NCBI GenBank assembly: GCA_029964075.1
Contig: CM057138.1
Coordinates: 6,752,932 to 6,816,931 of the forward strand
Direction: 5' to 3'
Length of the DNA: 64,000 nucleotides
Source: Patiria pectinifera
Lineage: Eukaryota; Echinodermata; Asteroidea; Valvatida; Asterinidae
The position numbers and the translations under genes are program-made. Shown here piece after piece: positions 1-64,000 of the stretch (its first letter is position 1; each line of letters begins with the position of its first letter). The notes under the pieces were generated by a model. That model was not told the origin of the DNA and ran no database searches. It was given only the letters and a program-made list of their open reading frames with translations.

Positions 1-795
1 GGCGGCTCTAGTGTTTCCCTATCTACATCGCCTTCACCCACAGGCGTCAACAAACCAGCCATGGTTCCTCTCTTCACTACACATTCCCTTTTCCCGGGGT
101 TGAAAACTCGGATAGGCAACGTCTCCTCGTTGGCCTTCACAAGTACTCGCGCAACCACCATGCCCTTGTCCGCTATCTCATTCCTCTCCGCTGGTTCAAT
201 AACTGCTAACCCACCATATGCCTTTCCACCGGTCATATATCCTGGCACCAATGCCTCGTGGCCGGCGGGAACTCTCGTTGTCTCGCTGACGAACACTCTC
301 GCACAGATTCCTCTTCCCTCTGTGTCATTGGACCTAATTCTTTCTCCGTTTACCTGTAGTTCTAATGTTTGGAAGTCTAGGATGCCCTTGGTTCTGAGCA
401 GAAAATCCATCCCCAAAATCCCGTTGATTTTGCCGGTGTTCCCGAACACAGCATTTACCTGACAGGTAGTCCTGCCAACCTGAATTTCTACCCAGGAACT
501 GCCGATCGTCTCCATCGTACTGCCATCAGCATTGCACACTCTAGCACCTTCCATTGTCAACATTGGCCTGCTCTCCTTTGGTATTAGGTAGTAGAGTTCT
601 GATGAAAGCACGGTGTCCGTTGCCCCTGTGTCAACCAACAAATTAATCCTGACTCCTCTTACACCTGCACGCACAAACAGGCCCGTGCGTGCTTTGTCAT
701 ATCGAAATGACTGATGCACACCATCTCCCTCACCTAAACTCTCCCGTGCGCTGTTTCCAACGGCGCCTCCTGGCCCCGATTTCCATCCAGCTTTC
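1..795 (-). CDS. pol: Gypsy pol, protease region (partial)
   Basis: This frame lies -1 to gag and is open from at least 795 to the window edge with no stop. It carries the retropepsin active-site motif DTGA (codons at 632-621, context LLVDTGATDTVLS) and a downstream ILGMDFL motif typical of the protease C-terminal half. Reverse transcriptase, RNase H and integrase would follow to the left. It has no ATG of its own in the overlap, so translation probably uses -1 frameshifting from gag. The start given is approximate. Confidence 0.82.
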
Positions 796-1789
796 CCTGG
801 GGCCGTCGAGTCAGCTGGTCGTCGTTTCCCGAGTTCTTTCTGTTATCGGGAATGTGTCGTGGACAATTGCGGGCGAAGTGTCCTTTCTCCTTGCATTTAT
901 AACAAGAATCATTTCGCCTTCGGTTGGCGCCAGTCGAGGTCTCCATCTTCTCCATCCACACCTTCATCTCGCAGTGGTTGTCTATGATGGACTCCTTTAA
1001 AAGGCGCTGATCTTCCATCACGTCTCTCAGGGAATTTAAGTCTTCGTTCTCCACTACTCTAGCAAGCTTGGAACATCTTCCGCCTCTATGTTCCTCTATC
1101 TTGAGGAAACCTTCAGTGTGGAGCGCTGCTTCCAGTGACGATGGCCTTGCTCTAAAAATCCCCTCCCTGATGGCTTGCTCCTCCACCGCGTCCGAGAAAT
1201 GGCCTCGGGCCAGGCGATCCCTGCCCTCTTCAGTTAACTCCGGGTAGGCGAGTGCAGTAAGATCACGAATGGCCTGACCAAGTTCCTGTAAAGATTCCCT
1301 AGGACCTTGTCGCCTATGGCGTAGCTCCGTGAGATGATTCTCGGCGAGCTGTCCAGGGCCGAATCTCCTCTCTAATAGTCTAACCAATTCAGAATAGGTG
1401 ACGTGGCTTCCACCTCCCAGGTTCCCTAACACCTTTACTGCGGACCCTTGCAAGCTCGCCGCCAGAAAAACCTTGGCCTGGCTGTCCGTCCAGTTATTCG
1501 CCAATCTGCAGGCTTCAAAGTGTTGTTTGTAGTCGCGCCATGGGGTCTTACCATTGAACCTGTCTGGCACTATATTCGGACGTTTCGTCACCTCTGTGTA
1601 ATCAGTACTCGTCACCAGCTCATTCACCTTCCTTTCTACCACCTGGCGTAGGGATGAATTACCCTCGCGTGCCGTTGAGCCTCTTGCCGACTGCGATGAC
1701 TCACTAAACGGTGAAGTCTTCTGCCGGCATACAGTGGATCGTCCCCGTGGCTCCCACGATGGTAAACTGTCATTCACCAGGTCATCCAT
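734..1789 (-). CDS. gag: Gypsy gag capsid/nucleocapsid protein
   Basis: A frame of about 350 codons. The middle matches the retrotransposon gag/capsid (PNMA-like) fold: FNGKTPWRDYKQHFE, then a region ending with LTELRHRRQGPRESL. Near residue 297 there is a CCHC zinc knuckle (C-X2-C-X4-H-X4-C: CYKCKEKGHFARNC) for RNA binding. It packages element RNA into particles. The frame stops at 734-736, while the protease frame is already open in the -1 frame. Confidence 0.88.
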   Translation of the reverse strand: MDDLVNDSLPSWEPRGRSTVCRQKTSPFSESSQSARGSTAREGNSSLRQVVERKVNELVTSTDYTEVTKRPNIVPDRFNGKTPWRDYKQHFEACRLANNWTDSQAKVFLAASLQGSAVKVLGNLGGGSHVTYSELVRLLERRFGPGQLAENHLTELRHRRQGPRESLQELGQAIRDLTALAYPELTEEGRDRLARGHFSDAVEEQAIREGIFRARPSSLEAALHTEGFLKIEEHRGGRCSKLARVVENEDLNSLRDVMEDQRLLKESIIDNHCEMKVWMEKMETSTGANRRRNDSCYKCKEKGHFARNCPRHIPDNRKNSGNDDQLTRRPQGKLDGNRGQEAPLETAHGRV

Positions 1790-2127
1790 CAATGATTCAT
1801 TCGAATATGTCGATTGTGATGCGACCGGGGTAGGCGCACATTGGTTCGCGGCCTAGGCGTAGGCGCTAGAGTATGACGTGCCATGGTTCGCGGCCTTGGC
1901 GTAGGCGCTAGTATACTGTCTCCGGCATTACTACCAAACTGAGCAATCATCGACGCACCTTCTGGGTGGAACCCCGAGTCCTTTACCAATGCCTCCTGAA
2001 GCTGCAGTTTGATTCGACGATTCTCTGCCCGGAGCTGCACAAGCTCCTCAACGCTGGTCTCTCCATCTCTTTCTCCCCTCTGCATCACGTCAACTGCTAC
2101 TTCATCGTCGAAGTCAATCAAACTCAT
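1789..2127 (-). pseudogene. Gypsy gag N-terminal frame, probably split from main gag by a frameshift
   Basis: A 112-codon frame from an ATG at 2127. It has an acidic start, a predicted coiled-coil stretch (about residues 27-45, rich in E, L, R and Q), and a 14-residue direct repeat (LAPTPRPRT plus linker, a 42-bp tandem duplication at about 1838-1915). It stops at 1789-1791, overlapping the first ATG of the main gag frame. The gag frame stays open for about 60 nt upstream of that ATG and lies in the -1 frame. Either an indel has broken one gag, or two overlapping frames are used. I favour an indel. Confidence 0.6.
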
Positions 2128-2230
2128 CGTCGCCTTGTTGTGGCCAATATTCCGTTATTGGCGCCTTTTAGGTGTAGGTTGTAACTTTTGTATTTCCTCT
2201 GTACTTGCTTGTGGTGACGCTACAGTGTCA

Positions 2231-2248
2231 ATCCCACTTCTGACACCA
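2231..2248 (-). other. Primer-binding site, tRNA-Leu
   Basis: On the plus strand this is ATCCCACTTCTGACACCA, which equals the 3' end of a metazoan tRNA-Leu including the CCA tail. On the element strand it is the complementary 18-nt primer site, 2 bp inside the LTR. Confidence 0.85.
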
Positions 2249-2250
2249 TT

Positions 2251-2957
2251 TGTGGCGGTTTCGTCTCTTTGTCCCTGCAACCCGGTCGGGCCAGCCCACG
2301 CCAGCGAGCGGTCTAGCGTTAGAAGGCCGGCGACGCCGATCCGTTTTGGCGGCAGTTTACCGCCTGGCCCGCAGCACACCACTAAGTTCAATCAACCACA
2401 CCCAAGCCTAATCTCTTCACACCTCGTTGGACGGGGGACGACAACAATAATGGGGGGACAGACACAATAGATACAGGGCAAGGCTTCTTCTTTATTCTAA
2501 AACACGTGTGCCTTTACTAAGGCGCTTCACCTATCGTGCATCTCTACGCCTCGCACAATTAACGTTGAATTACATAGAGTGTGAATTACTGATTCTTTGA
2601 GGATTTATTAGTTGTCGATCACTTAATTAACCAATTCACAGTGTGGTCCTAAAGTGAATTACCTATACTGGTTTGGGTCTCGGCTGCAAATACAACTCAC
2701 ACTTACTCCACGTAAGGCTCTTTCCCCGGAGTTTACGGGACCCAATTGCTCAGCTTGATTGACACGTCTGCTCAGGACGGCTGCCACGCGGGAAGAGAAC
2801 AAGTCACGCCTGCTTCCTGCTTTTATACATAAATGCCACGCCTGGCTGGTACCCTCCAACGTCGTGCTAAACACATATAACGGTTGGACACCAACTAGGG
2901 TATAATTAACCAACTACAATTCGAGTCTCGCATTAATCGAATCTGCATTACGTTACA
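2251..2957 (-). repeat. 5' LTR of the gypsy element
   Basis: On the minus strand the repeat starts TGTAACG (at 2957) and ends GCCACA (at 2251), the usual TG..CA ends. It ends 2 bp before the primer-binding site. It has a TATAAAAG box at 2820-2827 (minus) and an AATAAA poly-A signal at 2491-2496 (minus), spaced as expected for an LTR promoter and terminator. The outer boundary is inferred from the terminal dinucleotides, because the second LTR is outside the window. Confidence 0.75.
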
Positions 2958-3238
2958 ATAACTTTCTCCTTCCAAAGTCATAGAAAAGACATAGAGTTTC
3001 ATTTTGAGATTTCTGTGGGAACACTAAATGGCGGATTCAGGATTTTTCAAAGAGTCCAATTCCAGTGCTTTGTGTTGTTTACTTGAAGATGGTACTTGTG
3101 CACAAGAGTCAGTGTTGGCATTCTAAATGCATTGAGTTGATTTGTTCACCTTGTCAGTTTCTGTTGTGATTCATTTGACGATATGATGAGTCACATCCAA
3201 CGTTACTGATCCCTGTAAATGCTCCTTGTTGTATACAG

Positions 3239-6200
3239 GGGTTGCCAGGTCGTAATGGCTCAGCAGGACTTGATGGACTGCCGGGAGAAAAGGTCAGGAG
3301 TTGTTAAGAGTTATTAAACAAACATTCAAACTGTGTTTGATGTATGGTGTTGATGGCAATTCTACCCTGAACCTGGTAGACATCCCTGTACTAGATCACC
3401 TTCATGCCATAAGATACAAGTGCTGATCATTGCAAAGCATGAGATATGTAGTTTAAGGCTTGTGCACATTGATGTGCATAATAATGGCAGACACACCAGG
3501 CACATGGAAAGATACTTGCATTAGGGCCAATCACAATTTAAATGAAAGTTTGCTATGATGGTGGTTGCCACTTTCAGAAAATGTTATTAGCTCACAGCCA
3601 TTTAATGCATTGGTTTATGGTTTGTGTCTTTAAACTGCTGTTAATTTTTTTTGATGTCCTATACCTGTATGCAATGCAGGGACCCAAAGGTGTAGAAGGT
3701 GTATATGGTGCAGCTGGTGCTGATGGAATTGTGGTAATTATATTAATGAGATTAAATGAATCAAATTAGGTTTTGCCCTTCACCGGCATATAAACACTGT
3801 ATACTCAGTGTGTTACCTCCCGAGTGAAAGTTGGAAAAAATCACTCGGGTGGGACTCGAACCCACAACCACCTGCTTTCTAGTGCAGACGTCTTACCACT
3901 CGACCACCAAGCTAACGGGATCGGTTGGCCAGTCCCACCGGAGTGATTTTTTCCAACTTTCACTTGGGAGGTAACACAATGAGTATACAGTGTTTATACG
4001 TTGGTTAAGGGCAAAACCTAATTTGATTTATATCACCCCGACGCAAAAATTCCATCTCATGAAGAGATTAACTGACATGAACTTCTTCACCATGGGAGTT
4101 CCTTTATTGCCTAGAACAGAGTTCCTGTGTATTGCATTTGACATTGCCTAAGCTACACTCAAGTCTTTTTTAAGACCCCAAATACACTTAATTCAAAGGT
4201 GTACAGCTGGAATCAAGAATTAGTACAAAGGTTGTGCTGGCTTGGTACATTTTAATGAGTAGGATTATGATTGTTGGGCTCAAAAGCTGAAAGCTGGTTC
4301 ATACTCGGCCTGAATTTGTGGCATCATGGCAAATTTTAAAATTTTAGAAAGTTGACCACAGTTCAAATGGGGAGAAATTCCAGCGAATGTTTCGTGCCAT
4401 GAAATTTGCTGCGCATTTGAATTCGTTTGAAGTATGAACCTGCCTTGAGACAGGTATGCCAGAAATGCGCTAATATTTGATCAAAAGAAAGTTGACTCCA
4501 GCTGTGAATAAACGTAATACCTATGTTCTGTTTTTTTTGTGTTGGTTGTAGGGACTGAGGGGCATACCCGGTGAGAAGGGAGAGATGGGTGCACTAGGAC
4601 CCCCAGCCCCACCGGGTTTCCCAGGCTACTTCGGAATCATGGGCCCTAAGGGAAGAGTGGTGGGTACACTATGATCAACTGTAGTCGCATTTGTAGTCAC
4701 AGTAGTTTCAAGTGCATACAACAGTTTCCAAAAGTTATACATATATATCGTCTGTGTACCTGTTAATGAGGCATCAAGTTTCCGAGGTTTGACCTTGTAG
4801 CGACGCACACACGCAGATTTGTACCACACAACCAGTTGATTTGTTGTGTGAGGGTACGTTTTCCACCGCAAGCCCAATGACTTTGGGAACCGAAGGCTAT
4901 GTCGGTGTTCTTCTCTTGCTTGAAACAAATCCTTACACTCTCGAAAACCGGTACATCAAGGATATATATGAAGTTGGATCAGCAAAGAAACATTGCTTCA
5001 GAATTGAAAAAAAAAAATCTTAGGATTAGTCGGTATCTAACTGATTGAGAATATTTCTTGCACAATAGATTGGCAATAAGATGAATAATGCAAGCTTTGA
5101 TTTGTTTTTCTTGGAGGCAGGGATTGCGAGGTCGGCAAAATCGCAGGGGTTTCAAGGGAGCCAAGGGAAATCGGGGCGTGAAGGGCCCTAAAGGAAGCAA
5201 GGGCAAGAAAGGATCTCGAGGCCCTGAAGTAGGTGGATTGTGCACTGCTACCGGCTGACTACTGTAAAATAACAAAACCCTTGAAACATCACTAGTGAAA
5301 AACATAACATACAAAGTTGAGTGCTTGTATCCACCATACAGGAGATGGGTGCTGCATTAGTGTTACCTGGGCTCATCATTGCAACTGCCTTTAATCAATT
5401 TACGTGGCCAATGTTGCATAAGGTTAGATGATGACATATAGACTACATTCCCAGATTATAATTAGCTTTTGTGTGCATTTCTTTTTCTTTTGTCTTTCTG
5501 TTTCTCTTTACACTCACCATGATATTGAGTTGCGCAATGTAGTATTAAAGACACATAGGATCATTTGGGTTTATCCCAAAAGTAACATAGTTATTATCGA
5601 AAAGTTTACTGGGATTAAAGATGGTACTGGTAACGCCCGGGGAAATTATTTCATCTGGCTTGCTGTCGTCTAGAAGAAATCAAGAACTGTAGGTGATTTT
5701 CAACTATCAGTCAATCGTTGGCAATAGAGTTATATAGATGAAATCATGTTCAGTGATCAACCGGTTTTGCCTGCTTTTTCACTGTTTTCTCGAAAAGTGT
5801 AATATCCACTAAACTGAAACTTCAACAGGTTAGGTTTTGAACTTCCTCTTCGGATTTTCAGTGGTGTTTTTATTGGAAACGAACAAAATACATGAAATGT
5901 AAATGATCCTATTTGCCTTTCAAGCAAGTTGCTCATGTCATTTATATAACATGTTTTATTTTTCTGATTCCCCTGGCAGGGTCGGGAGGGATACAAGGGA
6001 GCATTAGGAGAACCAGGCTACATCATCGATGGAGAGGATGGTATTGATGGAATCAAGGGCCCAGTTGGCATGAAAGGAGAAAAGGTAACAGTCATTTAAT
6101 CAATCAGGAGGATGGGGCAGCTCTCCTAATAGCCCCACACCCCAGCCCCCTCCCCAAAAAAGGGGGAGGGGGAAGAGAAGAAGAGGCCCTAAACAAGTAC

Positions 6201-9200
6201 TATAATTTGAAATTAGTGTAAATGAAAGTGATCAGAAGGGGTCAAAATTACAGCTATTTACAGTGCATAGTGTACAGTGTCCCTTAGTGTCAAATGAGGT
6301 CCAATCAGCCTCGGCTAACCCCCCTCCCCACCCTGTGCCACTGCTATTTATACCTGGAGTTAACAGATCAAGTCCTGTTACAGTAAATTTCGACACAAAT
6401 TTGACAATGTGACAAATCTGTCCAAAACCTGAATTTTAAGCAATTCGATATATTTTTACATTTTATGATATTTTCTATATAATCTATCAAATATCAAGAC
6501 ACAAGAACCGTTCATTAATGATGCTAATTGAACACAGAGTAACAAATATGTGGCGATTTCGTCACTTGGTCTCTTTGATTTTACACGTGGGCTAACCTTT
6601 CACAGTTGCACTAGCCTTTGTGTTTTGCAGTTTGATAAGGTGAGGGGTCTGCATTCTAAAATGTAAAACACATGCTAAGTATGTGTGACGAATGTGTGCA
6701 TGCTCTTATCTTCCATTTTGATGAAGTGACAAATATATTTAGTAATTACTACCTCCTTAATTAAACATGTTTTTATGAAAACGGAGACAAGGTATGGATG
6801 TTTAACTATTGGGCTATCGCATCAGTTGTAAATTTCAATTTTGGGGGAAAAACCTTGTGAAAAGACAATTTTTAAATTGACCAATTTGAAAACTTTGCTG
6901 CTTTGTTGGTACATTTCTCACTTTGTCAAAGTGATGTCAATTTCTGTGCCCGTTCTGATCTTTTCAAACATGATGGAAACATCGTATCCTATTTAAATTC
7001 ATTCCAGTAGTTTTATCAGGTTTTGATTTGGTATTTGTGACAGGGTGATCGTGGACTTCAGGGACCACAAGGACCATTAGGCAGAGCAGGCTACTCAGTG
7101 ACTGGTGCCAGTGGGCCATATGGACCCCCAGGGGAAAGAGGGCCTAAGGTAAGCAATGAGTTTATACTCAAATGAGGATCAGGTCCCCAAGACATACATA
7201 TCAGGGCTGAGCCTCATTATGAGGCAATAAAGTGTAAAGGAAAAGTGTCCAAGTATAAACTGCTATTTACAATCAAAAACATGACAGCAATGTTGTGTGA
7301 ATGTGTGTAACAACCAAAATTGTTTATTGTTATTAATTTACTGTACTGTGTACTGTACTGTCTACCTATCTGACAATGGCGGACACTCATGTCAATAAAA
7401 TGAAGTGGGTACACCAGACTCAAAACCCAATGGGTACATCGATCAGGCCACAAACTTTGGGTATATCAAACCCCAAATACACGGAAGCAATCAGATTCAC
7501 TTGAGATCTATGAAACTTTCAATTCTACAGAAGTTATTGGAGACAGGTGTGTTCCTACTAATGGAAAAATGGTGGCTATGATTTGTCACAAGTTTTTTCA
7601 TTCCTTATTTGTATATTAGTGCAAACATGATTTGCATAAATGGTTAAAGGTCACAATGCAAATTTGAAACTTTTTTGCATGTCAAGGACCAATCCCTGTG
7701 TGTTTAGAACAAATTTTGTAAAATGAACTCAGTTTGCAGGAAGTGAGCAGTAAGTGTTTTGCTGAGTAATCTGATGAAACAGACATTGATTCATTTCCCT
7801 AATTTGAATACAAGTGATAATACTAATAATACAGAGTATTTGTGTAGCACTCTAACTTTTAAAGAAAGTACCACAGCGCTTTACACAAAATGGACGAATA
7901 AACCAAAACAGAACAAAAAATAAACCACAAGCAAACTACACGAAAGAAGCGATAACAAATCAATTAAACAGATGGGTTTTCAGGGATTTTTTGAATGTTG
8001 CTAGTGAGCTAGAGTGGTGGATGATATAGGGTAAATTGTTCCAGAGTTTTGGGGCAGCAGCATGGAAGCTTTTCTCTCCAGTGGAAGTGTGAGTTTTTGG
8101 TACATGGAGTAATCTGGTGATTGTAGATGATCGGAGGCATCTGGTCGGCTTGTAGAGCTGAATGAGTTTAGTTAAGTATGAAGGTGCAGAGTCAGTGTTA
8201 AACATTGGTACATTTCCATGAGTACGAGTCCTCAAATATTGAGAGAGCAAATCGCTCTTCCTTAAAATCTACGGATAAAACAGTGGTAAACGAGGGTCAA
8301 CTGAATAACCAGTAAAACTTCCTCAAAATAAATCATGAAACACGGAAATACATACACAGACAAGAGAGATCAAGTTCTGTGAATAAGCTTGCAAAGATCG
8401 GTTCAAATCGTTTTTTTGTGGTTTTTTACGATGTCTATTTCGGTCATTCTGCACCGGCCACAACAAAAAACAACAGTGCATTGCACTCACACCGTGGCGG
8501 CGACTATTTACATGACTTTCATGCATTTTTCATCATGCTTCATTGGGGACAGCGCTGGCGGCGCAGCGCTGCCAGTGCACACTGCACCCCCGTCACGGTA
8601 CATGTTTTTGCAGCTCAGTACAAGTACGTGCATTTCTATAAGTTTATCTTTTTTTGATTTCTGTTCTAAAGGGTCCCAAGGGAGAGCTAGGAGCTCCAGG
8701 TATACCTGCCCAGCCTGGAGAAGAGTTGGTCCAAGGACCTCCGGTAAGTCAAAGTAGCATTAACTCTCATTCTGTCCTTTAATTGATTGGCTGAGACCAG
8801 GTCACATGGTTTTATATTCTTTTTTAATTTCCATATGCAAACAGACTATGAAGTAGGGCCAAAACGTACTTGCCCCATCACAACTGAAGTACTATTACTA
8901 TTGTAACCGGAGAGTTGTGCTATTTGTGTGAATACATATGTATGTGCATGTTTTGCTTGATGACATGAGTTTACTGGTTCAAGCATTTTGTGGGGGAATT
9001 TGCTGAAATGAAAGTTTATTCCGTCTCTTACTTTCAAGTTTATATTGAAGCAGAATTGTATTGCTTGAATGTGGATTTATGTCTGTGACTGTGCAGAATT
9101 TATGGAGGAGGTGTTTTAAATTAAATGTTGGACTCTTTCCCTTGTTTACCTTGGAAAAATGAATGAGTTGGCAGTCCCTGAATTTGTTAATGTCTTTGTC

Positions 9201-12200
9201 TAACACACTGGCCTGGGATCAAAGGCTATTGACAGTAAGTTGCTTGAAGTAAGACCACATTATTGTTCCTGAATTATTCTCAAACAAATATCCATTCAAG
9301 ATGATCTTGCATAAATTGACAGGCCAAAAGGCTTTGTTTTTTAAATGACGGAACTTTTAAACAATTTTGTTTTGTTGGTACAAACAGGGACCTCCAGGAC
9401 CCCGTGGTCCTCCAGGGCCTCCTGGTAAACCTGGCAAGATAAAGGTAAGCTACATGCTAATATGAGATAGATCTGTGAGCAACATTGGAAATGTTTAGTC
9501 TCTTAATAATACATACTGATCCATCCCTGCAAATCAAGAGAGCACATTATTTAAGTGGGTCTGCTAAGAACCACTCAATCAAAAAAGAAAGTTTGTTTTA
9601 TTTGCAGAACGTCCATCTATTGATACATGTATTTCACTAAAGAAACATCTGATCTCATATAAATCTATCATATTTTGTTATGCATACTTTGTTTGTGATA
9701 TCTAGGGATTAAGATTTCAACAAATAACTTGGGAATTTTTTTTAGGATTCTTGTGTTATTTAGCAGTGCCATATTGACCAAAAATTATTTTTCATATTGA
9801 CCAGCAAGTATTGGAAATTTGTGAACAGTGATTAAGAACAGTGTAACAAAGGGCTCATTAGCCCCACAAGTGTAACGGAAGAGCCTTGACTAAAAATCGC
9901 AAGGCCCTGAACTCTCAAGGCCCTCAAGCCTCGAGGCCAAGGCCCTAAAATCCAGCCTTAAGGCAGCCTTAAGGCCAAGGCCCAGCATCAAGGCACTACA
10001 TCACTGATTAAGAAACAGTCCTCATCCACTGTTTTGATGTTAAGTGTCTTTGTCAATAATTCATAAATACTAGCATATCCAAAACTGCCTCCAGTCTCGT
10101 GCAAAATCAGTTAACCACAGAGTAACACGAAAAAGCTATTCTATCCCAAGACAACTTTTTGAGAGCACTTAAATCTTTGGTGAAATTTTGCATGCCCACA
10201 TGCTTAAAAAAAGGTTTTCTGCCACCAACATCTACTAGGGGCATTTGAGCATGTCAACAAATTGTGCAAGATATAAACTTTCCCCAAAAAAGGCCCACCA
10301 AAGTGTGATGTTGTTCCATATTAGCTAAAAAGCTACTCAACCCTACCCCTCCGGGTTTGGTCAAATCGTATCAAAATTAGAGGATTCAAGACTGTTAGGG
10401 TTAACGCATTCATCATCATCATTGCCATTGAATGGCTTTTTACTGATACACAAGTATCAACAAATGGGCAATTACTTTTGTTGTAAATTGATTGTCAATG
10501 CTTTCTCCTTCATTTATCGCTGACGTTATTTTTTATAGGGTGAGAAAGGTGATATGGGTCCCAAAGGTGAAGCACCACGGGGCCCTAAGGGCCAGAAGGG
10601 CCAGAAAGGCCCACCAAATGACCCGCCGGTTAGAGGCCCTAAGGGACCAAAGGTAGGTGCATTACCTTTCCATGTTATGATTGTCTCCTCCCCCTTTTTA
10701 ACTTCTTGCCCCGCCCCCTCTTTTATTACAGTGAGTGTCTCTCATGTATGTATTAAAAGTTGTAGGAAATAATTGCAATGGAATTTTTAAGTTATAAGTC
10801 TGGAATGTTCTCACTGGTTTGACAAATCTAAATTTTGCTGCATCGGATGACAATAACCTTTACCCATACAGATCATGGAAACTCGCTTCATGAGTAGGCA
10901 GGCATTGAAAATGGGTATGGAAGTTACCACTCAACATACATGGATGTTTAATAAAAAAATATTTACAGACAATTTTATGGTTTTTTTTTAAATGTAAATC
11001 ATGTTCAATTCAGCCATTGGCTGGACTAATGATGTTTTAGTAATAAACCACTTTGAAATGAAATGAAGAAAATGAAAATTGTAGGTTTTATCCAATAATT
11101 GGAAAATTTCTAAATTATCGTAACATATAAAATGAAAAAATATTTCTTACTTATCACAACTTATATTAAATGAAAATAAAACTACTTACTTTATTTCACC
11201 TGCATTGCCCAGTAATCAAAACCTTTTTTATGAATAAGAGCAAAAGAATGAAATGTAGAACAGTTTGATATATTGATTGCATTCAGTAGCTATCTTTGAG
11301 ATATGCCTTGCTATGTTCATTCATTAATAATGAATACACAAGATGTGCACTCATGCACATCCCTGTCGAACAAAGGCATGTACCTCAAAGATGGCTGTAG
11401 TGCAAATGATCCACTTACTGTAATAAGAGAGACTTGTAGTATTCAGAGTACGGTTAACATTTGTTTTACAGAAGGCTAGAAGGACCGTTTGCATTCCCTG
11501 TGTTTTTATTCTAGAAACAACAGCTCTGAAAATCTGGCAAAGCGAGGGTTTTTCAAACTTGTCCCAGTTTGGATATTAACCAGTGTATTGTTATGTTCAC
11601 CTCTGCTAGGATCGGTCTTTCTCTCTTTGCAGGGTAACCCAACACCAGGACATCCTGGTAACCCAGGCCCACCAGGGCCACCAGGACCCGGCCCTGGTCC
11701 AATAGTAAGTATAGGATCATCTCCCTCTACCATAGTCAAAACATCCACATCCAGTATTACACCTCATACATATTTATGAGCCAAATGCACTTCGTTCATT
11801 GGCTGGTGGTCCAATGATGTAAATGTAGCTATCCTAGACACATGATGTTTTACATCTGTCTTGTGCAAAATTTGATCATTACTTGGCCAAATACAAGGGA
11901 AAGTAGATTTTGTTTATGTTGTTATCACATCATAAGTTTCCCTTGCCTGTAGTGATGGTCCATAGTTCTTGACAGATTAAGTTTTGAGGGAAGTATAGCT
12001 GGAAGTTGTATTGTTTCTTTTTCTCAACAGGGACCGCAGGGTTACAAAGGTGTGCAGGGCCCCAAGGGTATAAGGGTGAGTCTCATATTAATCCACTCAG
12101 TTATGAGTTCGCAATGGTGTGTGCACTTTCTGGGAACATACTTGGCTTAAGAAATTGACAAGAATTTCTGGGCATTTAAAATCACCGCCATACTACACAA

Positions 12201-15200
12201 TTCATTGGGTGTGTATGTGTGTGTTCACGAGTATGAGTTTATTACGACTTGATCGCTCGAAACACGCCTGTGAAGCAGGTGACTTATACCAAGATGTGAA
12301 AACTACCACCCTCGAAATTGTAGATCAGAGGTCTTCCATGCCGCCTCGCCTTCATGTATATCAGATATTAATATTAAATTTGGTCTAGTTATGCACTGCA
12401 ACGTATTTAAAAATATCTTCTCTCCTAACAAATTTTCAATTTGTGTGTTTTATTTATACGAAAAAATACTTTGTTTTTCTATTTTGGCCCTTTTCAACCC
12501 TCTGTAAATGTACTTTTATGTTGGGTTGCTTTTGCACCCAAAGTATACAAAAAGATATGCCTGACATATTGTCGGCCGCAGATAATTCATAATTTGTATA
12601 TTAATTATTCCATAACTATTAAAACGTGAGAGGTTTTTTTGTTCGATGTCATTCAAACGTAAATAACAATTGTATCGCTAGACAAATATCAATTTAAAAA
12701 CAAAATCTATTTTTTTTGGGTTGAGACTTGAAAATAGCATGGATAGAGCAACTTTAGTGATAGGTGTTAATTAAAATTAATGAGATACAGGTGTTGTGTT
12801 TCAGGGTCCCCCTGGACCCCCAGGTCCCCCTGGCCCACCTGCAGGCACGGCACCTTTACCCACCACAACACCAAGGATCACACCTTCAACACTTACACCC
12901 ACGGTAGGTTGGGAATAGTCCTGAATCATAAAGCGGTATAGCTTTGTCCATGTGTGTTTTCCTGTGGGAGCCAGGTGGGCATGAGAGCCACCAAGCTCCC
13001 ATAAGAAAGCACACATGTAAACGAAGCATCCAGGGGCAAATTTTTTATTTGCTTTGCAGAAATATTTGAAATTGTGACCCTCTAGCACAAAACCAGTCAC
13101 TTGAACCAATTTGTGAAAACTGGGATTTAGGGCTCATTGGAAAGGACATTGAATAAGGTTTCTGATGATGTATAGAAAACGGGAAGTGGACAAAATAGAC
13201 AGAGTTATAGGTATTTTCAGTTTCCAATGTTCATCAATATTCTATGTTTTATAGACTATATTGTAGTCTGTATCTCAAAATATGGCCGTGCAGCTTCCGA
13301 CTGGTTTTCCGTGCTGGAGGTTCACATAAAATCCGGCCTTGTGTCGTAATGACTGCAGGCAGTGTGAGGGTTTTGTGGAATGGATTTAAGTTAAAGACTG
13401 CAAATTTGGGCGTGAATGTTATGTGAGTAAATTTGTTTTGCATTTATATTCATGGCAAGCATGAAGTGGTGTGATTGTATGCATTTTGTGCTGCTTGTGG
13501 CAAACTTTTAATATTCATAGACTCCAAAAACAATTACCTCCAAACGGTGAAAAAGATACTTGTGTACTATTGTGGCCATTCATCCATGCCCAGTTGCACT
13601 CCTTTGCAAATATGATGGTCTTTAGACACATGATGAAGGCTTGTGCATACCCTCTGAACACCATATGCATGCAAACCAGTAAGTACATGCACTGTGTCCC
13701 TTATATACTTGCTGTTCCCAACATACAGTGCATGCAATCTGCTGTTCCTACAAAGTGGTCTTAGCAGACAACCTAAAAAATCTATCTCAAGCAAATTTTT
13801 GAAACATTTTGCAAGTTAACAGTGGGAAAAGTGTAGAATTACAAGGAAACCGCAAGGAAGAAATTCTGAATGAATATTCTTGGTCTGTTTATTTTCTTTA
13901 TTTCATTTAACAGCCCTCTGTGCCAGACATTAGAAAGAGAACTGGCACTGAGTCTGACCCAGCTGTCAATTGTAAAGACTTAAAATCAGATTTTCCAGAT
14001 TATCCTGATGGTAAGTACGCTTATCGCTGTTAGTAAGTTTAACCTTGTGAACTGAATGTTTGGAAATTTTCCACACAAGTTCAAATTTTGAATCAATAGA
14101 AAGTATAGGCATCATACACTTAGCTCTTGAAACATTAAGAGAAGTAAATGTGACGCGATCACGCTAAATGAGTCGTTTGGCGGCCATCATGTTTTTGTTC
14201 TTTTGTTTTTTAATTTTTGAATAGAGCTATCTTTCAGTTTATATTTGGTGAAAACCCCATGTGAATACGACCTTCCATTCAGAAGTTATGGGACTTAGAA
14301 CACAGGCAGATCAGAAAGAAGAAAACAGAGAAATCAAACAGAGAAATCAACGGTTCAAAATTGAAGTGTTTATTAAGCAACAATAAACATGCTTTATTTC
14401 AGGTTATTGAATATTAAATCCTTAGCAAAAATATCACATTATAACTGCTTTATCGTGACTTTTTCTCGGAAAAGAAATAGTTGAAATGAAAGAGGACATA
14501 TGTAGCCTTCCGATTTTACAAAAAAAGTAAATTTCACTCTTACTGACCTATTTTGGGCTGTATCTTAAAATCATATTTGCCGACAAACGACTCATTTAGC
14601 TTGATCGCATCACATATACAAACCATGCCTGTTAAAATGCATAAACTCAAATTTGGTTCATACCTGTGAGTTTGTACAATCTTGATTGAGAGTGGACCAG
14701 TGGAATGTGCATCGATACCATGAAATGCCCAGATGACTATTCAATATCAAAAACGGTGTATAGTTATCTGGGTACTTCTCCGAAAGTATGCAATACGCTG
14801 ATATATTTCACTTCTTGGAAGCCTGCTTTAAATAATAACTTGCAGTATTCAAGTCAGATGATGTATACTTTATAGACTAATTGTTGGTTCAAGTCCCACC
14901 CGAGCAACCCTGAGAAATTTTCTGGAAAGCTCTTGGGCAGAGTATGCATTGCAGGTAAAAATCTGTTGGTGAAAGAGAAAGCCAAAATGAGATTGACATC
15001 TTTCCGTTGTAATAACTCCATTTCACAAGTCTTGTTTCAACTGGGTTTGGACCAACAGGGCAGTACTGGCTGGATCCCAATGAGGGTTCAGCAGGGGACA
15101 AGTTCCAGGCATACTGTGACCTGACTGGAGGTGGTAGGACCTGCGTTAGCCCCATCACTCAAACTGTGAGTAGCAACAACACGGCAGAGTTTTTAAAAAT

Positions 15201-18086
15201 AAAATCCACCACAATGCTGTAATTTGTATTACATTCATCTTTGGAAATACAAAGTCTTCCTTCTCATTGTTTTGATGGATCCTTGGAATTTAATAATTTT
15301 GAAGGTAGAGTATATCATTTGCAGCTATCCAAGAAAGTAACTAACGAAATAATTGTTGAAAAGCATACTTGGTTTAAAGATAGTAATGACACTAAACTCC
15401 CCGTGAAATTATTCTTTCTGCCATACTGTCATTTTAAAGAGAACAATAAAAGAAGGTAATTTCCAAAGATGCGTCTGAAGACAAATTTTTGGAAATTTCT
15501 GTTAGTAGTTGTTTTTAATTCCGCCAAGCTGTGAAATCATTGACACGACACGCACATGTGCCTGGTTGCTATATTCCGTCGGTTCAGTGCATGACATCGC
15601 GTAGCTGCAATCGGCCAACTGAGAAAGTGTCCCGAATGCTGATTTCAGGGGGAAATTCAAAACATGACTCAGCAACTTGTGAATGGAAATCGAGATCCTA
15701 GAATATTGTTTTCTCGGAGTGTACAGCATTCACTGAGTTAAAACTTCATCAGGTGAGCTGTTAAGCACCCGTCTTTAGATTTTGAGCACTTTTGTTGCTT
15801 CAAACGAAAAAATGCACAAATGTCAAATGACATACTCTACCTTTAAACTGGCCACTCTTGTTCTTGGACTTTTACCAATTTGAAATTGACTTCAAACAAA
15901 ATTCAGTACCTTTGGTCTGTAATGTTAATATACACTTGTTTTCTAGATTGTTTAAAAGCATCACCACTGTAACTGTAGAACTTGACCAATTTCCTCTTCA
16001 CTCTGTGCAGAGGTAATATTTAGAGCAAATAGATTTAGTTCTGTTGCCCGAACTTCAAAATCTAAATATGGCAATTCACAAGTGAACAAAGGTAGGGATG
16101 CTGCGTAGCACTGTGTAGAGCATGGAAATATTAATAGTAAATGTGGAACAGTGCTCACCAGATAGTAGTTGTACCCAAGCTTTCGGACATCCGTCCTTTA
16201 GTGGAAGTTGTTCTTGCATTACCAGGTGAGAACATCCCCAGATCGAATATGAGAAGCTCTTGTTCTTTGCGTTGTGCGTCAGTTGTTGTCGTAGTTACGA
16301 AGCACACCTGCATGTCATCACAAGTATACGGATAGTGGCTGCCGAGTTCTCACACTATGCAGATGTTCGGTAAATCGGTCGGCGAGGCGTCGCTTTGTTT
16401 CTCCAATGTAGTTTTTGTTACATCGTTTGCAAGTAACGCAATATACCAAGTTTGTCGTGGTGCAGGTGTACTTGCCATGGATGTAAATGAATATGGATTT
16501 CCTCAACTTCAATTAATACTCGGAGACTGTGTTTCCCTCTGTTTTCTTGTGTTCGTTTTCTGCATCAGCTTGAAACAAAAGCATGGGACATTAGTGAAGC
16601 AGGCTGGTTCAGCACTTGGCCGGAAGGATTCACGATAACCTATCAAGCAAGCACAGTCCAATTGAGATTTTTACATTTAAGAAGTAAAAAGGCCACTCAA
16701 GAGTAAGTATGGTTACTTTGTATGCTATGTGCTAAAGTTATCCTTAACAACTTATTTAAGAAATGCAGGAATTTAACTTGTCTTGAAGTCTCAAGTACGA
16801 ATAGATACCAAAGTACAGATAACAAATGCATAGCAAAAGAGTTACCAAACTACACCAACTGTTTTCTGCTGAGCCCTTTATTTAGCTAAGCAATATTTTC
16901 TGAGTAGATCCCTCTATAAAATTAGGTCCAAAACACTTCCGCTGCCAACAATTTTTGATGGAAAGCGACTGCAGCCAATTTAATGTGGCTGCAGCTAAAC
17001 TTTACACTGCACAATTCACAATCGCATCTGTGGGAAAAGTGCAAATTTGAAGTGGATTCACAAGCTAGAGGGCCACAATTTGGTCAAAGTCATACTGAGT
17101 ATCATTTTCCCCATCCTACTTTTGTTGGTTCCTGTGTTTATTTTTGTTGCCAACAGAATAACCTACACATGTCAACGTGGTGTGGCCTACTTTCACCAGA
17201 AGGGGAACCATTATGACAAAGCTGCCCAATTCAAAGCCTACAATGATGAAACAATCACGCATGAGAGTCCAACGCTGCAAGTATCACAAGATGACTGTCA
17301 GGTAGGCAAGCTACTCAAGAGAGCCCCCCCCCCTTCCTTTTCAGTAGATGACATGGACTTTTAAGAGAGTGGGTCATTTGTTACATTTCAAATCAATAAC
17401 ATATAGTTAGGTGACTGTTCTGGCACGAGATCAGCAGGCAGCAACGTCAGAAGTCACTTTCCTAGCCCTGACACTTTTTCCGATTTTCAATTCCTTTGTT
17501 TCATCACTGATCCAGTACAAATATTAAATCCTTTATAGGCTAATCCGGCAACAACATGTAGAAGTCACTGCTTGGTGGCACCACTGTCGCACATATATTT
17601 TCCCTACCAAAATGCCTGCTGTTTCTCTAACTCAAACTCGATCCCACGACCTGCTTACGAGAGCAAATGTCTTTACCACTCAACCATCAAGCTTCCCAGG
17701 TCAGCTGGCTGTAAGCTTGTGGTTTTTTTTTCTCGCAAGCCCACGGACAGCACTGAGTATATACAGTGTTTCTTTTCAAATTTTAATTTTTTTTAAAAAT
17801 ATGTCAGTGAAGGGAAACCAATATTGAACACTTCCAACCTACGCACAGGTGTGGTGCTACCTAAATTATAGCTTCTAATTATAGTAGATTAGTAGATGCA
17901 TTAGTCTGTTTTTTGGGTTGTTTTTTTTCCAACCAGTCTGCACCCAAGAAGCAAAAGACCACTGTCATGGAGTTGTCAACAAAGGTTGTTGAGCAGCTGC
18001 CCATCACCGATATCAACCCCCAGGGTTACAATAAGAACAAAGGCCAAGCCTTTGGCCTAGAGATCGGCGATGTGTGTTTCCTATGA
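3239..18086 (+). CDS. Fibrillar collagen alpha chain, 3' seventeen exons
   Basis: Exons: 3239-3292, 3680-3733, 4552-4659, 5121-5228, 5980-6084, 7044-7148, 8672-8743, 9388-9444, 10539-10652, 11633-11704, 12031-12075, 12805-12903, 13914-14010, 15059-15165, 16569-16702, 17157-17301 and 17937-18086. All have AG/GT borders, and the phases join into one frame (1626 bp, 541 residues plus TGA). The first twelve exons are Gly-X-Y and each begins with a complete Gly codon. Several have the 54-bp or 108-bp (45-bp, 99-bp) sizes characteristic of fibrillar collagens. The last five code for a COLF1 C-propeptide ending DVCFL. The product would be secreted as a trimer and assembled into matrix fibrils. Upstream exons, including the signal peptide, are outside the window. 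Interruptions in the helix are unusual for classical types I-III and recall types XXIV/XXVII or invertebrate fibrillar chains. The exact orthology is unknown. Confidence 0.93.
3759..4031 (-). repeat. Inverted-repeat element enclosing a tRNA-Ser-like sequence
   Basis: Two arms of about 90 bp (3759-3850 and 3940-4031) are inverted copies of each other. They start at AATCAAATTAGG and end at its complement. The loop, on the minus strand, carries pol III boxes: A box TGGTCGAGTGG and B box GGTTCGAGTCC, with a CTAGAAA anticodon-type loop as in tRNA-Ser(AGA). The arm sequence also follows the tRNA head in two other copies (17585-17790 and 34290-34430), so this looks like a tRNA-derived SINE whose body is duplicated in inverted orientation. 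It lies in a collagen intron. Confidence 0.75.
5545..5924 (-). mobile_element. TTAA-type MITE, family A, copy 1
   Basis: The ends are inverted repeats (TTAAAGACACATAGGATCAT at the left; its relative, ending GATCCTATTTGCCTTT, at the right). Internal sequence matches copies at 15299-15847 and 57211-57750, for example TTTGTTCGTTT and a GTTGAAGTTTCAG block. The left flank carries TTAA and the right TSD is eroded. It is a non-coding element in a collagen intron. Confidence 0.65.
7815..8250 (-). pseudogene. LINE (CR1/L2-like) reverse transcriptase C-terminal fragment
   Basis: A minus-strand frame ends with the C-terminal signature of CR1/L2-type LINE ORF2 ([17 protein letters not shown] then [15 protein letters not shown]). 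The 3' tail contains TATTATTAGTATTATC. It is a 5'-truncated insertion in a collagen intron, and no endonuclease or catalytic RT motifs are present. Confidence 0.75.
8326..8640. repeat. Dispersed repeat related to the interior of the element at 59351-61101
   Basis: Around 8340-8440 the sequence shares blocks with 60290-60400 (ACACAGA, ATCA.GTTCTGTGAAT, TTTTTTACGAT). This is a fragment of the same transposon family in a collagen intron. The match is partial and the boundaries are uncertain. Confidence 0.4.
14148..14615. mobile_element. MITE with ~36-bp terminal inverted repeats
   Basis: The left end ATGTGACGCGATCACGCTAA and onward to GTCGTTTGGCGG is mirrored at the right end (CCGACAAACGACTCATTTAG .. 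GATCGCATCACAT) with four mismatches. There is no open frame. It lies in the intron between the first two COLF1 exons. Confidence 0.75.
15299..15847 (-). mobile_element. TTAA-type MITE, family A, copy 2
   Basis: Ends GAAGGTAGAGTATATCATTTG and its inverse CAAATGACATACTCTACCTT. The interior aligns along its whole length, reversed, with 57211-57750 (shared TTTTGAGCACTTTTGTTGCTT, ACTTCATCAGGT and CTGCAATCGGCC). A TTAA is preserved at the right border. It lies in a collagen intron. Confidence 0.78.
16140..16520 (-). pseudogene. Penelope-like element GIY-YIG endonuclease fragment
   Basis: The minus-strand frame at 16318-16512 gives [20 protein letters not shown] followed by [15 protein letters not shown], the GIY-YIG domain of Penelope-like retroelements. 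After a frameshift near 16325 the C-terminal block continues (DDMQVCFV .. [17 protein letters not shown]). The broken frame and short length mark a dead fragment. It lies in the intron before exon 16569. Confidence 0.8.
17585..17790 (-). repeat. tRNA-derived SINE copy, degenerate
   Basis: Antisense tRNA-like stretch (plus strand ACTCGATCCCACGACC .. ACCACTCAACCATCAAGC) followed by the same tail found at 3940-4010 (CACTGAGTATATACAGTGTTT). It lies in the last collagen intron. Confidence 0.6.
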
Positions 18087-18299
18087 GGTGACAAGTTTTA
18101 CAACAAACAGGTCAGAGAAATTTGGATTTGAGTTGGCACAAAATGTCTCGAGGTATGTCATACATAGGCACATCATCAGACACCAGTCTTTTGATGCACA
18201 AAAGCAGATTCAATTCATCATGTAGCTGATAACACTGTCGATCTGTTGATCAACGTAAAGAAAGCGGCACCATTACGCAATTTAAGTCTGATGGGCCAA

Positions 18300-18305
18300 A
18301 ATAAA
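18300..18305 (+). terminator. Possible poly-A signal of the collagen gene
   Basis: AATAAA, 214 bp after the stop codon and the first such hexamer downstream. A later site is possible, since transcript ends cannot be seen here. Confidence 0.4.
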
Positions 18306-18442
18306 CACCAGAAATGTGATTTTAGTGAAACCCACATTTTTTGTAATTCTAGAGGCCTCAGATCTCTGGACTTTAAAGGATGCATGGTTCAAGATCCCTC
18401 TCGTAGTGTGTAGATGTTTGATAATTTTTTAGGGGGTTCAAC

Positions 18443-18938
18443 CATAGAGCTATATTAAATTACTAGAGCGCTTACTCCCCATTCTTGCGCGCGGAGACGC
18501 TTTGAAGCCGTCCTGGGAGCAGACATTTTGAATTCATGTGTGTGTTTGTAGAACATAATGAAATGAGATGGATTGAATATTGAAAGTGTGCTCTACATGC
18601 AACGCGCAAGTAGAACATACGAAAACTTCTTAAGCGTGTCATGACAGTTAAAAAAAACCGCCATGGCGAAAAGCATCTGCAGCGAATACGCACACGCATT
18701 GCGCTGTTTGCGTAGAGCAAAATGACACGCACATTTGATGACCGTGCGCATCGGTTTCGGGCGTATTGGCTTCGATGACACACAGGTATGGAATACAAAT
18801 GCAGATATGCAAATAGCCGTACAAAAGCCGTACAAAATTTCTAGTTCTCCATAGGTTTGTGTACAAACATGGATGCGCCCAGCAGGCATTACTTTGTACA
18901 CGTGAGTTAGCGCTCTAGTAATTTAATATAGCTCTATG
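18443..18938. mobile_element. MITE with ~30-bp inverted ends and 8-bp target duplication
   Basis: Ends CATAGAGCTATATTAAATTA..(CTAGAGCGCT) are mirrored at the right (AGCGCTCTAGTAATTTAATA ..GCTCTATG). It is flanked by GGTTCAAC (18435-18442) and GGTTAAAC (18939-18946), 7 of 8 identical. The 8-bp duplication suggests the hAT or a similar superfamily. No open transposase frame. Confidence 0.82.
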
Positions 18939-21620
18939 GGTTAAACCAACTTACATGCACTTTTCAGTTCTTAGCTTGTTATGGTGGAATTTGGTTCTCT
19001 GGCCTGAAATGTGGTAAAGAGCAACCTAGTAAATATAGGGTACCCTAAGGAAGATTAAGCATTTAATGAATGCTGTAAGTACGGTTGTGAAGCTAATCTA
19101 AAATATGGTTTTCATTCAACCTACCTCCTAATACACAGCCCAAGTCCGACATCACCTCCCCAGGGCAAGCTCACTTCCTTGATAGCGGTTCATTCACGTT
19201 CCTTAACGACTCATTCCACTCACATTTAACACACATGATCACACACAGCAATTTTGCATCCTATTTTTATAGAACATTTTCACAACTTGGGTTTACAACT
19301 GCCATAGTGAAACGTTGTGTTTATCTGGAACGCTGCAGCGCATGTGAAACAGTAACTATAGTTGCACCAAGTGAGTGATGTCATGACTTCGGCAGCATAT
19401 CCCATATAAAAAATGTGAGGCTACATAAAGAAATACCTCTCTGTGGCACTTGATATCACATACTTCATTCATAAAGTACTTATATCCATATCCATCAGAG
19501 GCATGTCAATCCATGACTCGGTTGATAGTATGGCAACAAGTTTTTAAGTAAATATTTATGAAATATGGAATTTTGTAAGAAAATATTTGTTTCATAGCAG
19601 TTGACGTTAGTGTTTTCAGTATCAATGCCTTAAAGCTTTGTATATGCACTGCTTGCTGGTAATTGGCTGGTCTAGTTCCAGTAGTTGTAAGTGATAGAAA
19701 TCATGCATGAGATATGCAAATAGATGGTCGGAGCTTATATTTTTTCGTGCATCCTTCAAGCAGAACTATGAATGTAAGGAGTTCCCTAATTATGGGCATC
19801 CCTTGACACAACTACACAAAGATGTACTTGAGGGTATTTCAAATGAACATTCCGTTTTTTAATGTCTTACTGCCATTTCTTGCCTACTTTGGTTTACATT
19901 TATTCAAAGCTTTTATAACAAAATGTATACAGCCATTCTGATTAATAATGCAACATATATAAATATATATATAAATCTGAAACATATTTTTACAATAAAT
20001 GTATAACAGTGGTAGGTATCATAAAACGGTGGCTAATTTTGGTTCCCACAAAAGCTGCAACTTTGTTCTCGAATCTTTTTGTCAAAATGCAAACTTTATA
20101 CTAAAGAACTTTTGTATTACGACTCTTTTTTTCTTAATCAAAATTTGTTTTTGTTTGTGTTTGGTTGGCATATGTAACTCACAATGTACGTATGCATGAA
20201 GGGCAGATATATGAACACTGGAATTATATTTTGGCTAGCTCAATTTGATTTTCAAATGTGTTTAAAAAAATTACAGTTGACAGTCAGCCATGCTCTTTAG
20301 TCATAAAACCTTTATTTCACTTTTGGACTCATTTACGAGCCAATTTTCTCAGTTTTAAATAACCTCAGTTTCTTCTATTCTTTTTAATTGTCCTCTTGAG
20401 TTGGAATTATCTTTAACGCTAATCAAGTTGGTGTAATTTTCTGTGCATTTTATACTTTGACCGCAAGGTTATCTCTTAGGAAATAGTATGCAGAAAGCTG
20501 GTATATTTTGTTTAGATATTTGTTGATATCCAACTTTGCTGAAACACTTGCATGCCTATCTTTTGCGCTTGTTGTTGACAGTATTGCTTTTTAGAAAAAA
20601 AGAATATGCTCTTGATTTATTAATATTAAAATAACTGCCACATTGGGTTGTATTTGAATTGTTGATTACTTTATTTGAAATTATTAAACTGACACTGTTG
20701 GTATTTGAGCCAATGATCACTGAATCAGAGCAACAAGCAACAGACATTCTACGTTGTTCTTCATTGCATGGTGAGTATTGACTACCATTTTTTTTTTGTA
20801 TCATACCCATTCTTCAGAAAATTTTGATCAAAACAGGATGTGTGTCGTCAATCATATGACTTTACTAGATATTGTCTTAAACTAGTAATGAGCTAGATGA
20901 TGATGATGATGATTATGATGATGAGTAATGAAACATTTATTGTTAATATTTTCAACCATTTAGAGTGATAAACAAAATGGTCTTAAACAAAAATAGGAAA
21001 AAAATTTGCTACATTCAAAATTTATGATTTTGTTTTTGTCATACTAAGTAGTTTTTCTATTTTGTTAAGTGCACATAAGTCTTAATTTAAAACCATCAGC
21101 TGAGTTTGTTGTCATTGACTGTGTATTATGCCACTACCAAAATAGTCTTGATCCAAGGCTGGATTTGCATTTCAGTCCCATAATAGAGCTGGTTCCCGAC
21201 AAGCATGGTAAAACCACCGTGGCAGCAGAGGTCACTATCAACAATATGAATCAAATTCAGTCTTGGGAATTTTGGCAGTGTTACCCGGGAAATTTTAAGC
21301 ATTACTCATGCGCGTGCATTAGCCTGAATACAGTGTGCAGTTTCTGGGTAGCACTGCCAAAGTTCTCTAGACCCGATTTGATTCAGGGAGCGGCTGCATT
21401 AGGGGAATAAAAACCAAATGCAGTCTTGGACCAAGACTACCACCAATAATGACCAGAGCAATAAATCAAGTGTGAGAGGGAAATTTGTTCACAATTATTG
21501 TTTAGAATTAAGTAATAGAGGGCATATCAGGTAAAGGGTTTTCTCCATGTGTTATTAACATGCAGTTGAGTTGGCCCAGCTTCATCAGTTATCGACTTCT
21601 CACTACCATTTGTTGTACAC

Positions 21621-22076
21621 AGGGTTCCCACAGTCATGGACAATCCTGGAACATCCTGGAATTTTATAGCTATCATGGAAAGTCATGGAATTTTGTTGTT
21701 TTTACAAGATTTCATGGAAAGTGTATATTTCAAGAAACAAATTTATGGAACAAGTCATGGAACCCTGCACAACCAATACGTGATTTAGTTGAATTTTCCT
21801 ATAGCAGTCTTCCAGTTTGCAATCCAGTTTACTGTACTTCTTCTTCATGCATGTATGCTCTAATACTTGTTGCATGTTCAATGCACCATTGTCATGGGTT
21901 TTTGGTGCTCAGTGGTCTTGTGGCAAACTGGAAGGTGCAAGGGAGTGGCGTCCTTTGTCTCTCGTGCTAAAGGCTCCTAAGATGCCAAAACAGCATAGGA
22001 ATTGGTCATGGAAAGCCCTAATTTTGTTATGAAAAAGTCATGGAATTTCCATTTTTAAGATTTCTGTGGGAACCCT
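21621..22076. mobile_element. MITE with AGGGTTCCCACAG ends
   Basis: Left AGGGTTCCCACAGTCATGG and right TTTCTGTGGGAACCCT form inverted ends. The interior near each end repeats TCATGGAA many times. It is non-coding and ends about 140 bp beyond the stop of the minus-strand lipocalin gene, so it may lie in that gene's 3' UTR. Confidence 0.7.
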
Positions 22077-22216
22077 ATATGTTCAGTTTCTCGTTGCCTC
22101 GTAAGCAATATCACAGATTTTTCATAAGGCACAGCAAAATTCAGTAATATCAACATGCAATTTTTTGGGGTTACTTCACACACTGATATGGTCTGCCTTT
22201 CCTCTGCCTCTCCACC

Positions 22217-22443
22217 CTAGGGGGCACATATTGGCATCCCCTGTGTCACACTATCAGCTAGCTGTTCCCCCGTCAGTGTGTCCACACACCAGCAGAGATC
22301 ACTCTCCATGTAGCACTGCACTGGCTGGTACCATCCCTGCTCATCACAGACTGGTATGTAGATGTGACCGGAGCCTTCATCAATGTCCAGAGAAGATTCC
22401 GCTTCTATACGGCGGGCCAGACAATCGGAGGTCAGTTTGGGAT
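22217..22443 (-). other. Thyroglobulin type-1 domain 2 and stop (exon 16)
   Basis: A single exon. C613-LARR, IYIPVCDEQGWYQPVQC, SDLCWCVDTLTGEQ, GMPIC678-AP, then TAG at 22217-22219. All six cysteines are present. Unlike domain 1 it has no internal intron. Confidence 0.92.
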
Positions 22444-25400
22444 CTGCAGATGGTGAGAACAACTTCGAGTTTATTCATTTGAATTGGGAGGATTTTGTTA
22501 AACTTTCCAAATACACCGTCCTCCAGTGCTTCAAAATGGTGGTGGTTGGCAGCTTGTAACTTTGGTATGTTAACTCTCCACTTGTAAAAAGCTGATAATC
22601 TCGATTCAAAATGACACAGTGACTTGCTTGAGACAAAGAGCTGACACATTGGCTGGAACATCATAATTAATTTTCTTATTCCGTCTTAGTAAGACAATTG
22701 ATACTGTACTCGGAGACATTATACGGCAGTAGATTGAAAAAAAATGCTGTCATTTTACAAATTCTCATTTTATATGTCAAATTTCAAAGGAATTAAGTTA
22801 CTTGGATATGAAGAGTTTATTTTCAAAAGGCAATATGTCCATTTGAAGAAAAAAAAAGGGAAATTTGCACTTTTATGAACTTTTAAGAATAAAAACAATA
22901 CAGCAGCTGTCTCTTAACTTCACTTTTTGCTTTTAGTAATTTTAAATTGTGTTTAACTATATAACAGCCGTTGAAACTTACTTTTGGCAGCCAGGAGAGA
23001 GCTTTTAAAGGTAACAAAATGGTGTTTATTGCATTTTGGAAATAACCTTATCATGAATGGCACAAGAACTTGCACAAGTAATTATACTAAGTAGTATTTG
23101 GTTAAAAATACATTTAAGGTTATATTTTCAAAGATAAAGGCAGTATATAGGCTTGTAAATTATGACTTTGAAGTTTCGCTACACATCATACTAGTTTATT
23201 TGCCAAATACACTTCTTTCATTGGTCAAAGTTTCAGTGCACATCAGGGAAGTAAAAGCAATTATTCTGCACTTGCTACGCTCATATTGTTGTTAACCTGG
23301 CCAAAAGTACAGAGGAAGTACCCCAAAATTAGCTCCTAGACTTCCATTCATGCAACAGTAGCAATTGCAAATAAGTTGCTGGTAGTGCCATACTAAAAAC
23401 TTAATGATGAAGGACTTATTACAATATACATTTTATGGGAGGGGTTTTCTACAGACTTTTGTTGGCTTTTTTATATTGATGCTAAATATGTATGAGGTAT
23501 AATGAAAGTTATACAATATGTTTTGGGGATGTTGAGCAAAACTACTGACAAAATCCAGCTGACACCTAGGGACTTCAATTTTTTCTCAATTTCCCCCAAA
23601 CCATGTTGAATATTTACAAGTTCAATGCATGTGGATACACGTACATACCCATTTGACTAGGAGTTGGGATCTGACTGCAATCAGGCTTTGTGCCATCAGA
23701 GACCCGCGAGCCTTTCAGCTCATGACCGCTAGTCCGGTCCACACACCAACAGTCCTCTCCATGGCATTGAATCTGTAGTGACAGTAATACAGCATGTGAT
23801 GTGATGGCAGTGTTTATGTCAGTGAAGGGCAGTACCGAATTGTAACTAATCTTAATCATCCCCTTAAGATAATCGATTACGTAGTCAAAGACTTAACGAT
23901 CTCAGAGCACTGCACCAAATGAACATATTCAGTTCATTTCCTCTTGTTAAACAACGTCAATATATTCTGGGGCTGTGATAAGTTACTATTAATGCGTTCA
24001 TTTTAACACAATATCAAAGATACAAATGGAGTCACAGAACTGAACTATGCGTTAAAAAGATGCAAAAACAATGAAGATAATCAACTTGTCGGTGTATTTT
24101 CATTTGAAAGCCCCTTGATGAGATTTTGGATTCAAAATCGAGAGGGAGACAAAAGAAATATTGATTTTTGTTTCATCAACTGCTTCAAATCATGGGAAGA
24201 ACATTAAAGTCACATTGTGCTCTTTGTCAACATTGCAGCAGTAGCATTGTGATATCCATTGATTGAATTAAGGCTCCTGATTTCCCCTTTCTTTTCGTTT
24301 CCATTGTTATCCAAAACACAATGTTTTTGCAGATGGTAAATAAAGTAATCATGTGTTTTATTGCTACTTCAATCAGTCCATAATATCAATGTTTGCTCCA
24401 CTCACCGGAGTAAAGCTACCATCCTGTGCACAATCTAAAATTGGCAGGCCTAGTTTGGTGGCACTCTTAGCTTGATGCAGACACGATACAAGCTTGGTCT
24501 GTTGTGCTGCCTCACGCAGCATGTGATCTTCTGATGTCGTGGTAGTGTTGGATTCTGTATGCATGTAAGAACAAAATGTAGACCTAAAATATTCAAGTCA
24601 AAATTTCTTGATTCCTAGAAGTATATTTCAACATATCAAATGAACAATATTTGTGTGTCTTATGTGGAGACCAATGTTTTATAATCTGTTGACACCACAG
24701 CTTCTATAAGGCGTAGAAGTGGTTACATCATACGCCGCTGAGGTCACACATTGCCTGTGGTAATATGTCCAAACACACATGGCCTTACGTAGCCATACTA
24801 GGCATGGTGCCCACTTTTTCATCAATTTTTCATCCATCGGAAAAGAAAATAACAGCATTCTTCACGTTCTGAGCGATGATTATAGTCAGCTTCAAAGCAC
24901 TGGACCATTTTTCAGTCTTATTTATTCTCAATTTCCGAGAAATTTCAACTTAAAAATGTTTACCCAAATCGCCCGTGCAAATCCTATGGTAAAAGTGGCG
25001 GGCCAGACATTGTTTAGACCGATCACTATGGGGATGACCCCGCGCGACGTCACACTTCTACAGCGTATTGGGCCTGAACATCATGCAACTGTCCAGTGGA
25101 TTTAGCTTTGTTAAGTTAAAAACACTGATGATTTCAAATTTCAAAAGCCAAAGAGCCAATTAGGTTACACCCCTCACCCCTCCCCCCCCCCAAAAAAAAA
25201 GGGGGGGGTGAATACAGCACAACATTTCAGTTCAAGTGATTTCTACATTGCCACTTCCTATAAATAATGATGTATCCTACTTGGGGAGTATTCTGTGTCC
25301 ATGACTTTTTATCATTTAATGTCCCCTGACTAAAATATTATAAAAAACTTTGGGTAGCTGCCAAGATTGGCTCTGAAATCTCAGCTTGCAGAGTACAGTT

Positions 25401-28400
25401 GTGGTATTAAAGCAGGATGCAAATTCATAACCTGCTTCTTTGTTCAGTGAAGTTCTTAAAATTTATCTTGACCCAACTATGCACATACAATATAAGCTAA
25501 TTTGATTGCTAGCACCTAACATTCCAGGCTTTTCCTCCTGTAAATTATTAGAATATATTCTACTGCTCGAGATTCTGTCAAGTGGTTGGGTTTAAACCGA
25601 TTTAAACACCACTGTGAAGTGTTTCAAAAAGGCTGCATGACCCCGTGACCTGGACCAGTGGCATGGACCACATGCATGCATTATGCACCAGGCACACTGT
25701 CTACAACTGAGCAACATGAAGTGCTAGTACAGTAATAACTGCTTAAGTTCACCACGTGCACCATTGAAATTGCCCAAAATTTGGAAAACAATATAACGTA
25801 AAAGGGCAGAATTATTTGGCAACTTTGTTAAGCCTTTGGCTCGGGCCATTATCAGCGGCCAGGCCCATAGCTGATAAACCACAAGTGTAAAACTGCTCCA
25901 TCATACTGTTTCCCCTTATTTAACTAATCAAATTATGCTTTTAAATCTCTCTACAAATTATTCCTTGAAATCTTTCTTACCCTGTTGTTCCTGTGGTTCC
26001 TCTGCACACTGGCAAATATCACAGTTGTCTTCATCTTTTTTGAAGCCGTACTCACAGTATATCTTGCAGATGATCTTTTCATCACACCCAACTGTCACCA
26101 AAAAAAGAAAAAACAATTTGTTTTAAAATAACGATTATAAAAAACAATAAGTGTTCCTTGTTTTTATTCGTTTCAAATTTCTTGCTCTCTTTTCATAATG
26201 AATCAACTTTGAACAGCTTTACTTCAGAAAAGACAACAGATACAGCTATTCACGCTGAACAAGTTCAGTTCACAGAGACTGATTCCTTTGCTGCTGAATG
26301 TTTGTGCTTATGGTGTCTCAACATTGTTGATGTGTGTTAAAAAAAAAATGGAAAAGTCAAAAAGATAGTCATGGGTGTCTACAGATTCCCAAGTGAGAGA
26401 ACTTACAACATTCCCCCCCCCCACCACCACCATCCTGAAGTGATTGGCTACCATCTATGCTGCAATTACATAGTTACTTCAATGCCTAATGTTATAAGAT
26501 GTGTTAGTAGAGTCAAAAGGAGTGAAGTCCTACCTTTCTTGACTTTGAGTGGTTCATGTGCAGTGAGAGCTAGAGGCATGGGTGGTAGTCTGACCACTTC
26601 AGAGACTGGCCTCATCTCAATGTCTTGACCTGCAACCGGTGGCCTCATACCTGAACAAACAAGGCAGCATGTTTCTTGTGAGGAACAAGTGCCTTACAAA
26701 CGCATCGCAAACACACCTATTAACCTTTCTCTCTAAGGGCTGCAGATGTGAGCAAGTTTGATCAAGACCTTTATCGAACACGTGCCAGTGATGAGTCTCA
26801 TAGCTAACTGAGGCCAGCCTATACCAATGTTGGTCCCAGTGAGCCACAAGCAAGAGATTTCATTGTGACATTTGACCATAGTTTGGCTATAGTTTTGACC
26901 ATGGCTTTATATACTGTTGAGGTTTGATTTGCTGAACTGAACTCACGTGGACATCCTCGGTAATTTGGTCCTCTGGCCGGCCTGTTGTTGAGCAGGCAGC
27001 ATCCATACTTTGCTGTGGCTGGATCGCATCCTGTGGTCACAGCAGCCCTGCCCTTAATAGCTGGAAAACAAGAGATAATGTCTAGATGGAATGAAAATCC
27101 ACTTATTATTCTGTATATGGTTTCAGGTTGCCAACGGTTACTGCAACAAGCAAAAAATGAACAGTTACTTACAATGTAGTGGGTCTCAAGAATCATACTA
27201 AATATGTTCTGGAGCTTTCATATTTTGCCGTAGCCTTTTAACCATCATGATGTAAGCATCAATGATCCCTCACCATTGAAGTATAAATCCTTTCATTTTG
27301 TAATTTTCTCAATAAATTGTACAGTTTTTTGGCTCCCACGTTGCATATAGTGACATAGGCTTCTTGATCTATTATTCAATTGATTCCTGCTGCTGACTGG
27401 TGGAGACATTGACACTTGCCAACCTCCATTCTTCCTTTTGGCCAATTTGAGCACTAGCATTCTGTAAAGTGACAGGGTTTACCTCTAATTGGTTGTTTTT
27501 TGGAAGATTTATTTTCTTTGGGAAGAAGGACCCAACTCACCAACTCACTCCTGCCTCTGGTCCACCGACACTTCCCTTTCAGCTTTTGACCATTACTACT
27601 TTGGTCACTTAACTGAAATCTATCATGCCCAAATCTCACACATATACTCATTCTACGAGATATGCCACCAATGCTCACCCTTTCACAGTCTCAATACCTA
27701 GGTCTCACACTGTATCTCACTCATTGTCTTTCATTATCTGCACATCCAAATTGTGGAATACTCTACCACAATTGTGCTTCCCACCATCATACAACCCAGT
27801 CTTTCATGACCTTCATCAACAAGCTCGATCACTTATCACTTTCCTAGTCTTATTTCCTGTGTAAAGAGTCATTTGGACTTCAGATGATCCTGCCTTTTCT
27901 TGGCATTATCCACTAAAAAAATTTAAAAAGTGGAATTTTACCAGCGATCTTACCAGCATGTGTTTCATTTCTTTCGCCTAGTTCTGTAGTGTAGCATACC
28001 TCTGCAAGTTGGAAGAGAAATAGGCTAGCAAAGTATGACTTTTGTTGTGGTCATTTAAAAACCATATTAGTTAACCATGGTTGCTGCTTCAAAATGCATA
28101 ACTGCAAGACCAAATTTCGCAAGGATATTGGATAGCAGGAAAGACAGTGTCTGTTGGAGCAGTGATGAGTAGTGTATGTTCAACTTTACCGAAGTACATA
28201 TCACCTATCTTAAGCTTGCTACTCACTACTATTTCTCATTGTACAATTTGGGGAAAGTATTGTTAAATTACTGTTCCTGAAGCACTAACTGATTTGACTA
28301 CCAAAAATATTTTGTGTACAACACCCCCCTAAGTAATCCTTCATTTTGTGTTTTCAAATACACCGTAGAAGGGAAACTGACAAGGTGCATTACAATAATT

Positions 28401-31400
28401 TTCAAAAGTTGACCAAAGACATTGACTTGACTGCCCCCTCTTTGAACCCTGTGACAGAGCCGGACGAGCTCTACTGACTGAGCTACTGGCAGGGCTAGGG
28501 CTGATATAGCTAGTTGGGTAGAGCACGAAATGGCAAAAATCAGTTTCTTTTTTATTTTTTTTTTGAATTTTTATTTTTAAATTTTTCTTTTTTCTTCATA
28601 TACATTTTACAGTTTTTGCCCTAAACAGTAGTCAGTGTTTTAGGTTTGCACTCTGAACTCCCCCTAGAGAATATCACATTCCCGGAACTCCGTGTGTAGC
28701 AGACTAGAGTAGAGAGTAAGTTTTAGTTTAGTACCGGTACTTTTTGGACAGATTGACTCTGAGTAGGTTGTTGCATTGTTCAACACCTACCATGATTGTC
28801 TGTGACCAGTACCGGGTCTAGGCACACCCCTCTGATAGCCTGGTCCACCTTCCTCTCTACCCTGTGGGGTAGGGACGGTGTGCGACTCAGTACCCACAGT
28901 GCCTCTCTCTGTTTGTCACAGGTGCCGTCCTCATACGTGCGGTGGCAGGAGTATGTCACAGCATAACTTGTGTAGTCAGTCGACAGAATCCAGTATTCCA
29001 CTGCAACAAAAATAACAAACCTAGCTCTCAATGCTGGAAATACCTCTCCCACCCGTGTTTTGTAAAAGAGAAAAAGTCTACCAGAAACATGAACAATTTA
29101 AAATCAATTTCCTTGGGACGGATTCATGTTGCTGAAAGTAGTGAAACTGGAATAAATTCACAGCCAGCAAAATAAAACAAAAACACTTGGATAAAAGCCA
29201 CAAATTAGCCAGTATTAACTCTGTCAATTGATCAACAGACACCATTTGCTGTTTTGATCTCAACTGCACTCATTTGCTGAATTCAGTTGTTTTGTTAAAT
29301 TACATGAAAATCACTTTTCCTGTGTACATTAAAAAGGGATTATAATGACATCGTCTTTAACACTGCTACAAACCTAAGATAGAGTACAGTCATATGACTC
29401 AGCTAGTGGGTGGCTGGGGGAGGCTTGAGAGAAGGAAATCTGTGGGGGTAGGTGAGGGGCAAGAGGGAGGGGAATAAGTCATGGTCATCGGAGGCCCTGG
29501 GTCCAACAAATGTGGGAGCTAGCCCCCACATTCCGGTTCTGCCTAAACCACTCACAATTCTTGGAAATCCTGGCTGCCTAAATTCAAATTTATGTCAGTG
29601 ATGTGAATGTCACTTATTTTGTACTGGTCGATGAACATGTGCATTATATGACTGCCGTAACCATTTTCCTTAAAAATCAGAGAAGCTATTTGTGTCGAGT
29701 ACTCATAAGTTACTTTTTTGAATAATGTTGTAAGCTGGCTTGCACTCCCAAGGCACATTGAAATACACATGGTACCACAAACACGTACATGTACTGCAGC
29801 TCTTGTTCCCTAACTGTGGGGACTACACACGTGTTGTGTCATGGTAATATGGGGACCGGAGATGCTATGGGGACAGCAGAAAGTCCCCGTAACTCCGTCC
29901 CAATTTCATTTACAATAAACAGTTCCCCATAACCCTAAAGCTGTGGCGGCCTGCCCCTAGCATTATCCCTGAACTAGACTATACACAAGGCCAGATTGGC
30001 TTATTTAGTAAAACAACAGTCACAGCTGTTGATAGTAAGTACGAAGACATGTCAGTGACTTAAATTGACTCAAACAAGATGTGATTTGATTCAAGCACAT
30101 TCATTGTGACTCAAACTTGTTGACCTAATGACTCAATTTGATGTGACTCACTGCCTTAGACTGCCAAAATTCAGTGACTCATTACAATACTGTTATGTGA
30201 ACCCAGGGTAGCAGGGGTAGAGCCCCCAATAAGTTAAAGCCTCAATCAGCAAATGAACCCCCAGAATTGGCAAAATCATCGTTTTATTGGTAAACTTATG
30301 TTCAGCAAATATGCCATAACAGAGAGTGCCACCTTTTGTCTGACAGTGTCCAAGATCGTCGGGTTTCAACAGTGCCTCCAACAGTCATGTAGTGTCCAGC
30401 CCCCACCCCCACCTCTTTTTGCTTTTGTGAAAGCCAGCTGACTGGAAACAATTCCTGGCTTCCTTCCAGTGTGAAGGGTCTGTCAGCAAACTTGTTGTCA
30501 CACCCCCTCATTCAAGTCAGTCTCACACCCCCGTGTGAATCATAATGGCGCATGATGGTATTACACATGATACACTCACCAGCTCCACTGACTCCGTATT
30601 TCTGTGGGATAGGGAAGCTAACGATGATCTTAGCTGGATGCTCCGGGCCCAGCCAGCCAGACCCTGGCATATTCATGTTAGCACAACGCCCATCCCTATA
30701 GCACCATGAAAAAAAAACAGAATTGGTTTAGTGATGTGCCACATTGATTGCAGAATGCAAATGTAGGGATCCAGAAACATGTAGGTGTGTCACAAACATT
30801 CAAGATCTTCTGCTGATTGTAGTCATTAGATTGTATCTTCGAGGCACTGAAGCTTGTTTATATCTTTTAGAGTAAAATCTTCTAGAGTGAAGAGAAATTT
30901 GAAATCCAGATAATGAACTTTTGAACTCACAACTTAATGTCTTTCATCAGTAGTGACATGTGAGCATCCTGGCCGGCTGGGCCTCGGCTGAAGAGCAAGG
31001 AGCGCATGTCTGGCAGCTTGAGGGTGCTGTTGTGCATTCTGGTGTGGGCAACCTCATACCACTCACCCAGGAACTGAAGACAGGACAGACAGAAACGGTT
31101 CCAAAACATTAAAACAACATGAAGTTCATTCAGAAATTCTATTTATAACAAGGAAAGCTAAAACAACAAGTTTATCATTCTATTTAGAAGTGTATTATAC
31201 ATGTGTTCATATTTTTAGCTGTGTCGTTGGAGGATTTCATGTTATAGGTTCGAAATGTTTTTTTTTTGTAAAGACGTACCTTTTCTATGATGAAATCCTT
31301 CTGCAGCTGAAAGTTAGCTATTGCACATGGGTTTGGTGTGCTGGCACCTATGGACCAATCAAAGCAATATTAATCCCCACTCAACTCATAAGCAACAAAT

Positions 31401-34400
31401 TGATCATATATAATTAATTCATTCAGACACACTTCATAGTTTGCAACCTCTAACATGTTTTTATAATGGCCCATACCCTAGATGATAGTTTAGAAAGCAT
31501 AAAATTCTGAAAGTTGTGAGACATTATTAGGGCATTTGACTTAAGAATTTGTTTTGTTAAGTGTCCATGATCTGAACTGTTTAAATTTGACAATGAAGAG
31601 TGAGATTCCCTTGAGGTATAAATGACATTAAGCCCTGTAATGACCAAGTTGTACCCTGATATTTTATTTTTGTTTTCTATATATATTTGGGGGGGGGTGG
31701 CTGAAAGCATTTGCAATGGTGACAGAAGTTAAAGCAAACTACGGAAACTACTTTAGATAAGGAAACTATGTTCAGGTTGCTGGCCAAATCACAATTTGCG
31801 TACCCTCAAATTCTATTAGAGCATTTTGTGGCCCATGAACTTGAGGGTTTGTTAAAAAAAAATGGAAGCCTGAACAGGACTGTGAGCTTGTATTTCTGTG
31901 AAATTTGCATGAAATTGGGCCCTAAAATTACTCTATTTTGCAATGGAGTGCAGGCATCATTTTTCAAAATGGCAATGGGCTTCAGGACTACTTTTAGGGG
32001 TGACCATATTTGAATGGAAATTTATCCCAAAGCCAGAAGTCATCGGATTACCCCCCAAAAAAACAGCATGAAAGATGACGAAATAAGCTTTAATTTGATG
32101 TGTGTCTCAATCACTTTGGAGGGTTGTGAGTATTTTTCCTGATTTTTGGAAATCCGGGTTTATTTATCACGGGGATCTATGGCAGTTTATTTACTGGTCT
32201 GCAACCTCGAAGAGCTCCACGGCATTTCTTTTTGTCCAGGCTTATTAAAATAATAAGCTGAGGGTCTTGTAGCTCAGTAAATCCAATTAGTGCTCCTTCT
32301 CGTTTAAAAAAAAATATATACGGAAGTGTTACTGTGAAGCCCAGGATTAGTCCTCAAGCCGCAGGGCCTATCTGAACCCCTGACTCCGCGCAGAATTTCT
32401 CCAGGGACATCAAAAACTAGAGATGATCTGACTTGATGAATCATCTTGTACACTTCCTGTGTAAGTGGGAGTCTTGGTCATCAAAATGTGTAGTATTCAA
32501 AGGTGAGGTTTTGGATGCATCATCATTCGAGATTAAAGTACAATGCCTGATGCATTAAATGGAGAAAATATTGACTTGCAGTGTGATATTAACAGAATTG
32601 TGTTTGGTTGATTTTGCGTATCAGCGCAGAAACAGCCATCTTTACTTGCATGTGATGTCGCTTGCTGTGCCTTTTTCTGGTACTTACCAAGAAAGGGTTG
32701 CTTAAAAGTCCTGAAGTAATCATAATTGTTTCACTATAATATTTGTAATTCTAATTGCTGTTCAAGTCTGTAATAAAGTGGTACCTCAGATATGCGGAGT
32801 GAGTTTGATTTCAATGTTAAGAAGTATCTCTTGTATTTTTTTTTTGAGGAAGTCTTAAAACAAAAGTGATTGAAAATAAAGGTGTGTTAGAGTTAATATC
32901 TGAACAAGGGTACCAAAAGAGAACAGTGCTTGTTGGGACTAGAGATGATAAGGTTGGTATTCAAACAGAAAAAAAAAGAAAACTTGGATAAAATTGGACC
33001 CAAAACTGGTGTTAGATTGCAAACTAGGATAGAGGGATCATTCTTTGAAAATACAGATGAGCTTCTCAACTTTTTTTAGGGATGGTTATCTGCGGAGAGA
33101 AATGTTACTAAAAGGTCTTCATCCGCTTCGCTCACAGGTACCCCCTCACCGGCAAAGAGCACAGTCGGCGCACGGAGCCCATATCCCCTCCCCAGCAGGT
33201 TTAACAGAAAGCGAAAGATTGTAAATTTATCTTGATTTTATTTTGAAATGAGCACCTCGAATGGTTGCGATCACATTTCTTGATTTTTGGAAGTGGGGGT
33301 ATTTATTCTTTACCGCAAGCCTACTCTTTGCCCGTGGGGCCGGGGTTAACTCACCCTGCCTGCAATCTGTGTTGCCATCAGCCTGACATCCTGTGGAGGC
33401 GGCAGGGAGGTGGTTGGGGGCTTGAGTCAGCTCTACCTCACAATCTAATAAACAATCACATCATAACCAGGGGTTTCTTGAAGTGTGTACACGTTACTTC
33501 CTCTCTGCCTCAAAAAATGACGGAGATTATTGAATGTCTTTCAGGCGATATTGTTCTCAATTTGAATCTGTCAATCAATTTAATACTCTTGAGATTCCAT
33601 ATGATTGGACACAAATCAATAGGGATTGAAGCAACATGATGGCAGCTTTTAGTTTTTCATGCCCTAGGCAGATTTTTTCATTAGTTTCTGCGAGTGCATT
33701 ATCATGAGCCAAAGTACGATTTGTGTGCAGAATGCTGTTGCAATTAATACACTGTACCATAATTTCGTCAGTAATTACTTACAATTCATATTTATTTTGA
33801 CTGGCCTGTTTTATGATGGTGGACAAATTTTAATACCTAATGTTTTAGGTGGAAAACAATATTCATCACATTTTTTTATACATGTATCGTAAAGTTGCAT
33901 ACCTCTTGCCCTTCAAAATGTTTTTTCTTCTCCAAACGAATCTTTTATTTGCTTGTTTTGTTCTAACAAAACAAAAAAAAATAATTCCGATTTTGGAGTA
34001 AAGGCTTTCATTTGCGCCCAAATGAACTCGCCCTGCGAGAGCCGAATTGTCTAGCAGCCAATAGATCAAAATGTGTGAAGAAATAATTCAATAACTAAAC
34101 GTCGGTTGATTTTTTTTTCATTCGATGTCTCGTTCAAAAGGGAATAATTTATAGATGGCTATAAAGGAAAAAGTAGCATTTGGAAAAACCTGTAATTTTT
34201 CGGGGTGAAAGTCGAAAATAACATTGGGAATCATCTTTAATAATGTCGATTTGTTTTTTATTTGAACTGGCCAATCGACCCCAGAAAGCCCGGTGGTTTG
34301 GTAAAGCTGTAACACGTCTGCAACAGTAAGCAGACGGTTTGGGTTTCAGTCCCACCCAAGAAAACTTTGGATTTTTTTTCTCACAGGCTATGAGACAGCA

Positions 34401-37400
34401 CTGCATACAGTGCATTTGAAAGTATTGTCAGTGAAGGCACAGTTCTATCAAATATTTAACAGTTTCAGATATTCATTATCTGTTTTCTTTTACCCCGTGG
34501 TACATCATCAAGACGCTGTGGTCGTATGCACACCGATGACAGCAACTCCGGCACCCTGGTCCGTATTTCCTCAGGTACACCAGTCAGGGACCTTCCCATC
34601 AACCAAGCGTGCTCGCCCCGCTTTGTGCACGAGCCGTCAGAGCGCTGCTCTCCGCAGCTGTACACCAAAGCATAGATGGTGTAGTCCGTACTCACAACCC
34701 AGTAATCCTCTGGCGAGAACACAGAAAAAAAACATTCGAATTTGATAATTCCTCTGTAGCGTGTTGGCATTGACCCAATGATGGTCAGGGCCTTGTGAAA
34801 AAAATACTCATTTCTAAACAACGGAACGTATTCGTCAATGTTGTAGTGTTGCACGGGGAAGTATTTCGCTCTTAAATATCAAACAACAATAAATCTTGTA
34901 TAATTAAGTCACTGGTTTGCTTTTATTTTACCAAATCAACACTTTATTGCACTCCTGACTGTTTATGTTGACTATTTATTTGTTTAAAATAAATTTACCA
35001 TCCGAGAAAAATGACGACTTCCATATATACCAAAATTTGTTCAGTTCAGGGAGATAACTTGATCATCCTCCTCTCCGGTCTCCGCAAAAAAAAGGACACT
35101 TTTAAAATTTGTAAAAAACTTCACCCCAGAATTTCCCTTAAATAAAACAATCTGCCTACGGAAAACTGTAATGGATTTTTTTTTATGATAATGACATATT
35201 TCATAATGTAATATGACATCTAATATAATCTGACCTGGTGGGTAGTTGGGCATGGGTGGATACAGTGACATCTTGGCCGGGTTGTTGGAGTCTTCATCGG
35301 CCGTGACCCGGGCTTCAAATTGCCACGAGTTACAGTCGCCAGGCCTGCATGGGCACAAGGAAATTCATGAGTCTTGTGCAGTAGATCTTGCTACATATTC
35401 GTAGTTGATATATTTGAAATTGTCCTGTCTTTATCTGCTTATGACGGCAGACCATTTCTCCTATACGTTGTTGAGTTGGTTTCGGCACAGTGGCGGCACT
35501 GTGTCGTATGTAATGCGTCTGTATGTCGACTGTTTCTCTTTTGAGTAGGTGTCGGCACAGTGGCGGCACTGTGTTGGCACTGTGCCGACACAATGGTTGG
35601 AGCATCCATGACGAGCCACTTTCAAAAGATTTTCGCTGCAAAAACAGGTTACTGTGTGAAGTATGTAATGCGTCTGTCTGTCGACTGTTTCTCTTTTGAG
35701 TAGGTGTCGGCACAGTGGCGGCACGGCATCGGCACAGTGCCAACACGATTGTTGGAGCGTCTATAATGAGCCACTTTCAAAAGATTTGCAGTGCAAAAAC
35801 AGGTTACTGGGTAAAACGGAATATGATGCGTCTTACTGTCGACTGTTTCTCTTTTGAGTTGGTGTCGGCGCAGCGGCGGCACGGCATCGGCACTGTGCCG
35901 ACACAATGATTGGAGCGTCCATAATGAGCCACTTTCAAAAGATTTGCGCTGCAAAAACAGGTTACTGGGTAAAAAAATGTGATGCGTCTTTCTGTCGACT
36001 GTTTCTCTTTTGAGTTGGTGTCGGCACAATGGCGGCACGGCATTGGCACTGTGCCGACACAATGGTTTGAGCGTCCACAATGAGGTACTTTCAAAAGATT
36101 TGCGCTGCAAAAACAGGTTTCTGGGTAAAATATGTGATGCGTCTTACTGTCGACTATTTCTCTTTTGAGTTGGTGTCGGCACAGTTGCGGCATGGCCTTG
36201 CCACTAGTGCCGACACAATTTGACAAAAGTAAACTGTGTACCAAGTTCGTTTCGTTTACTGTTCACTATTCTGCAAAAATAGTTTGGCATACGAACTCGG
36301 TTTAAATTGTGTTTGCAAGTGATGTGTGCAAATATGTGTTTTTTGCCGTTCAAGGTCAAATTTAGAAATTGTAATGCACTTATAACCAAAACATATTCGA
36401 AGAAGATAGTAACGAGTGTCCAAACAAAAAAAAGTGAATCTCAAAAGTACAAGATCCAATTGAAGGATGTTTCTTTAGCGAAATTGGTCCTAGCAGGCTG
36501 CCCCTTGCCTATCTATTCATATTGATTTTTTTTGTGACTCTTTTCTAGACCTTCTCCTCTCTACTTTCTCCTTATATTGATCATAGTATATTGATCAAAA
36601 CGTCCAGTTAATAGTAATACCATTATTCACTACCCCATGGTGTATCGGTAACCTTTTCCCAAACGTACCTGACCACTCTGTTGGTTTTCATTGAGACCGT
36701 GCCGTCCTCGCGCAGACCGTAGTGGGAGCGTCTCTGATACGGGTAGTGCGTCCGCTGAACCTGCGCTTCTACGAACCAGGTGCCCATAAACTAACAAGTC
36801 CAAGCACAAAGAAAAATGAATAAATCATGAAATCATTGCTTAATCACGCAGCGGAGTAGTGGACATGTCTTCATTATCGTCTTGCGATTGCCTGCGTTTT
36901 GTATTGGGACATAATGGCGTTGGCATCAATGTTTTTCACATGTTTTAGGGGGAAAGGCACCCAAGAAATACGTTTTAGAATTGAAAAGCTACTTTCTAAA
37001 ACATGAGATATGTGTTTAACCTTCATGAAAAGACATCCGCACTTGATAATTAAGGATGCCCGTAGCAATAGGTATCTAATGCTTCGTCTTCCATGAGAAT
37101 GCACGTTACTTGTTCTGTGCGAAAAGGTCGAGAAAATGATTTTGTACTGTTTTCAAATTCTAAATAAAAGTAATACTTGTGTCCATTTTCATCAGTAAAG
37201 AACAGCTGTTAAGAATACGGCGTTAAATAGATTTATCATTTGTGAGGAAGCTATTGATAAAATGATAATGGAAATCTTTGCTTCAGTAAAAAGAGAAACG
37301 ATGTGAAACAGCGCACAGGCATCTAAATTGACTTTTCGAAATAAAAGTGAATTCACGAACAACTGTATAGTCAAGTTTCTCTGGCAGTGACGCAACAAGG

Positions 37401-40400
37401 CTCTAATTTGCAGGGTGCATTGTGGTTCTCATTTTTAGAAGCGGACAGTCACTGGGCTTAGTCTTAGTTTCCGATCATAAAAATGGTGCATGATAACCAA
37501 CTTGTTGAAGTTTCAGCTCAGTTGATATATATACCTTTTGAGAAAACACAAAACATATGCGCAAATATTTGGGGTTTTGAACTGGATTCTACGGAGCTTT
37601 TAAAGGGACATAGGTGAAAAAAAAAATCAAAAACATCTTCGTTAGAAAGAAAAAAATCTGCGTTCGAACGAAAAAAATCTGCGTTCGAACGAAAAAAATC
37701 TGCGTTCGAACGAAAAAAATCTGCGTTCGAACGAAAAAAATCTGCGTTCGAACGAAAAAAATCTGCGTTCGAACGAAAAAAATCTGCGTTCGAACGAAAA
37801 AAATCTGCGTTCGAACGAAAAAAATCTGCGTTCGAACGAAAAAAATCTGCGTTCGAACGAAAAAAATCTGCGTACTTGGGCTGCCGGCCGGAGACACAGA
37901 CACCATTGTGACGACGTGGTTAATTTAAAAGTTAATTCTAAGAATTGGTTATATTTTACACCAAGGGTGTCGTCATATATAAATAACGGGAAAAAATCAA
38001 GATTAACACCGTTTGTGTCATATTTAACACTCCAGGTTTGGCAGTGTGGAATGTACATACAGAATGTAGTATTTGGTTTGGTGCTTGATTGAAATGAAAG
38101 AAACAAATATGGGATAAGATAAAAAAAAAATATGGTTCTCATTAGGATTGAAACCCAGGACTCTTTGCAAGGGCCGTCACAGCCTGCACTATGAAATTAG
38201 AGAAGGGAAAAATCTGGTGGTAGTCCCCCTGGTCAATGTTTTAACTGTGACAGAACTGATTGAGTGCCCCCCCCCCCCCAGAAAAACAGGCCCCAAGTGC
38301 CCCCTGCAAATTATACCCCAATTATGAACCTGGTCTTGGTTTGGAATCCCGATGATGAACAGGTGCTTTTCTCTCCCATGTTTAGTTCGATAGTGATTTG
38401 GCACCACAATATTTCTGGCCTTTCCTGCAAAGCAGGGTCCTGAAAGTGTCCTGTTATTACACAAGTGTTAAAACCTTTAGCCAAACCACGAGTACTTTAA
38501 AGTAAACAGCAATGTCAATTTGCAAAAGCTTTAGGCTTTAAAATAAATACCAATTACAAACTCACAAAAAAGTCACCGAAAACCAATGATTTAATTTCAT
38601 GTTTATAAGACCGCTTTTCTTTATTTGCGAGTCTGTAAGGCTCATGCATAAAGACAGCTCAAACAAACACGGCTTAAGCCATTAGTAGATATACTTAATT
38701 CGAACGCAGATTTTTTTCGTTCGAACGCAGATTTTTTTCGTTCGAACGCAGATTTATTTTCGTTCGAACGCAGATTTTTTTCGTTCGAACGCAGATTGTT
38801 TTCGTTCGAACGCAGATTGTTTTCGTTCGAACGAAGATTTTTTTTCGTTCGAACGCAGATTTTTTTCGTTCGAACGCAGATTTTTTTCGTTCGAACGCAG
38901 ATTTTTTTCTTTCTAACGAAGATGTTTTCAATTTTTTTTTTCATCTATGTCCCTTTAAAAGCTCCGTAGGATTCCGATGCAAACGCACGTCCCTGTGCCC
39001 GCGGGCAACATGACTTAAACTACGTTCAAGGCTTCAATTATTGTTTTCTTCCCAATGATACCATTTCGACTATGGATTTTCTCTTCAAATCGGTAGGTAT
39101 TAAAACACAACAAAACACACCTTAAAGATGGCTGCCGAATGCAATCGGCCTACAGGATCATATTGCTATTCATGCATTTTGTTCGTTTCCAATAATAAAG
39201 CCACTTTACTTAAAATCCAAAGAAGAATGTTCAAAACCTAACCAGTTGAACTTTCAGCTCATTGGATGTGACACTTTTCGAGATAACAGTGAACAACCTT
39301 TTGAACGCGAAACACGATTTCGTCCATCATAGCACTCTTTTGTTACAAAAACATTGGAAATCATCTACATTTCTTCTAATTGACGGCAAACCAGACGCAT
39401 TTTTTTCACGGGGTTTTAAAACCAGTGCAAAGCTTTTTGATAATAAATTCAGTAGGTTACTTTTGGGATTAATGCCAATGATCTTATTATGCCTTTAAAA
39501 GTGTTCGTTCCAATGAAGACGGTACACGGTGCCCACAATACAAGCAACGTGCGTTACATAGTTTAGCCGCGTTATCAAGGGAATTGTCACTACTGACTTT
39601 TAGCGGGCCTGGATGTGGCCGTGATACGTGATGGCATGCCCTATTGTTTGGCTTATGTGCCCAATTGCGAAATAGCATCCTATTGTTTGGCGTGACCCCT
39701 GATATGACTACGTCACCACAGGCAGGCAGGCAGGAGTAAAGGCCCATATCAATTGTTGAAAATATGACAACGGCTTTAAAAATTATCGTTAAGGTATTTC
39801 AGATATATATCAAATGGAAAAAAAAGTAAACAGTGATACAACACCTTTTGGGAGAAAAACAATTTATGTTTTATGACATTAAGGCTTGGCCTTGCCTATA
39901 TATGTACAATGCTAAACCATCCTTCATCCAGGAGATTGTTAGCTTTTTTTCTGGATTTTTATATTCAACAGTAACACACTTAAGACTAATAGTTAACGGC
40001 AACACATTTGTTAAGAAATCATTGTAGTGAGTACGGTTCTTTATATGATCTCGTGAAAAAGAATCTAGTTTTGTCGTTTCCTAAAATTGAAGCGCCTGTT
40101 GCGTTGGTGCTTTCAAACCACATTATACGGACAAGGCTTGCGTAGCGGGTCACCCATGAAGCTCCGAAGAGAAACAATTAACTTACTCATTTCAATATAT
40201 AGAGAGTTTCAGTTCGTGATGGATCATCATTTTTAGTAGAATTATTGACAGTTTTGTAATTATTCGTGACATAACATAAAGTAATAGCGCAACAAGCAGA
40301 TGTTGTTTTGGCATGACCGCCAAAGTTTATAGGGTCTATGTGGAGTGCCGTGAGCTAGTGGTCTGGAGCATTGAATTTGTGGTCTGCGGGTAATTCTACA

Positions 40401-41342
40401 GGTTGTGGGTTCGAGTCCAGCCTGGGGTTATGGTGCGTGTGCCCTTGAGCAAGGCACTTTGTCACTCACTGCTTCTCCCGACCTATGAGTAGATGGGTAC
40501 CTGTCAAGGGCGGATCCAGAACACAATTTGAGGGGGGGGGGGCAAAAGAAATTTTGGTCCCCCAAAAAAGTGGGCCCAAAAAATTTTGGATTCTAGATGC
40601 TCTGTGGTGCGATCTGAGGCAATTTCTGACCACTTTAACCAATGTTTTTTTGAGGAAAAGATGGTGGTGTGCTCATTGCCTGCCTTTATTGCGATGTCAC
40701 ATAAAAAAAATAATTGGTTTCGTTTGGGGGGGGGGATGGCCCCCTTTGCCCCCCCCCCCCCGGATCCGCCCTTGGTACCTGTGAGGGCAGAGTTGGTTAC
40801 TGTGAGAGGTGGAAATGGCTGCTTACCGGCCGTGCATGCTCCCCAGGGAGTTAAGAAGGTTTCAGGAGTGTTTGCCCTTTGAACAGGGGTAATAATAATT
40901 GTAAAACGCTTTGATGCCCCGTTTAAAAGCGCTATGTAATATGCCTGTTATTATATGGAATCACAACTTGTTAGTTCGGTGCCCCTAATTGTTTTTTTTT
41001 GGCTGCAAAAAGGTCTGACCCCACTTAATTGAAGTAGCAAGCTCGGGAGATAGGCGGTGAAAGATAGGTAGCAATTATAATGATGAATTAGATCATTAGA
41101 TTTTTTGTCAAGGTTCACTAAAAGACAAACTATACTTAAAACGGGGAAAATGACAAGCTTTTCAAAAGCTGCACATTTCGGTAGCTCAAGAGATCCAGTG
41201 ATCCACTCACCCTTTCCAGTGAGAAGTCCTCTTGAAGTTGGAAGTCATCGATGTGGCACGTCCTCTCAGAACTGAACGGCGTAGGAACACAAGACACCCA
41301 GGCCACACAAGCGGCCAAAACCAACAGTCTCACAGCCACCAT
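22217..41342 (-). CDS. Secreted tandem-lipocalin / GCC-motif / antistasin / thyroglobulin type-1 protein, 16 exons
   Basis: Exons in transcript order: 41342-41211, 36790-36669, 35344-35235, 34709-34494, 33390-33355, 31347-31280, 31073-30931, 30695-30580, 29000-28791, 28001-27954, 27060-26947, 26650-26534, 26091-25981, 24554-24406, 23772-23649 and 22443-22217. Every border has AG/GT, all phases match, and the total is 2043 bp (680 residues plus TAG). Domains are a signal peptide (1 to about 19), lipocalin 1 (about 29-205), lipocalin 2 (about 206-400), a papilin-like GCC motif (401-438), a proline-rich linker (439-477), an antistasin-like domain (478-514), and two Tg type-1 domains (539-596 and 613-678). 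From known families, lipocalins carry small hydrophobic ligands, antistasin modules can inhibit serine proteases, and Tg-1 modules can inhibit cysteine proteases or bind matrix. A carrier/inhibitor role is inference. I do not recognise a named family with this order. Confidence 0.92.
23649..24554 (-). other. Thyroglobulin type-1 domain 1 (exons 14-15)
   Basis: Exon 14 begins with a Thr/Ser-rich linker (ESNTTTTSED), then C539. The domain continues LPILDCAQDGSFTP, the phase-0 intron, then IQCHGEDCWCVDRTSGHELK and ends DGTKPDC596. All six cysteines and the CWCV motif are present. Confidence 0.9.
25981..26091 (-). other. Exon 13: antistasin-like domain
   Basis: A phase 1-1 exon coding VGCDEKIICKIYCEYGFKKD then EDNCDICQC. 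It has six cysteines in the antistasin pattern, including the diagnostic C-x-YGF-x-x-D-x-x-x-C-x-x-C-x-C. The inhibitory P1 residue cannot be assigned from this alone. Confidence 0.85.
26947..27060 (-). other. Exon 11: papilin-like GCC cysteine motif
   Basis: A phase 1-1 exon coding TTGCDPATAKYGCC then LLNNRPARGPNYRGCP. The spacing C-X8-CC-X14-C, with YGCC and GPN..GC, resembles the short cysteine segment found in papilin/lacunin-type matrix proteins. The match is by pattern only. The next exon (26534-26650) is a linker rich in Pro, Val and Met with no recognised fold. Confidence 0.65.
27560..27870 (+). pseudogene. LINE ORF2 C-terminal fragment
   Basis: Plus-strand frames give the end of a non-LTR retrotransposon ORF2 (HSLSFIICTSKLWNTLPQLC, then in a second frame TFINKLDHLSLS). 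A frameshift near 27800 separates them. It is a dead 3' fragment in the intron between exons 10 and 11 of the lipocalin gene. Confidence 0.65.
27954..31347 (-). other. Lipocalin domain 2 (exons 6-10)
   Basis: A second complete lipocalin: CAIANFQLQKDFIIEK-FLG231-E-W233-YEVAHT, then VEYWILST-D323-Y324-TSYAVTYSC, then LWVLSR354TPSLP. The final cysteine is in EVCYTTELGE. The five exons (68, 143, 116, 210 and 48 bp) break the domain at the same places and in the same phases as domain 1 (0, 2, 1, 1, 1), so the pair arose by duplication of a five-exon unit. Possible N-glycosylation sites are HNST and RNET. Confidence 0.9.
28430..28492 (-). repeat. tRNA-derived SINE head, fragment
   Basis: The minus strand reads AGTAGCTCAGTCAGTAGAGC (tRNA D-arm/A-box type), with a degenerate B box GGGTTCAAAGAGG 30 bp later. 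It is an intronic fragment. Confidence 0.5.
31775..32155 (+). repeat. Dispersed repeat, family C, copy 1
   Basis: It shares long blocks, in inverted orientation, with 42003-42432 (GAGCATTTTGTGG, GAACTTGAGGGTTTGT, CTATTTTGCAATGGAG, GCATCATTTTTCAAAATGG). Class unknown. It lies in intron 5 of the lipocalin gene. Confidence 0.65.
34290..34430 (+). repeat. tRNA-derived SINE copy
   Basis: A degenerate tRNA head (CGTCTGCAACAGTAAGCAGA, then GGGTTTCAGTCCCACCC), followed by the same tail as at 3759-3850 and 17585-17790 (GATTTTTTTTCTCA .. GCACTGCATACAGTGC). It lies next to exon 4 of the lipocalin gene. Confidence 0.6.
35469..36216 (-). repeat. Minisatellite, ~156-bp unit, about 4.8 copies
   Basis: Unit starts (GGTGTCGG) are at 35548, 35703, 35861, 36017 and 36172, a period of 155-158 bp. 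Each full unit contains GTGTCGGCACAGTGGCGGCA, then GTGCCGACAC, which can fold into a GC-rich hairpin, then a conserved GAGCCACTTTCAAAAGATTT block and TCGACTGTTTCTCTTTTGAG. It lies in intron 2 of the lipocalin gene. Minus-strand open frames through it are products of the repeat. Confidence 0.9.
37600..38958. mobile_element. Foldback element with TTAA ends and palindromic 21-bp arrays
   Basis: Ends TTAAAGGGACATAG and CTATGTCCCTTTAA. Inside each end lies an array of a 21-bp unit (seven A plus TCTGCGTTCGAACG). There are ten units with exact 21-bp period at 37661-37870, and about nine full units in inverse orientation at 38705-38905. The core CGTTCGAACG is a perfect palindrome. The arrays make long repetitive frames (VRTKKIC and FERRFFS) that are not genes. 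TTAA target use suggests a piggyBac/Kolobok-type non-autonomous element. It lies in intron 1 of the lipocalin gene. Confidence 0.85.
39145..39310 (+). repeat. TTAA-type MITE, family A, fragment
   Basis: It shares GCATTTTGTTCGTTT, AAAATCCAAAGAAGAA, TTGAACTTTCAGCTCA and CGAGATAACAGTG with family A copies. A similar short piece is at about 37497-37560. It lies in intron 1 of the lipocalin gene. Confidence 0.5.
40344..40957 (+). repeat. tRNA-derived SINE interrupted by a hAT MITE
   Basis: The head has a B box (GGTTCGAGTCC). The body contains GTGCCCTTGAGCAAGGCACT and GATGGGTACCTGT, and the tail reads AAGCGCTATGTAATATGCCT, then TTATTATA. This layout is common to tRNA SINEs of marine animals. It is split by the MITE at 40505-40774. 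Confidence 0.75.
40505..40774. mobile_element. hAT-type MITE nested in a SINE
   Basis: A 270-bp element with ends CAAGGGCGGATCCAG and CCGGATCCGCCCTTG. It is flanked by a perfect 8-bp duplication GTACCTGT at 40497-40504 and 40775-40782. It has G-rich and C-rich inner tracts and no transposase frame. Confidence 0.92.
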
Positions 41343-42002
41343 TGTTTCTCTGTAATGAATTGAATCAATAGTTAAGCTGTGCTGTAATTATTTCTATTGA
41401 GTCAAGTTCTGTTCGCATCCAACGAGCATGGAGTAAAATTACTTGAAATCCAAGCCGTGCGATTTTCGAAGCGGGTTTAACGGGTATGCCCATACGAAGT
41501 GGACTAAGAATCGTTTTCTGAATATCTGCTGTGAGGGCAAAGGACTGAGTCATGCGACCAGGGTGGAACCACTGCACTGGGGGGAATTATGTATTTATCA
41601 TACATGTAGTAAGTTTCAGGGTATAATCAAACCCGTAGCACAGAAACCTTTGCCCGTTATTGTTCATGCGGGGACCGCGAGCCTAGTTTTCCGTTCGTCC
41701 TTGCCCGGCATGCCAAGCTCACATCAAGTTGGGCCTTTATGTATAATCATTCTATTGTTATGTCATGCATTAATATTGTGTCCCTGATATTGAGTCTTAT
41801 CGTAATGTCAATGCATGATACTAGAATTCGAGCAAAGTTCAAGTTCAAAAAAGTTCGCATTTGCTGTTGAAGCATGCTGCCTGGAGCCCTGGACCGGGAA
41901 TCGGTGACGTATGGGAGAGAGGGCAATGGCCTGTCTCTGGTGATTATGACCTGTTGTTCTGGTTGCACGGACCGGTAAACTGCTAAAGATTACCATACGT
42001 GC

Positions 42003-42432
42003 CACCCAGTTCCGAAATTCAGGAAAAATACTCGCAACGCCCCAATGTGTTTGAGACACACATCAAGTTAAAGCTTATGTCATCATCGTTCATTTTCTTC
42101 TCTTTTTTTTTTGGGGGGGGGGAGATTAACCAATGACTTTTGGGGGAAAATTTCATCCAATGATAATCACCCGTAAAAATAGTCCTGTAGCACATCGCCA
42201 TTTTGAAAAATGATGCCTGCGCTCCATTGCAAAATAGAGCAATTATAAGGCCAAATTTCATCCGAATTTCACAGAAATACACAAGTTTGCAGTCATGTTC
42301 ATGGCTTCCAACCTGTTTTGTTGTTGTTACAAACCCTCAAGTTCAGTGCCCACAAAATGCTCTTATACCGAAGAATTTGTGGGCCTGCAAAATAATCGTG
42401 ATTTAGCGGGCGTAAGCAATTTCGGGTCTATT
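42003..42432 (-). repeat. Dispersed repeat, family C, copy 2
   Basis: Inverted copy of 31775-32155. It lies in the head-to-head promoter interval between the lipocalin gene and the WDR31-like gene. Confidence 0.65.
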
Positions 42433-42697
42433 TACTGGCTGCACCCCTAGCCCTAGGCGTGTGCATAATGCCAAACAAACTACTGCCCGCTGTGGTTAAC
42501 TGGCAAACTATGACAGCATAATACGACATCGTTAGAACAGTGTACACATATTTTAAAGAGCATCATCATGCAGCTCTTTTTTTTTCCTTGTCCTTTTTGA
42601 TGGATTCTGACCTTAGTGTTTGTGAGTTGAACTTCACTGGGCACAAAAAGATGCAGTGATACATTACCCAACATATTTAGAGTGAGGTCTATATATA

Positions 42698-43116
42698 GGG
42701 TGGTCCCCCAAAACAAACACGGAACGGCATACTTCCACTACCTTGAGACTCAAACTCCCTGTACCAATTGATGGAGAATACTTTTAGAATTATGATACCA
42801 AAATATCCCGATTCGGTCCAGTAGTTTCTGCTGCAGAATTTTGTGAAGCACGCTTCTTTCATGTGAGTGTCATTATTACATAACAATCCCTCTATCAATT
42901 ACAATGTAATTCCCGGCCGCGGTTAAGTAATTCATCGGGACCAAAATGACCCCCACCTTGCTTCACAAAATAGGCTCTAGAACAAAAACTACTGGACCGA
43001 ATCGGGAGATCTTGGCTTCATTATTCTTCTACAAAGATTCTCCATGCATTGGTATAATATGTGGTTTGAGTCTCAGGGTAGTGGAAGTATGCCATTCCGT
43101 TTTATGCAGGGGGAAC
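42698..43116. mobile_element. Palindromic MITE
   Basis: Left arm AACGGCATACTTCCACTACC, then TTGAGACTCAAAC, mirrors right arm GTTTGAGTCTCAGGGTAGTG, then GAAGTATGCCATTCCGTT. Inner parts (CCCGATTCGGTCCAGTAGTT and its inverse) are also mirrored. The whole can fold on itself. Non-coding. Confidence 0.75.
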
Positions 43117-43948
43117 TAAGTTAGGGGGCCAATTTCTGGAGGGAGAACTCAATGCATTTCAACAATAAAAATTTCATTTTTGCCTGTGGGAGGGGGGGGG
43201 GGTTATCGCGAATAAAGACCGACCGGGGCTGTGTGGGGACGTCTCCCCTCCCCCAACCCCCCTCCTTCGTTACACCGGGGCCGTGCACAAACAATCCAAT
43301 TACATTGTAATTATTCTGACTTTTTCTTAATTAAAAAAAAAGAAGGCAATTTGAATTTTAAGTAATGAAATTAAAACCGATAAATCCCCCCTTCCCCATT
43401 CGCGTTGCCAGATTGTTTTGATTTTAAAAACTGGCATTTTACAAAGTTGAAGATGCGCATGAAAAAGGTGTGTTCTTGCCACGATCCGGTATCCCCGCAC
43501 TCTTGCCGAGAGAGGGCGCTCGAGTTGCCGACACTCTACCGGAAAAAGTTGGTCTGGGACCATGGTTTCCTTGCGCTCGTTACTGACCGAAATGACCAAC
43601 AAAGCAACGGGTGCCTGACTGATGCTCTCGACTCGTTTCTCGATTATCTCGCTAAGCGCGCTAGTTTCTCCGGTCTCTCATCGAGGCCAGTTCATTTGGA
43701 GCAGTCGCATAAAATTCCTGGCACGCCAACAAAGTTGTAGCTGTCAAGCAGGTGGCTGTCTCCAAAAGAGTCCAAGTTGTATTAATTATTTGTTTGTCAT
43801 TACTGAGCTGTCTCTCATATAATGGAATCGTACTAGGCCTACAACAAGTCGTACTCGTCAACTCGTCGTAGTGACAGTCACAGTGTGCTGTAGAGCCCGG
43901 GAAGGTTTCATCCTAGGCTTAGCCTCAGCCTTATCATCACGATCGATC

Positions 43949-46900
43949 ATGGGCAAGAAACAGAGCAAGATGAAGGACAGAGGGTCTTCAAGATCGCGTA
44001 TATACGGCCACGGATTCGGGTAAGCAAGGCCTATAATGCACTAATGCCTTAATTTTGTATTTTGCATTATGAACTTAAATGATTTATGTAGCCGGCGGCG
44101 AGAGACAGCAACTCTAACTAAAGTGTAGCTCTACTGAGTGGAGCGTTGAACTACGGTACCTTCCGTACAAACGCTCCACCGATTTTTCATACTTTGGTGC
44201 CAGGTACACGGTCGTCATGACGGTATGCATTTTGTGCATGCCCTCGCGAGGACAAAAGGCCCCCAAAAACTTATAAAAAGAATACAAATGAGATAGACAG
44301 TAACCCTGGCATGCCTGGATAGATCCACACATTCATGACATTCCATAAGACCCCTTAAATTGTTCCAAACAACCGGTAATTTTGAAAAAGAACAAAATAG
44401 TCTTTTTCTTGTTAATTGGCTTTACAGCCATTCCATGTAAGGGTCATCACCAAACTCAAAAATTAAAGTGAAAGGAATAAATGTTTGTCAGTTATATTTG
44501 ATAAGAGGAATATTGAAACCATCTAAATCTCAAAAGATTTTTTAAAAATAAATCATTTGATTTAAAGTTTCAGCCTCCTGAACATGGATGAATTTTGTGG
44601 GCAAAACGGAGGGTCAGGGGTATAAATCACAAACTGAGGAAGTAATTGAATTTGAAGCTCATTCATAAGATTGCGCTTTATCTGCATACATTTGGTAGCT
44701 ATTCCAGTCTATTTGATAAAACATTGAGAATTTTTCCAAATGTCTTCAGTATTTTCCCACTATTTCATCGTGAAAACACCCTAAAAAATATGTCACGCGA
44801 GTCACAAAATAGGACTTTTTTTTCAGATTACTTAATAACTAGAGAGGGATTCAGCTAGTGTTTGATATTTGTAAATGAAATAGTGGTGGTCTATCAATAA
44901 AAGTATGAATATTCTTATTTGCTCTACATTCCTTGTAGAAAAAAATCAAAAAATCTCAAGAATGTCACGCGAGTCACACATGATGTATGTCACGCGAGTC
45001 GCCAGGGGTGGATCCAGGAATTTTCGCAGGGGGGGGGGAGTTTCATCAGCCAAAAAATCTGAAAATGTACATGTTTTTTGTCTCTGGATACTTTGCCTCC
45101 GAAAATCAAAAACTGGGGGAGGGAGGGGGCAGGGGGGGTTGCTGGTACCAATTTCGATCGGGGGCGCTGTTCAAATTCGACGATTATTAACACATTACAG
45201 AATGGTGTACCGTATTTTGAACAGGCGAATATTAGACCAGTATAATTTTTGGGGGGTGTCACAGCAGGGGGGGGGGGGTAGACTTATTTTTTCAGGAATT
45301 TGTATGAGAATTTTTTGGGGGGACAGAGCTGTTTTTTTTAATTTTTTTACCCCGAAACACCCCCCCCCCCTGGATCCGCGCCTGGTCACAAGCCAGGAAT
45401 GTTTCATTTACATGTAATACAAAGAAACAATGCCATATTAAATTATAGAATTGGAATTAAGTCTTTAAAAGCATGAGTTATGTAACAAGAAATTGAATCA
45501 TTTTTTTTACAAATGTATACAGTCGAGTCTCGTAATACAAACTCGTTCGGACCTAGCCAAATTGTTTGTTATATCAGAATTTTGTACTAAGAGGAACATC
45601 AGTCCCATTCATTGTTCACATAAATGCACAGTCGGGACTAAGGCTTTATGTTTGTTATAACCAGAATTTTGTATTAACAGAGTTTGTACAAACGAGATTC
45701 GACTGTACTGTATACATTCCTATACAACTGCATCATTAATTGCAGCTCTTACCTTTTAAGGAAACTGTGACTCTACATGACCAAGAATTACAACTGTTTT
45801 CCTGAAATAATCACCCGTGGATTGATGACATCACTCCGTAACTTCTCTCCATGTCATTGTTAAGGATATTGTGTTTAAACCAGATTTCCACCCCAACATT
45901 TGCCAAAGTAAAGGGATAAATAGCAGTTTTCACACTCTTTCATAAGGTATTCACAGGTAAATCATTTTTATTAATATAATATTATGATTTGATTTGTTAT
46001 ACTAAAATTACAGTTATAATGTGAAAGTAAAAAGCTACTGTGTCACGCGAGTCACGCATTTGTGTCACGCGAGTCACATTTTCTTCAGGCCATTTCTTAC
46101 AACAAGGGATATTTGGCACAATACAACTTATGCATGTATTGGGTGAGGGTATCAAGTTCTAAGTTCAGTAAGAATATTTTTTAGAACACTGGTAGATCCA
46201 TAGGAAAAGCTATTTGAATCAAGGGATGCAAAAAATCCCTTTTTCTATCCTGTCACGCGAGTCACGTCAAAGAAACTGTGATACATGAAAAAATAGCGAT
46301 TTTAAAGTAATCATATAAAAACTAAACCATAAATTCACAATGCCCTGACTCAAATACATGCTAATTTGAGTTGAATAAATGCCAGGTTAACAACAGTAAT
46401 GCATTAAAACTTAACATTTTGTTCAAATGTCACGCGAGTCACCATGGAATGGCTGTTTAGATAAAATAAGTGCAATGAGGTGTATACCTCTTCTATGTTT
46501 TGGGACTTAAAGGAAATATACAACAGTTGCTTTTGCTGTAATTTTCAGAAATGAATGGATTTTGGGGGGTTAGTATTTTAAAGCAAATATTGTTACACTG
46601 ACCTATTTGAAGTTTTGTGTTTGTACATGCTGGAAAACCTAAGAAAATCAATCATGTTCCCGTAGTCTGGTTCCCTTACCCCTCTTTAGATGAAACAGAG
46701 CAATTGATAGATGTCAGGGAATTGTAAGGTCAGGGAACCAGTCTAGTGTAATCAATTGCAAACAAAATGTGAACTAACTAAATATGGTTAAGTGGGGGCA
46801 GTATTTGGAACAAAAGTCATTTTTTTCCAAAGCTGGTCGGTCGACCAGCGTTGGAAAATGATACAAAAATACCACTTTTCTTGAAAATGACAGCACACCA

Positions 46901-48120
46901 GGTACCGTGATTTTCCAGGATGCTTTAGACTGTCATTCACTAACAGTCCAGTGAGGTATTTCATAATAATGTGGTAGTTTTGTTTTTTGATGTTTGCAAA
47001 TGTTGTATATTCCCTTTAATACCTAAAAATTTGGCGATGATACAAGCAGGAAAAGTCACTTTAAAAATGTGTTTGGGATCATCTAAATACTTTGCTAAGA
47101 TGCCATGTTGAATATCAGCTTGCTTCATTTTGTGGAAAGAGGGAAGGGTTTTGAATTATGAACGGAACTTGTAAGCATTAGATGTGTCCTAAACTATGTA
47201 CACGATTACCATTGTTTCCCCCTGGAACTCCTCACTCTCCTGTTACCATTGTTTTGGCGCCAGTATTTCATTTGTATTATCTTGACATGGCTAGGTACCT
47301 ATAGGGTGGGTTCACATCCCTGAAATGTCACACGAAAGGGTGAAATTGACGAGAATTTTGCTTACCACGATCACAAGAGTCTCCACTTGGCCGTCTGCCA
47401 TCGTTGGCTGTCGATTGAGAGCGCTTTAATTCTTTTGACCAACTACAGCACGGCTTTCAACAAGCTTTTTCTTTCTCTAAATGCCGTCGAAAAAAGCCGC
47501 ATTGTAATTAACAATTTGCTGCAACAGCAACTTCTATAATTGGTCTATCTGTAAGGTTTGTAAAACCCTTACCGTTCTGGAAAAAGTACTAGTAGGCCTA
47601 GCAATATGTCAAACAAATTTGAAAATGAAGTACATGTCATTGATGCCCCTTATTTAAAGCTTATGATGTCCTCTATCTCATAGGATGTTGTGTTTGTTTT
47701 TAAAAGCATACATTGTGCAAGTCGGTGCACAATGTATTAATCCGAGTAACTACATGTAGGACTCGACAACAATCGCCTTTTATAACATGCGGTCGCCATC
47801 TTTTCGTCGTCCCGATTCAACTCGGGAGTCGTTACCGCGTGGGTGATAAGGTGGGTCTGACCATTTCATAAAGAGGGGGATATTATCTTGTTTTCAAAAA
47901 CAGTGAATATGGGATTGAAAGACATAGATAATTTGTCAGAAAAGTGTACATTTTGACAGGTTAAAAATTCTTTGTTTTTGGTGTTTATTACAGAGACTAC
48001 ACCGCTGTCAATTCTACGGAAATAGCGGACGTGAAACGTTACACTCCAGTCCACACTGACGCTGTGACCAGTGTGACTATTGCTGGCGATGTGTCATACA
48101 TTACAGGCAGTGCTGATCAA
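43949..48120 (+). CDS. WDR31: WD repeat-containing protein 31-like, first two coding exons
   Basis: Exons 43949-44019 (71 bp) and 47994-48120 (127 bp) join as GG|A with matching phase to give 66 residues. The protein begins MGKKQSKMKDRGSSRSR, which parallels the vertebrate WDR31 start MGKQQSKLK. It continues KRYTPVHTDAVTSVTIAGD then ITGSADQ, the beginning of the first WD40 blade. The start has a good context (ATCATGG). Gly2 and Ser6 fit an N-myristoylation signal. WDR31 takes part in ciliary IFT/BBSome regulation in other animals. The remaining blades are not found in the window. The intron at 44020-47993 hosts a transposon. Confidence 0.83.
45003..45384. mobile_element. hAT-type MITE nested at a 15-mer copy
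   Basis: Ends CAGGGGTGGATCCAGG and CTGGATCCGCGCCTG match those of the element at 40505-40774. It sits at the edge of the third 15-mer: the left flank ends GAGTCGC and the right flank begins GTCAC. This suggests a decayed target duplication, but no clean 8-bp match remains. Confidence 0.75.
45520..45705. mobile_element. pogo/Tigger-type MITE with TA duplication
   Basis: Ends CAGTCGAGTCTCGT and ACGAGATTCGACTG flanked by TA on both sides (45518-45519 and 45706-45707). 186 bp, and the same family, inverted, as 48196-48384. Confidence 0.85.
46507..47019 (-). mobile_element. TTAA-type MITE, family B, copy 1
   Basis: Bounded by TTAA at 46507 and 47016. The ends are TTAAAGGAAATATACAAC and GTTGTATATTCCCTTTAA. 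It is an inverted copy of 50794-51319. Confidence 0.82.
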
Positions 48121-48195
48121 GTAAGTTGAAGAAAAGAACAAAATGTGATTTGTCATCACTACCAATTGAACATCTGGGGCTCAGTTACTAGTCTA

Positions 48196-48384
48196 CAGTC
48201 GACTCTCATTCATACAAACTCTGTTAATACCAATTTTGGTTATATAGCAAACATGAAGCCTTGGTCCCAACTGTGCATTTTATGCGCGCAATGAATGGGA
48301 CCAACGCTCCTCTTAATACACAATTCTGATATAACAAACCTTTTGGCTAGGTCCGGCTGAGCTTGAATTAAGGAAAGTTGACTG
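48196..48384. mobile_element. pogo/Tigger-type MITE, second copy
   Basis: Ends CAGTCGACTCTCATTC and AAAGTTGACTG, with TA at 48194-48195 and 48385-48386. It shares the ATGAATGGGACCAACGCTCC-type block with 45520-45705 in inverted form. It lies 76 bp after the second WDR31-like exon. Confidence 0.82.
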
Positions 48385-50793
48385 TACCTCTGTATTCTGG
48401 GGCCTCTCTGCTGTCAGTTGAAAAATGTGTGGAAAATTTTGGTTTGCTTTGAACTCTTCAAACATTATCTTTCGTTTGGAAGCTGCTTTGTGTGCATGGC
48501 AGGTTGTCTGCAAACTTGCAGGAAACACCACTGCAAGTTCAAATACTTTTTGGGGAAAAACCCTTGGTTTCAAATGAGAAAGCAGATATTTAATCGTGAC
48601 TGTGCTATTTTTTTTACACATCAACTCTCTCACTAAACTCAACGCCTTAAAATCTGAGCTGGTTCCAGGAATGTGTTCAAAATACTGTTCATATTTTGAG
48701 TATAGACATCCAGGCACGTGATCACTATACACTCACGAGGCCCCCTTCAATGGAGAAACAATTGTGCACGCTACTGTACAAAGCAACTGCCCCGTGACGG
48801 ATTATCTGGACAATAGCTAGTGTTATAACACCTCACCCACAGATTCTGTGTCTTGATTGGCCGAGAGCGAGTCACATGTTACTTTCTATTTTTTGATCTC
48901 TTTTGTGCGGCGCAAAGTAGTATGCGCATAGCACCAAAAGTACTATACCATTAGCAACCAAAGTACTATTTCCACGGCGCAGTATTTGTGTGCAAATGCA
49001 TGCTGGTGTGCGGATGCGTGCCGCTGCGCGTAGCGTATTATATTCCAAAGAGCGCGCCGGCAGACTTAGGTTCAAACATTTGGTAGTTTTAGTTTTTTTT
49101 TAGAGATTTTATTTTTTTATATTGAAGTTTTGAAGTTTTTATTTATTTCAACTGTGTTTAATAAATAATAAATTAAAAAAAAGAATCTGAAGTGGAAGTG
49201 GTATAAAAATAGAATAAATATTATATTATCTTTATTATCTGCAGAGTAGACTGATCCTCAGGATCATGGACCATTCTTTTTTAGAATGTGGTGGATGGAT
49301 CACCTCGGGGCTAGTTTTACTACACACCACATTCTATGCTTTCGCCTTTTTAAGGGGTCCTTCACAATAGAAGTGATAGATAGCATGTCCCAATTAGTCT
49401 AAAATAGAAAATTATCTATTCTACTGAGTTGTACTACAACTAGGATCTACTGATCAATAACAACTTCAAAACAAGAACCCCACCGAAATCAGATCGAGTA
49501 ATGTTATGGAATTTGATTTATTTGTGTACACGTCTGTGTATGCATGTGAATGCAGTGCCTGCCTCACTTCATGGGCTTTAGTTCATAAATTACAGGAAGA
49601 AGCTTTTAACAGTACACAGTACATATAGCTAGCTGAGGATCGGTTTCATGACATCCAAGCTCCCGGGATTCATCACATTTTTTATTGCAGGAAAGCTGGA
49701 CGCTCCATGGATCGGACAACGGTGCTGGCTCTGTTTAAAGTCAATTTTCAAGCTCTTGAAGTTCCTTGAAGGTGGCATTAGACATCAGCCCCAACACAGT
49801 GTGGTTGACAATGGGGAACCACTGTCAACGTTTGTTAAAGAGATTTGCGATAATTTATCACTTAATTAAGAGGTTGAGTGATAGGAATTTTAATACTGCA
49901 GTAAAAAAAAGTCCATACCAACAGCCATTGTTCATAAGGGAGTGTGATGCCGGTGTGTTGAAATGATGAAATGTTCCAGTGTAAAAAAACAACCAAATTC
50001 AACTGTTGTTCACATACAGTAGTTATTGTTTTGATGCTATACATGTGAGATAAGAGAGAAAACGTATGCACATTTTTTTGAGATTTGTACCGGGATTCTA
50101 TTCTTACGCACAAAAATAAGTCTGCTCGTGGAAACATTTTCTTAAACCACCTCAAGTAAATAATTGTTATTTTTTCCTGAATGATACCATTTCAGGCGGA
50201 ATAATTTCAAAGGGTATTTGGTACCAGTCCTATCTTCACTATGCACAAGGATTTTCTCGTTAAAAGTTTTTGTACGTGCGCATGCTTTTAATCATGTTAA
50301 TACTGTACATGGCCAAGTTGATATCAATGTTCCATATCTTTCTACGTGCAAAGCTACGGTACATGTATACGGAGACAGGAATCTGTAATGTGTTGGCTAA
50401 ACACTTAAATAATGTGCAATGATATTTTGTGAATAGTTTAACAAATTAAATGTGGGTCCCTCAAAATCCAACACGTTGCTGTATACATGCCAGGGATGTA
50501 GTCAAGCCCAGCATAAGTCCATCTCAAGTCAATCACAAGTAACAGTGGATGAACAGTAACAAAGGAACGCCTAAGCTGCCAGAGGTCATTGGAATAGCTT
50601 GTGAGTTGGATTGGGACTGGAGGACATGTGATGGACTTGCAGGGAGTCTTGTGATGGACTCGACTACATGTTCATCGCTGCATGTTGTCAGTTATTCCAA
50701 CACACTTACAGAATTACGACAACAAGCCCTAAGTACACCAAATCATAACGTAAAATCAGATAATTGGATCTAAAATGGTGTAAGGTGGTACAA

Positions 50794-51319
50794 TTAAAGG
50801 GAATTATACAACATTTGCAAACATTGAAAAACAAAACTAACACATTGTACAAAATACCTTACAAGGATGTTGATAAATGACAGTCTAAAGCATCCTGTAA
50901 AATTATGGCACCTGGTGTGAAGTCATTTTCAAGAAAAGTGGTATTTGTATAAATTTCCAACAGTGGTCAGCCAACCGCCGTTGGAAAAACCTAACTATTT
51001 TTCAGCTACTGCTCCAAATTTACCATTTTTTTAGTCCAAATTTCTTTGCTTATTGGTTACATGTTCATGAACGGATGCAGGCCAGCTAGACTGGTTCCCT
51101 TACCTTACAATTTTCTGACATCTATAAATTGATCCATTTCATCCTTAGTGGAGTCAGGTAACCAGACTTCTTTAACATTTTTTTTGGTGGTTTTCCATCA
51201 TTTTTTAACATAAAACTTCCAACATGTCATTGTAACAATATTTGATCTATTATACTAACCCCTCAAATTGTTCATTTCTGAAAATTACAGCAAAAGCCAA
51301 TGATGTACATTCCCTTTAA
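50794..51319 (+). mobile_element. TTAA-type MITE, family B, copy 2
   Basis: Bounded by TTAA at 50794 and 51316. Ends TTAAAGGGAATTATACAAC and GTACATTCCCTTTAA. The interior matches 46507-47019 in reverse (TTTGCAAACAT, GACAGTCTAAAGCATCCTG, TTTTCAAGAAAAGTGGTATT). Confidence 0.82.
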
Positions 51320-54300
51320 AGAATTAAAATAAAATATGTTGCAAAATATGTTGGGGAAATTGTAAAATTTTGTACTTTTTGTACTAATACTTTTATTGTT
51401 TTCAATTACGAAAATATTTTTATTGATGGCAGTTCTTTGGCTTAGAAGGCTATCAGTTTGAATCCTATCAGGGGAGGTTATTACTTGCGCTGCATGAGGT
51501 TGCTTGGAGCAAAGGCTCAAGATTGATCAAATTTCTTCCAAGTAAAGCTTGGGGCCGAATCGATAATAAGAAATGGTCACCTACAGAGGCAGTCACCATG
51601 AAATTAAACTGACTTTTTTTTAACTTGAATATTGAAGCGGCGGTTGAAATTCTGGAAACGACTGGATCGCTTGCAATTTATCACTCCACTAATCTGGAAA
51701 TTGGATGATTACGTATTATGTTTCACTCGTATTGTACTAAGCATAGTCTGTGGAAGAGTAGGCCTATACCTTTCATTAAATTCTTCCAAGTATCATATTA
51801 GCATTTCTGGCCGAGGACATAAATTGTACAATTAATGCACAGTCTTTACTAGAGTTGGCAAGAAATGTGATTTTACTTCACTTTTTGGCTGATGCAGTCA
51901 ATATTGTAGCTGTGGGAGTGGGACAAGTGACACAACATGTGGAGTTTATTGGATATTTGACATCATGTGGAATTTATTTGATGATGTTGAATTAGTTCAG
52001 TGATGCACAGAACTGAGCTGAATATCAAAATTGAACATGGTGATGTGACCTACGTATAGTTGTGTCAGCTTGTATGTAGTCAGTATTGCTTCGATTTGTT
52101 CAGAATTGCTAGTTTTTCATTCACTAAATTGTGCAGAGAATGAGCTTTACAGCAGCATGCCCTGAAGCACATCAATTGGAACCTGAGTCGTGTGGAAGGA
52201 GTGTTTTTGTCTGTGGCAGTAGATAGGCCGCATCTATGACGTCCTAGACAACACTTTCAAGCTCTATGCTCTCAAATAATGCACATGTATGAGTTCAGTC
52301 TTGTAGGGAAAGGCAAATGATAACACAATATAATTTTTTGGATCAGTTTTAGAAATGAATTTAATATGTTTATCCTCCCTGATGTGTCAAAATCCACCAG
52401 GATGTTTGGCAGGATTTTACAGAACTCAAGAAGGGAGAACCTGGCTACTTTTTCTCACAAAGGGCTTTTATGATTTTCCTTCAATTTTTGTGCAGTGTAA
52501 GTACATGTGTACGTGTTCATCTTTTCAAACCGTGGACTAAAAATACCAGAGAACAAAAGAGAACAATATCGTCCACGATTCCCAGCATACGTCCGTGATT
52601 GGGGTCGTGTACAAAACCTATGGGAGTCTTCCTAAAAAGTTAAGGTACAAACAAAAGAGGGACAATAGGACATCCACGATCGACGGTGAACACACGTTTG
52701 TGTGTGCTGGTTGCAATTTGCCTGGTTTGGTTCTTACGTCCAGTGGTGGATTTGGGAATTTGTTTTGGAAAGATTTCTAGCCTGAAGAGAAACTTGAACT
52801 TCTGTTTTGTTATTGTTGATATAGAGTATGGTGTTGTATCGCTGGATGGAGGGACGACTGATGCAGAGATGGGTGGGCCACAAGAGAGAAATCACCAAGG
52901 TGGGTTGCCCCCCCCCTTAACCCCTCCCCCCTCCGCTCCCCCCTAAAAATAGTTTGTTTAGTTGGCAGCATTGGCAGAATTGTAATCAAGCCTGTCACAA
53001 GTCAATCGTAAGCCAGGTCACAAGTCAATCTTGCCACTTACAAAGTTCATTTCATAAGTTTGTCACTTTACTTGATACAGAATCGCTTTAGATAGACTTG
53101 CAGTGACTTTTACCTTTCTCCAGCTTTTTGTTTTCTTTTAAACATTTTTAAAACCTATTTCATCCTATTTTTATTAATTAACTGTGCATTCACTGTAACA
53201 CAACTGCAAGATTTATAAATGCCATTTTCACAAGAATTGGTCTCAGTACCCCTTAATGTTGTATACCATTGGAAAGCTCTTGTGCGGCAGAATCCAGATA
53301 TATAACAAACTTAATTCTGATAAAGTCTGACTTTAATTTTCAGCTCATTTTGTGATGACAGGTCACATATTTGCAAAAGGACTCAGACTTGACTTTTTAA
53401 ACAAGTCTTTTTGCAAAAACGTGGACTTGTTTAACAAATGTTTGTCAAAATACCCTGATTCCTGTCCATGAAAACCCTGAGCACTCATGAACACAATTAT
53501 TTCAGGCTTTATTTCTTCCACACCAGGAACCTGTATACAGTATATACATGTATGTGTACATTTTACTTGTCAAATTTGTGAATAAGAAATGTGTACTGCA
53601 CAGCTAACATCATCAAACATTTACATGTACATATCAAGCATTTTTTTTTGCTCTAGAGCAAAATGATGTACAAATTTGTTGCAGAGTCGCAGTGTAAACA
53701 TGCGCTTGTTGAGACAGCTGCTAATGACGGAGATGAAAGGATCCAGAATACATTTCTTCCCAGGATGTGATACCTTGTCAGGAATACTGAACCACAAGAT
53801 AGATGTGACAGCAATTGTGCAGGGACTGTAATGTTTAGCAGCCTCTTAATGGATCACTAACCAACCTCTCGTATCATATATTCTGTCAGGCTTTGAATGT
53901 CTAAAAAATGCCCAAGAGGGGCTGTAACATTACAAACAACTCCCCCCCCCCCCAAAAAAAAAATCCCAAAGATATTCTGTTTCTGTTCAGAAGGTTGATG
54001 ATATCCATACCATTTTTTAAAGTGGGAAAGTGGATACTAATCACAAAGCAGAGGGACAGAAATAGAAGTCGGGACCCTAGATTTTCCCCCATTTTTGTTT
54101 ATATGCAAACAGTTCAACTTCTTTAGTTGCCTGGTGCTGACATCTAGTAATCTGAAACCTAAGTGAGTTCTTTTCAACCATTGTCTGCCCTACTTCCAGG
54201 CTTTAGATTGGTGCATCAAATTTCCGGGAAAGGCTTTTCCTTCCAAATCCATCCTCTTTCGCCATTAAATATGCCTTTTCGATCGATTGTCGGGGAGGAG

Positions 54301-57210
54301 AAAAAAATGATAACAGCAAAGACAGCGCAGCAGAAGAAACAAGTACATTATCTCAGGGGAAGGCTCGGATGACAGGCAGACATCATAGATGATCCCAGAA
54401 ACTGAACGAAGATGATTTCTGATTTGTTGGGCCGATGCATGCCCTTACGCTACAGCGTTCTCATTTAAGCCGGGGCACGAAGCCATTAGACATGCTTAAA
54501 CCCACGGGGATACCTCACTGACAGCTCCCTGCTTCTCTCTGTTTTTTTTTTATTACTAAAGCTAAAAAATGTAGGATATATTTAAACCAGATTGAAGAAG
54601 TACTTAGGACACTGCACGCAACATGCTTCACCAGAGTCCAAGTGCTGTCGGTAATTGTGGCAAATGGGTTTGGTGCTTGGCGTCCCATGAGAACGTACGA
54701 TGTATTACATGATAATCAATATGTCTGACATTTGCTGCAGTCATATCCATGTCACGCACCTTGTGTATATTAGTTTTGCAAGTCGGTTAAGCACACTATC
54801 AATTTTGATATTTTGTCCTGCACAGAAGTTGAAGAGCAAAGTAACTTGCCGTAGTTGCTGTTATTTTTGGATGTCATTTTTTCTTTACAGATTTTTATTT
54901 GGTTTTACTTTGATTGTTTTCCCCTAATTTTGTGTGTGTGTGTGGCGGGTTGTTGGGGTGTTTGTTTGTTTGTTTGTTTGCTTGTCTGTTAAAAAGAAAA
55001 GAAAAAGATATTGAAGGATTGTTATGGCAGTAATGCTCTACTTCTCAATAAAGACATTTTCTTCAAGCCTTGTGTCCTAGGGTCATATTTGATGTGCAAA
55101 ACTTGCAAAAAATGCTGCTTTTGACAATGAGTTGTCTCCTGAATGATGTTTTTAAGAAGAAACGTATTATGGAGGTTGCTTACATTGTCTGGGTTCATGT
55201 TAACTCATGTTTGTTTACTATACATGTACATGAACAGTTGTTTCTGCTATTTAGCCTGTGGCTTGTGCGGTTTTTAAATGTCAAGGTTAGAAATCCAAAA
55301 TTGGATGCAGCTGTGCCCAGCACAATTTAATTGTTATCCCGTCAAAAGAAAGTTTTTGTCCCTCAAATGTATCACCAAAAATTATTCCATTTTTGTTTGA
55401 GGCTTTTGTGAAATTCAAGCTTTTATCAATGTTTCAGCATCTAGGTACATGTACTTGAAGTCTTGTCCGAATTTATCTACGTACTTCTCTTTGTGTTTAG
55501 AGCAGGGCACTCAATAAATCAATTTTGTCTTACCCTCGCCAGCTTTTTTGCAGGTCTGGGTATGTCAGCTAATTGAGCATAATGGGAACAGCTTTTGTTT
55601 GATCACAAAGTCCTAGACAAAATGAGTGTGTTTATATATGATGGGTATGTAATTGGAGCCAGGGTCTCAAATTACCAAATGTCTCTCAAGCATAGAGGAC
55701 TGACTGCAGCATGTACTGACTTAATGTTGCAGTGGATATATTGAATAGGGGAATGGATGTATTTGTTGAGATCCTTTAAAAAAAAAATTATTGGATTTTC
55801 AAACAGACATTTGTGAAATGGAGAATGTCATTTTAAGTACAAGTTTTCATCAAACTGTTTATCAGTATAACAACTGTAAAATCCAGAATTCTCCAGGTCA
55901 GACCTTGTGTAAAATTCTGCTTCTTCTTTGCCAGTTCGCGTCAGAGGACGATAACACGCACTGGCTGTTTTTATAAACAGGCATGGCTGACAGGTTAAGA
56001 CGTCTCCGTCAGGCTAACTCGTCTCCGGGTGACGTCTGAACACGCACACAATGTCCATGAAGTCTGTGGAGGTGGACCTTGTGTTGATCTTGAATGGCTG
56101 TTGTGCACGGCCTATTGTACAATTATGTTCCAGTGCACACCCCGGAGTATTAAAACATGTACACTGTATGAGGCTTCGGCAAGAAATATCGTACATATAC
56201 TGTTGAAATGACTCTTGTGAATCAGTGATTGTGGGGTTCGGCTGGAAAATTTTGCCTTTTGTGAAAATTTTCGGCAATTATAATCCAGGCACAAAGTGTT
56301 TAATACATTACCGTAATTGTGTTTTTGTAGATACGGGTCTTTCCATAAATTTGGGGTCCAATTTTCTTCTTGTCCCTGCTTCATCCGATACGTGTACAAG
56401 ATTTTGTAAATCAAGGAAACATTCTTAATGCCTTTTATCTCCAAAATTGATTATGTAAAGCAAAGCACCTTCCAAACAAATAAATAACAGTTTGAAGTTA
56501 ATTTTAATGATACTTGTGGGACAAATTTAATTATAGGTCAGGTGTAACAGGGTCACACAAAAATGTCAACGTTTTGGACCCATATCTAATCTTATTCATT
56601 CAAATGACCCCTATCTGTACATGTGTTTTATAGCTCCATGATATTAGAAAAACAACTAGTGAACTTATATTTATAAAGGAACTCCTTTAAACTTGATAAA
56701 TGCTACAATTTGTGTGTGTGAAGAAACCAAGCGCCTAGTACAGCTGTGCTTACAACCCCCCCCCCCCAAAAAAAACCACCATATTCATGGGGTGCTTCTA
56801 CACAGCACATTACCAGAAAATGGTTTTGACGTTTGCACATACCATATGCATCCCTGTCACATTCTGTATGCCAGCAATAGACAAACCTGCAACGCTTGCT
56901 GCAAGGCCTTCATCTGATGCATGAGATACCTCTATTAACACCTGATGGTATCCATCATATCCCTGGTGGATTACATCGGGCAGTATGCACCAAGGACTCT
57001 CCCTAGAAGCCATTCCTCCCTGTCAGTCTTCATCTGACACAGTTTCATCATTTCACCATCAGTATCACTGTGTCTGTATCCCCTCCCCCTGTATCTCCCT
57101 CTTTCTTTCTCTTTTGGTGTGGGGGGGGGGGGGAGGGCTGCAGGAAGATGAGTTGAGGTACTGAGGCATGTGTATCCTTGTTACATCAAGAAAGGGTTCA
57201 CAATACACGC

Positions 57211-57750
57211 TTAAAGGTATAGTCCATCATTTGTAATTTGTGCATTTTGTTCGTTTGAAGCAGCAAAAGTGCTCAAAATCTAAAGAAGGGTACTGAACAA
57301 CTAACCTGATGAAGTTTCAGCTCAGCTTCAGCTGTATATTCCGAGAAAAACAGCATTCTAGGATCTCAATTTCAAATCAAAAGTTGCTGAATCATGTTTT
57401 GAATTGGGCTTGAATTCAACATCCGAGACATGTTCTCACTGAGCCGATTGCAGCTACGCACTGATCTGACGAATTATAGTAACCACGCGCGCGTGTGCGT
57501 CATGCCAATGAGGGCGTGCGCTTCACCGAATAACAAAACGAACTACTAATCTAAATTTCCTACGGTGCGTCTGAAGAAGCACCGTTTGAAAGGCCTTCTT
57601 TCGTTGATAACTTCAAAATGACAGTTTGCCAGAACGAATAATTTCACAGGGATTTTAGTCCCCTTACTATTTTTAAACCAAGTATGTTTTTCAACAATAA
57701 TTACGCCAGTTACTTTTTGGATAGCTGCAAATGATGGACTATAGCTTTAA
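57211..57750 (+). mobile_element. TTAA-type MITE, family A, copy 3 (best preserved)
   Basis: Perfect TTAA at both borders (57211-57214 and 57747-57750). Inverted ends are AAAGGTATAGTCCATCATTTG and CAAATGATGGACTATAGCTT. About 540 bp, non-coding, with members in two collagen introns and in the lipocalin gene. Confidence 0.85.
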
Positions 57751-57993
57751 TGTACTTGGTCATTACAACCGGCATGGAAACTTACTTTAAAAGGACCATG
57801 GAATGGATTTTACAGTAAAACTTTTTTCGCCAGCAAATATTCCTCTTCAGTGTAAAACAAAATGGAGACATCCTTTTTGGGATGTACATGTTACATGTAA
57901 GTGCACTCTTTAATAGCAATGCCATTTCTTGACAGTTGGGGGTGCTGTTGTTGTAATGTCAATTTAAGCACTCACTCATTACAGGAATTTTTT

Positions 57994-58345
57994 GGCCAAA
58001 CAAAACCGTGCCTTTTTGGGAATGTTTAGGCATAGAGTAGAGATCAGTGTCTTTTAAAAAGGTGAGGCAAACTTTGTGATCATTTCCAATTTTTGGTTAA
58101 TTCAGTGTACATGTATTTCCATACACAGAGGATCCCCCTTAAAAGTAGTCCCGAAACCTACAATGGCCTACAATGGCCAAACAAAACCGTGCCTTTTTGG
58201 GAATGTTTAGGCATAGAGTAGAGATCAGTGTCTTTTAAAAAGGTGAGGCAAACTTTGTGATCATTTCCAATTTTTGGTTAATTCAGTGTACATGTATTTC
58301 CATACACAGAGGATCCCCCTTAAAAGTAGTCCCGAAACCTACAAT
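57994..58345. repeat. Recent 181-bp tandem duplication
   Basis: The stretch starting GGCCAAACAAAACCGTGCC at 57994 recurs at 58175 and reads identically through GTAGTCCCGAAACCTACAAT. Two copies are present, with no divergence seen. Confidence 0.9.
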
Positions 58346-59350
58346 GTACATGTATTCTGAGGAAAATGATCCCTCCTCTATCTATTGATCACTCCTCTAC
58401 TGATCCCTCTATTCATATACTTGGAAGTAGAGCTACCTTCAGATCCAACTTCATCCACATTTCCAGAAATCAAAGCTTCGACTGTTCAGGCTAAAAAGGC
58501 TTAGGTATTGTAATAAACACTTAAAGTGCTAGGCCACAAAACTCGCTTTGAATGGAGAAATTGACAGCAAGCAAAATAGCATCAGCAAATGTTTGGCCTA
58601 TTTGCTGGCCTTCAATCCCATGCGCACTGCAAAACACATTGTACACTTGACCTGAGAAAGCCTCATCCATCACTAAGTGCACCTTCAAATCCACCTGCGT
58701 TCCTGTCATTAATTGCCTCCTCCTTGTCTAGAAATCACAACGGTCATTAACAAACAAGATGGCCAAAGATTATCAAACATTTTGATTTTGCCTGTGAGTT
58801 AGCTTGGATGGATGGTCTGCATTTCAAAGAGCTTACATGTATGCATTGATAATTTCATTTACACAATCAGTGCCACTAACTTGATTTCTTGTTTTGATAA
58901 ATTTGGACTTAACAAGAGGTTTAAGCTAAAAGCACTTGTGAATATTGTTTTTCAAATTTTGTACAGCGCTTGACTTCTTTAAAAACTGAATATTCAATTT
59001 CTATATTTCTGTTGGGAAAAAAACTATAATAATTTCAATTAAAGTTGTCATGCATTACAAAGAACAAAATGAAAATCTGCAACTGTTGTCTATTTTCTCG
59101 TGTAGTTTGAATTCATTAAAAGCTCATTAGAATATGGTGTTTACGTTAATCGTCATTGAAAAAAATTCAATTGAACCCCTACTGTCATTTGATAGACGTA
59201 ATGTCATTAAAAACTCATGTGCAATGATTGGATATACATGTACATGTATTAATAGCCTCCTAAAGGGCCATTCTAGAAAGAAATTCAGTTTACTATCGGT
59301 GTGTGTCCTTCCTAGCCCAAATGTTTCAGCTTTATTTTTTTTTCTTCTAA

Positions 59351-61101
59351 GGCCAAACAAAATAAATGGTGTGTTTACGATAACGGCCTGAAAAAAATCC
59401 AGGTAGGTAGGTAGGGAAATAATTTTATTTTGTACTTTTTTTTTTCATTTCAGTTCTGCATGCCCATGCGTGTTCTTTCACCAAAAATTGTATAAAACCA
59501 CTATTCAAGCATTGAGCATATTCAATCGATACATTTCAATCCAAATTAATTTGTTTCGTCGGCCAGGGTTCTCCCCAGGATTGTTTCAAACATGTGGGGG
59601 AAGATTTGCTGTGATTCAACAACCCGAAAATGTTTAAACTTTAGAAGCTCTCTGGTGCATTTTAGAGCAAATCTGGGGGTCTTTATCTTAAGATTTGTCC
59701 TTGAAATTCAGAGGAGATCTTGTAGGTTATTAATATTTTTGTAATTAAAGAAAAAAATCAAAATTGTTAACTTAAAAAAAAATAACATCTCACAACCTGT
59801 GTTTCATTGCTTCCTAACTAGAAAAGTATGCATTACATTTACATGTAAGTTTCAAATTAAGAAATTAAGGTGGAGAAAAAAAAACTTTTGCTTCCGATTA
59901 CATGTCTTTCAAAATAGCGTCAGTAGGTCGAAAAATTATTTCGCCAATTTTTTGGGGTGCTGATTAATGGAGCATCATTCGTACTAATCATAGAGCAAGG
60001 AATCATGTTTATTTTGTGCCTGGATTATTTTCATTTGCGCCACGAAAATTATCAAGACTGGCTATCAGAAGTGATTAAAACTTGCCTCACCTAATTAAAA
60101 ATATATATTTGAGGTCGGTGATTCCACTTTATACTTAACATACATCACGGCCGCTGGCACCACCAACATTCCGCCTGGCTGGCCGAACATCGCGCCGTGC
60201 TCACGGCCCGAAAATCTTGCACTACTGCAGAAACACGCTACGATGTTTCGCCGCAAGTTCGAGCTTTGCAATCTCGTCATTTTAATGGAAAACACATACA
60301 CAGAAAGTAAAGATCACGTTCTGTGAATTAATTCGCAGAAATTCTCTTTCTCCAGCGATGTTTGTTTGGTAATATTTTTTACGATCCAACTTCGGCCCAC
60401 TACATCATCATGCTGTATGATACGAAGTATGGACCGGAGAGCGGCAGTAGTCACTGGTTCCGGTCCTTCATCATAGCATTGATTCCGAGCTGGCGAAGGG
60501 AACCAGTGCACCATGCTGTATGTTAGCTGGGAGCTGCTGGTGGTCGATGTGTGCATTTTGATCACACATGCATCGGAAAAACAGGATTTTGGTCAAGATT
60601 TTGAAATAATGGCGGATGTAACGATCAAATTGTGCATTTTAATGACGTGTATGATAATTATATTGTGCGTATCAGGGGCTAAAAAATGTGATCGGCATTT
60701 TTTTGTCGGCGTATCGGGCAGGCCGCAATTCCAGCGTATCGGGCAGATACGCAGTACGCACGTTTGTATGTGGGGAGAACCATGCCGTCCGTCGGCCAGC
60801 CAGGCGTACCCCGATGCGTTTGTGCAAAAATAATCGTACTTCGTAGTTTGAGAATTCAAGTTTTGAGATCGTCGCAATTTTCGCACGTTTAACACAGGAA
60901 TGTTTGTGTCAAATCATGGTCAGATTCAAGTGTGGAAAGTGTTTTTTGTTCGTGGCAAATAATTAAAAGTACTTGAAATGTTTGAAATTTGTCAATTATC
61001 AACCTTCAAAATGGCAATAAAAAGTTTGAGGTCGGCAATTTGGCCGAAAAAATTCCAGGTCGGTCGGGTTACCGTAAACACACCATTTTTTTTGTTCGGC
61101 C
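59351..61101. mobile_element. Harbinger-like non-autonomous DNA transposon
   Basis: About 60-bp inverted ends (GGCCAAACAAAATAAATGGT, then GTGTTTACGATAAC; mirrored by GTTACCGTAAACACACCATT, then TTGTTCGGCC), with TAA on both sides (59348-59350 and 61102-61104). A 3-bp TAA target and GGCC ends fit PIF/Harbinger. The interior includes a GC-richer part (60120-60830) with frames of up to 106 codons that match nothing I recognise. Confidence 0.78.
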
Positions 61102-61540
61102 TAAATGATCATATTTTTGGGGTGATTTGCTCCACAGATATAATTGCAGGGTACCGGTACCTTTTGTTTTGTCTTAATATGTGTTTGTTATATCCATTGT
61201 TTTATGTACAAGTACAAGACTTCTGTTCAAAATCTTTAAACATACTTGTAATAATCCTAGAAATTCCCAAATGGAAGCTTTTTTCCACACTTTTTTTTAA
61301 AGAAGATTTACAGTGTTACTCTACAAAGCCAACATTTTGGCATTAGACTCAGTTTACAGGCTGGGGACGGTTCACATGTTTCGTTCACAAAGCACTCCGC
61401 AGAAGATATGGCAGTTAAAGTACATTACTTTATTTATAGTTGGCATCAAGTGGATGTAATGAAGAAATGTTCCTCTCAAAGTTTTTACAAAAGTGGTGGA
61501 TCATGACCAACATTTGTATGCACAACTGTAGAAGAATATA

Positions 61541-62238
61541 CAGTGTCTCCTGAAAATAATGGTGCATGTAAACCCCGCCATTTTTGCCAATTTAAGACCG
61601 GAATCTACTGCAAATGTTTACACGATCTTCAAGGTTACAGATTTAGCTTGAGAGTACCGTTTGTTTAATTAAAATTGCTTTTGTAAATCCAAAGATATCT
61701 TTGAATAACCGCAAAGCCAAAACAAAAAACACATTCTGTGCCACTTTTAGGAAGCGAGTGCTTCAAAGATCAGACAATGCCAGTATGGCTCTTTTGATAA
61801 GATTACATCCCTATGGGTGTAAGACAAACATTCCATTCACACAACAATATAGGGTTTTGTTCTTATACTGAAACAATTTAATAGCACAGACAGGTTCACT
61901 TCTTTAAAAACTTCAATGAAAGAGTTCAATTAAATATAAATGAATATTGCACACTCTGCTTAAAAATGTTAAAATCACTAACAGTAAAGTGATTTGGTTT
62001 TAGACTAGGACTATACTGATTTTAACTGCTTCACAGAAAGTGGCCCAAAATGGGTTTCTTGGCTTTGCCGTTATTCAAACATATCTTTGGATTTACAAAA
62101 GCAATCTCAATAAAACAAACGGTATTCTCAAGTTAAATTCATTACCTTGAATATGGTGTTAACATCCGCAGAAAATTTTGGTTGTAAATTAGCAAAAATG
62201 AAGGGGTTTACATACACCATTTTTTTCAGGACGCCCTG
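61541..62238. mobile_element. Palindromic MITE with TA duplication
   Basis: Ends CAGTGTCTCCTGAAAA and TTTTCAGGACGCCCTG flanked by TA (61539-61540 and 62239-62240). Long arms are mirrored throughout (ATGTAAACCCCGCCATTTTTGC.. against ..AAAAATGAAGGGGTTTACAT; TTGTAAATCCAAAGATAT against its inverse). Tc1/mariner- or ISL2EU-like. Confidence 0.8.
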
Positions 62239-63136
62239 TATAAGTTATCAAAAAAAACACAAGGACCGGGGAAACTGCTTGTCATGTTCAAGCTCATCCA
62301 TGCTACCATGGAGGAATAAGAACACAATTCCTCCATGATGCTACATTGTACTTAGGAGATTCGTCTTACTATAACATCACATCAGTATTGTATTTATTCA
62401 TTTGTTCATCGTTATCATTTTGCTGGACCTGAAAGGCAAGCCAATTGTCCTCTTGAGTTAAGGGGGGGGGGGGCCACTTATTACAGATGTTGAAAGACTT
62501 TCGGATGACAAACTAAGATATTTATTTTAATGGCCTGACTGAAGATGGTGTTGTTTTCATTGATTTTAGTTACTCTTTACTTCAGAGTCTTTTTCTAGAA
62601 CGATGTCAAAATGAAACTGGGCCAACAACATTGACTTCCTGCCTGTGTGTCACAGTCCCCCCCCCCCCCAACAACCAGACATCTTTGAAACTTGATCGCA
62701 GCTGTGAGGTGTTTTCATCCTTAATGCATCGAGGGACATGTTTGTGATGGGCTTTTCGCAGGAGTTGCCGATCTTTGTCATTGTCCGGTCCCTTGATTGC
62801 TGGAGCTGCATTTGATGATATCCACCAACCATGTTTTGATTGAGTAGTATGTTCAGGGGGTGATGTTATGTTTTGCAGAGTGATCGGTTGTTAATTGCAC
62901 TTTGAATTTTTTTTAATACACCTAGATAAACTGATCAATAAACTGGGTTTTTAAAACGTTCCGATACAGATATTAAAGATTTGTTTTTAACTGGCAGTTT
63001 ATACAATAAGCAAAAATCCAGGGGTCCAACCTGCAGTGAAAGATTACATATCTTTCTATGTATAATTTCATATATATGTCAGAGCAGTTGTTTCCTAAAT
63101 TAGGTATGTGCCCTTATCTTTAAATTTCAATAAATT

Positions 63137-63514
63137 GTCACCGTTTTCACAAAGGGACGGGCATGTCAAACTTGACAATTTGTTTGATTTCTGAGTTTGT
63201 TCACTATTTTGCTTTAAAACATGGTACTCAAGCATTCTTACATGTTTCCGTAAGCAAAGCATCATTAATTCCTGAATAACAATAATGACGCCAGGGGCAG
63301 GCATCTCGAAAATTGCATTTTGCAATTTCACGAAGAGACGCGAACATGCCTGCCCTTTGAACGCGTACAAAACGTATTGCACGGAAAGGCAGTAAAAGTA
63401 GGTTAACAGAGATTTTTGTTTTTACGAAGGGACGGGCATTACTTCTCTTGCCATCATCTCGAAAATGTTTTTTCTTCAAAATCCACATGCCCATCCCTTC
63501 GTGAAACCGGTGAC
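63137..63514. mobile_element. MITE with GTCACCG ends and repeated AAGGGACGGGCAT motif
   Basis: The left end GTCACCGTTTTCACAAAGGG, then ACGGGCATG, is mirrored by CATGCCCATCCCTTCGTGAA, then ACCGGTGAC. Two further inner copies of the motif (63329-63358 and 63424-63441) are present. Non-coding. Confidence 0.7.
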
Positions 63515-64000
63515 GAAAGGAGAGACTCTAAAAACATGGCTCTTTACACCTTGTTTGGTAGGTTTGGGCAAATTCCTGTGCTTCACATAATGACATTGGT
63601 TATTAATTTGCATATTAATTGATTAAAAAAAGACTGAAGGGTGTTCGGAATGCAAATGTCGAGATGATGCAAAAATAAGAAGTTTTGTTTGTTTGTGCGT
63701 ACCCCAGTGCATCTCCAGATTAAGTTGTAACCCATGGACCATTGCATTGCCGATGGAGCTTTTTATCAAAAGCATTGACATTCTCCTTCCCCATTTTTGC
63801 TGTGACGGTGTTGTAGTGTAGAAACATCAAATTGTGTACTCAGGACCAAAAATTCCTTGGCACGAAAAAACATCTGGTGAGAAAACTTTTGAAATTTGTT
63901 TTCAAATTTGACATGAAAAATCAAGTATTTGAAGAAAAAAATTGTTTAATTTGACGGTTGATGGAAATCACATTTTATAACTCACATCAACCAAAAACAC

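Follow-up and report, generated by a model that had tools for sequence, protein, structure and literature searches.

Lipocalins, antistasin-type inhibitors and thyroglobulin type-1 domains are known for the carriage of ligands, the inhibition of trypsin-like proteases and the inhibition of papain-like proteases, respectively, although in many lipocalins and many thyroglobulin type-1 domains the activity suggested by the fold is absent. RBP4 is a single lipocalin barrel without inhibitor modules, polycalin joins several lipocalin repeats with, to our knowledge, no inhibitor modules, leech antistasin-type inhibitors are small free proteins, and the carrier part of saxiphilin has a transferrin fold. 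In PMC4985599, polycalin is named, also as multidomain lipocalin of moths, as a Cry1Ac-binding gut protein. A lipocalin and a protease inhibitor are combined in vertebrate AMBP, a lipocalin gene that has four inhibitor exons appended to it, whose product is cleaved in the Golgi and which is called unique among the lipocalins in the AMBP sections of one review (PMC7965949). Its two halves, alpha-1-microglobulin and bikunin, are joined by the residues VRR and separated before secretion; the same sections describe the reason for their joint synthesis as largely unknown, and mention recent evidence that the lipocalin aids the proper production of bikunin (PMC7965949). A review of lipocalin evolution, where it deals with AMBP, treats it as a fusion (PMC8420045).

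Here, we describe a locus in the asteroid Patiria pectinifera where two lipocalins, a cysteine-rich module with a YGCC motif, an antistasin domain and two thyroglobulin type-1 domains appear to be encoded together. The window, i.e. the whole analysed stretch of 64,000 nucleotides, contains no N. On its minus strand, between positions 41342 and 22217, we found 13 exons that splice into a single closed frame of 613 residues, with no internal stop and with a signal peptide at its start. The start ATG lies at 41342 and the stop codon ends at 22217, exactly the extent given in a first-pass annotation, which did not name the strand and which had also claimed a signal peptide and one open frame across all modules; both are seen already in the 13-exon model. 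The exon borders are GT-AG, and the phases match at 12 out of 12 joins, an agreement that is not wholly independent since phase was part of the reason for choosing two of the exons (31347-31280 and 24554-24406), while the placement otherwise relied mostly on recognizable modules. Two sites score poorly on a generic splice matrix, namely the exon 2 acceptor (0.2 bits) and the exon 4 donor (0.6 bits). The 16 exons and 680 residues of the earlier claim are reproduced when three optional exons are added, giving 35 cysteines outside the signal peptide, an odd count; exons are numbered according to this 16-exon model throughout. Elsewhere in the window, nine other open reading frames, chosen by eye from 66, were compared with Pfam, and two of them had a family over its cut-off. 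A fibrillar collagen (COLFI) exon is situated downstream on the other strand, at 16999-17361.

Taken as a whole, the reading that this is one nuclear gene for a secreted protein, with a signal peptide, duplicated RBP4-type barrels, the YGCC module, an antistasin domain and two thyroglobulin type-1 domains, and with the functions proposed below, is one that we hold with moderate confidence. The domains themselves were identified by comparing the 613-residue protein with Pfam, using the curated cut-offs in bits. Thyroglobulin_1 (PF00086) matched two stretches at 1e-26 (92.6 bits against a cut-off of 20.6), Lipocalin_2 (PF08212) two stretches at 5.2e-14 (52.9 against 24), Lipocalin (PF00061) two stretches at 1.4e-12 (48.4 against 23) and Antistasin (PF02822) one stretch at 1.5e-7 (32.2 against 21.2), the last over the full profile, positions 1-26. 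Triabin was also found (1.5e-6, 28.6 bits against 21), overlapping the same lipocalin barrels. The sole NCBIfam match was to a bacterial lipocalin and fell far under the cut-off (36.4 against 267). The module assignments read earlier from the sequence, i.e. two lipocalins, one antistasin and two thyroglobulin type-1 domains, are thus all over the Pfam cut-offs, with only the YGCC module unmatched.

The first lipocalin is encoded by exons 1 to 4. Exon 1 (41211..41342) holds the signal peptide and the first strand (residues 1-44), with a donor of 5.9 and a best 10-residue hydrophobicity of 2.72, and it is followed by exon 2 (36669..36790, phase 0 to 2), exon 3 (35235..35344, phase 2 to 1) and exon 4 (34494..34709, phase 1 to 1), all three recognized by Pfam and the last also by its match to RBP4. 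The second lipocalin starts in exon 6 (31280..31347, phase 1 to 0), the one candidate of suitable phase that the set thresholds left in a gap of 3.1 kb, whose FQLQKDF echoes the FQLQEDF at the end of exon 1. It continues through exon 7 (30931..31073, phase 0 to 2), exon 8 (30580..30695, phase 2 to 1) and exon 9 (28791..29000, phase 1 to 1), again all with Pfam support. The conserved regions of lipocalins are named GxW, TDY and R, and all three are present in both barrels, as GTW and GEW (exons 2 and 7), and as STDY in both together with GRS and SRT, respectively (exons 4 and 9). Searched alone, each barrel passes both PF00061 and PF08212 (29.0 and 28.0 bits for the first, 26.0 and 32.6 for the second, against 23 and 24). 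Further exons were sought in the six introns inside the lipocalins (introns 1-3 and 6-8), and none was phase-matched in five of these. A phase-matched candidate in intron 1 was weak (splice sum 3.8) and was not added.

Among solved structures, RBP4 was the best match of both barrels (1.4e-14 for lipocalin 1, 3.2e-12 for lipocalin 2), outscoring ApoD, crustacyanin and insecticyanin. ApoD scored 1.8e-9 for lipocalin 1, and Sandercyanin and ApoD 1.5e-9 and 3.8e-6 for lipocalin 2. Against the sequence of human RBP4, the barrels scored 67.4 and 62.4 bits, respectively, and against each other 80.9 bits, with 29% identity over 179 aligned positions. The intron phases run 0, 2, 1, 1 within each lipocalin. 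To judge from their sequences, the two barrels seem to have arisen when a phase-1 unit was duplicated internally, which accounts for both their mutual score and their identical intron phases. The modules after the first lipocalin are flanked by phase-1 introns, and such borders are the usual mark of exon shuffling.

Open candidate exons with phase 1 at both ends were found in three of the introns, namely exon 5 (33390-33355, 36 nt or 12 codons, splice sum 14.2), exon 10 (28001-27954, 48 nt, splice sum 10.4) and exon 12 (26650-26534, 117 nt, splice sum 9.3). Exons 5 and 10 each add a cysteine, and exon 12 is a proline-rich linker without any. Weaker candidates, with splice sums of 2.6, 3.8 and 5.6, were dropped, as was a longer variant of 28001-27954 at 7.1. 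The three lack homology and were detected by consensus alone, and the GC content of 28001-27954, 0.42, is not clearly above that of intron. They could accordingly be false, leaving a protein of 613 residues, an outcome to which we give a substantial but lesser share of our belief. Against it, three candidates with a splice sum of at least 9 were found in 10.5 kb of phase-1 intron and only three in 64 kb of the opposite strand, with a Poisson chance of 0.014, a figure to be read with the fact that the 9-bit cut was fixed only after the optional exons had been seen. The three on the opposite strand all fall at 8.6 to 16.1 kb, within or close to the collagen region. Six candidates pass the cut on the minus strand, i.e. 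the three optional exons, exon 13 and, near 12.9 kb, a pair that overlap.

The cysteines provide a second argument for exons 5 and 10. In each case 12 residues separate the added cysteine from the preceding one (Cys182 and Cys374, respectively), and the two additions, Cys195 and Cys387, occupy one column of the alignment; Cys89 and Cys280 likewise share one. With both exons included, six cysteine columns are common to the two barrels, the last being supplied by these exons, and the intron phase is 1 again after the series 0, 2, 1, 1 in both lipocalins; lipocalin 1 then has a seventh cysteine. The shared columns favor the optional exons, albeit noticed after the fact, and we regard all three exons as plausible. 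Four of the six cysteine columns of RBP4 are common with both barrels, whereas the remaining Cys70 and Cys174 are offset by 9 and 2 alignment columns, respectively. When aligned by phmmer, Cys70 of RBP4 is met by Cys280 of lipocalin 2 but not by Cys89 of lipocalin 1. A third disulfide is named as a distinct feature of RBP4, common with APOM, in the part of PMC8420045 that deals with it; in the present barrels such a disulfide would require optional exons 5 and 10.

The inhibitor half of the gene starts with exon 11 (26947..27060, phase 1 to 1), which encodes the YGCC module with its four cysteines. No Pfam match was obtained for it at E up to 5 in the search with the whole protein or up to 1 in a separate search, and in the host genome it matched only itself. 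An AlphaFold model of this exon alone (mean pLDDT 63.8, pTM 0.27) was too poor for a fold search. The motif may resemble one in papilin, and no literature linking YGCC and papilin was found. Exon 13 (25981..26091, phase 1 to 1) is the antistasin domain, with its six cysteines at 480-506, and matches bdellastasin, antistasin and hirustasin. Its C-K-I-Y-C aligns with C-K-V-K-C in bdellastasin, C-R-V-H-C in antistasin and C-R-I-R-C in hirustasin, so that the residue after the second cysteine, which we take to be the P1 position, is Lys here, Lys or Arg in those three and Met in guamerin. The first thyroglobulin type-1 domain is divided between exon 14 (24406..24554, phase 1 to 0) and exon 15 (23649..23772, phase 0 to 1), and the second is contained in exon 16 (22217..22443), which ends with the stop codon. 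Both have six cysteines and CWCV and match thyroglobulin and saxiphilin. The p41 fragment was matched as well, at 5.5e-6 and 0.0045, a similarity that does not in itself imply inhibition. All of the conserved lipocalin regions and cysteine patterns listed in the first-pass annotation are therefore to be seen in the exons.

The two halves very probably belong to one gene with a long form. When exon 9 is read past its donor, it continues as GRC followed by a stop codon (28782-28780), which completes the lipocalin end and places a cysteine at the same spacing from Cys374 as optional exon 10 does. Two AATAAA signals, at 28575 and 28556, follow about 200 bases past this read-through; given that the gene span contains 25 of them, or 1.3 per kb, they are weak evidence. 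The same features might mean that the model has merged two adjacent genes, one for a double lipocalin and one for the antistasin and thyroglobulin type-1 domains, all the more so as the join sits at a possible lipocalin end. We consider this quite improbable. A signal-peptide first exon was sought in the 4.2 kb from exon 9 to exon 14, and none was found with a hydrophobicity of at least 2.0 and a donor of at least 2.0. Relaxed limits gave two weak candidates in the same 4.2 kb, where 1.64 were expected from the other strand: one with a hydrophobicity of 1.81 and a donor of 0.4, and one, at 1.60, that extends exon 11 upstream, as compared to 2.72 for exon 1. One gene is favored by this lack of a convincing start exon for the inhibitor half, and the phases fit across the gap, which is bridged by a candidate exon with phase 1 at both ends. 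The collagen exon downstream, lying on the opposite strand, also speaks for one gene. For the join of exon 9 with exon 11, phase agreement alone has a 1 in 3 chance.

One gene may also have two ends. Retention of the intron after exon 9 would then yield a short double lipocalin ending in HGRC, and splicing onwards the long form with the inhibitors. The read-through cysteine, positioned as in the long form, and the AATAAA signals at 28575 and 28556 speak for such a short form; on the other side, the donor at 28791 is of fair quality at 4.1 bits, AATAAA occurs often in these introns, and the match is a post hoc one that takes one codon each for the cysteine and the stop. We think a short form unlikely.

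The host assembly (613.5 Mb, 1020 contigs) contains a bindin exon (E 1e-33), which makes an echinoderm host very probable, bindin being known from the sperm of sea urchins and sea stars; COX1 was not found in it. The assembly was also searched for related sequences. The Pfam Lipocalin_2 profile gave no match in the whole genome, even at the gene under study, and because the exons are short and the gene itself was missed, this null result says nothing about other lipocalins. A protein search that used residues 1-447 of the 13-exon protein as query gave 31 matches at E up to 1. Ten of these (E 2.8e-6 or less) were all at the double-lipocalin locus, and the other 21 (E 9.6e-4 to 0.64) mapped to the antistasin end of the query (residues 389-444) and lay on contigs C15, C6, C2 and C634. 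No second lipocalin was seen at E up to 1 among the best candidates, the only ones scored in this search, and the family search had missed even the gene itself. Thyroglobulin type-1 domains were located in 34 places by a search of limited sensitivity, which detected just one of the pair in the gene under study. None of the 21 antistasin-end matches was near any of the 34 places, the distance on C15 being more than 10 Mb. Within the open-licence literature, no paper was found with a lipocalin, antistasin and thyroglobulin type-1 domains together, and public echinoderm annotations may well list the protein under a name that gives no hint of its nature. Nothing found contradicts the initial statement that no lipocalin is known with both inhibitor types, which nonetheless left unmentioned the lipocalin-inhibitor precedent of AMBP, as portrayed in the AMBP sections of PMC7965949. 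Nor did it note the closeness of both barrels to RBP4 or the read-through of exon 9 to a stop. A chain with several lipocalins likewise has a precedent, in moth polycalin, which is named in PMC4985599.

The AMBP precedent, with its cut between lipocalin and inhibitor (PMC7965949, same sections), raises the possibility that the present fusion, too, is first produced as one precursor and then split between its lipocalins and its inhibitors. A single Arg does precede the YGCC module (IKGR-AAV). The furin consensus RX[KR]R, on the other hand, is absent from all 680 residues, and RXXR occurs only at residues 82, 184, 361 and 427, with none between lipocalin 2 and the YGCC cysteines. Such processing therefore seems to us improbable; in the absence of a furin consensus site, the modules probably stay on one chain, unlike those of the cut AMBP.

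On such a chain, the RBP4-type barrels would carry small hydrophobic ligands, e.g. retinoids or carotenoids. The antistasin loop, with Lys at P1, could block a trypsin-like serine protease, and the pair of thyroglobulin type-1 domains might block papain-like cysteine proteases or act as a binding platform. Judging from the domain sequences, echinoderms may have evolved a lipocalin-inhibitor fusion independently of AMBP, one with two RBP4-type barrels, antistasin and thyroglobulin type-1 domains on an uncleaved chain that brings a carrier and inhibitors of two protease classes together; we put this forward tentatively, as a serious possibility that stops just short of being probable. If true, RBP4-type lipocalins, perhaps with the third disulfide, exist outside vertebrates, and the finding bears on when they arose. 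The lipocalin tree presented in PMC8420045, as far as its description there goes, comprises sixteen jawed vertebrates and is rooted on one tunicate lipocalin. A second fusion with different parts would show that the joining of lipocalin and protease inhibitor arose more than once; it would also offer an example whose parts perhaps remain on one chain, and it would make the question of AMBP co-synthesis testable by comparison. The main interest of the locus lies in this comparison for AMBP and in the age of RBP4-type lipocalins.

Lastly, the known systems each share part of this architecture. Polycalin resembles it in having more than one lipocalin per chain, and antistasin, hirustasin and bdellastasin in the antistasin cysteine pattern with a basic P1 residue, although here the module is internal in a larger chain. 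Saxiphilin also has thyroglobulin type-1 domains fused to a ligand-carrying fold, but its carrier, unlike the one here, is not a lipocalin. With AMBP, as far as the AMBP sections of PMC7965949 describe it, the gene shares lipocalin exons followed by protease inhibitor exons in one gene for a secreted product, secretion being predicted here from the signal peptide. AMBP combines one lipocalin with Kunitz inhibitors, whereas two lipocalins are found here with antistasin and thyroglobulin type-1 domains; a Pfam search of the 613-residue protein at E up to 5 gave no Kunitz match. In the vertebrate tree, as given in the part of PMC8420045 concerned with it, AMBP clusters with fish PTGDS, whereas the barrels here match RBP4 best. 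By its predicted protein, the fusion resembles AMBP in kind, but its lipocalins and its inhibitors are different ones and it lacks a furin site.

Both of the first two introns of the predicted lipocalin-inhibitor fusion gene carry repeats. Two arrays of a 21-base unit, located at 37629-37873 and 38699-38928, were found in the first intron, where they lie in mutually inverted orientation and are perhaps the two ends of a single transposable element. The second intron holds 4.6 copies of a 155-base unit (35506-36219), in which a palindrome-like stretch, GTGTCGGCACAGTGCCGACACT, is contained. Elsewhere in the window, 181 bases are duplicated in tandem at 57993-58346, with 100% matches.

Two open reading frames are situated on the plus strand, namely a Gly-Pro-rich one at 11480-11779 and one with a partial fibrillar collagen C-terminal domain at 16999-17361, and together they probably represent a neighboring gene in convergent orientation. 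Features on the minus strand include a tRNA match of 46.4 bits (3841-3913) and, at 737-1852, an open reading frame that encodes 372 residues, contains a CCHC zinc knuckle and resembles retrotransposon gag.

Thyroglobulin type-1 matches are also densely clustered elsewhere in the host genome, i.e. at 38908519-38927510 of contig C14, where 10 such places, all 10 on the minus strand, occur within 19 kb.
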